Shown: positions 1 through 64,000 of the stretch, piece after piece
Position numbering within the stretch: position 1 is the first letter of the stretch
Layout: the number at the start of each line of letters is the position of its first letter
NCBI GenBank assembly: GCA_947172415.1
Contig: OX359200.1
Coordinates: 4,156,501 to 4,220,500 of the forward strand
Reading direction: 5' to 3'
Origin: Chondrosia reniformis
Taxonomy: Eukaryota > Porifera > Demospongiae > Chondrillida > Chondrillidae
DNA length: 64,000 bases
The notes under the pieces: model-generated
What the model saw: the letters and a program-made list of their open reading frames with translations, nothing else
What the model was told of the DNA's origin: nothing
Database searches by the model: none
Position numbers and translations under genes: made by a program

Positions 1-45
1 CTATTAGCAACAGTTATTATGGTTCTCATTTGCTTCTTTTCTTGA
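1..45 (+). CDS. C-terminal tail exon of an inhibitor gene (partial, cut by window edge)
   Basis: The first 45 bases read in frame as the last 14 codons plus TGA of the hydrophobic tail exon that is complete at 15339-15445, 41920-42026 and 54760-54866. The encoded stretch is [13 protein letters not shown], a membrane or GPI-signal-like end. The rest of this inhibitor gene lies left of the window. Confidence 0.8.
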   Translation, partial: LLATVIMVLICFFS

Positions 46-1695
46 GCCAAGACCTAACTTTTAATGACTACTATATAGTGCATGCATTTATTTAGCTTTG
101 TTAGATCGAGTTTTCTCTATTCTACTATATACCTATTCATCATTGCCCTGCATGATGAGGAATGAACATCTTAATTTTGTTCATAAATTTACTATACATG
201 CATACGTATAACTATGCCAATATTATTTACATAATGTATGCATTCTCTTCCAATTACGTACATATGTGTATTCTATGGCTTTTCTATCTCGTTTAATTTT
301 CAGTAGTCTCCTACTGGAGTTACAAGTTTCCCCTGGTGCTCTTTAATATCTTTGTCATTATTTCCTTTATATATATGGTCCATGAACTTTGCAATGCGGT
401 AACATCAATTGGTGCAGATGTTCTGTTCTGTATGCATTACGCAATACAAGTATCACACATGTAAGTAGTCATCAGTGACAGGTCTTTAGATAAGTGCACA
501 CACAAAGTTAGTTTGAGGAGAATGGTCTAATCAACATTATACCATTTCTATTATGGCCTCATTCCCACTGTAGAGCACACTGCAGTTACATTCATTAGTG
601 TAACAATGTATGTGAAACTGGTGACCACACATTATTTTGACAAATATGTTAATGAACCAGACTGTGATATGGTAGCCTATAAGAAAATTTTTCATGGACT
701 GCACTAGACAAAATTAAATAAATAATGCCCCTGGCCATGGCCCTCAGTATATGCTTTGAACTGCTATAAAATTTGTTCTGATTTTATGCATCACATGCAG
801 ATCCTGAGGGGTACACCCACATTCCAATATAAACTTTACAGTAGTGAACATTATCCCAAGTCACTTTGACACCCACCTGATGGTAGTAGATGGTGTCCCA
901 GAGCAGCTGGTTTAATGAGGCTATAAAACTATATATCTCAACTGTTTATATGCTCCCAAATTCATACCTAAAGTATGTATATAACACATTTGGCACATTG
1001 CTGGCTCACTGCGCATGCATAAGGGATGAGATGGTTTATACAAACCTAACAATTTGCCCCTGCACCAATCTAAGGATCTGATATTGCCAGTGTCCCAACT
1101 AATGGTATTTCATTTCCCCATACCAACTATTATTGAGTTTCTAGACTTTTCATGGATCAGTTGTTAATGTTGTTTCATTTTCTGGATTCAATAAAGTATA
1201 AAACTATATCTTCATATTAAATTGCTGTGTTCTCTACATGAAAAATTTAATATACCATTTTCCTACATGCTATATGCCTTTTCTGTAAAAGAGCCTATAG
1301 GGGAACTAAACCTGAAGAGAGCTTTGGATGAGGATACAGGAGTCTTTTCTTCCTTCTTTTCCCTTCTTTCATCTTCATCTCCACTGGGTCAGACAGCTGT
1401 TTCTGGGAATTCCACCGGTACCCTTCATCAGTGATCCTGGGAGCCTTCGTCTTTTCTTTATCTTAAGTAATTGATCTTCTGTGAATCATGTGTATTCTAT
1501 GGCTGCTATGTGTATTCTATGGCTTTTCTATCACATTTAATTTTCATGCAGTAGTCTCCTACTGGGGTTACAAGTTCCCCCTGGTTTGATTGTCAGTTTA
1601 TTCTGATAAGAGAATCCATCACCAATTAAAATGTAGACTAATTATTTATCTGGTGGTTAGTTTAGGAGGGAGAACATGGAGGAGGCATTGCTGTG
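46..1695. other. 3' flank of the inhibitor gene, no gene seen
   Basis: AT-rich DNA repeated at 15446-16826, 42027-42925 and 54867-56520 as part of the amplified unit. Inside it, a block of about 90 bp (near 258-345, containing CAGTAGTCTCCTACTGG) recurs near 1495-1583, so the unit holds an internal direct duplication. The many short reading frames are not conserved between copies, and I see no supported gene. Confidence 0.6.
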
Positions 1696-1767
1696 GCAGT
1701 TGTAGCTCAGTGGTGGAGCAACTGGTGGTCATAACCAGCTGTCCTGGGTTCGATTCCCGGCAATTGC
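1696..1767 (+). tRNA. tRNA-like sequence, possibly tRNA-Met-derived
   Basis: A 72-nt sequence folds as a cloverleaf: 7-bp acceptor stem (one G-U pair), D stem GCTC/GAGC, anticodon stem CTGGT/ACCAG and T stem CTGGG/CCCGG. Internal promoter boxes are good (TAGCTCAGTGG; GGTTCGATTCC matches box B). The anticodon loop GGTCATA lacks U33 in register and no CCA is encoded, so this may be a tRNA pseudogene or SINE head rather than a working tRNA. Copies lie at 16827, 46400 (split) and 56521. Confidence 0.55.
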
Positions 1768-2078
1768 TTCTTTCGTGTTTTTCTCTCCTATTGATGTTTG
1801 ACTGATTATACTTGTGGTTTGATTATAACTTCGATTATTCATGTGAATCATTAGAGTATATTTGCTGAAGTCACTGTTACTGGGTGCATGCATTATGCAT
1901 GTACAAGTATAACAGAAATAGTCATCGTGACAGGTCTTTTGGTAATAAGTACAGACAGAGTTATTTGATGAGAATGGTCTATATAATGGTCATTTCTGTT
2001 ATATAAAGTAAATAAAAAACATTTACAAAAATGATGTTAGAAGTAGTAATGGCAGTGTTCACTAATACATCTGCAAAA

Positions 2079-2195
2079 AGTATTAACACCCCCCTTTCCG
2101 AGTTTTATACACACTTTCATACCTTTTGAAACCTGGCGGTTCATAGAGTTTCAAATAGGTTTCATGCCTTCTGAAACCTGAAATTTGATCCTGTG
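2079..2195. mobile_element. Half of a MITE with GGATCAAAT-type terminus
   Basis: This matches the right half of the complete MITEs at 46446-46677 and 49954-50190, ending in ATTTGATCCTGTG, with the same internal GGTTTCATGCCTTCTGAAAC block. The left terminus is missing. It is nested in the larger TIR element. Confidence 0.6.
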
Positions 2196-2196
2196 G

Positions 2197-2290
2197 TATT
2201 CAAACGGAGGATGTATTAATCGTCATTTCCTCCAAATAGTATACTGTAGCCGATAGCCACAAAAACGTTATACCAGCCTAACATCTTTTT
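2197..2290 (-). pseudogene. Fragment of GT61 glycosyltransferase coding sequence
   Basis: The plus strand resembles the antisense of GT61 exon 1 (compare 4376-4455): it keeps the CAAACGGA, TCATTTCCTCCAAAT, GCCACAAAAA and TTATACCAGCCTAACATCTT blocks. It carries several changes and no open frame. It lies inside the TIR element at 2006-2501, so it looks like a captured exon fragment. Confidence 0.65.
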
Positions 2291-2685
2291 TAACCTGAAT
2301 AACACACACTAACCTGAAGTAGGAATGGTGTGCCCAATCACAGAAGTGTATGGTTAAGTTACTTAAATTTCAGTATATATGCAATTTCAGTATGATTAGC
2401 TTTATCATATAATTAGTATCTTAATTGTTTCGCAGATGTATTAATGAACACTGCCATTCCTACTTCCAACATCATTTTTGTAAATGTCTTTTATTTACTT
2501 GTATTCCCCCTTGTTTCTTTATAAAACTACTTGTTTTAAATTGATTTGAAAGTTTTCTTGGCGAAAATCTCAAAATAACGTTAACATCTTAGACAAGAGA
2601 AATATGCCGAAACCCATGATCTCTTAATTAAAATATGGCGTCCGAGAAGACCACAATTTTTGCTTTTCACAATTAACATGCTTCA

Positions 2686-3044
2686 CGTTACATTAGTGAG
2701 GATGCTGGAGATTCGACCGTACCCATATATTCAAAGGCGCTGGGATGACGGGCAGCCATATTTATCAATTTGTGACGTCTGCAAAAAATGGAGGCTAGAT
2801 CGTCGGAGCAGAACAAAAAGTCGCAGAAAGACCAGAGTGCGGCTATACATTAGGATTAGCATACCTGCTCTGCTGTAACTCAGACGTTTATCTAAGGCTG
2901 TTAATGTTCATCTAAGGTGGTTCACATAAATATATATATTTATTTAAATTTTGTACACCCATCCAGCTCTATTGCTGGAGATTGAGCTTGGTGTGCGTTT
3001 GAGATGGAGGTCGTAGCAGAAATGCGTGTGTCTTGGCAGGTCTG
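2686..3044. mobile_element. hAT-like MITE, left end truncated
   Basis: This block is absent from the sister unit at 20660-20690. It matches the complete element at 57513-57878 and ends in GGCAGGTCTG, but its left terminus is lost. The 72-codon reading frame inside it is not conserved in the other copy and is not called as a gene. Confidence 0.5.
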
Positions 3045-3482
3045 TGTAGAGCGCATTCAGATTTAGGGCTGTCTATTCCCTAGTTCGGAAATATTTATGA
3101 CGATTAATAACTTGTACGTGCCCGCCTAAGTTCGCATATTAGCGCTAGTCTATTCAATAAAAGAAGATGAAGAAAAAATGAATTTTGGAAATGGGTCTAT
3201 TCCTAGTTAGCCGCTTTTTGAACGCTGTAGAGCGTCGAAACATATTTTGGCATTTAGGAAAGCGTGCATTAATGACTGCACATGCATAACCGAAGATAAC
3301 CGAAAATCGCTTCGTTGGTGATTTATGAGGTAATACATTGGATAGGGCGGCCATTTTTTCCCCGGCCATTCCTACTTAGACATTATCCTGACAAATCCAA
3401 AAATACAAAATTTATTATAATCGATATAAAATTGTGGTTTTTATGAACATAAACTACGTAGCTAAATTAAAGGACAAAATAG
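3045..3482. other. 3' flank of GT61 copy 1
   Basis: Unit sequence shared with 20670-21115, 57879-58320 and 61740-62166. It includes conserved stretches such as GGGCTGTCTATTCCCT and GCGGCCATTTTTTCCCCGGCC. No coding signal was found; it probably holds the 3' UTR and termination region of GT61. Confidence 0.5.
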
Positions 3483-5087
3483 TCAAGTTGGATTTAGTGA
3501 TGGATATTGCTTGATCAGCTCCTTTATGAGATCTTGAGTATTTACTGTAATCTGAATTTTTTCAAAAGTTCCTTTGATAACATAGCCATGGTAACGTCTA
3601 CCTGTCAAGGTTGACAACATTTGAAAACTTGGATTGGAAATTTGTGCTTGTGGAACAAGTTCAAACATCAGTGCATTATCAGTCAGCCACCAAAGATGAA
3701 CCAAACCAGCACCATGCACACCTGTGGGAAGAAGGCATGCAAATCTACTTAGTTAAATTGACTTTAAAGAATTCACATTGTAACACAATACATAGGTCAG
3801 GCAAATAGCCAATTTTAGTGACTCATGCTGTATCTTGCGATCACAAGTTTCAACACTTATATTACAAAACCTACCCATAAGGATATCTGCTTCATGGACC
3901 ATTCTAATTTGATCACATATAGCATAATCCTCCATGAAGACAGAATTGACAGTTGCTCTGGGAAAACATTTCTTTAGGTTATCAACTAATTCATCTTGGT
4001 TTTTCAATACCCGCTGAAATGCTGAGAGTTTGTCATTGGTAAAACGAATGTATGGCTTACGTAAAATTACTAACATATTAACTTTTCCATCAGTAGGGAT
4101 GGGTCTGTAATTATCAATCAAACCACAAGCCTGTAAAACTTTAGCTCTAAATTTTGATAGATACGTGTCTGTTAATCCAGTGCCATTACATTCAAAGCAT
4201 TTGTTAATTCTATCATTTTTACACCTAAACGGTACCGAGGCAAATCCCCAAGGTACTATAATAATCTCATCGGCACAATGGACCTTGTCTCCATTAGGAA
4301 TGTCTTCAATTGCTCTGGTGTTGCCAAAAATCTTTACTTCCAATTCAGGGAACAAAAAAGGAGTGTTCCACCTGTTCAAACGGAAGATGTAGGAGTCGTC
4401 ATTTCCTCCAAATTGTTCAATTGCCACAAAAAGGTTATACCAGCCTAACATCTTAAAGTAGATATGTACAGCGTGACCACTGTGAATGAACACCTTTCCT
4501 TTAATGTAGACCTCACATTTTCCCTTGGGTTGGGCCAATGCAACTCCTTTGACCATTCTCTCCATGTAGCCTCCACGTTCAACATGATGTGAAAGGTCTC
4601 CAAATTTACATTGTGGTGATCTGAGATTGGAACTGATATTATCAGGATAGAGCCACATCCCACCATCTGCAAATTCATCCAAATGGTAAGAGCTAGAGGG
4701 CTGGAAGCCAATGTTTCTCAATGTACAGATGCTGATTTTTCCACTGTAGTCGTTGCCAATGCAGTCTATGCGACTGGAAGTATCACTCATGCAGACTCGA
4801 TAGTGCCGACTGTAAGTACGCTCTATAAACGTTTCACAAAAGGTGCCGGGTTTCCAAGTAGATTTAGACTTATTTCCTGACACGCGAAGTCTACTTTTAT
4901 TCGGATTAAAAGCTGACCGTCCTTCTGTGGAGTTGAACAAATCAAACTTGCCAGACTGAATCGGCTGATCATCACGATCAGCTTCACTTAGTATGTCATG
5001 AGGAATACTTAGGACTCTTAAAAAGTATATTATTCCAGCTAAAAGTAGCGATACGAAGAAAATCCATCTTCTTTTACTATACATCAT
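3483..5087 (-). CDS. GT61-family glycosyltransferase, copy 1
   Basis: Two exons, 5087-3875 and 3721-3483, joined over a 153-bp GT-AG intron (donor GTAGGT, acceptor CCCACAG), give 483 aa. Residues about 8-26 form a signal anchor after a basic MMYSKRRW start, so this is a type II Golgi/ER protein. A stem with N-glycosylation sites follows, then a catalytic region ending in the family signature EADILMGVHGAGL (about 399-411), which spans the splice site; the HGAG residues are typical of GT61 (EOGT, plant xylosyltransferases). The likely role is UDP-sugar transfer onto secreted proteins; EOGT-like O-GlcNAc transfer is possible but unproven. It differs from sister copies at a few residues, for example KKCFPRA instead of KKSFPRA. 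It is divergent from the inhibitor gene downstream. Confidence 0.85.
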
Positions 5088-6013
5088 TTTTGATCAGTAC
5101 TGTACGTATATTAGAGGGCTCTCCTAAATGCATATGCAAATAGCAACATCCGACCATAGATATATAGAGGAAAGACAAAGCCTCAAATTATAGGAAGGCT
5201 TTTTGGGACGCCGAAGGCGCCCCTATATTGTTTTCAAATAACGTAATGGTTTCCTGTCCGTAGACCAATGATTTAGAAACCACATTAACTAATACTATGT
5301 AACAGCTTGCGCAAAAACGTTTTCTACGTGATATGACCTTGAAAAATTGACGGCATACAAGAGTTGACCGGAATTCGTTAGCTAACCGGACATCTAATAA
5401 GAACCAACAAGTAGTACGAGTTTACATGACGAGTTTTTATACTCAAACTAGACTTGTTTTAGAAAACATCTTTAACTCTAGAGATCGATAAAGGAGAGAT
5501 TTATGGAAAGTATCAATACTGACAGTGAAGAGGTATACTTGATCTTGGAAGAGGAACATGTGTGACCACAGAAGAAAGCACTGGCATTGTTGCTCTTGAA
5601 TTATACATCATCCATATGCTCACGTCTATATAACTGGTAACTTATACATATATTGCTTCTGTAACTCTCTAATTACTTTATTGACCAAACTGTCAAACTA
5701 ATGTTAATATGGAATATGGATTCGTTTTTTAAGTCCCCAAATTACATACAAGATACAGTAGATTGTAGATGCATAGTTTAAGCATAAAGAGAAAAACAAG
5801 GTCACTTTGACACTCCAGCCAAGATTACCCAAAAGCTGCAGTAGTGATATTTCTTGGTATGATTATACACTTAGGAAAATAGTACATTCAGTTGAGGCTG
5901 TTTACAAGATAGATTGACTGAAGTGAATGTACATAGCGTAAAGGCCCAATGTCATAAAAGTTGATAAACTACGTAGCTAAACTAAAGGACATAATTCAAT
6001 TAATAGTCAAGTT
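5088..6013. promoter_or_regulatory. Divergent intergenic region upstream of GT61
   Basis: Sequence repeated upstream of all GT61 copies. It contains a short GC-rich hairpin (GGGACGCCGAAGGCGCCCC near 5208-5226) and a conserved segment starting TTTATGGAAAGTATCAATAC (5500). In the sister copies that segment reads as a roughly 42-codon frame beginning MESINTDSEQ; here a 2-bp insertion shifts it. It could be the first exon or 5' UTR of the divergent inhibitor gene. No TATA box can be singled out. Confidence 0.4.
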
Positions 6014-6142
6014 ACTTCCAATTCAGGGAACAAACTTGAAAGGAGTGTTCCACGTAATCAAACGGAAGATGTAGGAATCGTCATTTCCTCCAAATTGTAT
6101 AGCCAATAGCCACAAAAACGTTATACCAGCCTAACATCTTGT
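6014..6142 (-). pseudogene. Fragment of GT61 coding sequence
   Basis: About 130 bp of near-identical antisense GT61 exon 1 (compare 4340-4455), with ACTTCCAATTCAGGGAACAA, AAACGGAAGATGTAGGA and TATACCAGCCTAACATCTT in order and small indels. It stands alone 0.9 kb upstream of the intact gene. The same fragment is at 60893-61016, and a shorter one at 17266-17340. Confidence 0.75.
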
Positions 6143-6159
6143 TTAACCTGAACGACACT

Positions 6160-6660
6160 AACACATTAACCTGAAGTAGGAATGGTGTGCCCAATCACAG
6201 AAGTGTATGGTTAAGTTACTTAAATTTCAGTATATATGCAACTTCTGTATGATTAGCCTTATCATATAATCAGTATCTTAATTGTTTCGCAGATGTCTTA
6301 ATGAGGGGGTGTTGGGGTGTTGGTGACCTGGAAGCTAAGAGCAAAGATTAAAAGCAAAGACACAATGGGATGGCCAGAACTCACCTCCAGGGCAGAGAAG
6401 AAAAAAAGGAAAAAGAAAAGTGGCACCCCCTACCAGCAACATCTGCCCAAACTGATTACTGACTGATTAACTATTAACTGATCTGTGTATATGTGTGTAT
6501 GTGCTGATATTTACTTTAATTTCTGTATTTTAAACTGGGCCCCATGTAGCCTCTGGCTAATTGGGTATCCCAGTATAAATAAGATAAGTGAAAGTGAATG
6601 AACACGGCCATTCCTACTTCCAACATCATTTTTGTAAATGTCTTCTATTTACTTGTATTC
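6160..6660. mobile_element. TIR-element remnant with a nested insertion
   Basis: The left part (CTGAAGTAGGAATGGTGTGC onward) and the right part (ACACGGCCATTCCTACTTCC to about 6655) match the interior and right terminus of the element at 2006-2501. Between them, about 6299-6600 is extra sequence flanked by AATGA-like repeats and ending in GTATAAATAAGATAAGTG, reminiscent of a short retroposon 3' end. The left inverted terminus is missing. A duplicate is at 61030-61540. Confidence 0.45.
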
Positions 6661-7405
6661 CCCCTTGTTTCTTCTTATCAATACTTGTTTTAAATTGCTT
6701 TGAAAGTTTTCTCGGCGAAAATCTCAAAATAACGTAAACCGTCTTAGACAAGAGAAATATGCCGAAAACCATGATCTCTTAATTAACAGATGGCGTCCGA
6801 GAATACCACAATTTTTGTTTTACACAATTAACATGCTTCTTCAGATTTAGGGCTGTCTATTCCCTCGTTTGGAAATATTTATGACGATTTATAACTTGTA
6901 CGTGCCCGCATAAGTTCGCATATTAGCGCTAGTCTATTCAATAAAACAAGATTAAGAAAAAATGAATTTTGGAAATGGGTCTATTCCTGGTTAGCCGCTC
7001 TTTGAACGCTGTAGAGCGTGTAGAGTCCCGAAACATGTTTTGGCATTTAGGAAAGCGTGCATTAATGGCTGCAAATAACCGAAGAGAACCGAAAATCGCT
7101 TCGTTGGTGATTTATGAGGTGTTGCTTGCTAATAGATAGTGTGCACTACGCGGGGGCGTAAGTAGCGGCCATTTTGGGGGTCAAAAGGACTCGTACGCAT
7201 GTAAATCAATAGTAAAATCGGTGTTTTTACGAAGTGTAAGCAGCTTTGCGCAACCTTATTTCGTCTTAACAAAGGTTCTTTGTTGATTAACAAAAGGCGC
7301 GGCGTCCTCAAAGAAAGATTTGAGTCGATATATTATAAGGTAAGTCGGTTATTTGGTAAACATTTATATTGGTTGTACGATAGTTGTAAGGTTGTGTTAG
7401 ACATT

Positions 7406-7642
7406 ATGCCGCATACATGTTGTGCCTATGGTTGCACAAATCGAGCTTCTAAGGATAGTGGGATATCTTTTTATCGTTTTCCTGCTGATGAGGAGAGGAA
7501 ACAAAGGTGGATTCAGGCTGTTAGGCGTATGAACTGGAAACCTACCGAGCATTCACGAATTTGCAGTAAACACTTAAGAACGATGATCCTGCTTCTCCTG
7601 ACTATGTTCCTTCTGTGTTTGCATTTGTGGACAGTCCATTGA
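7406..7642 (+). pseudogene. THAP DNA-binding domain of the ISL2EU transposase (frameshifted)
   Basis: Starts MPHTCCAYGCTNR and shows the C2CH zinc arrangement: Cys pair in CCAYGC, the W of the helix, then CSKHL. That is a THAP domain, which binds transposon ends. After CSKHL the family continuation (DDPASPDYVPSVF) lies in another frame, and that frame meets a TAG at about 7648. The domain therefore cannot be joined to the downstream transposase without frame repair. An alternative upstream ATG at 7280 lies in TIR sequence and is less likely to be the start. Confidence 0.75.
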
Positions 7643-7683
7643 AGAAATAGAAGAGACAGAATTTAAAAAGCTATGAAAGGAGA

Positions 7684-8599
7684 TTGAAATCAAAGAAGAC
7701 TCGACAGTCAGCTGCTGTACAGGCCCAGGATGAAAATGATTCAGATAGTGTGAGTAACTGTGATGATGAAATGATTGAACCTGAAGCTGATTCTAGTGAA
7801 GCCAGATTGGGTGAAGGACAATGTAATCAGGTGGACAACATCACTGTAACAGCGGAAAGTATTCAGTTGTTAGAGACTGAAGTTTTTACACTCTCTACAC
7901 AAGTTGCCACTCTAAGAGATGAAAACAATAAACTTATAACTATACTTAATAGCCCAGAACCACTGTTAGATGAGAATAATCTTAAAGAAAACGACTCTCT
8001 TGTAGCCTTCTATACTGGTTTGCCAAATTTTGCAGTCTTAATGACTATCTTCAATTTAGTTGCTCCTGCTGTTACATCCACTGCAAGGTGTGCTCTTCCT
8101 AAATTTTCACAGATGATCTGTGTTCTATTAAAATTACGGTTAGGTGTACCAGATCAGGATATTGCCTATCGTTTTAAAGTTAGTCGGTCAACTATATCTC
8201 GAAGCTTTCAGAAGTGGGTGGATGCAATGTATGTTAGACTTAAACCTCTGATAATTTGGCCTACGAGAGAAAATGTACAAAAAACAATGCCTTCAGCATT
8301 TAGAAGCTATTTTGGAAGATGTATAGCAATAATTGATTGTTTTGAGGTGTTTATTGAGCGTCCTTCAAGTTTGGTAGCTCGGGCACAAACCTATTCCAAT
8401 TAAGAGAGTCATAATACAGCCAAATACCTAATAGCTATTACACCTCAAGGGACTATTTCTTTTGTTTCAAAGGGTTGGGGTGGTAGGGTATCCGATCGCC
8501 ACCTAACTGAAGAGGGTGGACTATTGCAATACTTGAACCCAGGTGACCAAATTCTTGCTGACAGAGGGTTCAACATTAAAGACTCTGTTGGATTTTAGC
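7684..8599 (+). pseudogene. DDE_Tnp_4-type transposase core, truncated
   Basis: A continuous frame to a TAA at 8401 encodes an acidic linker, a leucine-rich coiled segment (ETEVFTLSTQVATL), an HTH (FKVSRSTISRSFQKW) and the first catalytic block IAIIDCFEVF. The same frame continues past the stop with [13 protein letters not shown] and ILADRGF, the second catalytic Asp block. It is then cut at about 8599 by the Penelope-like insertion, so the terminal Glu block is missing. The order of blocks matches THAP-linked IS4/ISL2EU transposases. It is inactive as it stands. Confidence 0.8.
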
Positions 8600-8602
8600 T
8601 CT

Positions 8603-9594
8603 GGCTACGTTATGTAGACGACACCTTTGTCATCTGGAGCAAAGATAGGGATCAGCTGGAGGATTTTCTGTCTTTCCTTAATGGAAGACACGGAAACATT
8701 CAGTTCACCATGGAGGAGGAGACAGATGGCTCTATCCCGTTTCTTGACGTGCTAGTGAAGAAGAACAAAGGAAGTTTGAGTACATCCGTGTACAGAAAAC
8801 CAACCCACACGGACAGATACCTTCACTTCTCGTCTCATCACCATCCTAGGGTGAAAGCTGGCATTGCCCTTTGCCTCAGGGACAGAGCGGAGAAGATCTG
8901 TGGTGCTGGATCCAGTGTCCTCCAAGAGGAAAAAGAGCACCTGAAAGGGGTTCTCCAGGCCAACGGATACCCCAGTAAGGTTGCTGCTAGGCACATGAAG
9001 AAGAGACAACGGAACCAGGGAAGTAGGGAAGATGGTAAACGTAAACTTTTTATTCCATATGTGAAAGGCCTCAGTGAAATGATCTCCAGAACATGCCGGA
9101 AGATGAACATCGAAACCATTTTCACAAAGCAGAGATCACTGAGGAGTATCCTCTCTAGGCCTAAACAACCCCAGCCTACCATGGATATTAAAGGTGTCGT
9201 TTACCAGATTCCCTGTTCTAGTTGCCCTGCAGTGTACACTGGAGAAACTGGAAGAACACTAAAAGTCAGGATGGCGGAGCACAAACGTGCTGTCAGGATG
9301 GGGGATGTGAACAATGGTTTAGCTGTTCACTCCCTAAAAACTGGTCATCCAATTGAGTGGAGCCAAGCCAGAGTGGTGGAGAGGGAAGAGAACTGGTCCA
9401 GAAGAAGAATTAAGGAAGCCCTGAAGATCCAACAATGTCAGGTAAGAATGAACTTAGATCAAGGAATTGTACTAAGAAGTGGTTGGAAACCCTTTTTTAT
9501 GAATACTCCCTTCACCTCTCCTTCCTCCGGAAATGATGTAACCGATGACATCACTGATGAGGTAATCGAAAATGGCGGGAAAAGATGCCTATAA
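8603..9594 (+). CDS. Penelope-like RT C-terminus with GIY-YIG endonuclease (partial)
   Basis: An open frame of about 330 codons with no internal stop, ending at TAA 9592-9594. Order: YVDD active-site block, then PFLDVLVKK and VYRKPTHTDRYLHF (typical of Penelope RT), a basic linker, a PCSSCPAVYTGETGRT GIY-YIG block with conserved R and E residues, and a basic tail. The N-terminal fingers are missing, so polymerase activity is not expected. It is open although the host transposon is decayed, which suggests a fairly recent insertion. No promoter or start codon is supported. Confidence 0.8.
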
Positions 9595-9611
9595 ATGAAG
9601 ACACCTTGAAG

Positions 9612-9662
9612 ACCAACACCAGTCACTGAAGAAGACCCCCAGAGTCGAAACGTTTGGCAGAC
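9612..9662 (+). ncRNA. Hammerhead-ribozyme-like core in the Penelope element
   Basis: CTGAAGA (9626-9632) followed by a 3-bp stem GAC/GTC with loop CCCCAGA and then GAAAC (9647-9651) reproduces the CUGANGA...GAAA core of hammerhead ribozymes. Published work describes hammerheads in Penelope-like elements. Stems I and III were not folded here and the cleavage triplet is not assigned, so activity is unproven. Confidence 0.45.
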
Positions 9663-9709
9663 AGAAGAATCGAAAAAACTGTGTCTCTAGATGCTCTAAA
9701 AGTCGAAAG

Positions 9710-11249
9710 ATGAACCTTTACAAAGATAAGTTCGACGCAGTTAGAAGAAATCCTTATTCCAATATGCATGAGATGACTTTAATTCGAGGGAAGCTGCTTC
9801 ATTTGTCTCCAAGCAAAACTTTGGATCCTAAATTGCCTCTGAAATTGTCCTTGTTTTGCACGAATAAGGGCATTTTACTTCAAGGACTCCGGATCCACAA
9901 CACTCACAGTTTATCTTTCCATCTGGTGATGCACCCAAGTGGGGAAAAGTGGGATGAAGTATCAGACCACTCTTGGTGATGTTGAATCCTTTGTGTAGGG
10001 TATTCATCTTTCTTGTGTACTCCTTAATTGCTTCCTCCTCATGCTGGCATCCCCATTCAGTATATTTACTTGTAAATTGGTTATAATAAGGATAACAAAA
10101 TACTTTTAACTAGCGAAAGTGAAGGTTTGGATATGTTTGTGTGTACAACTGCTCTAAACCTGGATGCAGTGATGCGACCTGCTCTGTAAGCAAACCAGGA
10201 TCTGGATTTAGTTTGTGTTTTAGTCAACTCTTCCACCCTTTGAGCTTGTTTCACAGTTACAGATAACTCCATAAAACATTCTTTGGCTCTTTCCAGTAGC
10301 TCTTCATAGGTATCATCCATGTACTTCTCTGTAAATAATTCATTAAGAAGTGGTGGTAATTCTGGATCCACATGTACAATCTTTCATTATATGGAGGAAT
10401 CAAAGAAAGTATAGCTGCCTCAGGATTGGCTTTTGACAGCTGCAGATACAGAGAAGATACCTCCTGGTTATTTGGTGCTGAAATGGGTGTCTCACTCAAT
10501 TTGCCAATGCTATCAGATCTAGAGGTGCATGGTATGGGAAGGCTGTGTGTTAGGCTCCAACGTTGGTGAATTTGATTGGATGATGGATGATCCAGTTTTA
10601 CCTTCCTTTGCTTTGAAGATGAAAAATCAACATTGCTGAGTGTTGCATATTCCACCTTTTGCATTGAAGGTACCGTTGGCAACCAGGAACATGCCAGTGA
10701 AGTCACGGAAGTACTCTTCTTCATACTTGTATTGTACTCCAGTGCAAAGAGAACTGCTCCAATATGTGAACAAGCTTCACCAAGGCCTGCCATACAAGTA
10801 CAATGTGCACATACAATTGTACCTTCTTTTTCTATTGCAATCCAAGGCTTTAGTGGCTTGGCTGACAGTTTTTGGGAATATTTCACGTCTGCTATAACCA
10901 AACACATGTTCGCGAATTGGCTCTCAGTTGACTGAATGGTTCTAACTTCAATGCCACTGATCCATCCAGATACAAAGTAGTTATATGAATCCAGACTCTT
11001 ATAGGCCTTGAGATCCTCTTTTGTGTACAGGCTAGCTATAGGTGTGTTTATCATGTAATGATAAATATCTGGATATTGTACATTGGGCCATTCTATGTTA
11101 GTCAAGATGTTAAGGTTTCTCAACTCTTGCGGCGAATAGGGGTCAATATCTAAGCCAATTTTTTGTAGTTTTTCCTCATAGCGCTTCCTAACGTCTTCTG
11201 AAAGAGACCAGTAATATTCTGAGAATTTGCCTGTTGTTTCCTTGTCCAT
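9710..11249 (-). pseudogene. SWIM zinc finger / YqaJ-type nuclease gene of the ISL2EU element
   Basis: From the ATG at 11247-11249 the minus strand encodes MDKETTGKFSEYYW..., then a SWIM-type zinc finger (about 145-165: CAHCTCMAGLGEACSHIGA). Further on, in shifted frames, it gives SRSWFAYRAGRITASRFRAV (near 10120-10180) and HLGASPDGKINCECCGSG with LEVKCPYSC (near 9850-9930), the YqaJ/lambda-exonuclease catalytic signatures. At least one frameshift (about 10257-10371) and in-frame stops after LEVKCPYSC show decay. The family is a 5'-3' exonuclease-like protein accompanying ISL2EU transposases; its exact role in transposition is not known to me. Confidence 0.8.
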
Positions 11250-11540
11250 TTTTTGTACAATCGCTCAATGATTAACAAGTAAACTCGTTACGATCTCAAC
11301 TACGAAAATGATGCGCTAGAATAGACTAAACGTTAAATATCGTTCTTTGAGCACGCCGCGCCTTTTGTTAACCAACAAAGAACCTTTGTTAAGACGAAAT
11401 AAGGCTGCGCAAAGCTGCTTACACTTCGTAAAAACACCGATTTTACTATTGATTTACACACGTACGAGTCCTTTTTGACCCCCAAAATGGCCGCTATTTA
11501 AAATTCCACACTTACGCCCCCATGTAGTGCACACTATCTA

Positions 11541-12556
11541 TACATTGGATAGGGCGGCCATTTTTTCCCGGCCATTCCTCCTTAGACATTATCTGACAAA
11601 TCCAAAAATACAAATTTTAAACTTCACTACACTGGATATAATAGATATATTATGGATTAAGAAACCACCTTTACTAATACTATGTAATAGCTTGCGCAAA
11701 AACTTTTCTACGAGATATGGCCTTGAAAAATTGACGGTATACAAGAGTTGTCCGGAATTCGTTAACCGGACATCTAATAAGAACCAGCAAATAGTACGAG
11801 TTTACATGGGTAGTTTTTAAACTCAAACTAGACTTGTTTTAGAAAATATCCCTAACTATAGAGATCGATAAAGGAGAGATTTATGGAAAGTATCAATACG
11901 GACAGTGAACAGGTACTTGATCTTGGAAGAGGAACATGTGTGACCACAGAAGAAAGCACTGGTATTGTTGCTCTTGAATTTATACATCATCTATATGCTC
12001 ATGTCTATATATAACTGGTAATGTATACATATATAATGCAATATAACTGCTTCTGTAACTCTCACATTACTTTATTGACCAAACTGTCAAACTAATGCAT
12101 ATGCTAATATGGAATATGTATTCGTTTTTTAAGTCCCCAAATTACGTACAAGATACAGTAGATTACTGATTGTAGATGCATAGTTTAAGTATAAAGAGAA
12201 AAACAAGGTCACTTTCACACTCCAAGATTACCCAAAAGCTGCAGTAGTGATATTTATTGGTATGATTATACACTTAGGAAAATAGTACATTCAGTTGAGG
12301 CTGTTTACAAGATAGATTGACTGAAGCTTTGTTGTGAATGTACATAGCTTAAAGGCCCACTGTCATAAAAGGTGACGTTTCAAAGTTGATAGGTATTTCC
12401 TCATTACTTACATAAGTGGTAGTATGATGAGGAAAAGGTGTTGTAGTTACAATATGTATATACATATAGTGGGGAAATCACAGAGTGTATATGATTATTT
12501 GTTCTTTCTTGGTCTATGAATGTGCACATATGTAAGCTCCCTATGTATGTGTATAG
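11541..12556. promoter_or_regulatory. Upstream region of inhibitor copy 1, with a deleted GT61 locus
   Basis: 11541-11640 matches the 3' flank of GT61 copy 5 (62015-62110). The sequence then jumps at about 11640 to the GT61-upstream module (AAGAAACCACCTTTACTAAT...), so an entire GT61 gene is missing here. 11883 starts the MESINTDSEQ segment, followed by sequence conserved before every inhibitor copy. Immediately before the Kunitz exon, an in-frame [14 protein letters not shown] could act as a short signal peptide, but this is weak. Confidence 0.5.
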
Positions 12557-15445
12557 TGGCCACGGAGACCCCCGATAGATGCACTCTACCAGCTGAAAGT
12601 GGCCTCTGTAAGGCTGCTTTTCAACGTTTTTATTTCAACTCTGACTCTGGTCAATGTGAACAGTTTATTTTTGGAGGATGTGGAGGGAATGACAATAACT
12701 TTGAGACTATGGAGCAGTGCCAGCAAACTTGTAAGTATAGGACTGTTCTGTTTTGCCAAAGCACCGTGTCTGGAATAATTGAAGTCTTTGGAAATGTTTG
12801 CAATTCAGACTCCTAGAAAGTGATGAATGAAGATAAATGTTTTAAAAAATGTATAAAATATGTTCCAGTTGATATATTTTTGATAGAGAAATGCAGTTAA
12901 ATTTGTATCGAAGTTCTCTAAAACACTACAGGTCCTACTGCATGCTCAGTGCATGGTCAGCACTACTTTGATATAGAGGCCGGAGAGTGTGTCCCCTGCA
13001 TTGGTACATGCACTGAGCCTCAGGTTGTTTGTATTGCCGTTTGTGCGAGTGGCTGTGAATGTCCAGTTGGAACTCTATTTGATGAAAAGACAAGGGCTTG
13101 TGTTCTTCCAATACAATGTCCACAAAAATGTAAGTTACTATGTGAAACTACTGTACTTATTTTGTGGTGTATTAAATATGATAAAGGGTGTGCAGTATGT
13201 ATAGAAGTAGCCGATTTATGGGCAGAATATACACGCAAGTGCAGATGTTTGTTTTATAGAATTCTCTAATAAACATGATGTATAACCTCAAGCTTAGAGT
13301 TAATACATGCATCTAATTGAATCAAAAATATATTTAGGTAAAATGACCCTGTTTTACATACGTATGTATGGATTATTCCCTTAAAACTGAAAACAAATAG
13401 ATTTTTTGCCTATTCAACTCCCTAACCATTTTGATTTTAATAACTGAAAAAGTTTTGAAGCTGTGAATAACAGCTCCAAGCAGATGAAACAGGTATAGGC
13501 CTACTTCTTCTGGAGAATAGGCAGCCTTATGTTTGAATGTGCTAGATAGGAAGCAAGGTAGTTCTGAGGATATTAGAAGTGGGTACTTTACAACCCATTT
13601 TTTCAATTTAAAGCGGTTGGTCATCTGCTCCCTCTGTCTTCGGCTACAACATGATATTGAGATGTATTGCCAAGAAAACTTTAGGAACAAAATTTTTCAA
13701 GTATACGTACCATATACAAGAAAAAGGGGGAATAGAAATCAAATAGAAGTTGGGTTAGGGTGTTGCGACAGTAACTAGTACATCTGGATAAGGAGGGAGA
13801 AGGACAGTGATAATGCGATAAGGGTATATACCGGTATGTCACTTTTGTACTGTTAGCCTTATCACAAGATCACTGTCTTGTTCCACAGTGTACTAGTTAC
13901 AAGCACTGCCATTCTTTCTTCTAACTTGTTTGGCCAGGCACTCAGTCAACTTTAAGATATCTTTTTGATCTCTCATATATATATAGACTGTCTTGAAGGT
14001 GGCAATTTTTACTTAATCGCATGTGAAGGTATGCCATTCTTGTGTCATGCATAAGTAATGCATGGAATATTTGTTGTAATTTTAATGAATCAAAGATTTG
14101 TGAGCTTTTTTGGCACCAGCAATGAATTCATTATGTGTGCTGCATGAAGATTGCTAATTTTTAATTCATTGAACTCTAAAACACCATTTTCCTGCACAAT
14201 ACATAATCCATTCTACAGCTGTTTCTGGGAATGTCACACTTAATCAATGTCTCTATATAGATCTAAAAGTTCCTTAGATCCTTAGCTTCGATTCTCTGTT
14301 ATTTGTGTATACAAATTAAATAGAATATGAGGAGCTTAAGGAAATCAAAGTCTATGAAATGGAATTTCAGGTTTATATATAAGCTATGTTGACTCAATAT
14401 AGAACAATACATATAGATGTACCCTTAGTTGTAGTGACATTTCTTTGGTGATGGGGTATGAGGTACCACAAGAAGTGTATTAGCTAATTTTGTTTGTACA
14501 TGATCTATAACGGCCTAATATACAACTGCAAATCTTTGATGGAAAAACTAGAGAAGTCACTACAGATTCTGAATTCCTGTTTAGCTGTGTCATAAATTAG
14601 GGTATTGGGAAGACTACTATTTAAATGGGGAGGTCATCAGTATATGTATACAGTGAAACCTCTCAATAAAGGACAAGTTGGTACAAAGGGACTTATCCAC
14701 TATTCGGAGGTTGTCCTTTACTGGGAGGTTTTCATAATAGAAGCTTTATATCTGTATACAATGCTATCTGAAACGGGTTCAGCTGTACGTATGTTAATTC
14801 GTTAGTACATTCAAGATTAGTCGATAGGACGCTTTTACTTCATTAACAGCTCCATCAATACTCGGTGAGAGGCGTCTCTCGTTACGTACGGAAATCGTTC
14901 AGTTTTTCTGACTGCAACTGTAGCTAGATAAGACCCTCTTTGTCCGTTAAAAGTGTTTTTTGTATTACAAAAAGTCCTTGGGATTGGGCAGTGTCCATTG
15001 TCCGGAATTCTGAGGTTGTCCGCTATTTGGGAGTTGCTAACGTACTAATCGTATACAAAAATAAGTTGGCATGCTGTCCGTTATATGGAGACTGTCCGCT
15101 ATTGGGAGTGTCCGTTAATAGAGGTTTTACTGTACTTAGATTCTGGAAACGTATATACCTAGGGTAATGTTATTAAGTAGTCCTTTTTAGGACTAATTAA
15201 TGTACATACACACATCGATACATATTTTATACATACTGTACATATTATATGCCTGCAGTACATATATATTTGGAGTATATATCAAGATTCTTTATATTTA
15301 TACTGTACATATATACACAAATTCATTTTTTTATCAAGGTAAAAATGATGATTTGGAGAACCCAAGCTCAGCATCTGATGTTGCAAAGCAATCAACTCTT
15401 CTCTTAGCAACAGTTATTATGGTTCTCATTTGCTTCTTTTCTTGA
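12557..15445 (+). CDS. Kunitz/TIL protease-inhibitor gene, copy 1 (pacifastin module deleted)
   Basis: Exons supported by phase-1 GT-AG junctions: Kunitz 12557-12730, TIL 12932-13129, fused exon 13987-14028, tail 15339-15445. The Kunitz domain has all six Cys at canonical spacing (8-15-7-12-3), and the residue after Cys2 is Lys, predicting trypsin-like targets. The TIL-like domain is Cys-rich ([17 protein letters not shown]... [19 protein letters not shown]). In copies 2 and 3 two exons then encode a pacifastin motif; here a 150-bp deletion at a CTTA microhomology fuses them in frame and removes the CNTC core. The tail ([15 protein letters not shown]) looks like a GPI signal or short membrane anchor. 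The first exon and signal peptide are not resolved. The product is probably secreted or surface-bound. Confidence 0.75.
13130..13986. other. Intron 2 of inhibitor copy 1, with a small inverted-repeat element
   Basis: Intronic. About 13755-13910 has inverted ends (GTAACTAGTACA ... TGTACTAGTTAC) and an internal ATAAGG/CCTTAT hairpin. It resembles the TIR family at 2006-2501 in its outer sequence and recurs at the same place in the other inhibitor copies. No exon is seen. Confidence 0.45.
14029..15338. other. Last intron of inhibitor copy 1
   Basis: Sequence shared with 28651-28985 and 51791-53060. It contains a repeated block around 14660-15130 with runs of TCCGTTAATAGAGGTTTTAC and CCGCTATT..GGGAGT. 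No coding evidence. Confidence 0.5.
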
Positions 15446-16826
15446 GCCAAGACCTAACTTTTAATGACTACTATGTAGTGCATGCATTTATTTAGCTTTG
15501 TTAGATCGAGTTTTGTCTATTTTACTATATCTATTCATCATTGTCCTGTATGATGAGGAATGAACATCTTAATTTTGTTCATAATTTACTATACATGCAT
15601 ACGTATAACCTTGCCAATATTTTTTACAAAATGTATGCATTCTCTTCCGATTACGTACGTATGTCTATTCTATGGCTTTTATATCACGTTTAATTTTCAG
15701 TAGTCTCTTACTGGGGTTACAAGTTCCCCCTGGTGCTCTTTAATATCTTTGTCATTATTTCCTTTATATATATGGTCCATGAAGTTTGCAATGCAGTAAC
15801 ATCAATTGGTGCAGATGTTCTGTTCTGTATGCATTACGCAATACAAGTATCACACATGTAAGTAGTCATCAGTGACAGGTCTTTAGATAAGTGCACACAC
15901 GAAGTTAGTTCGAGGAGAATGGTCTAATCAACATTATACCATTTCTATTATGGCCTCATTCCCACTGTAGAGCACACTGCAGTTACATTCATTAGTGTAA
16001 CAATGTATGTGAAACTGGTGACCACACATTATTTTGACAAATATGTTAATGAACCAGACTGTGATATGGTAGCCTATAAGAAAATTTTTCATGGACTGTA
16101 CTAGACAAAATTAAATAAATGATGCTCCTGGCCATGGACCTCAGTATATGCTTTGTACTGCTATAAAATTTTGTTCTTATTTTATGCATCACATGCAGAT
16201 CCTGAGGGGTACACCCACATTCCAATATAAACTTTACAGTAGTGAACATTATCCCAAGTCACTTTGACATCCACCTGATGGTACCGGTAGTAGATGGTGT
16301 CCAAGAGCAGCTGGTTTAATGAGGCTATATCTCAACTGTCTATATGCTCCCAAATTCATACCTATGTATATAACAATAATGTTTAATTTGGCACATTGCT
16401 GGCTCACTGCGCATGCATAAGGGATGAGATGGTTTATACAAACTTAACAATCTGCCCCTGCACCAATCTAAGGATCTGATATTGCCAGTGTCCTAACTAA
16501 TGGTATTTCATTCCCCATACCAACTATTATTGTGTTTCTAGAATTTTCATGCATCAGTTAATGTTGTTTCTTTTTATGAATTCAGTAAAGTATAAAATTA
16601 TGTGACATCGACATAAATTTATTTAAAAGATTTTGTACATGTATGTGTATTCTATGGCTTTTCTATCATGTTTAATTTTCAGTAGTCTCCTACTGGGGTC
16701 ACAAGTTCCCCCTGGTTTGATTGTCAGTTTATTCTGATAGGAGAATCCATAACCAATTAAAATGTAGACTGATTATTTATCTGGTAGTTAGTTTAGGAGG
16801 GAGAACATGGAGGAGGCAATGCTGTG
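15446..16826. other. 3' flank of inhibitor copy 1, no gene seen
   Basis: Same unit sequence as 46-1695, with scattered small indels; it lacks the 1222-1434 part present in the outer copies. Nothing else is supported. Confidence 0.6.
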
Positions 16827-16900
16827 GCAGTTGTAGCTCAGGGGCAGAGCGACTGGTGGTCATAACCAGCTGTCCTGGGTTCGATTCCCGGCAATATTGC
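16827..16900 (+). tRNA. tRNA-like sequence, second copy
   Basis: Same cloverleaf as at 1696 but with a 2-nt insertion in the 3' acceptor strand (CAATATTGC), which breaks the 7-bp acceptor stem. Box A and box B are intact. Likely a non-functional copy. Confidence 0.45.
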
Positions 16901-17265
16901 TTCTTTCGTGATTTTCCCTCCTATTGATGTTTGACTGATTATACTTGTGGTTTGATTATAACTTCGATTATTCATGTGAATCATTAGAGTATATATTTGC
17001 TGAAGTCACTGTTACTGGGTGCATGCATTATGCATGTACAAGTGTAACAAAAGTAGTCATCGTGACAGGTCTTTTGGTAACAAGTACAAACAGAGTTATT
17101 TGATGAGAATGGTCTATATAATGGTCATTTTTGTACCCACAACGGTTATTGTATAACTGGTGACCACACACATTATCCTAAAAATACAAAATTCATTATA
17201 ATGGATATACAGATAAACTACGTAGCTAAACTAAAGAACATAATTCAATTAATAGTCAAGTTACT

Positions 17266-17340
17266 TCCAATTCATGGAACAAACTTGAAAGGAGTGTTCC
17301 ACGTATTCAAACGGAGGATGTAGGAATCGTCATTTCCTCC
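17266..17340 (-). pseudogene. Short GT61 fragment
   Basis: ACTTCCAATTCATGGAACAA to TCATTTCCTCC matches antisense GT61 exon 1, as at 6014-6142. It is truncated on the right by the fold-back element that begins at about 17341. Confidence 0.65.
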
Positions 17341-17344
17341 ATCC

Positions 17345-18335
17345 GTATTATATTATATACCTCAGTGTGATTATCTTGGGAGTCACTTGCATCCGTATAT
17401 ATATAATACAATCAAGTACTACACAGTGCAAGTTACAAATTTATACACGGATGCAAGTAACTCCCAAGATAATCACACTGAGGTAGATAATATAATACAG
17501 ATGCAAATGACTCCCAAAATAATCACAATCAGGTATAGAATTAAACGCTACAAGACTTTAGCCACACTGAAATTCTCAACTGCTGCATACAGAGTAGTAG
17601 TCTCTACAGATCATATAAGGTTAAATACATGGCCTTCCAATTACCTTTTCACACCTATAAGTATAGACTGAAGATGATGCATCTGGATGCCATTATCAGC
17701 AAAAATTCCAGTCTCATGCAGGGGATCTCAGCCAATAATCACCGCAGATTTGACTTGCCTTGAGTGTCAGCTAGGAGTACCATTGGTTGCTTGCATGCAT
17801 TCACATAAACAACAGGGTTAGAGACGATTTGGTAACTTGCACACAGGGACATAAAGGCTGGGGCCTTTAATATATTTCATAATGACCCTTGTGTGCAAGT
17901 TACCAAATTGTCTCTAACCCTGTTGTTTATGTGAATGCATCCAAGCAATCAACAGTACTCGTACCTCACACTGAAGGCAAATCAAATCCATGGTGATTAT
18001 TGGCTGAGACCCCCTACATGAGACTGGAATTGTTGCTGATAATGGCATGCAGATGCATCATCTTGAGTCTATACTAAGGTGTGAAAAGGTAATTGGAAGG
18101 CCATGTGTTTAACCTTATATGATCTGTAGAGACTACTACTCTGTATGCAGAAGTTGAGAATTTCAGTGTGGTAAAGTCTTGTAGCGTTTAATTCTATACC
18201 TGATTGTGATTATTTTGGGAGTCATTTGCATCTGTATTATATTATCTACCTCAGTGTGATTATCTTGGGAGTTACTTGCATCCGTGTATAAATTTGTAAC
18301 TTGCACTGTGTAGTACTTGATTGTATTTAAATATG
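17345..18335. mobile_element. Fold-back element with ~450-bp inverted arms
   Basis: The left arm (about 17345-17860) is the imperfect reverse complement of 17875-18335, with the centre near 17868. The outer parts share the CAGTGCAAGTTAC and CCTCAGTGTGATTATCTTGG motifs. Two apparent reading frames (17387-17671 plus, 18163-18393 minus) are mirror images of each other and are not proteins. A single related arm is at 54165-54730. Confidence 0.75.
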
Positions 18336-18378
18336 CATAATATATAAGCAGTAGCATTATATATATATATATATATAG

Positions 18379-18720
18379 CTTGCACGCAAGCATATTTATC
18401 CAAATCCACCCCTACGTATCCAATTACACTCCTGCACACATGGATAAGTAATAGAAAACATATATATATATTTATATATTCAAAGACTTTTAAAATGCTC
18501 TAAATGAGGAAATAGGTACACAGGAGCCCATGGATGAATGTGTACATGAATTTACTTGCACTGTATATAGAGTGGAATCTGATTATAGTGAAACTCATTA
18601 TCTCAACTCATCTCAACTCAACTCATGAACTTGCACGCACGCATATTTATCCAAATCCACCCCTACGTATCCAATTACACTCCTGCACACGTGCACACAT
18701 GGATAAGTAATAGAAAACAT
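18379..18720 (+). repeat. Direct duplication of ~85-90 bp around a 170-bp spacer
   Basis: GCTTGCACGCAAGCATATTT... to ...GTAATAGAAAACAT (18379-18462) recurs at 18631-18720 with a few changes and an 8-bp GTGCACAC insertion. It sits between the fold-back element and the non-LTR fragment, and may be a duplication linked to one of those insertions. Confidence 0.6.
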
Positions 18721-18728
18721 AAGAAGAG

Positions 18729-19358
18729 ATGACAGAGCTTAAAGTACCACAGTTTTACTATGGTCGTCTAAACGAATTTCTTTTATTTCTTTACATCAAT
18801 ATATATATGAAGAATCTGAAAAAATACCTGGAATGTTTTGGTTGGGGTGGAATCGGTGCCAAGGAGGTAAAAGGGCTGTCATGTAGAGAAATCACAATGA
18901 TGTTACAGGCTTGTGCGAGAAGGAAGGTGGAAGATGAATGGGATGGTGAACTGGTCACAAAACCCAAGTTGGCCTTGTTGAAACTTTTGAAGGAGAAAGG
19001 TGGTGAATCTCGATGTTTAGATGTGGCAGATAAGGGTAAGAGACGGATGATGATGATAATCAGGGGTGGGACAGCCCCACTTAGGATTGAATGTGGAAGG
19101 TGGAGGGGTCTCGAGAGAGCGGAGAGAACATGTGTGGAGTGTGATTTGGGGAAGGTGGAAGATGTACAACATTGGCTGCTGGAGTGCGAGAGATGGAAGG
19201 ATGAGCGGGTGGACCTTTTTCAGTCTTTGTCACGGGTAGCACTGGGGTTTGATTTGATGACTGATGATGATAAACTATTTGCCATTCTGGATCAAGGATG
19301 CAAGCATCACTCAATCCTTAAGATTATTTTGAAGATGTGGACTGCTAGATTTAGTTGA
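18729..19358 (+). CDS. C-terminal part of a non-LTR retrotransposon polyprotein (partial)
   Basis: An open frame of 209 codons. The recognisable piece is the C-terminal zinc-knuckle region: CVECDLGKVEDVQHWLLEC (CxxC, His and Cys spaced as in post-RT CCHC motifs of LINE proteins), followed by WKDERVDLF. Upstream residues (CREITMMLQACARRK) resemble the segment linking RT to the zinc knuckle. The RT catalytic motifs are missing because of 5' truncation. The clade cannot be fixed without a search. No host function is implied. Confidence 0.65.
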   Translation: MTELKVPQFYYGRLNEFLLFLYINIYMKNLKKYLECFGWGGIGAKEVKGLSCREITMMLQACARRKVEDEWDGELVTKPKLALLKLLKEKGGESRCLDVADKGKRRMMMIIRGGTAPLRIECGRWRGLERAERTCVECDLGKVEDVQHWLLECERWKDERVDLFQSLSRVALGFDLMTDDDKLFAILDQGCKHHSILKIILKMWTARFS

Positions 19359-19505
19359 CCTTTTTGATTGATGACTTGATGTTTTGTTGAACTGATTTAT
19401 TTGTCATGATGTATTGGTGTGTGCCTCATAGGACAGTCTGTCCTAGTGCTATGCATGTGGCACGTTAAATAAAAATAATAATAATAATAATAATAAATAA
19501 TAATA
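18729..19505 (+). mobile_element. 5'-truncated non-LTR retrotransposon
   Basis: The coding 3' end is followed by a 3' UTR and a (TAA)n tail at 19470-19505. There is no RT core, so only the last few hundred bp inserted. A similar 3' UTR (GTGC..ATGCATG..GCAC then ATAATAATA) ends the minus-strand element at 43350. Confidence 0.7.
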
Positions 19506-19529
19506 TAGCAACACTTTTGGCTTAAACTT

Positions 19530-20185
19530 AGCATGAACGTATACAAATACGCTTTATCTAACCTTCGCTACAACTCGCTTATTCGGTAGCTCCTTCTCGT
19601 AGGAGAGCGTCGACTTGTCATAGCCGTTCTCGAAAGGATGATCTTCTTTAGCAACGAGGCGGTGACGTTTTCGCAACGTCACAAGATTCTCAAAATGTGT
19701 GTACCGAGCGACATACGAAGGTGTTGGTGACGCAATAGAAGAACATCACAATACATCACCAGCTTGCGCAATCGTAACTTTGAATTCTTCATTATATCTT
19801 GATTATTTTGCTCATTTAATTAAGCAAAACTTCGCCAGACATTTCTTATACACATGTACCATGATATATATTGATTTCACAGTTATCTGACCAATTGATA
19901 ATTTTTATTAATATAACACATTGTTTCAATATAAATTTCCCATAGGTTTTCTATAGTCCTATGGCCTTTTATATGCAGACTTTGTCCTCTGTTTTCTAAC
20001 AAACGGAGGCCTAAATCAAAAATCCCTTAATTTAAAATGAGTTTTATACCCTAAACTTTATGATGATATGCCCATTTTGTTTTTAGGTTCTTTCTTGGAG
20101 CCATATGAATTAATTAATTATATTATTTATATATTTATATTAGATTATACCTTAGTATATTGTAACTTGCACTGTATATATATAT
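19530..20185. repeat. Dispersed repeat, inverted relative to 53070-53730
   Basis: This stretch (ATACGCTTTATCTAACCTTC... to ...TGTAACTTGCACTGTATA) is the reverse complement of 53070-53730 over about 650 bp, including the GAGAGCGTCGACTTGTCATA block. The 63-codon frame at 19699-19890 is preserved in both but has no recognisable domain. It ends in the same ACTTGCACTGTA terminus as the fold-back element, suggesting a related family. Confidence 0.6.
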
Positions 20186-21115
20186 CTGTCAAAAAATGGC
20201 GGACGTTCGGATAACTTTCGTTTTCTAGCTTAAAATTAGCTTTCTCTTCCTTAGCGTAGAACAGTGAACGAACGAAATGGACTTAAAAACCACCCTTACT
20301 AATACTATGTAACGTAAAGCTTGCGCAAAAACGTTTTCTACGAGATATGGCCTTGAAAAATTGACGTCCAACAAGAGTCGATCGGAAATCGGTTAACCGG
20401 ATATCTATGAGAAGCAGCCAAGTAGTTCGAGTTTACTTAGGGGCGCCTGGCGCCCCACGAGTTTTTTAAACTCGAACTACTTGTTGTAAATGTCTTTTAT
20501 TTACTTGTATTCCCCCTTGTTTCTTCTTAATATAACTTGTTTTAAATGGCGAAAATCTCAAAATAACGTTAACGTCTTAGACGAGAGAAATATGCCGAAA
20601 ACCATGATCTCTTAATTAAAAGATAGCGTCCGAGAAGACCACATATTTGCTTTTCACAATTAACATGCTTCTTGTAGAGCGCATTCAGATTTAGGGCTGT
20701 CTATTCCCTAGTTCGGAAATATTTATGACGATTTATACTTGTACGTTTCCGCATAAGTTCGCATATAAGCGCTAGTCTATTCAATAAAAGAAGATGAAGA
20801 AAAAATGAATTTTGGAAATGGGTCTATTCCTGGTTAGCCGCTTTTTGAACGCTGTAGAGCGTCGAAACATGTTTTGGAATTTAGGAAAGTGTGCATTAAT
20901 GGCTGCAAATAATCGAAGATAACCGAAAATCGCTTCGTTGGTGATTTATGAGGTGTTGCTTTCTAGTACATTGGATAGGGCGGCCATTTTTTCCCCGGCC
21001 ATTCCTACTTAGACATTATCCTGACAAATCCAAAAATACAAAATTCATTATAATGGATATAAAATTGTGGTTTGTATGACCATAAACTACGTAGCTAAAC
21101 TAAAGGATAAAATAG
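20186..21115. other. Unit sequence before GT61 copy 2, with nested hairpin
   Basis: Includes a second, more divergent copy of the GT61-upstream module (20190-20480) and then the GT61 3' flank (20500-21115). 20421-20481 is a nested hairpin: 15-bp outer arms (AGTAGTTCGAGTTTA / TAAACTCGAACTACT) enclosing an 8-bp inner stem GGGGCGCC-T-GGCGCCCC. No gene seen. Confidence 0.5.
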
Positions 21116-22729
21116 TCAAGTTGGATTTAGTGATGGATATTGCTTGATCAGCTCCTTTATGACATCTTGAGTATTTACTGTAATCTGAATTTTATCAAAA
21201 GTTCCTTTGATAACATAGCCATGGTAATGTCTACCTGTCAAGGTAGACAACATTTGAAAACTTGGATTGGAAATTTGTGCTTGTGGAACAAGTTCAAACA
21301 TCAGTGCATTATCAGTCAGCCACCAAAGATGAACCAAACCAGCACCATGTACACCTGTGGGAAGAAGGCACGCAAATCTACTTAGTTAAATTGACTTTAA
21401 AGAATTCGAAAGTATCACATTGTAACACAATACATAGGTCAGGCAAATAGCCAATTTTAGTGACTCATGCTGTATCTTGCAACCACAAGTTTCAACTCTT
21501 AGATTACAAAACCTACCCATAAGGATATCTGCTTCATGGACCATTCTAATTTGATCACATATAGCATAATCCTCCATGAAGACAGAATTGACAGTTGCTC
21601 TGGGAAAGCTTTTCTTTAGGTTATCAATTAATTCATCTTGGTTTTTCAGTACCCGCTGAAATGCTGAGAGTTTGTCATTGGTAAAACGAATGTATGGCTT
21701 ACGTAAAATTACTAACATATTAACCTTTCCATCGGTAGGGATGGGTCTGTAATTATCAACCAAACCACAAGCCTGTAAAACTTTAGCTCTAAATTTTGAT
21801 AGATACGTGTCTGTTAATCCAGTGCCATTACATTCAAAGCATTTTTTAATTTTATCATTTTTACACCTAAACGGTACTGAGGCAAATCCCCAAGGTACTA
21901 TAATAATCTCATCGGCACAATGGACCTTGTCTCCGTTAGGAATGTCTTCAATTGCTCTGGTGTTGCCAAAAATCTTTACTTCCAATTCAGGGAACAAAAA
22001 AGGAGTGTTGCACCTGTTCAAACGGAAGATGTAGGAGTCGTCATTTCCTCCAAATTGTTCAATTGCCACAAAAAGGTTATACCAGCCTAACATCTTAAAG
22101 TAGATATGTACAGCGTGACCACTGTGAATGAACACCTTTCCTTTAATGTAGACCTCACATTTTCCCTTGGGTTGGGCCAATGCAACTCCTTTGACCATTC
22201 TCTCCATGTAGCCTCCATGTTTAACATGTTGTGAAAGGTCTCCAAATTTACATTGTGGTGATCTGAGATTGGCACTGATACTATCAGGATAAAGCCACAT
22301 CCCACCATCTGCAAATTCATCCAAATGGTAAGAGCTAGAGGGCTGGAAGCCAGTGTTTCTCAATGTACAGATGCTGATTTTTCCACTGTAGTCGTTGCCA
22401 ATGCAGTCTATGCGACTGGAAGTATCACTCATGCAGACTCGATAGTGCCGACTGTAAGTACGCTCTATAAACGTTTCACAAAAGGTGCCGGGTTTCCAAG
22501 TAGATTTAGACTTATTTCCTGACACGCGAAGTCTACTTTTATTCGGATTAAAAGCTGACCGTCCTTGTGTGGAGTTGAACAAATCAAACTTGCCAGACTG
22601 AATCGGCTGATCATCACGATCAGCTTTACTTAGTATGTCATGAGGAATACTTAGGACTCTTAAAAAGTATATTATTCCAGCTAAAAGTAGCGATACGAAG
22701 AAAATCCATCTTCTTCTACTATACATCAT
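21116..22729 (-). CDS. GT61-family glycosyltransferase, copy 2
   Basis: Exons 22729-21517 (1213 nt) and 21354-21116 (239 nt) give 483 aa; the intron is 162 bp, longer than copy 1 by a 9-bp insertion. The architecture is the same as copy 1: MMYSRRRW signal anchor, glycosylated stem, GT61 catalytic region ending in VHGAGLVHLWW. Differences are mostly conservative (NDKIKKCFEC for NDRINKCFEC, LNRCNTP for LNRWNTP; the W-to-C change is notable). All frames are open. The IS3EU transposon lies 197 bp upstream of its start and separates it from the next inhibitor copy. Confidence 0.85.
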
Positions 22730-22963
22730 TTTTGATCAGTACTGTACGTATATTACAGGGCTCACCTAAATGCATATGCAAATAGTACCATCCGCCCGAC
22801 AAAACAACAAATTCTATAGGAAGCCTTTTTGGGACGCCGCAGGCGCCCCTATATTGTTTTCAATTAACGTAATGGTTTCCTGTCCGTAACCTTGTAAACC
22901 GCGTCTGTCTCCAAAATGGCGGACGTATGGCACGCCGTTCGTAACAAAAATCGCCACCCTCTC

Positions 22964-23155
22964 ACGATGTCGTTGCCGAACCATACGACGTCATGAGTGC
23001 CTTATCACGACGGCTTCAGCCCCTCACGACGTCGTGTGTGCCTCATAACGTCCTCAGAGGTAACAATGTCGTCGTAACGTATCACGACGGCTCCAGCCCC
23101 TCACGACATCGTGTGTGCCTCATAACGTCCTCAGATGTAGTTCCTCATAATAAAC
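22964..23155. repeat. Left subterminal repeats of the IS3EU element
   Basis: Two tandem copies of about 73 bp (TATCACGACGGCTTCAGCCC... and TATCACGACGGCTCCAGCCC...) plus further ACGACGT/ACGTCGT palindromes. The right end (25930-26055) has four or five ACGTCGTGAGAA-type motifs. Such repeats usually serve as transposase binding sites; that role is inferred. Confidence 0.65.
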
Positions 23156-23766
23156 GCCCAATCTTCTGTTTTACACATAAACGCCTGGCTAACCGGAAAG
23201 ACGATAAAAACAGGCCTACGGTTATCGGCTGCATATAATTATCATGACGATGTATATCGTCAACGGTCATTAAAGGGTTAAAGCATGTAAGTCTAGGAAA
23301 ATATATATATAGAACAAACTTATCCCAAACAGAATTTTATTATAAAATTTTATAATTATATATATATATATATTTCGAAAACTTGAGTAATGTTGTAGTT
23401 TATGTACATATATAGAAGAGAGCATTAAAGGATATCATTTTCCCTTAAGCTTAATGTACATTTAGTGACGTAACTCTAACAAATGCCAAGATACGGAGCT
23501 AATACTTGATGTCAGCATTCACAGACTTGAATGAATCATTTCCAAAGAGTTTTAGAAAATTTCATTTATACATTCATATTTGCCCTATCTCTCACCATAC
23601 ATTAAATCAATATAATATGCTAGGTTTTAATGTACATGTTCATTATATAATTATATATAAAAAAATAAAATTTATTCATAAAAATTGCAATTGGCCTGGG
23701 TATAGTATAATAAGTTATATACGCATACATGGCTTCATATAAGGCTTAGAATGATTATATTGGTCT

Positions 23767-25530
23767 TCAACTGGAGTCACGGAATGTAGTAACCAGTGCA
23801 ACAGCTGCTTCATACATTTCTATTGCATAATTATCACTGTCTTCCAAAGGATTAATATGTTGCCTAAGCAATTCTTCATCGACCTCTGACAACACAATTC
23901 TACTCTCTGGAACAGTGACCCCTTCATATGCACCATCAGTAGCTTCTTCTTCCATCTCAATACCGTAATTAGAGGTAACCTGGTCAAAAAAGTCAACAGC
24001 TACCAACCCTGATCCCTGTAATTGAAGAGCACCTGAAACAAAAAGTTGCCGTGGAGAAAGATTATGCATGGTTCGCAGTCCATGATTATTCCATCCTTCT
24101 TTAAAGATTTCCATCGCTTTATTGATTCTTGGTAAGTAGATATAATGTAGGGCGAAGAGATGCATATCATTGAGAGGATCCAAGAGACCATGATGCTCAA
24201 GAAAATAAAATAACCTGTAGTAAAGTTTTGTCACACTAGCATGAAGATCTCGCCAAAGGCGTTCAATTCTTTGGTTGTGAGTTGAGCAGCCTGTTATCAT
24301 GCTACCTCTGTTGAGTCCACGATTAAGGAGCATATGACGAGCAACTTCATAGTTTTCTCTCCCATAATCTGAACGAACACGGGACGGAAGCCCATACTGC
24401 TGAACAGCTTCCAAAAAGCTTCTATAGACGGTTGAGGCCCTATTGTTAGTACTGCATTTTAGATAGGTTATTAATCTACTGTATCCATCGATGGCACCGT
24501 GAGTAACAAAACGCCATCTTATAAGTTTGTGATGACCATCTAATTGCAAAATAAAAATTTCAATATATAACCAGCTAAATATCATCAGTCTACCTATATT
24601 GAAATCCATAATGTTGAGACCTATATACTCTTAATTACATAATGCCACCCTTTGTGGTCTATATCAATGTCAATTGCAACAAGAATAATATAGTTAACCC
24701 TATTTTGCATACACGAATTACTCACCAATGTGCCACAAGCAATTTGGTCCGGGTACAGAATATGGTCTTCTAGATCTTCTATTTCCACCCCACCTAAGAG
24801 GTCCATTTAATGGATCTGTCCTTCTGATACTGCTTCTTAATTGCTCTCGAGACACCTTCAAACCCATGGCACGAATCCTTCCCATGACTAAAGTTTCTCC
24901 AACGTATGGCAATGTTCTTCGCAGGTCTTCCAAAATGTCATCCAATCCATTATCAGTAATTGATTCTCCTTCCTCATCAAAAATGCTATATTCATCACGC
25001 CTTCTGTATATAGTCATGCGGGACACCCCTAAAAGCGATGCTATGCGGGTCCATGAAAAAGATAAAGATCTCAGATACACTAACTGTTCCTTCGAGATGA
25101 CAAACCTAGGCCTTCCTCTACTCAGTGCATTGACAGTAGGTGCAGAATAGGCCGAAGTACTGGAGGAGGTTTCAATTGTGTCACTGTACTCTTGCCATTC
25201 TGATTTAAGTGATACAAGAACTGTTTTCAGCTCTTCAAGAGTGGATTCAAGTTGTTCCATGGTTTCATTACCTTCAGAAGCGGTTTCTGCTACAACATCT
25301 TTAATCTGAGTGACATTTCTGATGCATACACCTAGTCTGTCAACAGCATAATCTGCATATGCTTTGTTTGATATGCCAGCTTGCCTCTCCAGAGAATTTA
25401 TAAACCGATCGAGTTCTAAAAAATAATCTGTCCAACCCCACCGATCCTGAGGCAATTGATTCATATTTTCAAAACCTGCATGGCAAATCGAAAAAAGATA
25501 ACATATAGGCAAAAAATTTAATCGAAACAA
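23767..25530 (-). CDS. IS3EU-type transposase (rve-fold integrase)
   Basis: Exon 1 (25530-24726) and exon 2 (24539-23767) join across a 186-bp GT-AG intron (donor GTGAGT, acceptor TTGCAATTAG), giving 525 aa; splicing recreates [13 protein letters not shown]. An N-terminal helical region is followed by an HTH ([18 protein letters not shown]) and an integrase core with the triad D in WHID, D in RSDYGREN and E in [10 protein letters not shown], spaced DD34E after a 56-residue gap. An acidic tail ends in FRDSS. The true start is uncertain: a good acceptor at 25477/25476 suggests an upstream exon, otherwise ATG 25528-25530 serves. All frames are open and all catalytic residues present, so it may be active or recently so. 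Confidence 0.8.
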
Positions 25531-26082
25531 ACATTTATCTTAACTAAGCAATAATTATTAAGCCGCTTACTGAAAATGGCAACTTTGAAAAGATTTTATT
25601 TTAAAATAATACAGTTGAAACGATCCTTGCCTTAAACTGGCGACTGTCAGGAATACAGCTTAAAAGTTCCTTGACACATAGGTTTCCGGTTAGCTGGGCG
25701 ATAAGGTATGATGGTCGTTTATGCCATGTGCCCTGCACAATCCGTCAAAAACCTTTTTCATACGACGTTTGTTACAATGCGCATGCGTAAATATATTCAT
25801 AACCTACATAATATGCGTCTACGTTTATTATTATATATATTATACGAGTGTATATTATTCTAATGTATAATTTTATTCATAGTGTATTGCTAGTGTGTTT
25901 AGTGAAGAGCCCATGGCGTTTATAGTCACAACGTCCTGAATATCTTTACGACTTCCTGAGTAATCTTCACGACGTCGTGAGAACATTTCAGTACACGACG
26001 TCGTGAGAATCTTTACGACGTCGAGAGAATCTTTACGACATCGTGAGAGAGTGGCGATTTTTGTTACGAACGGCGTGCCATA

Positions 26083-27052
26083 CGGACGCTCGGCTGGCTT
26101 TCGTTTTCTAGCTTAAATTAACTTTTTCCTCCTTAGCGTCGAGGTTGAACCAAGGATTTAGAAACCACCTTTACTAATACTATGTAACAGCTTGCGCAAA
26201 AACGTTTTCTACGAGATATGGCCTTGAAAAATTGACGGCATACAAGAGTTGACCGGAATTCGTTAACCGGACATCTAATAAGAACCAGCAAGTAGTAGGA
26301 GTTTACATGGGGGCGCCTGGCACCCCACGAGTTATTTATACTCAAACTAGACTTGTTTTAGAAAACATCTTTAACTAGAGATCGATAAAGGAGAGATTTA
26401 TGGAAAGTATCAATACGGACAGTGAACAGATACTTGATCTTGAAAGAGGAACATGTGTGACCACAGAAGAAAGCACTGGCATTGTTGCTCTTGAATTATA
26501 CATCATCTATATGCTCACGTCTATATAACTGGTAATGTATACATATAAAATGCAATAGAATTGCTTCTGTAACTCTCTCATTACTTTATTGACCAAACTG
26601 TCAAACTAATGCTAATATGGAATATGGATTCGTTTTTTAAGTCCCCAAATTACATACAAGATACAGTAGATTGTAGATGCATAGTTTAAGTATAAAGAGT
26701 AAAACAAGGTCACTTTCACACTCCAGCCAAGATTACCCGCAAGCTGCAGTAGTGATATTTCTTGGTATGATTATACACTTAGGAAAATAGTACATTCAGT
26801 TGAGGCTGTTTACAAGATAGACTGACTGAAGTGAATGTACATAGCTTAAAGGCCCACTGTCATAAAAAGTGACGTTTTAAAGTTGATAGGTATTTCCTCA
26901 TTACTTACATAAGTGGTAGTAGATGAGGAAAAGGTGTTGTAGTTACAATATGTATATACATACAGTGGGGGAATCACAGAGTGTATATGATGATTTGTTC
27001 TCTCTTGGCCTATGAATGTGCACATATGTAAGCTACCTATGTATATGTATAG
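26083..27052. promoter_or_regulatory. GT61-upstream module and inhibitor 5' region
   Basis: This continues the sequence interrupted by IS3EU: CGGACGCTCGGCTGGCTTTC, AAGAAACCACC-like, the GGGGGCGCCTGGCACCCC hairpin near 26309, and the MESINTDSEQ segment at 26400. It then leads to the sequence preceding the Kunitz exon. The first part is mirrored at 40893-41235. Confidence 0.45.
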
Positions 27053-28650
27053 TGGCCACAGAGACCCCCGATAGATGCACTCTACCAGCTGAAAGTGGCC
27101 TCTGTAAGGCTGCTTTTCGACGTTTTTATTTCAACTCTGACTCTGGTCTGTGTGAACAGGAGGATGTGGAGGGAATGACAATAACTTTGAGACTATTGAG
27201 CAGTGCCAGCAAATTTGTAAGTATAGGACTGTTCTGTTTTGCCAAAGCACGAATAATTGAAGTCGTTGGCAATATTTGCAATTCAGGCTCCTAGAAAGTG
27301 ATGAATGAATTCGAAGATAAATGATTTAAAAAATGTATAAAATATATTCCAGTTGATATATTTTTGATAGTTAAATTTGTATCGAAGTTCTCTAAAACAC
27401 TATAGGTCCTACTGCATGCTCAGTGCATGATCAGCACTACTTTGATATAGAGGACGGAGAGTATGTCCCCTGCATTGGTACATGCACTGAGCCACAGGTT
27501 GCGAGTGGCTGTGAATGTCCAGTTGGAACTCTATTTGATGAAAAGACAAGGGCTTGTGTTCTTCCATTACAATGTCCACAAAAATGTAAGTTACTATAGC
27601 TATGTGAAACTACTGTACTTATTTTGTAGTGTATTAAATATGATAAAGGGTGTACAGTATGTATAGAAGTAGCTGATTTATGGGCAGAATATACACACAA
27701 GTGCAGATGTTTGTTTAATAGAATTCTCTTATAAACTTGATGTACGTATGACCTCAAGCTTAGAGTTAATACATGCATCTAATTGAATCAAAAATATAGC
27801 TGCAGTACTATTTAGGTAAAATGACCCTGTTTTACATATGTATGTATGGATTATTCCCTTAAAACTGACAACAAATAGATTTTTTGCCTATTCAACTCCC
27901 TAACCATTGTGATTTTACTAACTGAAAGGTTTTGAAGCTGTGAATAACAGCTCCAAGCAGATGAAACAGGTATAGGCCTACTTCTTCTGGAGAATAGGCA
28001 GCCTTATGTTTGAATGTGCTAGATAGGAAGCAAGTAATTAGTTCTGAGGATACTAGAAGTGGGTACTTTACAACCCATTTTTTCAATTGAAAGTGGTTGG
28101 TCATCTGCTCCCTCTGTCTTCGGCTACAACATAATATTGAGATGTATTGCCAAGAAACTTTAGGAACAAAATTTTACAAGTATAACATACAAGAAAAAGG
28201 GGGAATAGAAATCAAAGAGAACTTGGGTTAGGGTGTTGCGACAGTAACTAGTACATCTGGATAAGGAGGGAGAAGGACAGTGATAATGCGATAAGGGTAT
28301 ATACCCGTATGTCACTTTTGTACTGTCAGCCTTATCACAAGATCACTGTCTTGTTCCACAGTGTACTAGTTACAAGCACTGCCGTTCTTTCTTCTAACTT
28401 GTTTGGCCAGGCACTCAGTCAACTTTAAGATATCTTTTGATCTCTCATATATATATAGACTGTCTTGAAGGTGGCAATTTTTACTTACCTGGTAGTAGCT
28501 GGAATTGTTCAGATGGATGCAATACATGGTATGAGTAAAAGACACCTATGTACGTATACGTATTTTAGATTTTCCTTCCTCTTGCTTGGAATATGCTATG
28601 CAGTGGTTGCGCTGGTGGTGTTGTTACATCTACCTTAATCGCATGTGAAG
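27053..28650 (+). pseudogene. Kunitz/TIL/pacifastin inhibitor, copy 2 (broken)
   Basis: Kunitz exon 27053-27216 has lost 10 bp after GTGTGAACAG, so the frame shifts before the FIFGGCGG block. TIL exon 27406-27585 lacks 18 nt (six residues including two Cys). Pacifastin exons are intact: 28459-28528 reads (Y)[16 protein letters not shown]...DGCNT, and 28604-28650 completes C-GCAGGVVTSTLIACE. The downstream tail exon is absent because the kinase palindrome starts at about 29000. This copy best shows the ancestral order Kunitz-TIL-pacifastin, but it cannot give the full protein. Confidence 0.75.
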
Positions 28651-28994
28651 GTATGCCATTCTTGTGTCATGCATATTAAGTAATGCATGGAATATTTGTT
28701 GTAATTATAATGAATCAAAGATTTGTGAGCTTTGGCAGCAGCAATGAATTCATTGTGTGTGCTGCATGAAGATTGCTAATTTTTAATTCATTAAACTCTA
28801 AAACACCATTTTCCAGCACAATGCATAATCCATTCTACAGCTGTTTCTGGGAATGTCACACTTAATGACTCTATACCTTCTCTGTTATTTGTGTATACAA
28901 ATTAAATAGAATATAAGGAGCTTAAGGAAATCAAAGTCTATGAAATGGAATTTCAAGTTTATATATAAGCTATGTTGACTCAATATAGGACAAT

Positions 28995-29440
28995 ACATAT
29001 AATTCCTTCACTCACCATCACTCCACTCAAATGTCTACTAATTCCTTCACTCCACTCAAATGTCTACTAATTCCTTCACTCACCATCACTCCACTCAAAT
29101 GTCTACTAATTCCTTCACTCACCATCACTCCACTCAAATGTCTACTAATTCCTTCACTCACCATCACTCCACTCAAATGTCTACTAATTCCTTCACTCCA
29201 CTCAAATGTCTACTGATTCCTTCACTCACCATCACTCCACTCAAATGTCTACTGATTCCTTCACTCACCATCACTCCACTCAAATGTCTACTAATTCCTT
29301 CACTCACCATCACTCCACTCAAATGTCTACTGATTCCTTCACTCACCATCACTCCACTCAAATGTCTACTAATTCCTTCACTCACCATCACTCCACTCAA
29401 ATGTCTACTAATTCCTTCACTCACCATCACTCCACTCAAA
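28995..29440 (+). repeat. 39-bp minisatellite, left arm
   Basis: About a dozen tandem copies of a 39-bp unit (ATTCCTTCACTCACCATCAC + TCCACTCAAATGTCTACTA), some shortened to 29 bp by loss of TCACCATCAC. Long reading frames across it on both strands are by-products of the 39-nt (13-codon) period. The mirrored array at 39055-39200 has about four copies. Confidence 0.9.
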
Positions 29441-29479
29441 TGGCATTAGCATATTTTGATTTACTGTGTATAAGTCTAC

Positions 29480-30367
29480 TTGATAATGCCTCGTTATCCC
29501 AGAGATCTTCACTCAGCCCTCAAACTTGGTTTGAATACAGTCACATTGATGCAGATAGCTCGTGATGTTGTCGAAGGAATCAGATTTCTTCATGGTCAAG
29601 GTCTCCTTCATAGAGACATTAAACTGAAAAACGTTATGGTCAGTAATTTATCAGCATGTATACGTGTGTACATCGGCTCTTTAATGCTGGTGATTTGTGT
29701 GATACTCGGCAATTATTATTTTATGTTGGCCAATAATTTGTACTTGGCATTCATAAAGGTTTAATTTGGTAAGAGTTGTACATGAGTTGTTGAATAAATT
29801 TATCGAAAACTTTAGTATTCTGTGCTTCCAGATAACCCCAAATCATTCAAAGTGTATGTATGCACTTCATTGAAGCAATTGCCCAAAAGTACATACGTAC
29901 TTACTATCCCAATTCTAAAAAAAGTATTTTTTTCTTTTTCTTTTTTCTTTCAGTTGGATAAACTCAACAGGGCAAGATTGACTGATTTGGGGTTCTGTAA
30001 GCCGGAAGCAATGATGACCCATACAATAGTGGGCACGCCCATTCACATGGCACCCGAGCTCTTCTCGGGAAACTACGACCTCTCTGTCGACGTCTATGCC
30101 TTCGGGATCCTCTTCTGGTACATCTGTTCCAATCAAAAGGATTTGCCCGTCAACTTCAGTCAGTGCGGGAGTAAGGACAAGCTATGGTCCAATGTCAAGC
30201 AGGGCCTTCGACCCGAAAGACTGCCGAGGATCACAGACGAGTGCTGGAAGCTGATGAACGAATGTTGGCATCCGGAACCAAAATCAAGACCTCTTATTGG
30301 AGTTGTTGCTGAGAAGGTGGAAATAATCCTAGCTGGAGTGAAGGATAAATTTGGAAAGCAGTACTAA
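29480..30367 (+). CDS. DSTYK-like protein kinase, C-terminal half (left arm)
   Basis: Two exons: 29480-29638 (its start may be a further-upstream splice site) and 29954-30367, with donor ATG|GTCAGT and acceptor TTTCTTTCAG. The protein covers kinase subdomains VIb to [10 protein letters not shown] catalytic loop, [11 protein letters not shown] (DLG in place of DFG, as in DSTYK), [12 protein letters not shown] activation loop end, [21 protein letters not shown] and CW..P..RP. The resemblance to the dual Ser/Thr-Tyr kinase DSTYK is strong. The N-lobe with ATP-binding Lys is not present upstream; minisatellite and inhibitor sequence replace it. It is therefore a 3' gene fragment unless exons lie elsewhere. 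Confidence 0.75.
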
Positions 30368-30976
30368 TGGCGGATACTTTTAAAGCGTGACCTGACCCAT
30401 GAATTCTCTAATTAGTGGACTGATTTCCAGTTCAAATTTATTTGATTCCTGAACTAGAATTGGCAATAGGAACCTTAATTGTATTGTAAATACTGCCGTA
30501 AATTATTGTGAAATGTTGCATGGTTTGTGTAAGCTACTTTCTTATGTTTTTGTATCTAATGCAAGTCTTGTTCACAGGTTTGTTATTATTTAACAGTTTA
30601 TGATTTGAGAAACTGAGAATGAGAATAAAGACTGGCTTTTAATGTAATGTGTGCATGAAATATTAACTCGAGATCTTATTGATTTAAAGGTGGCCATTTT
30701 TAAGTTGTTAATGTAGAGAGTATTCCAGTGCTCACTGGTATATATAATGGGAGGATTGAAGGAGTCACATTTTCAATTGATATCAATGTCATTATTGCCT
30801 GTTTGCAGTATGATTCGTTACCTTTTTTGAGCCATTCAATAAAGAGATATTCTGTACTTGCTGATATATTATATTGAAAGAATTCATTTTAATTAACACT
30901 TGATATCATTGTTTACTAGTGTACATTTCACCTCTTTGACCTGTGCTTAATTAATAGTCTTACTTCATGTGTGCAG

Positions 30977-31363
30977 TTGACTGATAAGAATCGTGCAAAA
31001 CTGACTGACTTGGGTACCTGTGCCCAAAAGGTGTTGGTTGAAGAGGACTTTGTTGGTACCCCGATTTACATGCCTCCGGAGAAGGACTACGACATGCAAG
31101 GAGACATTTATGCTTTTGGAATACTCTTCTGGTTCATCTGTTCCAATAATGTCTCTCTTTCAAAGAATTAACAATCTCAGACCAGTCATCATGGGTTGCT
31201 GGAGGCAGTTCAAGAAGGATTGAGACCTGAGAGACTGGATAAATTTGATGATGTTTCATGGAATCTAATGAATTGTTGTTGGCATGGCAACCCTAAGAGA
31301 CGCCCACATCTTGGTGACATATTAGCAGCCATCGACTTAATTAAGCAAAATATCAAACAATAG
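30977..31363 (+). pseudogene. Second DSTYK-like kinase 3' exon (left arm, premature stop)
   Basis: The exon opens after a GTGTGCAG acceptor with LTDKNRAKLTDLGTC (DLG motif), then VGTPIYMPPEKDYD (PPE instead of APE) and [18 protein letters not shown] at 31169-31171 interrupts it right after SLSKN. The mirror copy at 37137-37522 has TAC (Tyr) there and stays open to the natural stop at 31361-31363. It is a diverged paralogue of the kinase 0.6 kb upstream. Confidence 0.75.
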
Positions 31364-31905
31364 TTTATTTTTTAATGTATTTTTCTCATGTATGTAACCT
31401 TTTTAATCCACAATCTTGTATATACAGCTTTGATCTCATGTACATAAAACAAGAAATATTAAACTATATACATTGGCGCTCACTTGATATACCATTAAAG
31501 GGTTCTATGTATGAAAAGATGAGGAGAGTGAGAAAATATAAAGTGAGCTGAGATCAAAGAGATATATGATTTATATATAGCAGAATTAATGAATAATTAC
31601 GTATATTGTTTTGTACAAAAATGGAAGAATCCATACATTCATGTGATATTGGGCTATTAGATTAAGTCAAGATCGGTCTTTTCGTAAAATTCATATACAG
31701 TTCATAAAGCAAGTGTATACGCATACATATACACTTCTTTGGCTCACTTCATTTCATCTAGAAGGTACACAACTAAATTGTAATATTCTAATCCAGATTT
31801 CAATGATGGTGATGAATATAGAGAGTCAAAAATCTTAGACTATATGTATGGACTGTATATGCTATACATATATAGCTAGTTTAAATGAGAGTTCTGTTCC
31901 TGTTA

Positions 31906-32060
31906 TTAATAACGTCTATTAGATCTGGCACAAACAAAGACAGCTGCAAGCAAAATGATCAGGCTGATAACAGCTGCAGTAAATCCCAAGATCATATATG
32001 ATTGCCAAACCACAAAAAGCCAAAAACCTCCAACATGCACAATTGCCAGGAACACCAATT
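31906..32060 (-). CDS. Possible terminal exon of a single-pass membrane protein (left arm)
   Basis: The minus-strand frame ends at TAA 31908-31906 and encodes WLFVVWQSYMILG, then FTAAVISLIILLAAVFVCA and a basic RSNRRY tail: a clear transmembrane helix with a short cytosolic end. A good internal acceptor (TTTACTGCAG) precedes CTGTTATCAGCC, so the exon may start there. It converges with the kinase fragments. No upstream exons were recognised, so the gene is at best partial. The mirror is at 36440-36593. Confidence 0.35.
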
Positions 32061-32519
32061 ATGACATTCAGTCACTCCAAATTCACAAGCTTAGGCCGAA
32101 TGACTAAAATATTATGTTGCCTACAGAAGTGGAACTCTTTCGTTTTCAGTCATTCGAGAATATCGGATAAGAAAATTTGAGAATGATCCCCAAATTTTCG
32201 AAAATTTTTCGATGTGTTTATAAATTTGATAATTACTCAGTAACCGTAGCGGATATTAAGCAATGACACTTTGATCTCCTTAGGTGTGAAATTTTCTTCA
32301 TTTTTAATGGCAGTAATAGCTGGTAAAGGCTTAGTTGGTCAAAATATATCGAGATGTATTTGAAACTTTTTGCGACTTCTTGACATCCCCTTGCGCGCCA
32401 CTGTGTTCTTGCCTACTATAAGGGGGAGCATTGTGAGCGAAATCACATGGGCCAAATGTACGATTCGAGAAAGTGCGGTGTAGGGCAGACGGTGCCGTAT
32501 ATGAATAATATATACGGCA

Positions 32520-33340
32520 TAATGGAGTGTTTGATTGTCACTCCTGAGTGACTGCTTGAGAGGCTACTTGTCAAGAGTAGACTGTGAGTGTGATTGGATA
32601 TGAATAGTGGAAGAAGGTTGAGAAAGATTCAGTATATGGAAGGGCTAAAAGCTGAGCAAAAGTTGTACAAGCCACCTACATCTAGTGGGGGTGAGAGTAG
32701 AGGAGTTGTCCTCCTTCAGCTGAGGGAATTTGGAGCAGATGATGATTCCAAAGAAGTAACCTGCATCCTTCCAGTATATAGTCATATGCTTGTCTCAAAG
32801 ATTAGTGACAATAAAATGATACTGCACTGTCAAAGTCTGGCAATCGGAATGAAAACTCCTTATTGATGAACAATTGGAGGGCAAGTCTGGTGCCAGCAGC
32901 CGTGAATTCCAGCTCCATTAGTGTATATTTAAGTTGTTGCAGTTAAGTTCATATAGTTGCAAAGGCTTACAAAGGCAGGCTGAGGTGAGAGCTGGCCTAT
33001 CATTGACTGATCTGCGTCACCACGTTATAAGGCAACGAATTCCTTTGAATTGCAGGCAAACAAACTAAGGATATGAAAATGTTCCAGAGTTGCAAGCTGC
33101 ATTTGCATTGTGGAAGGATAAATTCCTCTGGGCTAACTGCTCCAATCCAACTGGGTAATTTGTTGAGAATTTTTTTCTTTGTAAGATGACTTAGTCAAGG
33201 AATGGGGCCGGTAACCCCATGCAACAATTTAAGCCTTTGTCTGGGGAAGTAGTAAATAATCCTTTCAATTTCCAATAATATACACCTCATCATAGAAGAT
33301 TGAGATTTTTGTTTTTTGTTGATTGAGTGGAATTATGAAT
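32520..33340 (+). pseudogene. rDNA relic, plus orientation (spacer, 18S pieces, 3' spacer)
   Basis: 32520-32775 resembles the spacer preceding 18S on the opposite strand (34883-35095). 18S landmarks follow: GTCATATGCTTGTCTCAAAG near 32781 (18S start region), then ATTGGAGGGCAAGTCTGGTG and CCAGCAGCCGTGAATTCCAG (530-loop region) near 32872-32912, with the intervening 18S deleted. Next comes unassigned sequence, then 33195-33340, homologous to the region after 28S on the other copy. CpGs are largely lost and universally conserved bases are mutated, so it cannot be functional rRNA. Confidence 0.8.
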
Positions 33341-33360
33341 TTGGATCGGATCCAGAGTTG

Positions 33361-33429
33361 CTAAATTTCAGTCTAGACCACTAACCACTTACAACGAATT
33401 AGGCCTTAGTGGTCTAGACTGAAATTTAG
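33361..33429. repeat. Perfect 23-bp hairpin in the rDNA core
   Basis: 33361-33383 is the exact reverse complement of 33407-33429 (arm starts CTAAATTTCAGTCTAGACCA), with a 23-nt loop. It lies between the two convergent rDNA relics, near the centre of the inner inverted repeat. Confidence 0.9.
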
Positions 33430-33639
33430 TCACACAATTTCACATTTCCACTTTTGCAGAATTGTAAGTCAAAGGCCCCCTTCCTATTAGTCGATAAAAT
33501 CTCATTTACAAAAAATAAGTCAATTCATTTTCAGTCATTCAAGAAAATGTCGTGTTATGTTCTCATTGTAAAAGTTGGGTTTTTAAGGACTCCGTGCGCA
33601 GTCGCTAGAAGGCAAATATAGATCCCTGAGCCTCACACC

Positions 33640-35095
33640 TAAAGTAAAACAAAAATCAACAATCTTCTATGATGAGGTGTATATTATTGGAAACTTTGAA
33701 AGGAACTCCTTCAAGTTGCTACAAACCTCAAGAACAAAGGCTTATCTTATTAAGGCATGGGGCTACTCTAAAGGTGACAATGTCCGTTCCTTGTTTGACT
33801 GTAATTCATCAAGAGATGTGTATATAACACTTCTGGCAGGGATTCTGACTTAGATGTATTCAGTCATAATAATCCAGCTCAATACCAAATGTCTGAATCA
33901 AAGGTTCCTCTCGTACTAAGCTTTGCAATAACCCATCATCAGTAGGCAACCTGTCTCACAATATGGTCTGAACCCAGCTCATACTTACCATTGCAACAAC
34001 CCTTCATCAGTAGGCAACCTGTCTCATGATATGGTCTAAACCCAGCTCAACGTTTGAGAATAGGTTGAGGTTGTTTCACCATTTGTTTCAACCCCAAAAT
34101 GCCTAATTATTCACTTAACCTGATAAAACTGCACGCACTCACCAGCTACTATATGGTTCATTAGTTGTTCACCCCTAACCCAAATCAGATCAATTTGCAT
34201 GTCAGAACCACTTCAAGCTTCCACTAGGATTTCCTCTGTCTTTGCCCTGTTCAGGCATAGTTCACCATCTTTCGGTTCGCAACAGGCACACTCCACTCAA
34301 ATCCCACCACCTGTGACGCAGATCAGTCAATGATAGGCCAGCCTGCCTTTAAGCCTTTGCTCACCTTGCAATGATCACTGGACTTTGCCAGTCCAGTATC
34401 TATTGTCACTACCTCCCCAGGTAGTGATTGGGTAATTTGCATGCCTTCTGCCTTCCTCGGATGTATATATAGTAGCCATTTCTCAGGCTCCCTCTCCAGA
34501 ATCAAATCCTAATTCTCTGTCACCTGTTGCAACCATGGTAGGCCAATACCCTACCATCAACAGTTGATATGTCAGAAACTTAAATGTACCATCGCCAGCA
34601 CCAGGGCCCTGCAATTCGAACAGTTATCATGAATCACCAAGGGACCAGCCAAAGCTGCATTGGTTTTGTATCTAATAAATACATTCCCAGGATTCCAAAC
34701 TTTCTGCATGTATATTTTAGCTCTAGAATTGCCACAGTTATCCAAGTAGCAGTCATTGTCAAATAAACTATATATAACTGGTTTATTGAGCCATTCACAG
34801 TTTCACAGTTAAAGCATTCATACATAGACATGCATGGCTTAATCTGAGACAAGCATATGACTACTTGCAGGATCAACCAGGTTACTTCATAATCATCGAC
34901 ATCTGCTTTACAGATCCAAATTCCCTCTGCTGGAGGAGGACAACCTCCTCCACTTTATGGAGGTGGCTTGTCTTAGCTTTTAAGCCCTTCCACATATATG
35001 GACTCTTTCTCAACCTTCATCCACTATTCATATCCAATCACACTCATAGTCTACTCTCGACAAGTAGCCCTCGAGCATTCACTCAGGAGTGACAT
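33640..35095 (-). pseudogene. rDNA relic, minus orientation (spacer, 18S 5' end, 28S pieces)
   Basis: Reading the minus strand: spacer 35095-34883; 18S start ACCTGGTTGATCCTGC at 34882-34867, continuing recognisably for about 490 nt (GGCCTACCATGGTTGCAAC, GAGAGGGAGCCTGAGAAATG) to near 34395. Then 28S pieces: GCGAACCGAAAGATGGTGAA (34282-34140 region), CCTCAACCTATTCTCAAAC, a tandemly duplicated AGCTGGGTTTAGACC...CTACTGATGA block, the sarcin-ricin loop AGTACGAGAGGAACC (33917-33903) and the 28S 3' end GACTGAATACATCTAAGTCAGAATCC to about 33850. A whole rDNA repeat is thus compressed to about 1.2 kb. Most of 18S and 28S, and all recognisable 5.8S, are gone. Confidence 0.85.
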
Positions 35096-36008
35096 TCAAA
35101 CACTCCATTTATATCATTCCTTAATTGGTCTTCCCACTCCAGAAGCCAATTATCCAACCCTTTCTTTCACTAGCCAAGAAAGCCCAGTAATATAATTATT
35201 TCCTGGTCTTTTCACACGGCACTGATTGGAAAATGCCACCTTAAATCCTAAACAAATGACTGCTGACAATCTGCCAGTAGGTCAGTCATATTTAGGACAG
35301 TAAGGTGACTCAATGTCTGGGCTTTAATCATTCTGTTTGATCCAAATCTGTGGTACAATCATGACAAACATCAGCTAACTGCAATTGCACTCATTGCAAC
35401 CACAACCCAATGACTTTTCTACTTCAAAATTGCCATTGGTTCTGTTGTAACTTTATAGACAAAAAATCCCAGTCATTCACTGGTATATATTCAAATGATC
35501 TTTTTGGCCAAAGCCTCTTGTATGGGAAGTACATATACGTAAAATCTCGAATGTGATTTCAATGCACTACAAGCCCAAGTCTATCACATCTGAATCTCCA
35601 TGGGAAACAGCTCGAGAGTATACCTCATTCAGCACTGAGGGCAACCGTAACAGCCATCTACTGTTCCCAGTGTTTTTGAGATTCCATTGTTTTTGGCCGA
35701 TTTCCCTTCAATGAAGGTGAAATCTGGAAATTCACACTCAATTGTCATTTCTCCGATAGACAATCATAATACCGTCATTTCCAATGGGAAAAACTCGAGG
35801 CACTTTCGGTCACTCAAAACTCGTACAGATAAGCTTGCCAAGCGTCCAGGATTCAACTGTAGCTTGTTCAAGCCTCTAGTTACGAGCTGTGGAATTTGCG
35901 TGCAATCTGCAATTACATTACTTTGGTCAAACACCACTGATCACATCGATCGTTATCGGGCATTTTTCGAATTACCATCGTAAGGTTTGGGAGCATTCAT
36001 ACGGCACC
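35096..36008. other. Unpaired spacer between rDNA relic and right arm
   Basis: About 900 bp with no counterpart on the left side of the core. It sits where an rDNA intergenic spacer or promoter would be relative to the minus-strand relic, but no recognisable motif supports that. The open frame at 35687-35983 has no known domain and no mirror. Nothing further is supported. Confidence 0.4.
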
Positions 36009-36439
36009 GTCTGCCATATACCGCACTTTCTCGAATCGTACATTTGGCCCATGTGATTTCGCTCACAATGCTCCCCCTTATAGTAGGCAAGAACACAGTG
36101 GCGCGCAAGGGGATGTCAAGAAGTCGCAAAAAGTTTCAAATACATCTCGATATATTTTGACCAACTAAGCCTTTACCAGCTATTACTGCCATTAAAAATG
36201 AAGAAAATTTCACACCTAAGGAGATCAAAGTGTCATTGCTTAATATCCGCTACGGTTACTGAGTAATTATCAAATTTATAAACACATCGAAAAATTTTCG
36301 AAAATTTGGGGATCATTCTCAAATTTTCTTATCCGATATTCTCGAATGACTGAAAACGAAAGAGTTCCACTTCTGTAGGCAACATAATATTTTAGTCATT
36401 CGGCCTAAGCTTGTGAATTTGGAGTGACTGAATGTCATA

Positions 36440-36593
36440 ATTGGTGTTCCTGGCAATTGTGCATGTTGGAGGTTTTTGGCTTTTTGTGGTTTGGCAATCA
36501 TATATGATCTTGGGATTTACTGCAGCTGTTATCAGCCTGATCATTTTGCTTGCAGCTGTCTTTGTTTGTGCCAGATCTAATAGACGTTATTAA
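36440..36593 (+). CDS. Possible terminal exon of a single-pass membrane protein (right arm)
   Basis: Mirror of 31906-32060 with the same reading: hydrophobic FTAAVISLIILLAAVFVCA followed by RSNRRY and TAA. Both copies keep the frame, but the arms are nearly identical, so this is not independent evidence of selection. Confidence 0.35.
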
Positions 36594-37136
36594 TAACAGG
36601 AACAGAACTCTCATTTAAACTAGCTATATATGTATAGCATATACAGTCCATACATATAGTCTAAGATTTTTGACTCTCTATATTCATCACCATCATTGAA
36701 ATCTGGATTAGAATATTACAATTTAGTTGTGTACCTTCTAGATGAAATGAAGTGAGCCAAAAGAAGTGTATATGTATGCGTATACACTTGCTTTATGAAC
36801 TGTATATGAATTTTACGAAAAGACCGATCTTGACTTAATCTAATAGCCCAATATCACATGAATGTATGGATTCTTTCATTTTTGTGCAAAACAATATACG
36901 TAATTATTCATTAATTCTGCTATATATAAATCATATATCTCTTTGATCTCAGCTCACTTTATATTTTCTCACTCTCCTCATCTTTTCATACATAGAACCC
37001 TTTAATGGTATATCAAGTGAGCGCCAATGTATATAGTTTAATATTTCTTGTTTTATGTACATGAGATCAAAGCTGTATATACAAGATTGTGGATTAAAAA
37101 GGTTACATACATGAGAAAAATACATTAAAAAATAAA

Positions 37137-37522
37137 CTATTGTTTGATATTTTGCTTAATTAAGTCGATGGCTGCTAATATGTCACCAAGATGTGGGCGT
37201 CTCTTAGGGTTGCCATGCCAACAACAATTCATTAGATTCCATGAAACATCATCAAATTTATCCAGTCTCTCAGGTCTCAATCCTTCTTGAACTGCCTCCA
37301 GCAACCCATGATGACTGGTCTGAGATTGGTAATTCTTTGGAAGAGAGACATTATTGGAACAGATGAACCAGAAGAGTATTCCAAAAGCATAAATGTCTCC
37401 TTGCGTGTCGTAGTCCTTCTCCGGAGGCATGTAAATCGGGGTACCAACAAAGTCCTCTTCAACCAACACCTTTTGGGCACAGGTACCCAAGTCAGTCAGT
37501 TTTGCACGATTCTTATCAGTCA
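37137..37522 (-). CDS. Second DSTYK-like kinase 3' exon (right arm, open)
   Basis: Mirror of 30977-31363, but without the stop: the frame runs [63 protein letters not shown] and ends IKQNIKQ. This is the kinase C-lobe from the DLG motif to the end. The PPE in place of APE and the lack of the catalytic loop in this exon mean that activity depends on upstream exons not found here. It is probably the 3' end of a truncated paralogue. Confidence 0.7.
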
Positions 37523-38131
37523 ACTGCACACATGAAGTAAGACTATTAATTAAGCACAGGTCAAAAGGTGAAATGTACACTAGTAAACAATGATATCAAG
37601 TGTTAATTAAAATGAATTCTTTCAATATAATATATCAGCAAGTACAGAATATCTCTTTATTGAATGGCTCAAAAAAGGTAACGAATCATACTGCAAACAG
37701 GCAATAATGACATTGATATCAATTGAAAATGTGACTCCTTCAATCCTCCCATTATATATACCAGTGAGCACTGGAATACTCTCTACATTAACAACTTAAA
37801 AATGGCCACCTTTAAATCAATAAGATCTCGAGTTAATATTTCATGCACACATTACATTAAAAGCCAGTCTTTATTCTCATTCTCAGTTTCTCAAATCATA
37901 AACTGTTAAATAATAACAAACCTGTGAACAAGACTTGCATTAGATACAAAAACATAAGAAAGTAGCCTACACAAACCATGCAACATTTCACAATAATTTA
38001 CGGCAGTATTTACAATACAATTAAGGTTCCTATTGCCAATTCTAGTTCAGGAATCAAATAAATTTGAACTGGAAATCAGTCCACTAATTAGAGAATTCAT
38101 GGGTCAGGTCACGCTTTAAAAGTATCCGCCA

Positions 38132-39019
38132 TTAGTACTGCTTTCCAAATTTATCCTTCACTCCAGCTAGGATTATTTCCACCTTCTCAGCAACAACTCC
38201 AATAAGAGGTCTTGATTTTGGTTCCGGATGCCAACATTCGTTCATCAGCTTCCAGCACTCGTCTGTGAACCTCGGCAGTCTTTCGGGTCGAAGGCCCTGC
38301 TTGACATTGGACCATAGCTTGTCCTTACTCCCGCACTGACTGAAGTTGACGGGCAAATCCTTTTGATTGGAACAGATGTACCAGAAGAGGATCCCGAAGG
38401 CATAGACGTCGACAGAGAGGTCGTAGTTTCCCGAGAAGAGCTCGGGTGCCATGTGAATGGGCGTGCCCACTATTGTATGGGTCATCATTGCTTCCGGCTT
38501 ACAGAACCCCAAATCAGTCAATCTTGCCCTGTTGAGTTTATCCAACTGAAAGAAAAAAGAAAAAGAAAAAAATACTTTTTTTAGAATTGGGATAGTAAGT
38601 ACGTATGTACTTTTGGGCAATTGCTTCAATGAAGTGCATACATACACTTTGAATGATTTGGGGTTATCTGGAAGCACAGAATACTAAAGTTTTCGATAAA
38701 TTTATTCAACAACTCATGTACAACTCTTACCAAATTATACCTTTATGAATGCCAAGTACAAATTATTGGCCAACATAAAATAATAATTGCCGAGTATCAC
38801 ACAAATCACCAGCATTAAAGAGCCGATGTACACACGTATACATGCTGATAAATTTCTGACCATATCGTTTTTCAGTTTAATGTCTCTATGAAGGAGACCT
38901 TGACCATGAAGAAATCTGATTCCTTCGACAACATCACGAGCTATCTGCATCAATGTGACTGTATTCAAACCAAGTTTGAGGGCTGAGTGAAGATCTCTGG
39001 GATAACGAGGCATTATCAA
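38132..39019 (-). CDS. DSTYK-like protein kinase, C-terminal half (right arm)
   Basis: Exons 39019-38861 and 38545-38132, mirror of the left copy. The catalytic loop [19 protein letters not shown], the MAPELF block and the C-lobe are intact. It differs from the left arm at a few residues (KNDM for KNVM beside the donor, PRFTDE for PRITDE). The N-lobe is missing, as on the left. The second DSTYK-like exon (37137-37522) follows 0.6 kb downstream. Confidence 0.75.
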
Positions 39020-39054
39020 GTAGACTTATACACAGTAAATCAAAATATGCTAAT

Positions 39055-39200
39055 GCCATTTGAGTGGAGTGATGGTGAGTGAAGGAATCAGTAGACATTT
39101 GAGTGGAGTGATGGTGAGTGAAGGAATTAGTAGACATTTGAGTGGAGTGAAGGAATTAGTAGACATTTGAGTGGAGTGATGGTGAGTGAAGGAATTATAT
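39055..39200 (-). repeat. 39-bp minisatellite, right arm (contracted)
   Basis: About four copies of the unit at 28995-29440, in inverse orientation. The copy-number difference accounts for the ~300-bp asymmetry of the palindrome outside this point. Confidence 0.85.
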
Positions 39201-39546
39201 GTATTGTCCTATATTGAGTCAACATAGCTTATATATAAACTTGAAATTCCATTTCATAGACTTTGATTTCCTTAAGCTCCTTATATTCTATTTAATTTGT
39301 ATACACAAATAACAGAGAAGGTATAGAGTCATTAAGTGTGACATTCCCAGAAACAGCTGTAGAATGGATTATGCATTGTGCTGGAAAATGGTGTTTTAGA
39401 GTTTAATGAATTAAAAATTAGCAATCTTCATGCAGCACACACAATGAATTCATTGCTGCTGCCAAAGCTCACAAATCTTTGATTCATTATAATTACAACA
39501 AATATTCCATGCATTACTTAATATGCAAGACACAAGAATGGCATAC

Positions 39547-40810
39547 CTTCACATGTGATTAAGGTAGATGTAACAACACCACCAGCGCAACCACTGCATA
39601 GCATATTCCAAGCGAGAGGAAGGAAAATCTAAAATACGTATACGTACATAGGTGTCTTTTACTCATATCATGTATTGCATCCATCTGAACAATTCCAGCT
39701 ACTACCAGGTAAGTAAAAATTGCCACCTTCAAGACAGTCTATATATATATGAGAGATCAAAAAGATATCTTAAAGATGACTGAGTGCCTGGCCAAACAAG
39801 TTAGAAGAAAGAACGGCAGTGCTTGTAACTAGTACACTGTGGAACAAGACAGTGATCATGTGATAAGGCTAACAGTACAAAAGTGACATACGGGTATATA
39901 CCCTTATCGCATTATCACTGTCCTTAAATTCTCCCTCATTATCCAGATGTACTAGTTACTGTCGCAACACCCTAACCCAAGTTCTCTTTGATTTCTATTC
40001 CCCCTTTTTCTTGTATGTTATACTTGTAAAATTTTGTTCCTAAAGTTTTCTTGGCAATACATCTCAATATTATGTTGTAGCCGAAGACAGAGGGAGCAGA
40101 TGACCAACCATGCACTTTCAATTGAAAAAATGGGTTGTAAAGTACCCACTTCTAGTATCCTCAGAACTAATTACTTGCTTCCTATCTAGCACATTCAAAC
40201 ATAAGGCTGCCTATTCTCCAGAAGAAGTAGGCCTATACCTGTTTCATCTGCTTGGAGCTGTTATTCACAGCTTCAAAACCTTTCAGTTAGTAAAATCACA
40301 ATGGTTAGGGAGTTGAATAGGCAAAAAATCTATTTGTTGTCAGTTTTAAGGGGATAATCCATACATACGTAAAACAAGGTCATTTTACCTAAATAGTACT
40401 GCAGCTATATTTTTGATTCAATTAGATGCATGTATTAACTCTAAGCTTGAGGTCATACATACATCAAGTTTATAAGAGAATTCTATTAAACAAACATCTG
40501 CACTTGTGTATATATTCTGCCCATAAATCAGCTACTTCTATACATACTGTACACCCTTTATCATATTTAATACACTACAAAATAAATACAGTAGTTTCAC
40601 ATAGTAACTTACATTTTTGTGGACATTGTAATGGAAGAACACAAGCCCTTGTCTTTTCATCAAATAGAGTTCCAACTGGACATTCACAGCCACTCGCACA
40701 AACGGCAATACCAACAACCTGAGGCTCAGTGCATGTACCAATGCAGGGGACACACTCTCCATCCTCTATATCAAAGTAGTGCTGACCATGCACTGAGCAT
40801 GCAGTAGGAC
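39547..40810 (-). pseudogene. TIL/pacifastin inhibitor exons in the right arm (no Kunitz exon)
   Basis: Minus-strand exons: TIL 40810-40613 (198 nt, full length), pacifastin 39738-39669 and 39593-39547. The Kunitz exon expected further upstream (beyond 40890) is deleted, and the tail exon is replaced by the kinase arm. The donor of the first pacifastin exon is ATG|ATATGAG instead of ATG|GTATGAG, so the GT is lost. The coding parts are otherwise open. Not expected to yield a normal protein. Confidence 0.75.
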
Positions 40811-40892
40811 CTGTAGTGTTTTAGAGAACTTTGATACAAATTTAACTGTATTTCTCTATCAAAAATATATCAACTGGAACATATTTTATACA

Positions 40893-41235
40893 TTAATAAG
40901 GCTAGTTTGAGTTTAAAAAAACTCGTGGGGCGCCCATGTAAACTCGTACTACTTGCTGGTTCTTATTAGATGTCCGGTTAACGAATTCCGGACAACTCTT
41001 GTATACCGTCAATTTTTCAAGGCCATATCTCGTAGAAAAGTTTTTGCGCAAGCTATTACATAGTATTAGTAAAGGTGGTTTCTTAATCCTTGGTTCAACT
41101 TTCGACGCTAAGGAGGAAAAGGCTCATTTAAGCTAGAAAATGACAGCCAGCCGAGCGTCCGCCATTTTGGAGACAGACGCGGTTTACAAGGTTACGGAGA
41201 GGAAACCATTAATTTAATTGAAAAAATATAGGGGC
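40893..41235 (-). repeat. Inverted copy of the GT61-upstream module, with IS3EU empty site
   Basis: The reverse complement carries CTCCAAAATGGCGGACGCTC, TTCTAGCTTAAATGAGC and GGGGCGCC-like hairpin sequence in the order seen upstream of GT61 genes. 41156-41161 is the single-copy CGGACG target (inverted), so this copy never received the IS3EU insertion. Confidence 0.75.
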
Positions 41236-41244
41236 CCCTAAAAT

Positions 41245-41420
41245 TTGTATAGTAGGCAAGAACACAGTGGCGCGCAAGGGGATGTCAAGAAGTCGCAAAA
41301 AGTTTCAAATACATCTCGATATATTTTGACCAACTAAGCCTTTACCAGCTATTACTGCCACTCAAAATGAAGCCAATTTCACACCTAAGGAGATCAAAGT
41401 GTCATTGTTTAATTTGTGGG
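41245..41420 (+). repeat. Third copy of a palindrome inner-arm segment
   Basis: AAGAACACAGTGGCGCGCAA to about 41420 matches 36088-36255 directly and 32260-32420 inversely, with several substitutions. It lies exactly between the right end of the palindrome and the resumption of the unit at about 41450, which marks a rearrangement junction. Confidence 0.75.
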
Positions 41421-41919
41421 TCACTCTAAAATTTTATTATCCGACATTTAGAGGCGTCCCTCGTTACGTACGGAAATCGTTCAGTTTTTCTGACTGCAAC
41501 CGTAGCTAGATAAGACCCTCTTTGTCCATTAAAAGAGTTTTTTGTATTACAAAAAGTCCTTGGGATTGGGCAGAGTGTCCATTATCCAGAATTCGGAGGT
41601 CGTCCGCTATTCGGGAGTTGTTAATGTACTAATCGTATACAAAAATAAGTTGGCATGCTGTCCGTTATACGGTGACTGTCCGCTATTGGGAGTGTCCGTT
41701 AATAGAGGTTTTACTGTACTTTGATTCTGGAAAAGTATATATTACCTAGGGTAATGTTATTAAGTAGTCCTTTTTAGGACTAATTAATATTCATACGTAG
41801 TTAAACATGTACATACACACATCGATACATATTTTATACACACTGTACATATTATATGCCTGCAGTACATTTGGAGTATATATATACTGTACATATATAC
41901 TCAAATTCATTTTATCAAG

Positions 41920-42026
41920 GTAAAAATGATGATTTGGAGAACCCAAGCTCAGCATCTGATGTTGCAAAGCAATCAACTCTTCTCTTAGCAACAGTTATCA
42001 TGGTTCTCATTTGCTTCTTTTCTTGA
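41920..42026 (+). CDS. Orphan inhibitor tail exon
   Basis: A 107-nt phase-1 exon after a TTTTATCAAG acceptor encodes [17 protein letters not shown] and the hydrophobic [15 protein letters not shown] end. No plus-strand inhibitor body precedes it; the nearest inhibitor exons are inverted. It is the stranded 3' end of copy 2, cut off by the kinase/rDNA palindrome. Confidence 0.8.
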
Positions 42027-42932
42027 GCCAAGACCTAGCTTTTAATGACTACTATATAGTGCATGCATTTATTTAGCTTTGTTAGATCGAGTTTTCTCTA
42101 TTCTACTATATACCTATTCATCATTGTCCTGCATGATGAGGAATGAACATCTTAATTTTGTTCATAAATTTACTATACATGCATACGTATAACCTTGCCA
42201 ATATTATTTACATAATGTATGCATTCTCTTCCAATTACGTACATATGTGTATTCTATGGCTTTTCTATCACGTTTAATTTTCAGTAGTCTCCTACTGGGG
42301 TTACAAGTTCCCCCTGGTGCTCTTTAATATCTGTCATTATTTCCTTTATATATATGGTCCATGAAGTTTGCAATGCAGTAACATCAATTGGTGCAGATGT
42401 TCTGTTCTGTATGCATTACACAATACAAGTATCATGACCGGTCACTGATGACTACTTACATGTGTGCACACATGTAAGTAGTCATCAGTGACAGGTCTTT
42501 AGATAAGTGCACACACAAAGTTAGTTTGAGGAGAATGGTCTAATCAACATTATACCATTTCTATTATGGCCTCATTCCCACTGTAGAGCACACTGCAGTT
42601 AATATTACGATAAATATAATTCATGTATGTGAAACTGGTGACCACACATTATTTTGACAAATATGTTAATGAACCAGACTGTGATATGGTAGCCTATAAG
42701 AAAACGTTTCATGGACTGCACTAGACAAAATTAAATAAATGATGCTCCTGGCCATGGACCTCAGTATATACTTTGTACTGCTATAAAATTTTGTTCTTAT
42801 TTTATGCATCACATGCAGATCCTGAGGGGTACACCCACATTCCAATATAGACTTTACAGTAGTGAACATTATCCCAAGTGACTTTGACACCCACCTGATG
42901 GTATAGATGGTGTCCCAGAGCAGCTGGTTTAA

Positions 42933-43325
42933 CAGGCCTGCCAACCTGAATTTTCCAAAAACCTTGAGACCCAGTAGGCCATAGGAAACGTTAGTGGCTT
43001 GCCTCCCTCTGTCATCAAAACGTCCGTTTCTGCTGCCATTAATTTAGGCAAGTATATTATTTTGTATATGTTTATATGGCTAAGTGCCTGTACTTAACCT
43101 GCATATATTATGCAATATGCAAGGTTGACGTCATCTAGAGATTGCATCATACAGTCGCAGCTAATCCACGGAATGGGGATAGACTACACTTTTTAACATG
43201 CAGAAAAAATCTGTGGCTGCTTGAGTACCCAAAATCCGTGAGTTTGAGTACCTACACCGTGAGAGAGTGAGATTTCGACTGAAACCGTGAGACTCATGGA
43301 AAATCCGGGAGAGTTGGCAGGCCTG
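42933..43325. mobile_element. hAT-like MITE
   Basis: 393 bp bounded by perfect 13-bp inverted ends CAGGCCTGCCAAC and flanked by GGTTTAA on both sides (42926-42932, 43326-43332). The empty site (GCTGGTTTAATGAGG) is at 16310 and in the outer units. The CAG start suggests hAT, though the direct repeat is 7 rather than 8 bp. It is related to 57513-57878. Confidence 0.8.
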
Positions 43326-43679
43326 GGTTTAATGAGGCTATAAAACTATTATATTACTATTATTATTATTATTATTGTTGATTTAAGTGCATCATGCATG
43401 TGCTGAATGCACACTAGGGCTATACATTGCCCCATGTAGCACTGTACAAAGAGTAATGAAACATATTATATACATTCGGGTTAAACACAATCCGTATAAC
43501 TTCTAATTCATCCCCTCCCAACAACCCTATCTTGAGCTCAAAATCTTCAATCAATCAATCAATCAATCAATCAAATCAGATAGAACATGTCCCCAAAATT
43601 TGGGGGTCGTTCTTACAATAATGAAAAGACAGCAGTAAATATACCCTGTAAACCAATAATATACTGAGCAGTTACGTAG

Positions 43680-44618
43680 TTACTTAAAATTATCTAGCCA
43701 TCTTTTTGGTGGTCTTCCTCTTGGTCTCTTCCCTTCTAAGTCTCCTATAAACACTTTCTTCATTGTTCTGTCATTGTTCATTTCCTGCAGTCTTGTCAGC
43801 CACTTTTCCTGTCTTCTTTTCACAAGATCTAGAGTGCCTTCTTGACCTAGCCTCTCCCTTATAACCTCATTCCTCACCCTATCTACCTTATTCACTCCTT
43901 CAATTCTCCTCAACACCCTCATCTGCGTGGCTTGCACCCTTGACTGCCACTTCTTTGATAGGCTCCAAGCTTCACAACCATACATTAGCATGGGTATCAT
44001 GGTGGCGTTCACAAACTTCAGCTTGGTGTTCTTGCTTAGCTCATTCCTTCTCAGAACTACATCACTCATTCCTCCAATCATCCTTGTTGGATTTCCAATC
44101 CTCACCTCAACTTCCTTTTCCATACTACCATCAGCACTGATCACCACACCCAAATACTTTATTTCATCCACCTGTTCTAATTCCTGATCCCCTATTCTCA
44201 CTTTACATGGCCCTTTCTGTCTTGCAACCTTCATCACCTTTGTCTTTTTCCAATTTACTTTCAGCTCCCATCTGCTAAGCACTTCACTCATCAACCCTAG
44301 ATTCTTCTCAAGCCCCTCTGCTGATTCTCCCATTAAGACCATATCTGCAAACTTCAGTAATTCCACACTCCTGGTGGACAGCTTCACCTCACTCACAAAA
44401 TCTCTCCTTGCCTCCTTCACCACTTTATCCATAAATACATTGAAGAGCAATGGGGATAGGGTACAACCCTGCCTCACTCCTTTCTGCACAGCAAACATCT
44501 TTGTTTCACTTTGCCCCACTTTCACACATGCCTTGCTTCCTTCATATAATGCCTGGATTGCCCTAAACAACTTCCCTTGCACCCCATACTCTTCCAATGC
44601 CTTCCACAACTTCCACAA
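43680..44618 (-). pseudogene. Reverse transcriptase C-terminal half (non-LTR)
   Basis: An open frame of 312 codons: GVRQGCTLSPLLFNVFMDKV (RT motif 4), then LLKFADMVLMGES, where the family (F/Y)ADD has become FADM, losing an active-site Asp. KVNWKKTKVM and YLGVVIS (thumb) follow, and a C-terminal region with MLMYGCEAW and KRPRGRPPKRWLDN typical of RTE-like and related LINEs. Catalytically dead as written. The clade is tentative. Confidence 0.75.
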
Positions 44619-44619
44619 C

Positions 44620-44877
44620 TCAAAATCTTCCCTGAGAGAATTGTTTATTCATGATCAGCCCCTCAATTCTCAAAAATCTATGGTTCCATTTCGACTCTAA
44701 TTCCATCAGCATTTCCTCCTTTCCTTTGAGCTCAAACCACCAAATATCTTTTTCTACTCCTCTTTTGAAAATCCTTTCCATGCTTAACTGTCTAGCTTTT
44801 TTCCAGCCACAATAGGTAGCGGCCTCCCTCTGGACTTGACTAGCTATAGCAAGCAGTGATCTACCCGTTCCCCACAA
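44620..44877 (-). pseudogene. Short coding remnant between ORF1 and RT
   Basis: An 85-codon frame (MWGTGRSLLAIASQ ... MNKQFSQGRF) directly upstream of the RT frame, offset by a frame change. It has the W- and K-rich character of LINE pol linkers, but no domain is recognised. It ends one base before the RT frame's ATG. Confidence 0.4.
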
Positions 44878-44886
44878 TTTCCTTAT

Positions 44887-45192
44887 CTACTGCCGTGGAA
44901 TGGTTTTTTGCAATTCTTCTGTCCTTAGACTAATCAATTGTGATGCAACAGTGCTGACGCTTTGAGTTCCTACATCTTTATGCATGTACTCTGAACCACA
45001 AGAAGACTCTGGACTCCCTATCCTATCTTCATTTCCATTCATCTTCATTTCTTGCAATTTGGTCAGCATCTGCTTTAGCTGCTCTATTTCGTCTTCTCTA
45101 GCTTCAATCCTACTTGCAAGCCTACTCACTCCTTGTTCTGCATCTTCTTTAAGGGTGGCAATTTCTTCCTTCAATTGAGCTACTTCATTCAA
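44887..45192 (-). pseudogene. Coiled-coil segment of LINE ORF1
   Basis: 101 codons beginning MNEVAQLKEEIATLKEDAEQ with heptad hydrophobics through EIEQLKQMLTKLQEM: a coiled coil, as in ORF1 trimerisation regions. It lies downstream of the PHD-like finger in the same element, separated by a frame break. Confidence 0.55.
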
Positions 45193-45234
45193 ACGGATAT
45201 CCTCGTTATCAATAAACCTTTGAACAACTACAGC

Positions 45235-45588
45235 TTAAGCTATAAGGAATTCCCATATAGCACAGAAGAAACAGAGGAAATGGACATCTTCCTGGGCAAC
45301 GACTACCTGTGCAATTTTGTAACACGTAGGATGCAACCAGCTACTATAAGTCTCACATTGAACCCAATCCTTTCTATCTCTCGCTGCTGACTCCCTATTT
45401 CTCCCATAAATGCACATTATTACGTCCACTTTACTCGGCGTTTTTGCCGACTGCTGTTTTATTAATTTATCGTCACTTCGAGCCGTCAAACTCTCCCTTC
45501 GCACTCGAACTGGTGTTACAACATCCTTAGCAAGGCTTTTATCTGGCACATTACCGATTTTAGCTGTTTTTGATAGCATTTTCTTCAC
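45235..45588 (-). pseudogene. PHD-like zinc finger of LINE ORF1
   Basis: After a basic N-terminus (KTAKIGNVPDKSLAK), the segment DRKDWVQCETYSSWLHPTCYK...HFLCFFC has the WVQCE.C..W.H..C...F.C..C layout of a PHD finger, with one Cys replaced by Tyr (CETY) and the first Cys pair degenerate. PHD-type fingers occur in ORF1 of some LINE families. Decayed copy. Confidence 0.6.
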
Positions 45589-46399
45589 CTTTATTCTTAC
45601 AACTTCTTACATCTTTCGATATACAATATATATTATACTGTTTATATATATATATCTAAATATATCTCTACTGTTTATATGCTCCCAAATTCACAATATA
45701 TATGTTTAATTCGGCACATTGCTGGCTCACTGCGTATGCATGCAGGATGAGATGGTTTATACCTACAAACTTAACAATCTGCCCCTGCACCAATCTAAGA
45801 ATCTGATATTGCCAGTGTCCTAACTAATGGTATTTCATTCCCCATACCAACTATTATTGTGTTTCTATATAGACTTTTCATGGATCAGTTGTTAATGTTG
45901 TTTTTTTTCATGGATTCAGTAAAGTATAAAATTATGTGACATCTTAATTCATATTAAATTGCTGTGTTCTGTACATGAAAAATCTAAGATACCATTTTCC
46001 TACATGCTATATGCCTTTTCTGTAAAAGAGCTTATAGGGGAACTAAACCTGAAGAGAGCTTTGGATGAGGATACAGGAGTCTTTTCTTTCTTCTTTTCCC
46101 TTCTTTCATCTTCTTCTCCACTGGGTCAGACAGCCGTTTCTGGGAATTCCACCCTTCATTAGTGATCCTGGGAGTCTTTGTCCTTTCTTTATTTTGATCT
46201 TCTGTGAGTCCTTGTATGTGTATTCTATGGCTTTTCTATCACGTTTAATTTTCAGTAGTCTCCTACTGGGGTTACAAATTCCCCCTAGTTTGATTGTCAG
46301 TTTATTAGGATAGGAGAATCCACCACCAATTAAAATGTAGACTAATTATTTATCTGGTAGTTAGTTTAGGAGGGAGAACATGGAGGAGGCATTGCTGTG

Positions 46400-46706
46400 G
46401 CAGTTGTAGCTCAGTGGCAGAGCAACTGGTGGTCATAACCAGCTGCATAGGATCAAATTACAGGTTTCATATGGTGTGAAATCTATTTGAAACTTCTTGA
46501 ACAGCCAGGTTTCAAAGGGTTGTCAAGAATGTGCTAACAGATTAATTTCACGGGTTTCAAGTTTTAACAGCCCCTTTTCCGAGTTTTATACATACTTTTA
46601 GACCTTTTAAAACCTTGCAGTTCAAAAGAGTTTCAAATAGGTTTCATGCCTTCTGAAACCTGATATTTGATCCTGTGCTGTCCTGGGTTCAATTCCTGGC
46701 AATTGC
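46400..46706 (+). pseudogene. tRNA-like sequence split by a MITE
   Basis: The 5' half (46400-46445) and 3' half (46678-46706) together give the same cloverleaf as 1696-1767. They are separated by a 232-bp MITE inserted just after the anticodon stem, with CTG duplicated. The T stem also carries changes (CTGGG/CCTGG). Confidence 0.8.
46446..46677. mobile_element. MITE (CAYAGGATCAAAT family) inside the tRNA-like gene
   Basis: 232 bp with termini CATAGGATCAAAT and ATTTGATCCTGTG (inverted, one mismatch) and subterminal GGTTTCA/TGAAACC repeats. The 3-bp target duplication CTG is at 46443-46445 and 46678-46680. The three sister units have the empty site. Confidence 0.85.
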
Positions 46707-47193
46707 TTCTTTCGTGTTTTTCCCTCCTATATTGATGTTTGACCGATTATACTTGTGGTTTGATTATCACTTCGATTATTCATGTGAATCATTAGAGTAT
46801 ATTTGCTGAAGTCACTGTTACTGGGTGCATGCATCATGCATGTACAAGTATAACAAAAGTAGTCATCGTGACAGATCTTTTGGTAATAAGTACAAACAGA
46901 GTTATTTGATGAGAATGGTCTATATAATGGTCATTTCTGTTATATATAAGCCCATGCATACCCACAACAGTTAGTATATAACTGGTGACCACACACATTA
47001 TCCTAAAAAATACAAAATTCATTATAATGGATATAAGATAAACTACGTAGCTAAACTAAAGAACATAATTCAATTAATAGTCAAGTTACTTCCAATTCAG
47101 GGAACAAACTTAATTTTAAACTTCACTATAATGGATATAAAATTGTGGTTTGAATGACCATAAACTACGTAGCTAAACTAAAGGACATAATAG
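46707..47193. other. 3' flank of GT61 copy 3
   Basis: Shared unit sequence. 47091-47112 is a short GT61 exon scrap (TTACTTCCAATTCAGGGAAC) left from the fragment seen at 17266-17340. Nothing else is supported. Confidence 0.5.
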
Positions 47194-48797
47194 TCAAGTT
47201 GGATTTAGTGATGGATATTGCTTGATCAGCTCTTTAATGACATCTTGAGTATTTACTGTAATCTGAATTTTATCAAAAGTTCCTTTGATAACATAGCCAT
47301 GGTAACGTCTACCTGTCAAGGTAGACAACATTTGAAAACTTGGATTGGAAATTTGTGCTTGTGGAACAAGTTCAAATATCAGTGCATTATCAGTCAGCCA
47401 CCAAAGATGAACCAAACCAGCACCATGCACACCTGTGGGAAGAAGGCACGCAAATCTACTTAGCTAAATTGACTTTAAGGAATTCACATTGTAACACAAT
47501 ACATAGGTCAGGCAAAAAACACTTTTAGTGACTCATGCTGTATCTTGCAACCACAAGTTTCAACTCTTAGATTACAAAACCTACCCATAAGGATATCTGC
47601 TTCATGGACCATTCTAATTTGATCACATATAGCATAATCCTCCATGAAGACAGAATTGACAGTTGCTCTGGGAAAGCTCTTCTTTAGGTTATCAATTAAT
47701 TCATCTTGGTTTTTCAGTACCCGCTGAAATGCTGAGAGTTTGTCATTGGTAAAACGAACGTATGGCTTACGTAAAATTACTAACATATTAACCTTTCCAT
47801 CGGTAGGGATGTGTTTGTAATTATCAACCAAACCACAAGCCTGTAAAACTTTAGCTCTAAATTTTGATAGATACGTGTCTGTTAATCCAGTGCCATTACA
47901 TTCAAAACATTTGTTAATTCTATCATTTTTACACCTAAACGGTACGGAGGCAAATCCCCAAGGTACTATAATAATCTCATCGGCACAATGGACCTTGTCT
48001 CCGTTAGGAATGTCTTCAATTGCTCTGGTGTTCCCAAAAATCTTTACTTCTAATTCAGGGAACAAAAAAGGAGTGTTCCACCTGTTCAAACGGAAGATGT
48101 AGGAGACGTCATTTCCTCCAAATTGTTCAATTGCCACAAAAAGGTTATACCAACCTAACATCTTAAAGTAGATATGTACAGCGTGACCACTGTGAATGAA
48201 CACCTTTCCTTTAATGTAGACCTCACATTTTCCCTTGGGTTGGGCCAATGCAACTCCTTTGACCAGTCTCTCCATGTAACCTCCATGTTCAACATGTTGT
48301 GAAAGGTCTCCAAATTTACATTGTGGTGATCTGAGATTGGCACTGATATTATCAGGATAGAGCCACATCCCACCATCTGCAAATTCATCCAAATGGTAAG
48401 AGCTAGAGGGCTGGAAGCCAGTGTTTCTCAATGTACAAATGCTGATTTTTCCACTGTAATCGGTGCCAATGCAGTCTATGCGACTGGAAGTATCACTCAT
48501 GCAGACTCGATAGTGCCGACTGTAAGTACGCTCTATAAACGTTTCACAAAAGGTGCCGGAATTCCAAGTAGATTTAGACTTATTTCCTGACACGTGAAGT
48601 CTACTTTTATTCGGATTAAAAGCTGACCGTCCTTGTGCGGAGTTGAACAAATCAAACTTGTCAGACTTAATCGGCTGATAATCAGGATCAGCTTCACTTA
48701 GTATGTCATGAGGAATACTTAGGACTCTTAAAAAGTATATTATTCCAGCTAAAAGTAGCGATACGAAGAAAATCCATCTTCTTCTACTATGCATCAT
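47194..48797 (-). CDS. GT61-family glycosyltransferase, copy 3
   Basis: Exons 48797-47585 (1213 nt) and 47432-47194 (239 nt), 152-bp intron, 483 aa, all open. The signal anchor begins MMHSRRRW. The catalytic signature EADILMG/VHGAGLVHLWW is intact, with the usual Cys-rich core (FRCKNDRINKCFECNGTG). It differs from other copies mostly in the stem (DPDYQPIKSDKFDLFNSAQ), where constraint is expected to be low. Equal exon lengths across four copies argue for recent amplification or retained function. It is divergent from inhibitor copy 3. Confidence 0.85.
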
Positions 48798-49937
48798 TTT
48801 TGATCAATACTGTACGTATATATTAGAGGGCTCTCCTAAATGCATATGCCAATAGCAACATCCGCCCGGCAAAGCATTTTAGGAAGCCTTTTTGGGCGCC
48901 CTTATATTGTTTTCAATTAACGTAATGGTTTCTTGTCCGTAACCTTGTAAACCGCGTCTGTCTCCAAAATGGCGGACGCTCGGCTGGCTGTCGTTTTCTA
49001 GCTTAAATGAGCTTTTTCCTCCTTAGCGTCGAAAGTTGAACCAGGGATTTAGAAACCACCTTTACTAATACTATGTAACAGCTTGCGCAAAAACGTTTTC
49101 TACGAGATATGGCCTTGAAAAATTGACGGCATGCAAGAGTTGTCCGGAATTCGTTAACCGGACATCTAATAAGAACCAGCAAGTAGTACGAGTTTACATG
49201 TGGGTGCCTGGCGCCCCACGAGTTTTTAAACTCAAACTAGACTTGTTTTAGAAAATATCCCTAACTGTAGAGATCGATAGAGGAGAGATTTATGGAAAGT
49301 ATCAATACGGACAATGAACAGGTACTTGATCTTGGAAGAGGAACGTGTGTGACCACAGAAGAAAGCACTGGCATTGTTGCTCCCATCATCTATATGCTCA
49401 TGTCTATATAACTGGTAATGTATACATATAATGCAACATGCTCCTGTAACTCTCTCATTACTTTATTGACCAAACTGTCAAACTAATGCTAATATGGAAT
49501 ATGGATTCGTCTTTTAAGTCCCCAAATTACGTACAAGATACAGTAGATTACTGATTGTAGATGCATAGTTTAAGTATAAAGAGTAAAACAAGGTCACTTT
49601 GACACTCCAGCCAAGATTACCCAAAAGCTGCAGTAGTGATATTTATTGGTATGATTATACACTTAGGAAAATAGTACATTCAGTTGAGGCTGTTTACAAG
49701 ATAGACTGACTGAAGTGAATGTACATAGCTTAAAGGCCCACTGTCATAAAAAGTGACATTTCAAAGTTGATAGGTATTTCCTCATTACTTACATAAGTGG
49801 TAGTATGATGAGGAAAAGGTGTTGTAGTTACACTATGTATATACATATAGTGGGGGAATCACAGAGTGTATATGATTATATGTTCTTTCTTGGCCTATGA
49901 ATGTGCACATATATAAGCTCCCTATGTATGTGTATAG
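48798..49937. promoter_or_regulatory. Divergent intergenic region, copy 3 (IS3EU empty site)
   Basis: GT61-upstream module with the uninterrupted CGGACG at 48973-48978, the GGGTGCCTGGCGCCCC hairpin near 49202, and the MESINTDNEQ segment from 49291. It is about 1.14 kb from the GT61 start to the Kunitz exon, the shortest intact version of the divergent promoter. Confidence 0.5.
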
Positions 49938-49953
49938 TGGCCACGGAGACCCC

Positions 49954-50190
49954 CACACGAGATCAAATCTCAGGTTTCAGAAGGCATGAAACCTATTTAA
50001 AACTCTATGAACTGCCAGGTTTCTGAAGGTATGAATGTATGTATGTATAAAATTCGGATAGGGGGCTGTTAACTTGAAACCAGTGAAATTAATCTAGTAG
50101 TACATCCTTGAGCACCCTTTGAAACCTGAAACCTTGAAATTTTATACAAATAGATTTCATGTCATATGAAACCTGTAATTTGATCCTGTG
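49954..50190. mobile_element. MITE inserted in a Kunitz exon
   Basis: 237 bp, same family as 46446-46677: left end CACACGAGATCAAAT, right end ATTTGATCCTGTG. The flanks (GAGACCCC / CCAATAGATGC against the uninterrupted GAGACCCCCGATAGATGC) fit a 2-3-bp duplication. The insertion adds stops in the exon but leaves the Kunitz cysteines downstream untouched. Confidence 0.8.
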
Positions 50191-53069
50191 CCAATAGATG
50201 CACTCTACCAGCTGAAAGTGGCCTCTGTAAGGCTGCTTTTCGACGTTTTTATTTCAACTCTGACTCTGGTCTGTGTGAACAGTTTATTTTTGGAGGATGT
50301 GGAGGGAATGACAATAACTTTGAGACTATTGAGCAGTGCCAGCAAACTTGTAAGTATAGGACTGTTTTGTTTTGCCAAAGCACCGTGTCTGGAATAATTG
50401 AAGTCTTTGGCAATATTTGCAATTCAGGCTCCTAGATAGTGATGAAAGAAGATGAATGATTTAAAAAAATGTATAAAATATGTTCCAGTTGATATATTTT
50501 TGATAGAGAAATGCAGTTAAATTTGTATCGAAGTTCTCTAAAACACTACAGGTCCTACTGCATGTTCAGTGCATGGTCAGCACTACTTTGATATAGAGGA
50601 CGGAGAGTGTGTCCCCTGCATTGGTACATGCACTGAGCCTCAGGTTGTTTGTATTGCCGTTTGTGCGAGTGGCTGTGAATGTCCAGTTGGAACTCTATTT
50701 GATGAAAAGACAAGGGCTTGTGTTCTTCCAATACAATGTCCATAAAAATGTAAGTTACTATGTGAAACTACTGTACTTATTTTGTAGTGTATTAAATATA
50801 ATAAAGGGTGTACAGTATGTATAGAAGTAGCCGATTTATGGGCAGAATATACACACAAGTGCAGATGTTTGTTTAATAGAATTCTCTTATAAACTTGATG
50901 TATGTATGACCTCAAGCTTAGAGTTAATACATGCATCTAATTGAATCAAAAATATAGCTGCAGTACTATTTAGGTAAAATGACCCTGTTTTACGTATGTA
51001 TGGATTATTCCCTTAAAACTGACAACAAATAGATTTTTTGCCTATTCAACTCCCTAACCATTGTGATTTTACTAACTGAAAGGTTTTGAAGCTGTGAATA
51101 ACAGCTCCAAGCAGATGAAACAGGTATAGGCCTACTTCTTCTGGAGAATAGGCAGCCTTATGTTTGAATGTGCTAGATAGGAAGCAAGGTAGTTCTGAGG
51201 ATACTAGAAGTGGGTACTTTTTTTCAATTGAAAGCGGTTGGTCATCTGCTCCCTCTGTCTTCGGCTACAACATAATATTGAGATGTATTGGCAAGAAAAC
51301 TTTAGGAACAAAATTTTACAAGTATAACATACAAGAAAAATGGGGAATAGAAATCAAAGAGAACTTGGGTTAGGGTGCTGCAACAGTAACTAGTACATCT
51401 GGATAATGAGGGAGAAGGACAGTGATAATGCGATAAGGGTATATACCCGTATGTCACTTTTGTACTGTCAGCCTTATCACATGATCACTGTCTTGTTCCA
51501 CAGTGTACTAGTTACAAGCACTGCCGTTCTTTCTTCTAACTTGTTTGGCCAGGCACTCAGTCAACTTTAAGATATCTTTTGATCTCTCATGTATATAGAC
51601 TGTTTTGAAGGTGGCAATTTTTACTTACCTGGTAGTAGCTGGAATTGTTCAGATGGATGCAATACATGGTATGAGTAAAGGACACCTATGTACGTATACG
51701 TATTTTAGATTTTCCTTCCTCTTGCTTGGAATATGCTATGCAGTGGTTGCGCTGGTGGTGTTGTTACATCTACCTTAATCACATGTGAAGGTATGCCATT
51801 CTTGTGTCATGCATAAGTAATGTATGGAATATTTGTTGTAATTATAATGAATCAAAGATTTGTGAGCTTTGGCAGCAGTAATGAATTCATTGTGTGTGCT
51901 GCATGAAGATCACTAATTTTTAATTCATTAAACTGTAAAACACCATTTCCTGCACAATACATAATCCATTCTACAGCTGTTTCTGGGAATGTCACACTTA
52001 ATCAATGTCTCTATATAGATCTAAAGTTCCTTAGATCCTTAGCTTCTCTGTTATATGTGTATACAAATTAAATAGAATATAAGGAGCTTAAGGAAATCAA
52101 AGTCTATGAAATGGAATTTCAGGTTTATATATAAGCTATGTTGACTCAATATAGGACAATACATATAGATATACCCTTAGTTGTAGTAACATTTCTTTGG
52201 TGATGGGGTATGAGGTACCACAAGAAGTGTAATATTAGCTAATTTTGTTTGTACATGATCTATAACGGCCTACTATACAACTGCAAATTTTTGATCGAAA
52301 AAAATAGAGAAGTCACTATAGATTCTGAATTCCTGTTTAGCTGTGTCATAAATTAGGGTATTGGGAAGACTACTATCTAAATGGGGAGGTCATCAGTATA
52401 TGTATACAGTGAAACCTCTCAATAACGGACAAGTTGGTGCAAAAGGACTTATCCACTATTCGGAGGCTGTCCTTTACTGAGTGGTTTTCATAATAGAAGC
52501 TTTATATCTGTATACAATGCTGTCTGAAATGGGTTCAGCTGTACGTATGTTAATTCGTTAGTACATTCAAAATTAGTCGATAGGACGCTTTTACTTCGTT
52601 AACAGCTCCATCAATACTCGGTGAGAGGCGTCCCTCGTTACGTACGGAAATCGTTCAGTTTTTCTGACTGCAACCGTAGCTAGATAAGACCCTCTTTGTC
52701 CATTAAAAGAGTTTTTTGTATTACAAAAAGTCCTTGGGATTGGGCAGAGTGTCCATTATCCAGAATTCGGAGGTCGTCCGCTATTCGGGAGTTGTTAATG
52801 TACTAATCGTATACAAAAATAAGTTGGCATGCTGTCCGTTATACGGTGACTGTCCGCTATTGGGAGTGTCCGTTAATAGAGGTTTTACTGTACTTTGATT
52901 CTGGAAAAGTATATACCTAGGGTAATGTTATTAAGTAGTCCTTTTTAGGACTAATTAATATTCATACATAGTTAAACATGTACATACACACATTGATACA
53001 TATTGTATACATACTGTACATATTATATGCCTGCAGTACATATACGTATATTTGGAGTATACCAGGTTC

Positions 53070-53730
53070 TATATACAGTACAAGTTACAATATACTAAGG
53101 TAATCTAATATAATATAATATAATATAATATAAATAATATAATTAATTAATTCATATGGCTCCAAGAAAGGACTTAGAAACAAAATGGGCATATCATCAT
53201 AAAGTTTAGGGTATAAAACTCATTTTAAATTAAGGGATTTTTAATTTAGGCCTCCGTTTGTTAGAAAACAGAGGACAAAGTCTGCATATAAAAGGCCATA
53301 GGACTATAGAAAACCTATGGGAAATTTATATGCAAACAATGTGTTATATTGATAAAAAATTTCAATTTGTCAGATAACTGTGAAATCAACATATATCATG
53401 GTACATGTGTATAAGAAACGTCTGACGAAGTTTTGCTTAATTAAATGAGCAAAATAATCAAGATATAATGAAGAATTCAAAGTTACGATTGCGCAAGCTG
53501 GTGATGTATTGTGATGTTTTTCTAATGCGTCACCAACACCTTCGTATGTCGCTCCGTACACACATTTTGTGAATCATGTGACGTTGCGTAAACGTCACCG
53601 ACTCGTCGCTAAAGAAGATCATCCTTCGAGAACGGCTATGACAAGTCGACGCTCTCCTACGAGAAGGAGCTACCGAACAGGCGAGTTGTAGCGAAGGTTA
53701 GATAAAGCGTTTTTGTATACGTTCCCGTCA
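53070..53730. repeat. Dispersed repeat inverted relative to 19530-20185
   Basis: About 650 bp in the last intron of inhibitor copy 3, mirror of 19530-20185; the ATAAT-rich stretch at 53100-53140 is expanded here. It starts at the ACAGTACAAGTTAC terminus shared with fold-back sequences. Confidence 0.6.
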
Positions 53731-53884
53731 AGTTTGAGGCAGAGTTGTTCCTATATTGATGCGAAAGACTGGATTCGTTTGGTCGACCGTATTACTTTGG
53801 TAATTTAAGCTCTGCCTTCTCTTCTTACGTTATCTGTTAATATTTTTACTTGTCCATGTGTAGGAATTAGGAGTGTTTGTTGCG

Positions 53885-54060
53885 ATCATTACGAGAATAA
53901 AGCTTTGTTGAGTGTCAGCAACATGAATTTACTAATTTCCTATTTATACTGAATTGTATTCCCACTCCTCATATATTGCTGATGCATGAAGACCTCTGGG
54001 TCGAAACGTCCAGAATTAGTAAATTCATATTGCTGACTTTCAACTAGGCTTTATTCTTAT
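53885..54060 (+). mobile_element. Penelope-like terminal remnant with degenerate hammerhead core
   Basis: Inverted arms (about 53892-53937 and 54015-54057; ATGAATTTACTAATT / AATTAGTAAATTCAT) enclose TGAAGACC-TCTG-GGTCGAAACGTC. That is a hammerhead-like stem II and GAAAC, but the CUGANGA box has lost its first C. No RT is nearby. Likely a terminal scrap of a Penelope-like element. Confidence 0.4.
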
Positions 54061-54164
54061 CCATGTTAGTACGTTTTCCATGTGTACTACATACAGTAAC
54101 GAAATTGCTTATAGCGAATGTCTATAAGTATAGTGAAATACTTTGTTAGCTAATTACACTCAAG

Positions 54165-54730
54165 TACACTACACAGTGCAAGTTACTAGCAAATATATAA
54201 AATATTAAATTACAATCAAGTACTACACAGTACAAGTTACAAATTTAAGAGATCCAAGTGACTATGTAATATTAAAATTACAATCAAGTACTAGCTACAC
54301 AGTGCAAGTTACAAATTTAAAGAGATCCAAGTGACCCCTAGGATAATCAGTATTTTAAACAGTACAAGACTTTAGTCACACTAGTACTGTTGCAGGCTTT
54401 GAAATCCTCAACTACTGCATAGAGAGTAGTAGTTGATACAGATCATCCAATTGCAAGGGAGAACACATGGCCTACCAATTACCTTTTCACACCTTAGTAT
54501 AGACTGAAGATGATGCATCTGCATGCCATATATCAACAAAGGCTTCAGTATTAAAGGGGTCTCAGCTAATAACCACAGCAGATTTGATTTGCCTTGTGAG
54601 GGAGCTAAGAACACCGACGGTTGGTTGCATGCATTGGCATAATCAACAGGGTTAGAGACCATTTTGTAACTTGTACACAAGGGACATCATATACGTATAT
54701 AAAGGCCTTGGCCTTTTATGTCCCTTGTGT
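54165..54730 (+). mobile_element. Single arm of the fold-back element
   Basis: Matches one arm of 17345-18335 (AAGTACTACACAGT, CTACCAATTACCTTTTCACA, AACAGGGTTAGAGACCA, ending in a CAAGGGACAT...ATGTCCCTTG hairpin). It ends 30 bp before the inhibitor tail exon's acceptor, so the fold-back element landed in the intron very near a splice site. Confidence 0.65.
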
Positions 54731-54866
54731 ACATATATACTCAAATTCATTTTATCAAGGTAAAAATGATGATTTGGAGAACCCAAGCTCAGCATCTGAT
54801 GTTGCAAAGCAATCAACTCTTCTCTTAGCAACAGTTATTATGGTTCTCATTTGCTTCTTTTCTTGA

Positions 54867-56520
54867 GCCAAGACCTAACTTTTAATGACTACTATATAGT
54901 GCATGCATTTATTTAGCTTTGTTAGATCGAGTTTTCTCTATTCTACTATATACCTATTCATCATTGCCCTGCATGATGAGGAATGAACATCTTAATTTTG
55001 TTCATAAATTTACTATACATGCATACGTATAACCTTGCCAATATTATTTACATAATGTATGCATTCTCTTCCAATTACGTACATATGTGTATTCTATGGC
55101 TTTTCTATCTCGTTTAATTTTCAGTAGTCTCCTACTGGGGTTACAAGTTTCCCCTGGTGCTCTTTAATATTATTGTCATTATTTCCTTTATATATATGGT
55201 CCATGAACTTTGCAATGCGGTAACATCAATTGGTGCAGATGTTCTGTTCTGTATGCATTACGCAATACCAGTATCACACATGTAAGTAGTCATCAGTGAC
55301 CGGTCTTTTGATAAGTGCACACACAAAGTTAGTTTGAGGAGAATGGTCTAATCAACATTATACCATTTCTATTATGACCTCATTCCCACTGTAGAGCACA
55401 CTGCAGTTACATTCATTAGTGTAATAATGTATGTGAAACTGGTGACCACACATTATTTTGACAAATATGTTAATGAACCAGACTGTGATATGGTAACCTA
55501 TAAGAAAACGTTTCATGGACTGCACTAGACAAAATTAAATAAATAATGCTCCTGGCCATGGCCCTCTGTATATGCTTTGTACTGCTATAAAATTTGTTCT
55601 GATTTTATGCATCACATGCAGATCCTGAGGGGTACACCCACATTCCAATATAAACTTTACAGTAGTGAACATTATCCCAAGTCACTTTGACACCCACCTG
55701 ATGGTAGTAGATGGTGTCCCAGAGCAGCTGGTTTAATGAGGCTATAAAACTATATATCTCAACTGTTTATATGCTCCCAAATTCATACCTAAAGTATGTA
55801 TATAACACATTTGGCACATTGCTGGCTCACTGCGCATGCATAAGGGATGAGATGGTTTATACTAACCTAACAATTTGCCCCTGCACCAATCTAAGGATCT
55901 GATATTACCAGTGTCCCAACTAATGGTATTTCATTCCCCATACCAACTATTATTGAGTTTCTAGACTTTTCATGGATTAGTTGTTAATGTTGTTTCTTTT
56001 TCTGGATTCAATAAAGTATAAAACTATGTGACATCTTCACATTAAATTGCTGTGTTCTCTACATGAAAAATTTAATATACCATTTTCCTACATGCTATAT
56101 GCCTTTTCTGTAAAAGAGCCTATAGGGGAACTAAACCTGAAGAGAGCTTTGGATGAGGATACAGGAGTCTTTTCTTCCTTCTTTTCCCTTCTTTCATCTT
56201 CATCTCCACTGGGTCAGACAGCTGTTTCTGGGAATTCCACCGGTACCCTTCATCAGTGATCCTGGGAGCCTTCGTCTTTTCTTTATCTTAAGTAATTGAT
56301 CTTCTGTGAATCATGTGTATTCTATGGCTGCTATGTGTATTCTATGGCTTTTCTATCACATTTAATTTTCATGCAGTAGTCTCCTACTAGGGTTACAAGT
56401 TCCCCCTGGTTTGATTGTCAGTTTATTCTGATAAGAGAATCCATCACCAATTAAAATGTAGACTAATTATTTATCTGGTGGTTAGTTTAGGAGGGATAAC
56501 ATGGAGGAGGCATTGCTGTG
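54867..56520. other. 3' flank of inhibitor copy 3, duplicate of 46-1695
   Basis: Close to 98% identical by eye to the left edge of the window (offset 54821-54825), including the internal 90-bp duplication. No gene seen. Confidence 0.7.
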
Positions 56521-56592
56521 GCAGTTGTAGCTCAGTGGTGGAGCAACTGGTGGTCATAACCAGCTGTCCTGGGTTCGATTCCCGGCAATTGC
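56521..56592 (+). tRNA. tRNA-like sequence, fourth copy
   Basis: Identical 72-nt cloverleaf to 1696-1767, with intact acceptor and T stems and boxes A and B. The same reservation about the anticodon loop applies. Confidence 0.55.
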
Positions 56593-56830
56593 TTCTTTCG
56601 TGTTTTTCTCTCCTATTGATGTTTGACTGATTATACTTGTGGTTTGATTATAACTTCGATTATTCATGTGAATCATTAGAGTATATTTGCTGAAGTCACT
56701 GTTACTGGGTGCATGCATTATGCATGTACAAGTATAACAGAAATAGTCATCGTGACAGGTCTTTTGGTAATAAGTACAGACCGAGTTTTTTGATGAGAAT
56801 GGTCTATATAATGGTCATTTCTGTTATATA

Positions 56831-57325
56831 AAGTAAATAAAAAACATTTACAAAAATGATGTTAGAAGTAGTAATGGCAGTGTTCACTAATACATCTGCA
56901 AAAAGTATTAACACCCCCCTTTCCGAGTTTTATACACACTTTCATACCTTTTGAAACCTGGCGGTTCATAGAGTTTCAAATAGGTTTCATGCCTTCTGAA
57001 ACCTGAAATTTGATCCTGTGGTATTCAAACGGAGGATGTATTAATTGTCATTTCCTCCAAATAATATACTGTAGCCGATAGCCACAAAAACGTTATACCA
57101 GCCTAACATCTTTTTTAACCTGAACAACACACACTAACCTGAAGTAGGAATGGTGTGCCCAATCACAGAAGTGTATGGTTAAGTTACTTAAATTTCAGTA
57201 TATATGCAATTTCAGTATGATTAGCTTTATCATATAATTAGTATCTTAATTGTTTCGCAGATGTATTAATGAACACTGCCATTCCTACTTCCAACATCAT
57301 TTTTGTAAATGTCTTTTATTTACTT
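56831..57325. mobile_element. Non-autonomous TIR element with GT61 fragment (duplicate)
   Basis: Copy of 2006-2501: same long inverted ends, same half-MITE (56905-57020) and same antisense GT61 fragment (57021-57112). Its location matches the segmental duplication, so it is not an independent insertion. Confidence 0.65.
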
Positions 57326-57512
57326 GAATTCCCCCTTGTTTCTTTATAAAACTACTTGTTTTAAATTGATTTGAAAGTTTGGCGAAAATCTCAAAATAAC
57401 GTTAACATCTTAGACAAGAGAAATATGCCGAAACCCATGATCTCTTAATTAAAATATGGCGTCCGAGAAGACCACAATTTTTGCTTTTCACAATTAACAT
57501 GCTTCTTGTAGA

Positions 57513-57878
57513 CAGAGCTGCCAAGTTACATTAGTGAGGATGCTGGAGATTCGACCGTACCCATATATTCAAAGGCGCTGGGATGACGGGCAGCCATATT
57601 TATCAATTTGTGACGTCTGCAAAAAATGGAGGCTAGATCGTCGGAGCAGAACAAAAAGTCGCAGAAAGACCAGAGTGCGGCTACATTAGGATTAGCATAC
57701 CTGCTCTGCTGTAACTCAGACGTTTATCTAAGGCTGTTAATGTTCATCTAAGGTGGTTCACATAAATATATATTTATTTAAATTTTGTACACCCATCCAG
57801 CTCTATTGCTGGAGATTGAGCTTGGTGTGCGTGTGAGATGGAGGTCGTAGCAGAAATGCGTGTGTCTTGGCAGGTCTG
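57513..57878. mobile_element. hAT-like MITE, complete copy
   Basis: 366 bp with inverted ends CAGAGCTGCCAA and TTGGCAGGTCTG, flanked by TGTAGA on both sides. The empty site CTTGTAGAGCGC is at 20672. The ends resemble the 42933-43325 element. Confidence 0.7.
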
Positions 57879-58320
57879 TGTAGAGCGCATTCAGATTTAG
57901 GGCTGTCTATTCCCTAGTTCGGAAATATTTATGACGATTTATAACTTGTACGTGCCCGCCTAAGTTCGCATATTAGCGCTAGTCTATTCAATAAAAGAAG
58001 ATGAAGAAAAAATGAATTTTGGAAATGGGTCTATTCCTGGTTAGCCGATTTTTGAACGCTGTAGAGCGTGTAGAGCGTCGAAACATGTTTTGGCATTTAG
58101 GAAAGCGTGCATTAATGACTGCACATAACCGAAGATAACCGAAAATCGCTTCGTTGGTGATTTATGAGGTAATACATTGGATAGGGCGGCCATTTTTCCC
58201 CGGCCATTCCTACTTAGACATTATCCTGACAAATCCAAAAATACAAAATTTATTATAATCGATATAAAATTGTGGTTTGTATGAACATAAACTACGTAGC
58301 TAAATTAAAGGACAAAATAG

Positions 58321-59926
58321 TCAAGTTGGATTTAGTGATGGATATTGCTTGATCAGCTCCTTTATGACATCTTGAGTATTTACTGTAATCTGAATTTTTT
58401 CAAAAGTTCCTTTGATAACATAGCCATGGTAACGTCTACCTGTCAAGGTTGACAACATTTGAAAACTTGGATTGGAAATTTGTGCTTGTGGAACAAGTTC
58501 AAACATCAGTGCATTATCAGTCAGCCACCAAAGATGAACCAAACCAGCACCATGCACACCTGTGGGAAGAAGGCACGCAAATCTACTTAGTTAAATTGAC
58601 TTTAAAGAATTCACATTGTAACACAATACATAGGTCAGGCAAAAAAAACACTTTTAGTGACTCATGCTGTATCTTGCAACCACAAGTTTCAACTCTTAGA
58701 TTACAAAACCTACCCATAAGGATATCTGCTTCATGGACCATTCTAATTTGATCACATATAGCATAATCCTCCATGAATACAGAATTGACAGTTGCTCTGG
58801 GAAAGCTCTTCTTTAGGTTTTCAATTAATTCATCTTGGTTTTTCAGTACCCGCTGAAATGCTGAGAGTTTGTCATTGGTAAAACGAATGTATGGCTTACG
58901 TAAAATTACTAACATATTAACCTTTCCATCAGTAGGGATGGGTCTGTAATTATCAATCAAACCACAAGCCTGTAAAACTTTAGCTCTAAATTTTGATAGA
59001 TACGTGTCTGTTAATCCAGTGCCATTACATTCAAAGCATTTGTTAATTCTATCATTTTTACACCTAAACGGTACCGAGGCAAATCCCCAAGGTACTATAA
59101 TAATCTCATCGGCACAATGGACCTTGTCTCCGTTAGGAATGTCTTCAATTGCTCTGGTGTTGCCAAAAATCTTTACTTCTAATTCAGGGAACAAAAAAGG
59201 AGTGTTCCACCTGTTCAAACGGAAGATGTAGGAGTCGTCATTTCCTCCAAATTGTTCAATTGCCACAAAAAGGTTATACCAGCCTAACATCTTAAAGTAG
59301 ATATGTACAGCGTGACCACTGTGAATGAACACCTTTCCTTTAATGTAGACCTCACATTTTCCCTTGGGTTGGGCCAATGCAACTCCTTTGACCATTCTCT
59401 CCATGTAGCCTCCATGTTCAACATGATGTGAAAGGTTTCCAAATTTACATTGTGGTGATCTGAGATTGGCACTGATATTATCAGGATAGAGCCACATCCC
59501 ACCATCTGCAAATTCATCCAAATGGTAAGAGCTAGAGGGTTGGAAGCCAGTGTTTCTCAATGCACAAATGCTGATTTTTCCACTGTAATCGGTGCCAATG
59601 CAGTCTATGCGACTGGAAGTATCACTCATGCAGACTCGATAGTGCCGACTGTAAGTACGCTCTATAAACGTTTCACAAAAGGTGCCGGGTTTCCAAGTAG
59701 ATTTAGACTTATTTCCTGACACGCGAAGTCTACTTTTATTCGGATTAAAAGCTGACCGTCCTTGTGTGGAGTTGAACAAATCAAACTTGCCAGACTGAAT
59801 CGGCTGATCATCACGATCAGCTTCACTTAGTATGTCATGAGGAATACTTAGGACTCTTAAAAAGTATATTATTCCAGCTAAAAGTAGCGATACGAAGAAA
59901 ATCCATCTTCTTTTACTATACATCAT
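58321..59926 (-). CDS. GT61-family glycosyltransferase, copy 4
   Basis: Exons 59926-58714 (1213 nt) and 58559-58321 (239 nt), 154-bp intron, 483 aa, open throughout. It is the direct duplicate of copy 1 within the segmental duplication, but has diverged at several codons (CIGTDYSGKISICAL, KFGNLSHHVEH, ELIENLKKSFP). Catalytic HGAG, signal anchor and glycosylation sites are retained. It is followed in the same orientation by the broken copy 5, whose stop is only about 2.2 kb upstream of this gene's start. Confidence 0.85.
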
Positions 59927-62166
59927 TTTTAATCAGTACTGTACGTATATATTAGAGGGCTCTCCTAAATGCATATGCAAATAGCAGCATCCGACCATAG
60001 ATAGAGGAAAGACAAAGCCACAAATTATAGGAAGGCTTTTTGGGACGCCGAAGGCGCCCCTATATATTGTTTTCAAATAACGTAATGGTTTCCTGTCCGT
60101 AGACCAAGGATTTAGAAACCACATTAACTAATACTATGTAACAGCTTGCGCAAAAACGTTTTCTACGTGATATGACCTTGCATGAAAAATTGACGGCATA
60201 CAAGAGTTGACCGGAATTCGTTAGCTAACTGGACATCTGATAAGAACCAACAAGTAGTACGAGTTTACATGGGGGTGCCTGGCACCCCACGAGTTTTTTA
60301 TACTCAAACTAGACTTGTTTTAGAAAACATCTTTAACTCTAGAGATCGATAAAGGAGAGATTTATGGAAAGTATCAATACTGACAGTGAACAGGTATACT
60401 TGATCTTGGAAGAGGAACATGTGTGACCACAGAAGAAAGCACTGGCATTGTTGCTCTTGAATTATACATCATCTATATGCTCACGTCTATATAACTGGTA
60501 ATTTATACATATATAATGCAATAGAATTGCTTCTGTAACTCTCTAATTACTTTATTGACCAAACTGTCAAACTAATGTTAATATGGAATATGGATTCGTT
60601 TTTTAAGTCCCCAAATTACATACAAGATACAGTAGATTGTAGATGCATAGTTTAAGCATAAAGAGAAAAACAAGGTCACTTTGACACTCCAGCCAAGATT
60701 ACCCGCAAGCTGCAGTAGTGATATTTCTTGGTATGATTATACATTTAGGAAAATAGTACATTCAGTTGAGGCTGTTTACAAGATAGATTGACTGAAGTGA
60801 ATGTACATAGCTTAAAGGCCCAATGTCATAAAAGTTGATAAACTACGTATAGCTAAACTAAAGGACATAATTCAATTAATAGTCAAGTTACTTCCAATTC
60901 AGGGAACAAACTTGAAAGGAGTGTTCCACGTAATCAAACGGAAGATGTAGGAATCGTCATTTCCTCCAAATTGTATAGCCAATAGCCACAAAAACGTTAT
61001 ACCAGCCTAACATCTTGTTTAACCTGAACGACACTAACACATTAACCTGAAGTAGGAATGGTGTGCCCAATCACAGAAGTGTATGGTTAAGTTACTTAAA
61101 TTTCAGTATATATGCAACTTCTGTATGATTAGCCTTATCATATAATCAATATCTTAATTGTTTCGCAGATGTCTTAATGAGGGGGTGTGGGGGTGTTGGT
61201 GACCTGGAAGCTAAGAGCAAAGATTAAAAGCAAAGACACAATGGGATGGCCAGAACTCACCTCCAGGGCAGAGAAGAAAAAAAGGAAAAAGAAAAGTGGC
61301 ACCCCCTACCAGCAACATCTGCCCAAACTGATTACTGACTGATTAACTATTAACTGATCTGTGTATATGTGTGTATGTGCTGATATTTACTTTAATTTCT
61401 GTATTTTAAACTGGGCCCCATGAAAAGTAGCCTCTGGCTAATTGGGTATCCCAGTATAAATAAGATAAGTGAAAGTGAATGAACACGGCCATTCCTACTT
61501 CCAACATCATTTTTGTAAATGTCTTCTATTTACTTGTATTCCCCCTTGTTTCTTCTTACCATTACTTGTTTTAAATTGCTTTGAAAGTTTTCTCGGCGAA
61601 AATCTCAAAATAACGTAAACCGTCTTAGACAAGAGAAATATGCCGAAAACCATGATCTCTTAATTAACAGATGGCGTCCGAGAATACCACAATTTTTGTT
61701 TTACACAATTAACATGCTTCTTCAGATTTAGGGCTGTCTATTCCCTCGTTTGGAAATATTTATGACGATTTATAACTTGTACGTGCCCGCATAAGTTCGC
61801 ATATTAGCGCTAGTCTATTCAATAAAACAAGATTAAAAAAAATGAATTTTGGAAATGGGTCTATTCCTGGTTAGCCGCTCTTTGAACGCTGTAGAGCGTG
61901 TAGAGTCCCGAAACATGTTTTGGCATTTAGGAAAGCGTGCATTAATGGCTGCAAATAACCGAAGAGAACCGAAAATCGCTTCGTTGGTGATTTATGAGGT
62001 GTTGCTTGCTAATACATTGGATAGGGCGGCCATTTTTTCCCGGCCATTCCTCCTTAGACATTATCTGACAAATCCAAAAATACAAATTTTAAACTTCACT
62101 ACACTGGATATAAAATTGTGGTTTGTATGACCATAAACTACTTAGTTAAACTAAAGGACATAATAG
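59927..62166. other. Region between GT61 copies 4 and 5
   Basis: Duplicate of 5088-7134: GT61-upstream module, MESINTDSEQ segment (60364), antisense GT61 fragment (60893-61016), TIR-element remnant with nested insertion (61030-61540), then the 3' flank of copy 5. The ISL2EU target is empty at 62011-62014. No inhibitor exons are present here, so this tandem unit has lost that gene. Confidence 0.6.
60893..61016 (-). pseudogene. Fragment of GT61 coding sequence (duplicate)
   Basis: Same antisense GT61 exon 1 fragment as 6014-6142, within the segmental duplication. Confidence 0.7.
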
Positions 62167-63769
62167 TCAAGTTTGATTTAGTGATGGATATTGCTTGATC
62201 AGCTCTTTAATGACATCTTGAGTATTTACTGTAATCTGAATTTTATCAAAAGTTCCTTTGATAACATTGCCATGGTAACGTCTACCTGTCAAGGTAGACA
62301 ACATTTGAAAACTTGAATTGGAAATTTGTGCTTGTGGAACAAGTTCAAACATCAGTGCATTATCAGTCAGCCACCAAAGATGAACCAAACCAGCACCATG
62401 TACACCTGTGGGAAGAAGACATGCAAATCTACTTTGTTAAATTGACTTTAAGGAATTTGAAAGTATCACTTTGTAACACAATACATAGGTCATGCAAATA
62501 GCCAATTTTAGTGACTCATGCTGTATCTTGCAACCACAAGTTTCAACACTTAGATTACAAAACCTACCCATAAGGATATCTACTTCATGGACCATTCTAA
62601 TTTGATCACATATAGCATAATCCTCCATGAATACAGAATTGACAGTTGCTCTGGGAAAGCTTTTCTTTAGGTTATCAATTAATTCATCTTGGTTTTTCAG
62701 TACCCGCTGAAATGCTGAGAGTTTGTCATTGGTAAAATGAATGTATGGCTTACGTAAAATTACTAACATATTAACCTTTCCATCAGTAGGGATGGGTCTG
62801 TAATTATCAACCAAACCACAAGCCGTAAAACCTTAGCTCTAAATTTTGAGAGATACGTGTCTGTTAATCCAGTGCCATTACATTCAAAGCATTTTATAAT
62901 TTTATCATTTTTACACCTAAACGGTACCGAGGCAAATCCCCAAGGTACTATAATAATCTCATCGGCACAATGGACCTTGTCTCCATTAGGAATGTCTTCA
63001 ATTGCTCTGGTGTTGCCAAAAATCTTTACTTCCAATTCAGGGAACAAAAAAGGAGTGTTCCACCTGTTCAAACGGAAGATGTAGGAGTCGTCATTTCCTC
63101 CAAATTGTTCAATTGCCACAAAAAGGTTATACCAGCCTAATATCTTAAAGTAGCGTTACCACTGTGAATGAACACCTTTCCTTTAATGTAGACCTCACAT
63201 TTTCCCTTGGGTTGGGCCAATGCAACTCCTTTGACCATTCTCTCCATGTAGCCTCCATGTTCAACATGTTGTGAAAGGTTTCCAAATTTACATTGTGGTG
63301 ATCTGAGATTGGCACTGATATTATCAGGATAGAGCCACATCCCACCATCTGCAAATTCATCCAAATGGTAAGAGCTAGAGGGTTGGAAGCCAGTGTTTCT
63401 CAATGTACATATCCTGATTTTTCCACTGTAGTCGTTGCCAATGCAGTCTATGCGACTGGAAGTATCACTCATGCAGACTCGATAGTGCCGACTGTAAGTA
63501 CGCTCTATAAACGTTTCACAAAAGGTGCCGGGTTTCCAAGTAGATTTAGACTTATTTCCTGACACGCGAAGTCTACTTTTATTCGGATTAAAAGCTGACC
63601 GTCCTTGTGTGGAGTTGAACAAATCAAACTTGCCAGACTGAATCGGCTGATCATCACGATCAGCTTTACTTAGTATGTCATGAGGAATACTTAGGACTCT
63701 TAAAAAGTATATTATTCCAGCTAAAAGTAGCGATACGAAGAAAATCCATCTTCTTCTACTATACATCAT
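62167..63769 (-). pseudogene. GT61-family glycosyltransferase, copy 5 (frameshifted)
   Basis: Exon 1 63769-62568 and exon 2 62405-62167 align along their whole length with the intact copies. A deletion of about 10 bp near 63150 (where others read AGATATGTACAGCGTGACC) and a 1-bp deletion near 62825 (AAGCCGTAAAA for AAGCCTGTAAAA) break the frame. The signal anchor, stem and HGAG exon are otherwise well preserved, so inactivation is recent. The splice donor and acceptor are intact. Confidence 0.85.
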
Positions 63770-64000
63770 TTTTGATCAGTACTGTATACGTATATTAGAG
63801 GGCTCTCCTAAATGCATATGCAAATAGTAACATCCGCCCGACAAAACAACAAATTCTATAGGAAGGCTTTTTGGGACGCCGCAGGCGCCCCTATATTGTT
63901 TTCAATTAACGTAATGGTTTCCTGTCCGTAACCTTGTAAACCGCGTCTGTCTCCAAAATGGCGAACGCTCGGCTGGCTGTCGTTTTCTAGCTTAAATTAA
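63770..64000. promoter_or_regulatory. GT61-upstream module at the window's right edge
   Basis: Matches 22730-22925 and 48798-49010, including the GACGCCGCAGGCGCCCC hairpin and CTCCAAAATGGCGAACGCTC (IS3EU target, empty and with one mutation). It continues past the window. Confidence 0.5.

Follow-up and report, generated by a model that had tools for sequence, protein, structure and literature searches.

How could a palindrome with protein kinase sequences in its arms and ribosomal DNA at its centre have arisen in a sponge chromosome? The stretch of 64,000 nucleotides that we analyzed (the window) is part of chromosome 12 of Chondrosia reniformis (kidney sponge). Self-BLAST of the window recovered the palindrome and bore out the claim of an earlier note that near-identical inner arms of about 3 kb have mirror coordinates summing to 68499: positions 35999–39197 match 32500–29292 on the minus strand with 99.19% identity over 3,210 columns (E 0.0), and the sum is exact. 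Farther out, the mirror continues in 39057–40894 versus 29140–27332 (96.2%, sum 68197), 40933–41161 versus 26311–26083 (94.3%) and 41156–41239 versus 22925–22841. The sum of the outer arms is shifted by 302 bases because a 39-bp minisatellite occupies 443 bases on the left and 141 on the right. The flanks are duplicated in mirror image (22841–32500 versus 35999–41239), and the breaks in the mirror are later changes, namely a transposon on the left and a loss of about 975 bp on the right (the equivalent of 26357–27332). A spacer of 3,498 bp (32501–35998) separates the inner arms. The following features were distinguished:

21386–22735, minus strand: GT61-like ORF adjoining the left end of the mirror (its sister ORF at 58583–59932 matches PF04577)
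22841–22925, plus strand: outermost part of the left arm, lying upstream of GT61 (inverted match of 94.1% to 41156–41239)
22925–26083, minus strand: DNA transposon, left arm only (integrase-core ORF, PF24764, E 2.2e-80)
26084–28866, plus strand: outer left arm, inhibitor-gene unit of a local tandem array, putative template (self-BLAST; weak TIL match on sister unit B)
29000–29442, plus strand: left 39-bp minisatellite, where the array meets the kinase segment
29443–32061, plus strand: left kinase arm, putative template (partial kinase exons at 29816–30367 and ~30961–31360)
32062–32088, plus strand: left remnant of a 63-bp rDNA spacer satellite (26/27 bases; 0/200 shuffles as good)
32093–32500, plus strand: left rDNA upstream spacer, putative seed inverted repeat on the template side
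32521–33020, plus strand: decayed left rDNA unit reading towards the centre (spacer remnant and SSU fragments, Rfam 32758–33005)
34142–34880, minus strand: decayed right rDNA unit reading towards the centre (5' part of SSU at 34352–34880, LSU fragment at 34142–34451)
34881–35998, minus strand: right rDNA upstream region, probably its ancestral portion (differs from the sister copy at 14 of 1,031 sites, 34968–35998)
35999–36406, minus strand: right outer rDNA spacer, interpreted as copied from its left counterpart (406/408 identical)
36407–39197, minus strand: right kinase arm, putative inverted copy (satellite remnant at 36411–36437; shorter minisatellite at 39057–39197)
39198–41239, minus strand: right outer arm, putative inverted copy of the inhibitor unit and the GT61-upstream end, ~975 bp shorter
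41248–41413, plus strand: displaced fragment, probably from the original right rDNA spacer (165/166 aligned bases as in the sister, C12:4028361)
41450–42434, plus strand: local gene array resumes

As had been proposed, the arms bear kinase sequence, in the form of two incomplete protein-kinase domains; when five further arm and core ORFs were scanned with Pfam, the right-arm kinase was the sole match. A stop codon (C-to-A at 31171) lies in the second kinase exon of the left copy only, which argues against a selected function. The outer arms were said to mirror inhibitor and GT61-upstream sequence, and inverted matches indeed extend to 22841/41239, with a weak inhibitor-domain match. The outer arm is a relative of array unit B, whose TIL-like inhibitor ORF scores E 1.3e-4 and 22.5 bits, below the Pfam cut-off of 24.5. 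Genes of the right outer arm run opposite to those of the other array units (self-BLAST). The left-arm transposon, with inverted ends of ~50 bp and a 4-bp target duplication (GGAC), postdates the mirror, as the uninterrupted site is still present in the right arm.

The description of the spacer as decayed rDNA holds, with a qualification. Rfam revealed SSU rRNA at 34352–34880 (minus strand, 302 bits) and at 32758–33005 (plus strand, 93 bits, with large internal deletions), and LSU rRNA at 34142–34451 (minus strand, 110 bits) and 33830–33929 (minus strand, 30.5 bits, under the Rfam cut-off of 50); a large share of the core, however, is not rRNA but upstream spacer of the rDNA. The core consists of two decayed rDNA units in convergent orientation, together with their upstream spacers. 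Extrachromosomal, amplified and intact rRNA genes of the Tetrahymena type were not what we found here, the locus lying within a chromosome and its rRNA pieces being truncated. The units of the Tetrahymena rDNA palindrome have the opposite polarity to the centre-pointing sponge units.

The core belongs to a dispersed family and is not single-copy. Its spacer family was found on at least 11 of the 14 chromosomes (matches of at least 300 bp), and the rRNA pieces in the dispersed copies keep the rDNA order. Of six loci put through a tandem-repeat run, L029, L031 and L036 showed the 63-bp satellite array, whereas joined C10, joined C12 and L026 did not. About 160 kb from the window lies a sister core (C12:4028361–4033144; 97–98% identical), and no kinase match was found within 17 kb around it; the core family is thus also represented without arms. 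The inverted repeat predates the duplication, since the sister holds convergent units without kinase arms. It should be mentioned that the sister carries a 2-bp insertion absent from fragment 41248–41413 and from the window spacers, and a link between fragment and sister is not favoured by it. A candidate second palindrome around the sister core (3855–4433 / 15039–15634 in joined L023+L024) was discarded: both parts match a repeat that is also present at window positions 53070–53757 and 19476–20185.

A search of the arm sequence against the rest of the genome yielded a near-identical kinase arm at a single further place, flanking a related core on chromosome 10 on one side. There (C10:932–940 kb) core, spacer, kinase and minisatellite are collinear, and the kinase joint carries the same half-unit of the 63-bp satellite as the window. 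The kinase side of this copy corresponds to the left side of the window: in both, the much-deleted SSU lies on that side and the LSU piece opposite. A point against the explanation proposed below is that the C10 core matches in both orientations (for example, 8993–9464 versus window 32546–33020, 81%; 9198–9464 versus 34850–35084, 80%) because the core itself is partly mirrored.

The palindrome is genuine and well preserved, and the rearrangement is of a kind already known; we consider it probable that a large inverted duplication arose here when synthesis switched template at inverted repeats that were already in place. A composite segment made up of the 39-bp minisatellite, the partial kinases, the convergent pair of decayed rDNA units and a spacer, of which chromosome 10 also has one, would have entered the GT61/inhibitor array on chromosome 12 and replaced about 450 bp; this length of array unit is absent between 29001 and 41450. 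As the anatomy of the locus suggests, a break, or a fork that stalled, within the right rDNA spacer may then have released a 3' end that paired with the inverted left spacer. Synthesis would have run outward for ~5–6 kb, through the left kinase, the minisatellite, the inhibitor and the GT61-upstream sequence, before switching back beside the leftover of the original right spacer (now 41248–41413), after which the array continues. Against this account, the exit junction has about a dozen filler bases and weak microhomology, and the satellite-like stretch at 41414–41450 is without significance (23/200 shuffles as good). The asymmetric 3.5-kb core would be whatever sat between the two seed repeats. 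Mutations, the ~975-bp loss on the right and the transposon on the left followed, possibly with some gene conversion. A function of the palindrome is neither needed nor indicated. The palindrome appears to reflect a known mechanism with an unusual seed, an old facing pair of broken rRNA genes serving as the hinge. The suggestion that no known element has this make-up is not supported: a composite insertion into the array and one inverted template switch account for the pieces, the core is one of a dispersed family of repeats derived from rDNA, and only one other place was found to have a near-identical kinase arm. Template, copy, seeds, a probable displaced spacer and an unduplicated sister in one assembly make this inverted duplication unusually readable.

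Three observations indicate that the left arm was probably the template, a direction that rests on a small number of informative sites: the kinase side of the C10 copy, the right outer spacer and the displaced fragment. Divergence from the sister breaks at 35999, with 21 differences in the 408 bp of the right outer spacer and 14 in the 1,031 bp inside it (Fisher p = 8e-5). The fragment at 41248–41413 shares 161/166 bases with the window's own right spacer. The opposite direction, with the right arm copied to the left, is decidedly improbable. Polarised by the C10 copy, with one alignment-edge gap row left out, the inner-arm changes (7 left-derived, 5 right-derived, one indel in each) alone give no direction. 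In the spacer tree the left and right spacers of the window are nearer to C12:4028 (94.8%) than to the kinase-side C10 spacer (92.4%), which is unexpected if the left spacer arrived with a C10-type kinase and would suit a right-hand template; however, the array orientation, the C10 core layout, the break at 35999 and the right-side fragment favour the left.

An old palindrome whose arms are kept alike by continuing conversion, as in sex-chromosome palindromes, is rather unlikely, although identity does peak beside the core and drop outward. Between the inner arms there are 10 substitutions in 2,649 sites (64 and 62 relative to the C10 copy), and between the outer inhibitor arms 20 differences in 1,525 (Fisher p = 0.0009; 22/1,525 and p = 0.0003 by four-way alignment), a gradient that may have causes other than conversion. 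Exchange with other array units could yield the outer divergence: the outermost right piece (40933–41161) resembles unit B (99.4%) more closely than it does the left arm (95.2%) and therefore either derives from another unit or has undergone conversion. Against long-term conversion, the C10 copy is one-sided, the sister core is armless, and the minisatellite number, the 975-bp difference and the transposon remain unhomogenised. The arms hold partial kinase domains, with a stop in the left copy, and not the intact genes in both arms of sex-chromosome palindromes. Of the two processes that the earlier note had offered, the evidence supports a recent inversion-duplication around a decayed rDNA core, with arm-to-arm conversion possible in addition.

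Inverted repeats are difficult to assemble, and the primary k-mer completeness of 69.4% was taken as a sign of high heterozygosity; even so, a foldback artefact of assembly or library, or a haplotype misjoin, is very improbable. It would give arms differing only by read errors, with little or no spacer, whereas here a 3.5-kb asymmetric spacer with a recognisable sister lies between arms that differ in substitutions, minisatellite number, the 975-bp loss and the one-sided transposon; set against these arm-specific differences, an artefact appears disfavoured. HiFi reads averaging ~12.9 kb (10.31 Gb / 0.80 million) could span the 9.9-kb inner mirror, and the assembly QV is 69.8. A large transposable element with kinase-bearing inverted repeats, to which the long inverted arms and the dispersed spacer family might point, is scarcely credible, because near-identical kinase arms were found only here and, one-sided, on C10, and the dispersed copies hold rRNA pieces in rDNA order. 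Spacer ends were rejected as transposon termini: most copies examined share sequence past the supposed terminus, and some a 63-bp array. Neither fixed termini with a target-site duplication nor a unit present at several places was found, the arms not being repeated as a unit, and scanned arm and core ORFs of at least 110 aa contain no transposase domain, the later transposon aside.

Template switching at inverted repeats has well-described relatives. According to PMC2444050, which cites Yasuda and Yao 1991, Butler 1996 and Tanaka 2002, large palindromes form at pre-existing inverted repeats in Tetrahymena, yeast, and mammalian and tumour cells. The sponge locus shares the central pre-existing inverted repeat, the mirrored flanks and the inter-repeat sequence left as a spacer; unlike the palindromes outlined there, its seeds would be rDNA upstream spacers ~3.5 kb apart and not short repeats at the break, and it is one bounded event in a genome assembly, with no amplification seen. 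Foldback inversions and inverted duplications are explained (PMC10622511) by pairing of a 3' end and synthesis. Adjacent DNA is likewise copied in inverted form here, but the copy apparently re-joins the original side and leaves a displaced fragment, the break itself being inferred. Two inverted rRNA transcription units also make up the Tetrahymena minichromosome, as sketched in PMC9967165; the sponge units differ from it in being chromosomal, decayed, centre-pointing and without amplification. Non-canonical inverted units are rare in human rDNA arrays, as summarised in PMC8559705; the sponge rDNA neighbours are similarly inverted, but the copies are scattered among chromosomes and, so far as can be seen, do not sit within a long tandem array. 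Among the papers listed in a literature search, none dealt, by title or abstract start, with rDNA-seeded palindromes or with the rDNA layout of Chondrosia.

The locus suggests that dispersed decayed rDNA pairs can serve as rearrangement seeds in an animal genome. It can be tentatively proposed, as a possibility that the comparison of copies raises, that the rRNA genes of this sponge form dispersed loci instead of a single tandem array, several of them convergent (tail-to-tail) pairs with mutually homogenised arms, and that the window holds a dead pair whose inverted spacers seeded a second and larger palindrome, made of host genes. If so, inverted duplication in this genome would be driven by the very layout of its rDNA, and intact rDNA in homogenised convergent pairs would contrast markedly with the tandem arrays that are usual. 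Among the matches listed (at least 300 bp, neighbours no more than 40 kb apart, repeated spacers of a locus counted as one, best candidates only), six of the ten neighbour pairs counted by eye are convergent, three have the same direction and one is divergent. This excess is not called significant: three of the six fall together in a single decayed clade of the spacer tree, and only best candidates were counted. The upstream spacers of two convergent pairs, ~34–36 kb apart, are identical at 779/779 and 898/900 positions. Against homogenisation specific to convergent pairs, the convergent pair C4:8103/8119 agrees at only 412/426 positions, a same-direction pair reaches 301/302, and the spacers of the unlinked C6:7733 and C11:6102 are 99.7% identical over a shorter readable stretch.

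The palindrome in the window is a real and recent inverted duplication, an event of a known kind with an unusual seed. The exact inverted repeat that the earlier note had placed on a coordinate sum of 68499 was recovered, with 35999-39197 matching 32500-29292 at 99.19% identity over 3,210 columns. Beyond these inner arms the mirror runs on outward to 22841 and 41239 with shifted sums. Two protein-kinase domains are present in part in the arms, and further out the arms consist of units belonging to the GT61/inhibitor gene array that occupies much of the window. The same note's decayed rDNA spacer was also confirmed, as remnants of both SSU and LSU were found within the 3,498 bp between the arms:

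34142-34880, minus strand, SSU and LSU pieces, decayed rRNA in the core
32758-33005, plus strand, much-deleted SSU, decayed rRNA in the core
33830-33929, weak LSU piece scoring under the Rfam cut-off

The two SSU remnants are a convergent pair, each being read towards the centre.

When the genome was searched for the core or for the spacer outside it, matches of at least 300 bp were revealed on 11 of the 14 chromosomes. Eighteen places were fetched, comprising 16 single loci and the joined chromosome 10 and chromosome 12 stretches. In the readable copies the spacer (window positions 36406 to 35440) is followed by a transcribed-spacer remnant and then by SSU; at one fetched locus (L020), 5.8S and LSU are present downstream of the SSU. 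Sequence outside the spacer is common to most copies, and three of the six loci tested have a 63-bp satellite there, in a long array. Given this order, the shared flanking sequence and the satellite, the core repeat consists of rDNA plus the spacer upstream of it, variously decayed.

A sister core at C12:4028361 (chromosome 12) shares 97-98% identity with that of the window, and no kinase match was detected in the 17 kb fetched around it. On chromosome 10 a copy with 96.6% identity to the window arms has, in a single row, core, spacer, half a unit of the satellite, kinases and minisatellite, the kinases being on one side only. This is the side of the much-deleted SSU, equivalent to the left in the window. 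Weaker chromosome 10 matches in the opposite orientation are also present because the core is partly mirrored. It should be mentioned that in the rDNA relic at C10:931989-937429 (the joined stretch L021+L022) the upstream spacer is multiplied, in repeats of ~475 bp, on both sides.

We consider it fairly probable that the left arm was copied, inverted, into the right rDNA spacer. Array genes outward of the left kinase arm have the normal array orientation, and the right outer arm runs opposite to the array. Inside 35999 the right spacer differs from the sister at 14 positions in 1,031 bp; outside, the figure rises to 21 in 408 bp (p = 8e-5), and this outer part shares 406 of its 408 positions with the left spacer. 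Judged by its sequence, the history of the right spacer is broken at 35999. Immediately past the right-arm end lies a 166-bp spacer fragment (41248-41413). Of its 166 aligned bases, 165 are those of the sister and 161 those of the right spacer in the window; the fragment and this right spacer both lack two bases that are inserted in the sister. The best reading is that the fragment belonged to the original right spacer and was displaced outward by the inserted mirror copy. Taken together, the chromosome 10 layout, the array orientation, the spacer break, the fragment beyond the right arm and the sister without a kinase match point to the left arm as the template, the informative sites for the direction of copying being few. 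A natural trigger would be that the two inverted spacers paired once a break had occurred or a fork had stalled. Several results count against the proposed history besides the small number of informative sites. Filler is present at the exit junction. The resemblance to the satellite just beyond 41413 lacks significance (23 of 200 shuffles scored equally well); for the satellite remnants beside the kinase arms none of 200 shuffles did. A further result is one that this history does not predict: the spacer tree places the left and right spacers of the window nearer to the chromosome 12 sister (94.8%) than to the chromosome 10 spacer beside the kinase (92.4%).

With the minisatellite excluded, 10 substitutions separate the inner kinase arms over 2,649 aligned sites, and 64 and 62 separate them from chromosome 10 over 2,627. 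Polarised changes, counted with one alignment-edge row left out, comprise seven left-derived and five right-derived, one indel being included in each set. The second kinase exon has acquired a stop through one of the left-derived changes, and selection to keep both kinase copies working is thus not indicated. Between the outer inhibitor arms 20 of 1,525 sites differ, a higher proportion than within the inner pair (p = 0.0009; 22 of 1,525 in a four-way alignment, p = 0.0003), and the outermost right piece is 99.4% identical to array unit B versus 95.2% to the left arm. Array exchange, conversion near the centre, or both have thus probably taken place. One insertion distinguishes the left arm:

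22925-26083, left arm, transposon encoding the integrase core PF24764, with ~50-bp inverted ends and target duplication GGAC

It is absent from the mirror arm and, as the right arm has kept the empty site, is younger than the palindrome.

The window (C12:4156501-4220500) lies on chromosome 12, OX359200.1, in an assembly of 15 contigs and 117,379,552 bases. The published description of odChoReni1.1 gives 14 chromosomes and a mitochondrion, with N50 8,459,200 and N90 6,903,244 (PMC12181767).

Pairwise comparison of spacers from 13 of the fetched loci revealed further pairs, those in convergent orientation being 16-36 kb apart:

C4:7453176-7487679, convergent rDNA upstream-spacer pair, identical at 779/779
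C10:6927297-6963416, convergent rDNA upstream-spacer pair, identical at 898/900
C4:8103489-8119827, convergent rDNA upstream-spacer pair, identical at only 412/426
C6:6125/6144 kb, same-direction spacer pair, identical at 301/302

The unlinked C6:7733 and C11:6102 spacers are 99.7% alike over their readable part (410-bp comparison of 21 spacers). In the tree of 21 spacers the members of the C4:7453/7487 and C10:6927/6963 pairs were joined as sisters, and the window, C12:4028 and C10:932/937 spacers were grouped on a long branch. The comparison suggests that some convergent pairs may be young or homogenised. Human rDNA was once reported to be rich in palindromic units, and long reads later showed a regular arrangement (PMC8559705); this case warns against over-reading the sponge pairs. 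The rDNA layout of Chondrosia reniformis is a better question than the palindrome itself.

Other features were revealed in the window. The 0.94-kb stretch 17397-18334 is an inverted repeat of itself (92%), with relatives at ~54200-54746 and near the chromosome 12 sister core. A direct repeat of ~7.1 kb (54822-62014 versus 1-7134; 97.5%, spaced 54.8 kb) indicates that the array has also been enlarged by long direct duplications. Two tRNA-like genes (1695-1770 and 56520-56595) were assigned by ARAGORN to Sec (anticodon tca), which is doubtful, and are only 76 bases long; a third, weaker one was detected with Rfam at 16827-16899. The array holds further mobile elements as well, given a reverse-transcriptase ORF (RVT_1) at 43680-44648 and another ORF, at 7651-8403, whose HTH domain is of the DDE-endonuclease type.
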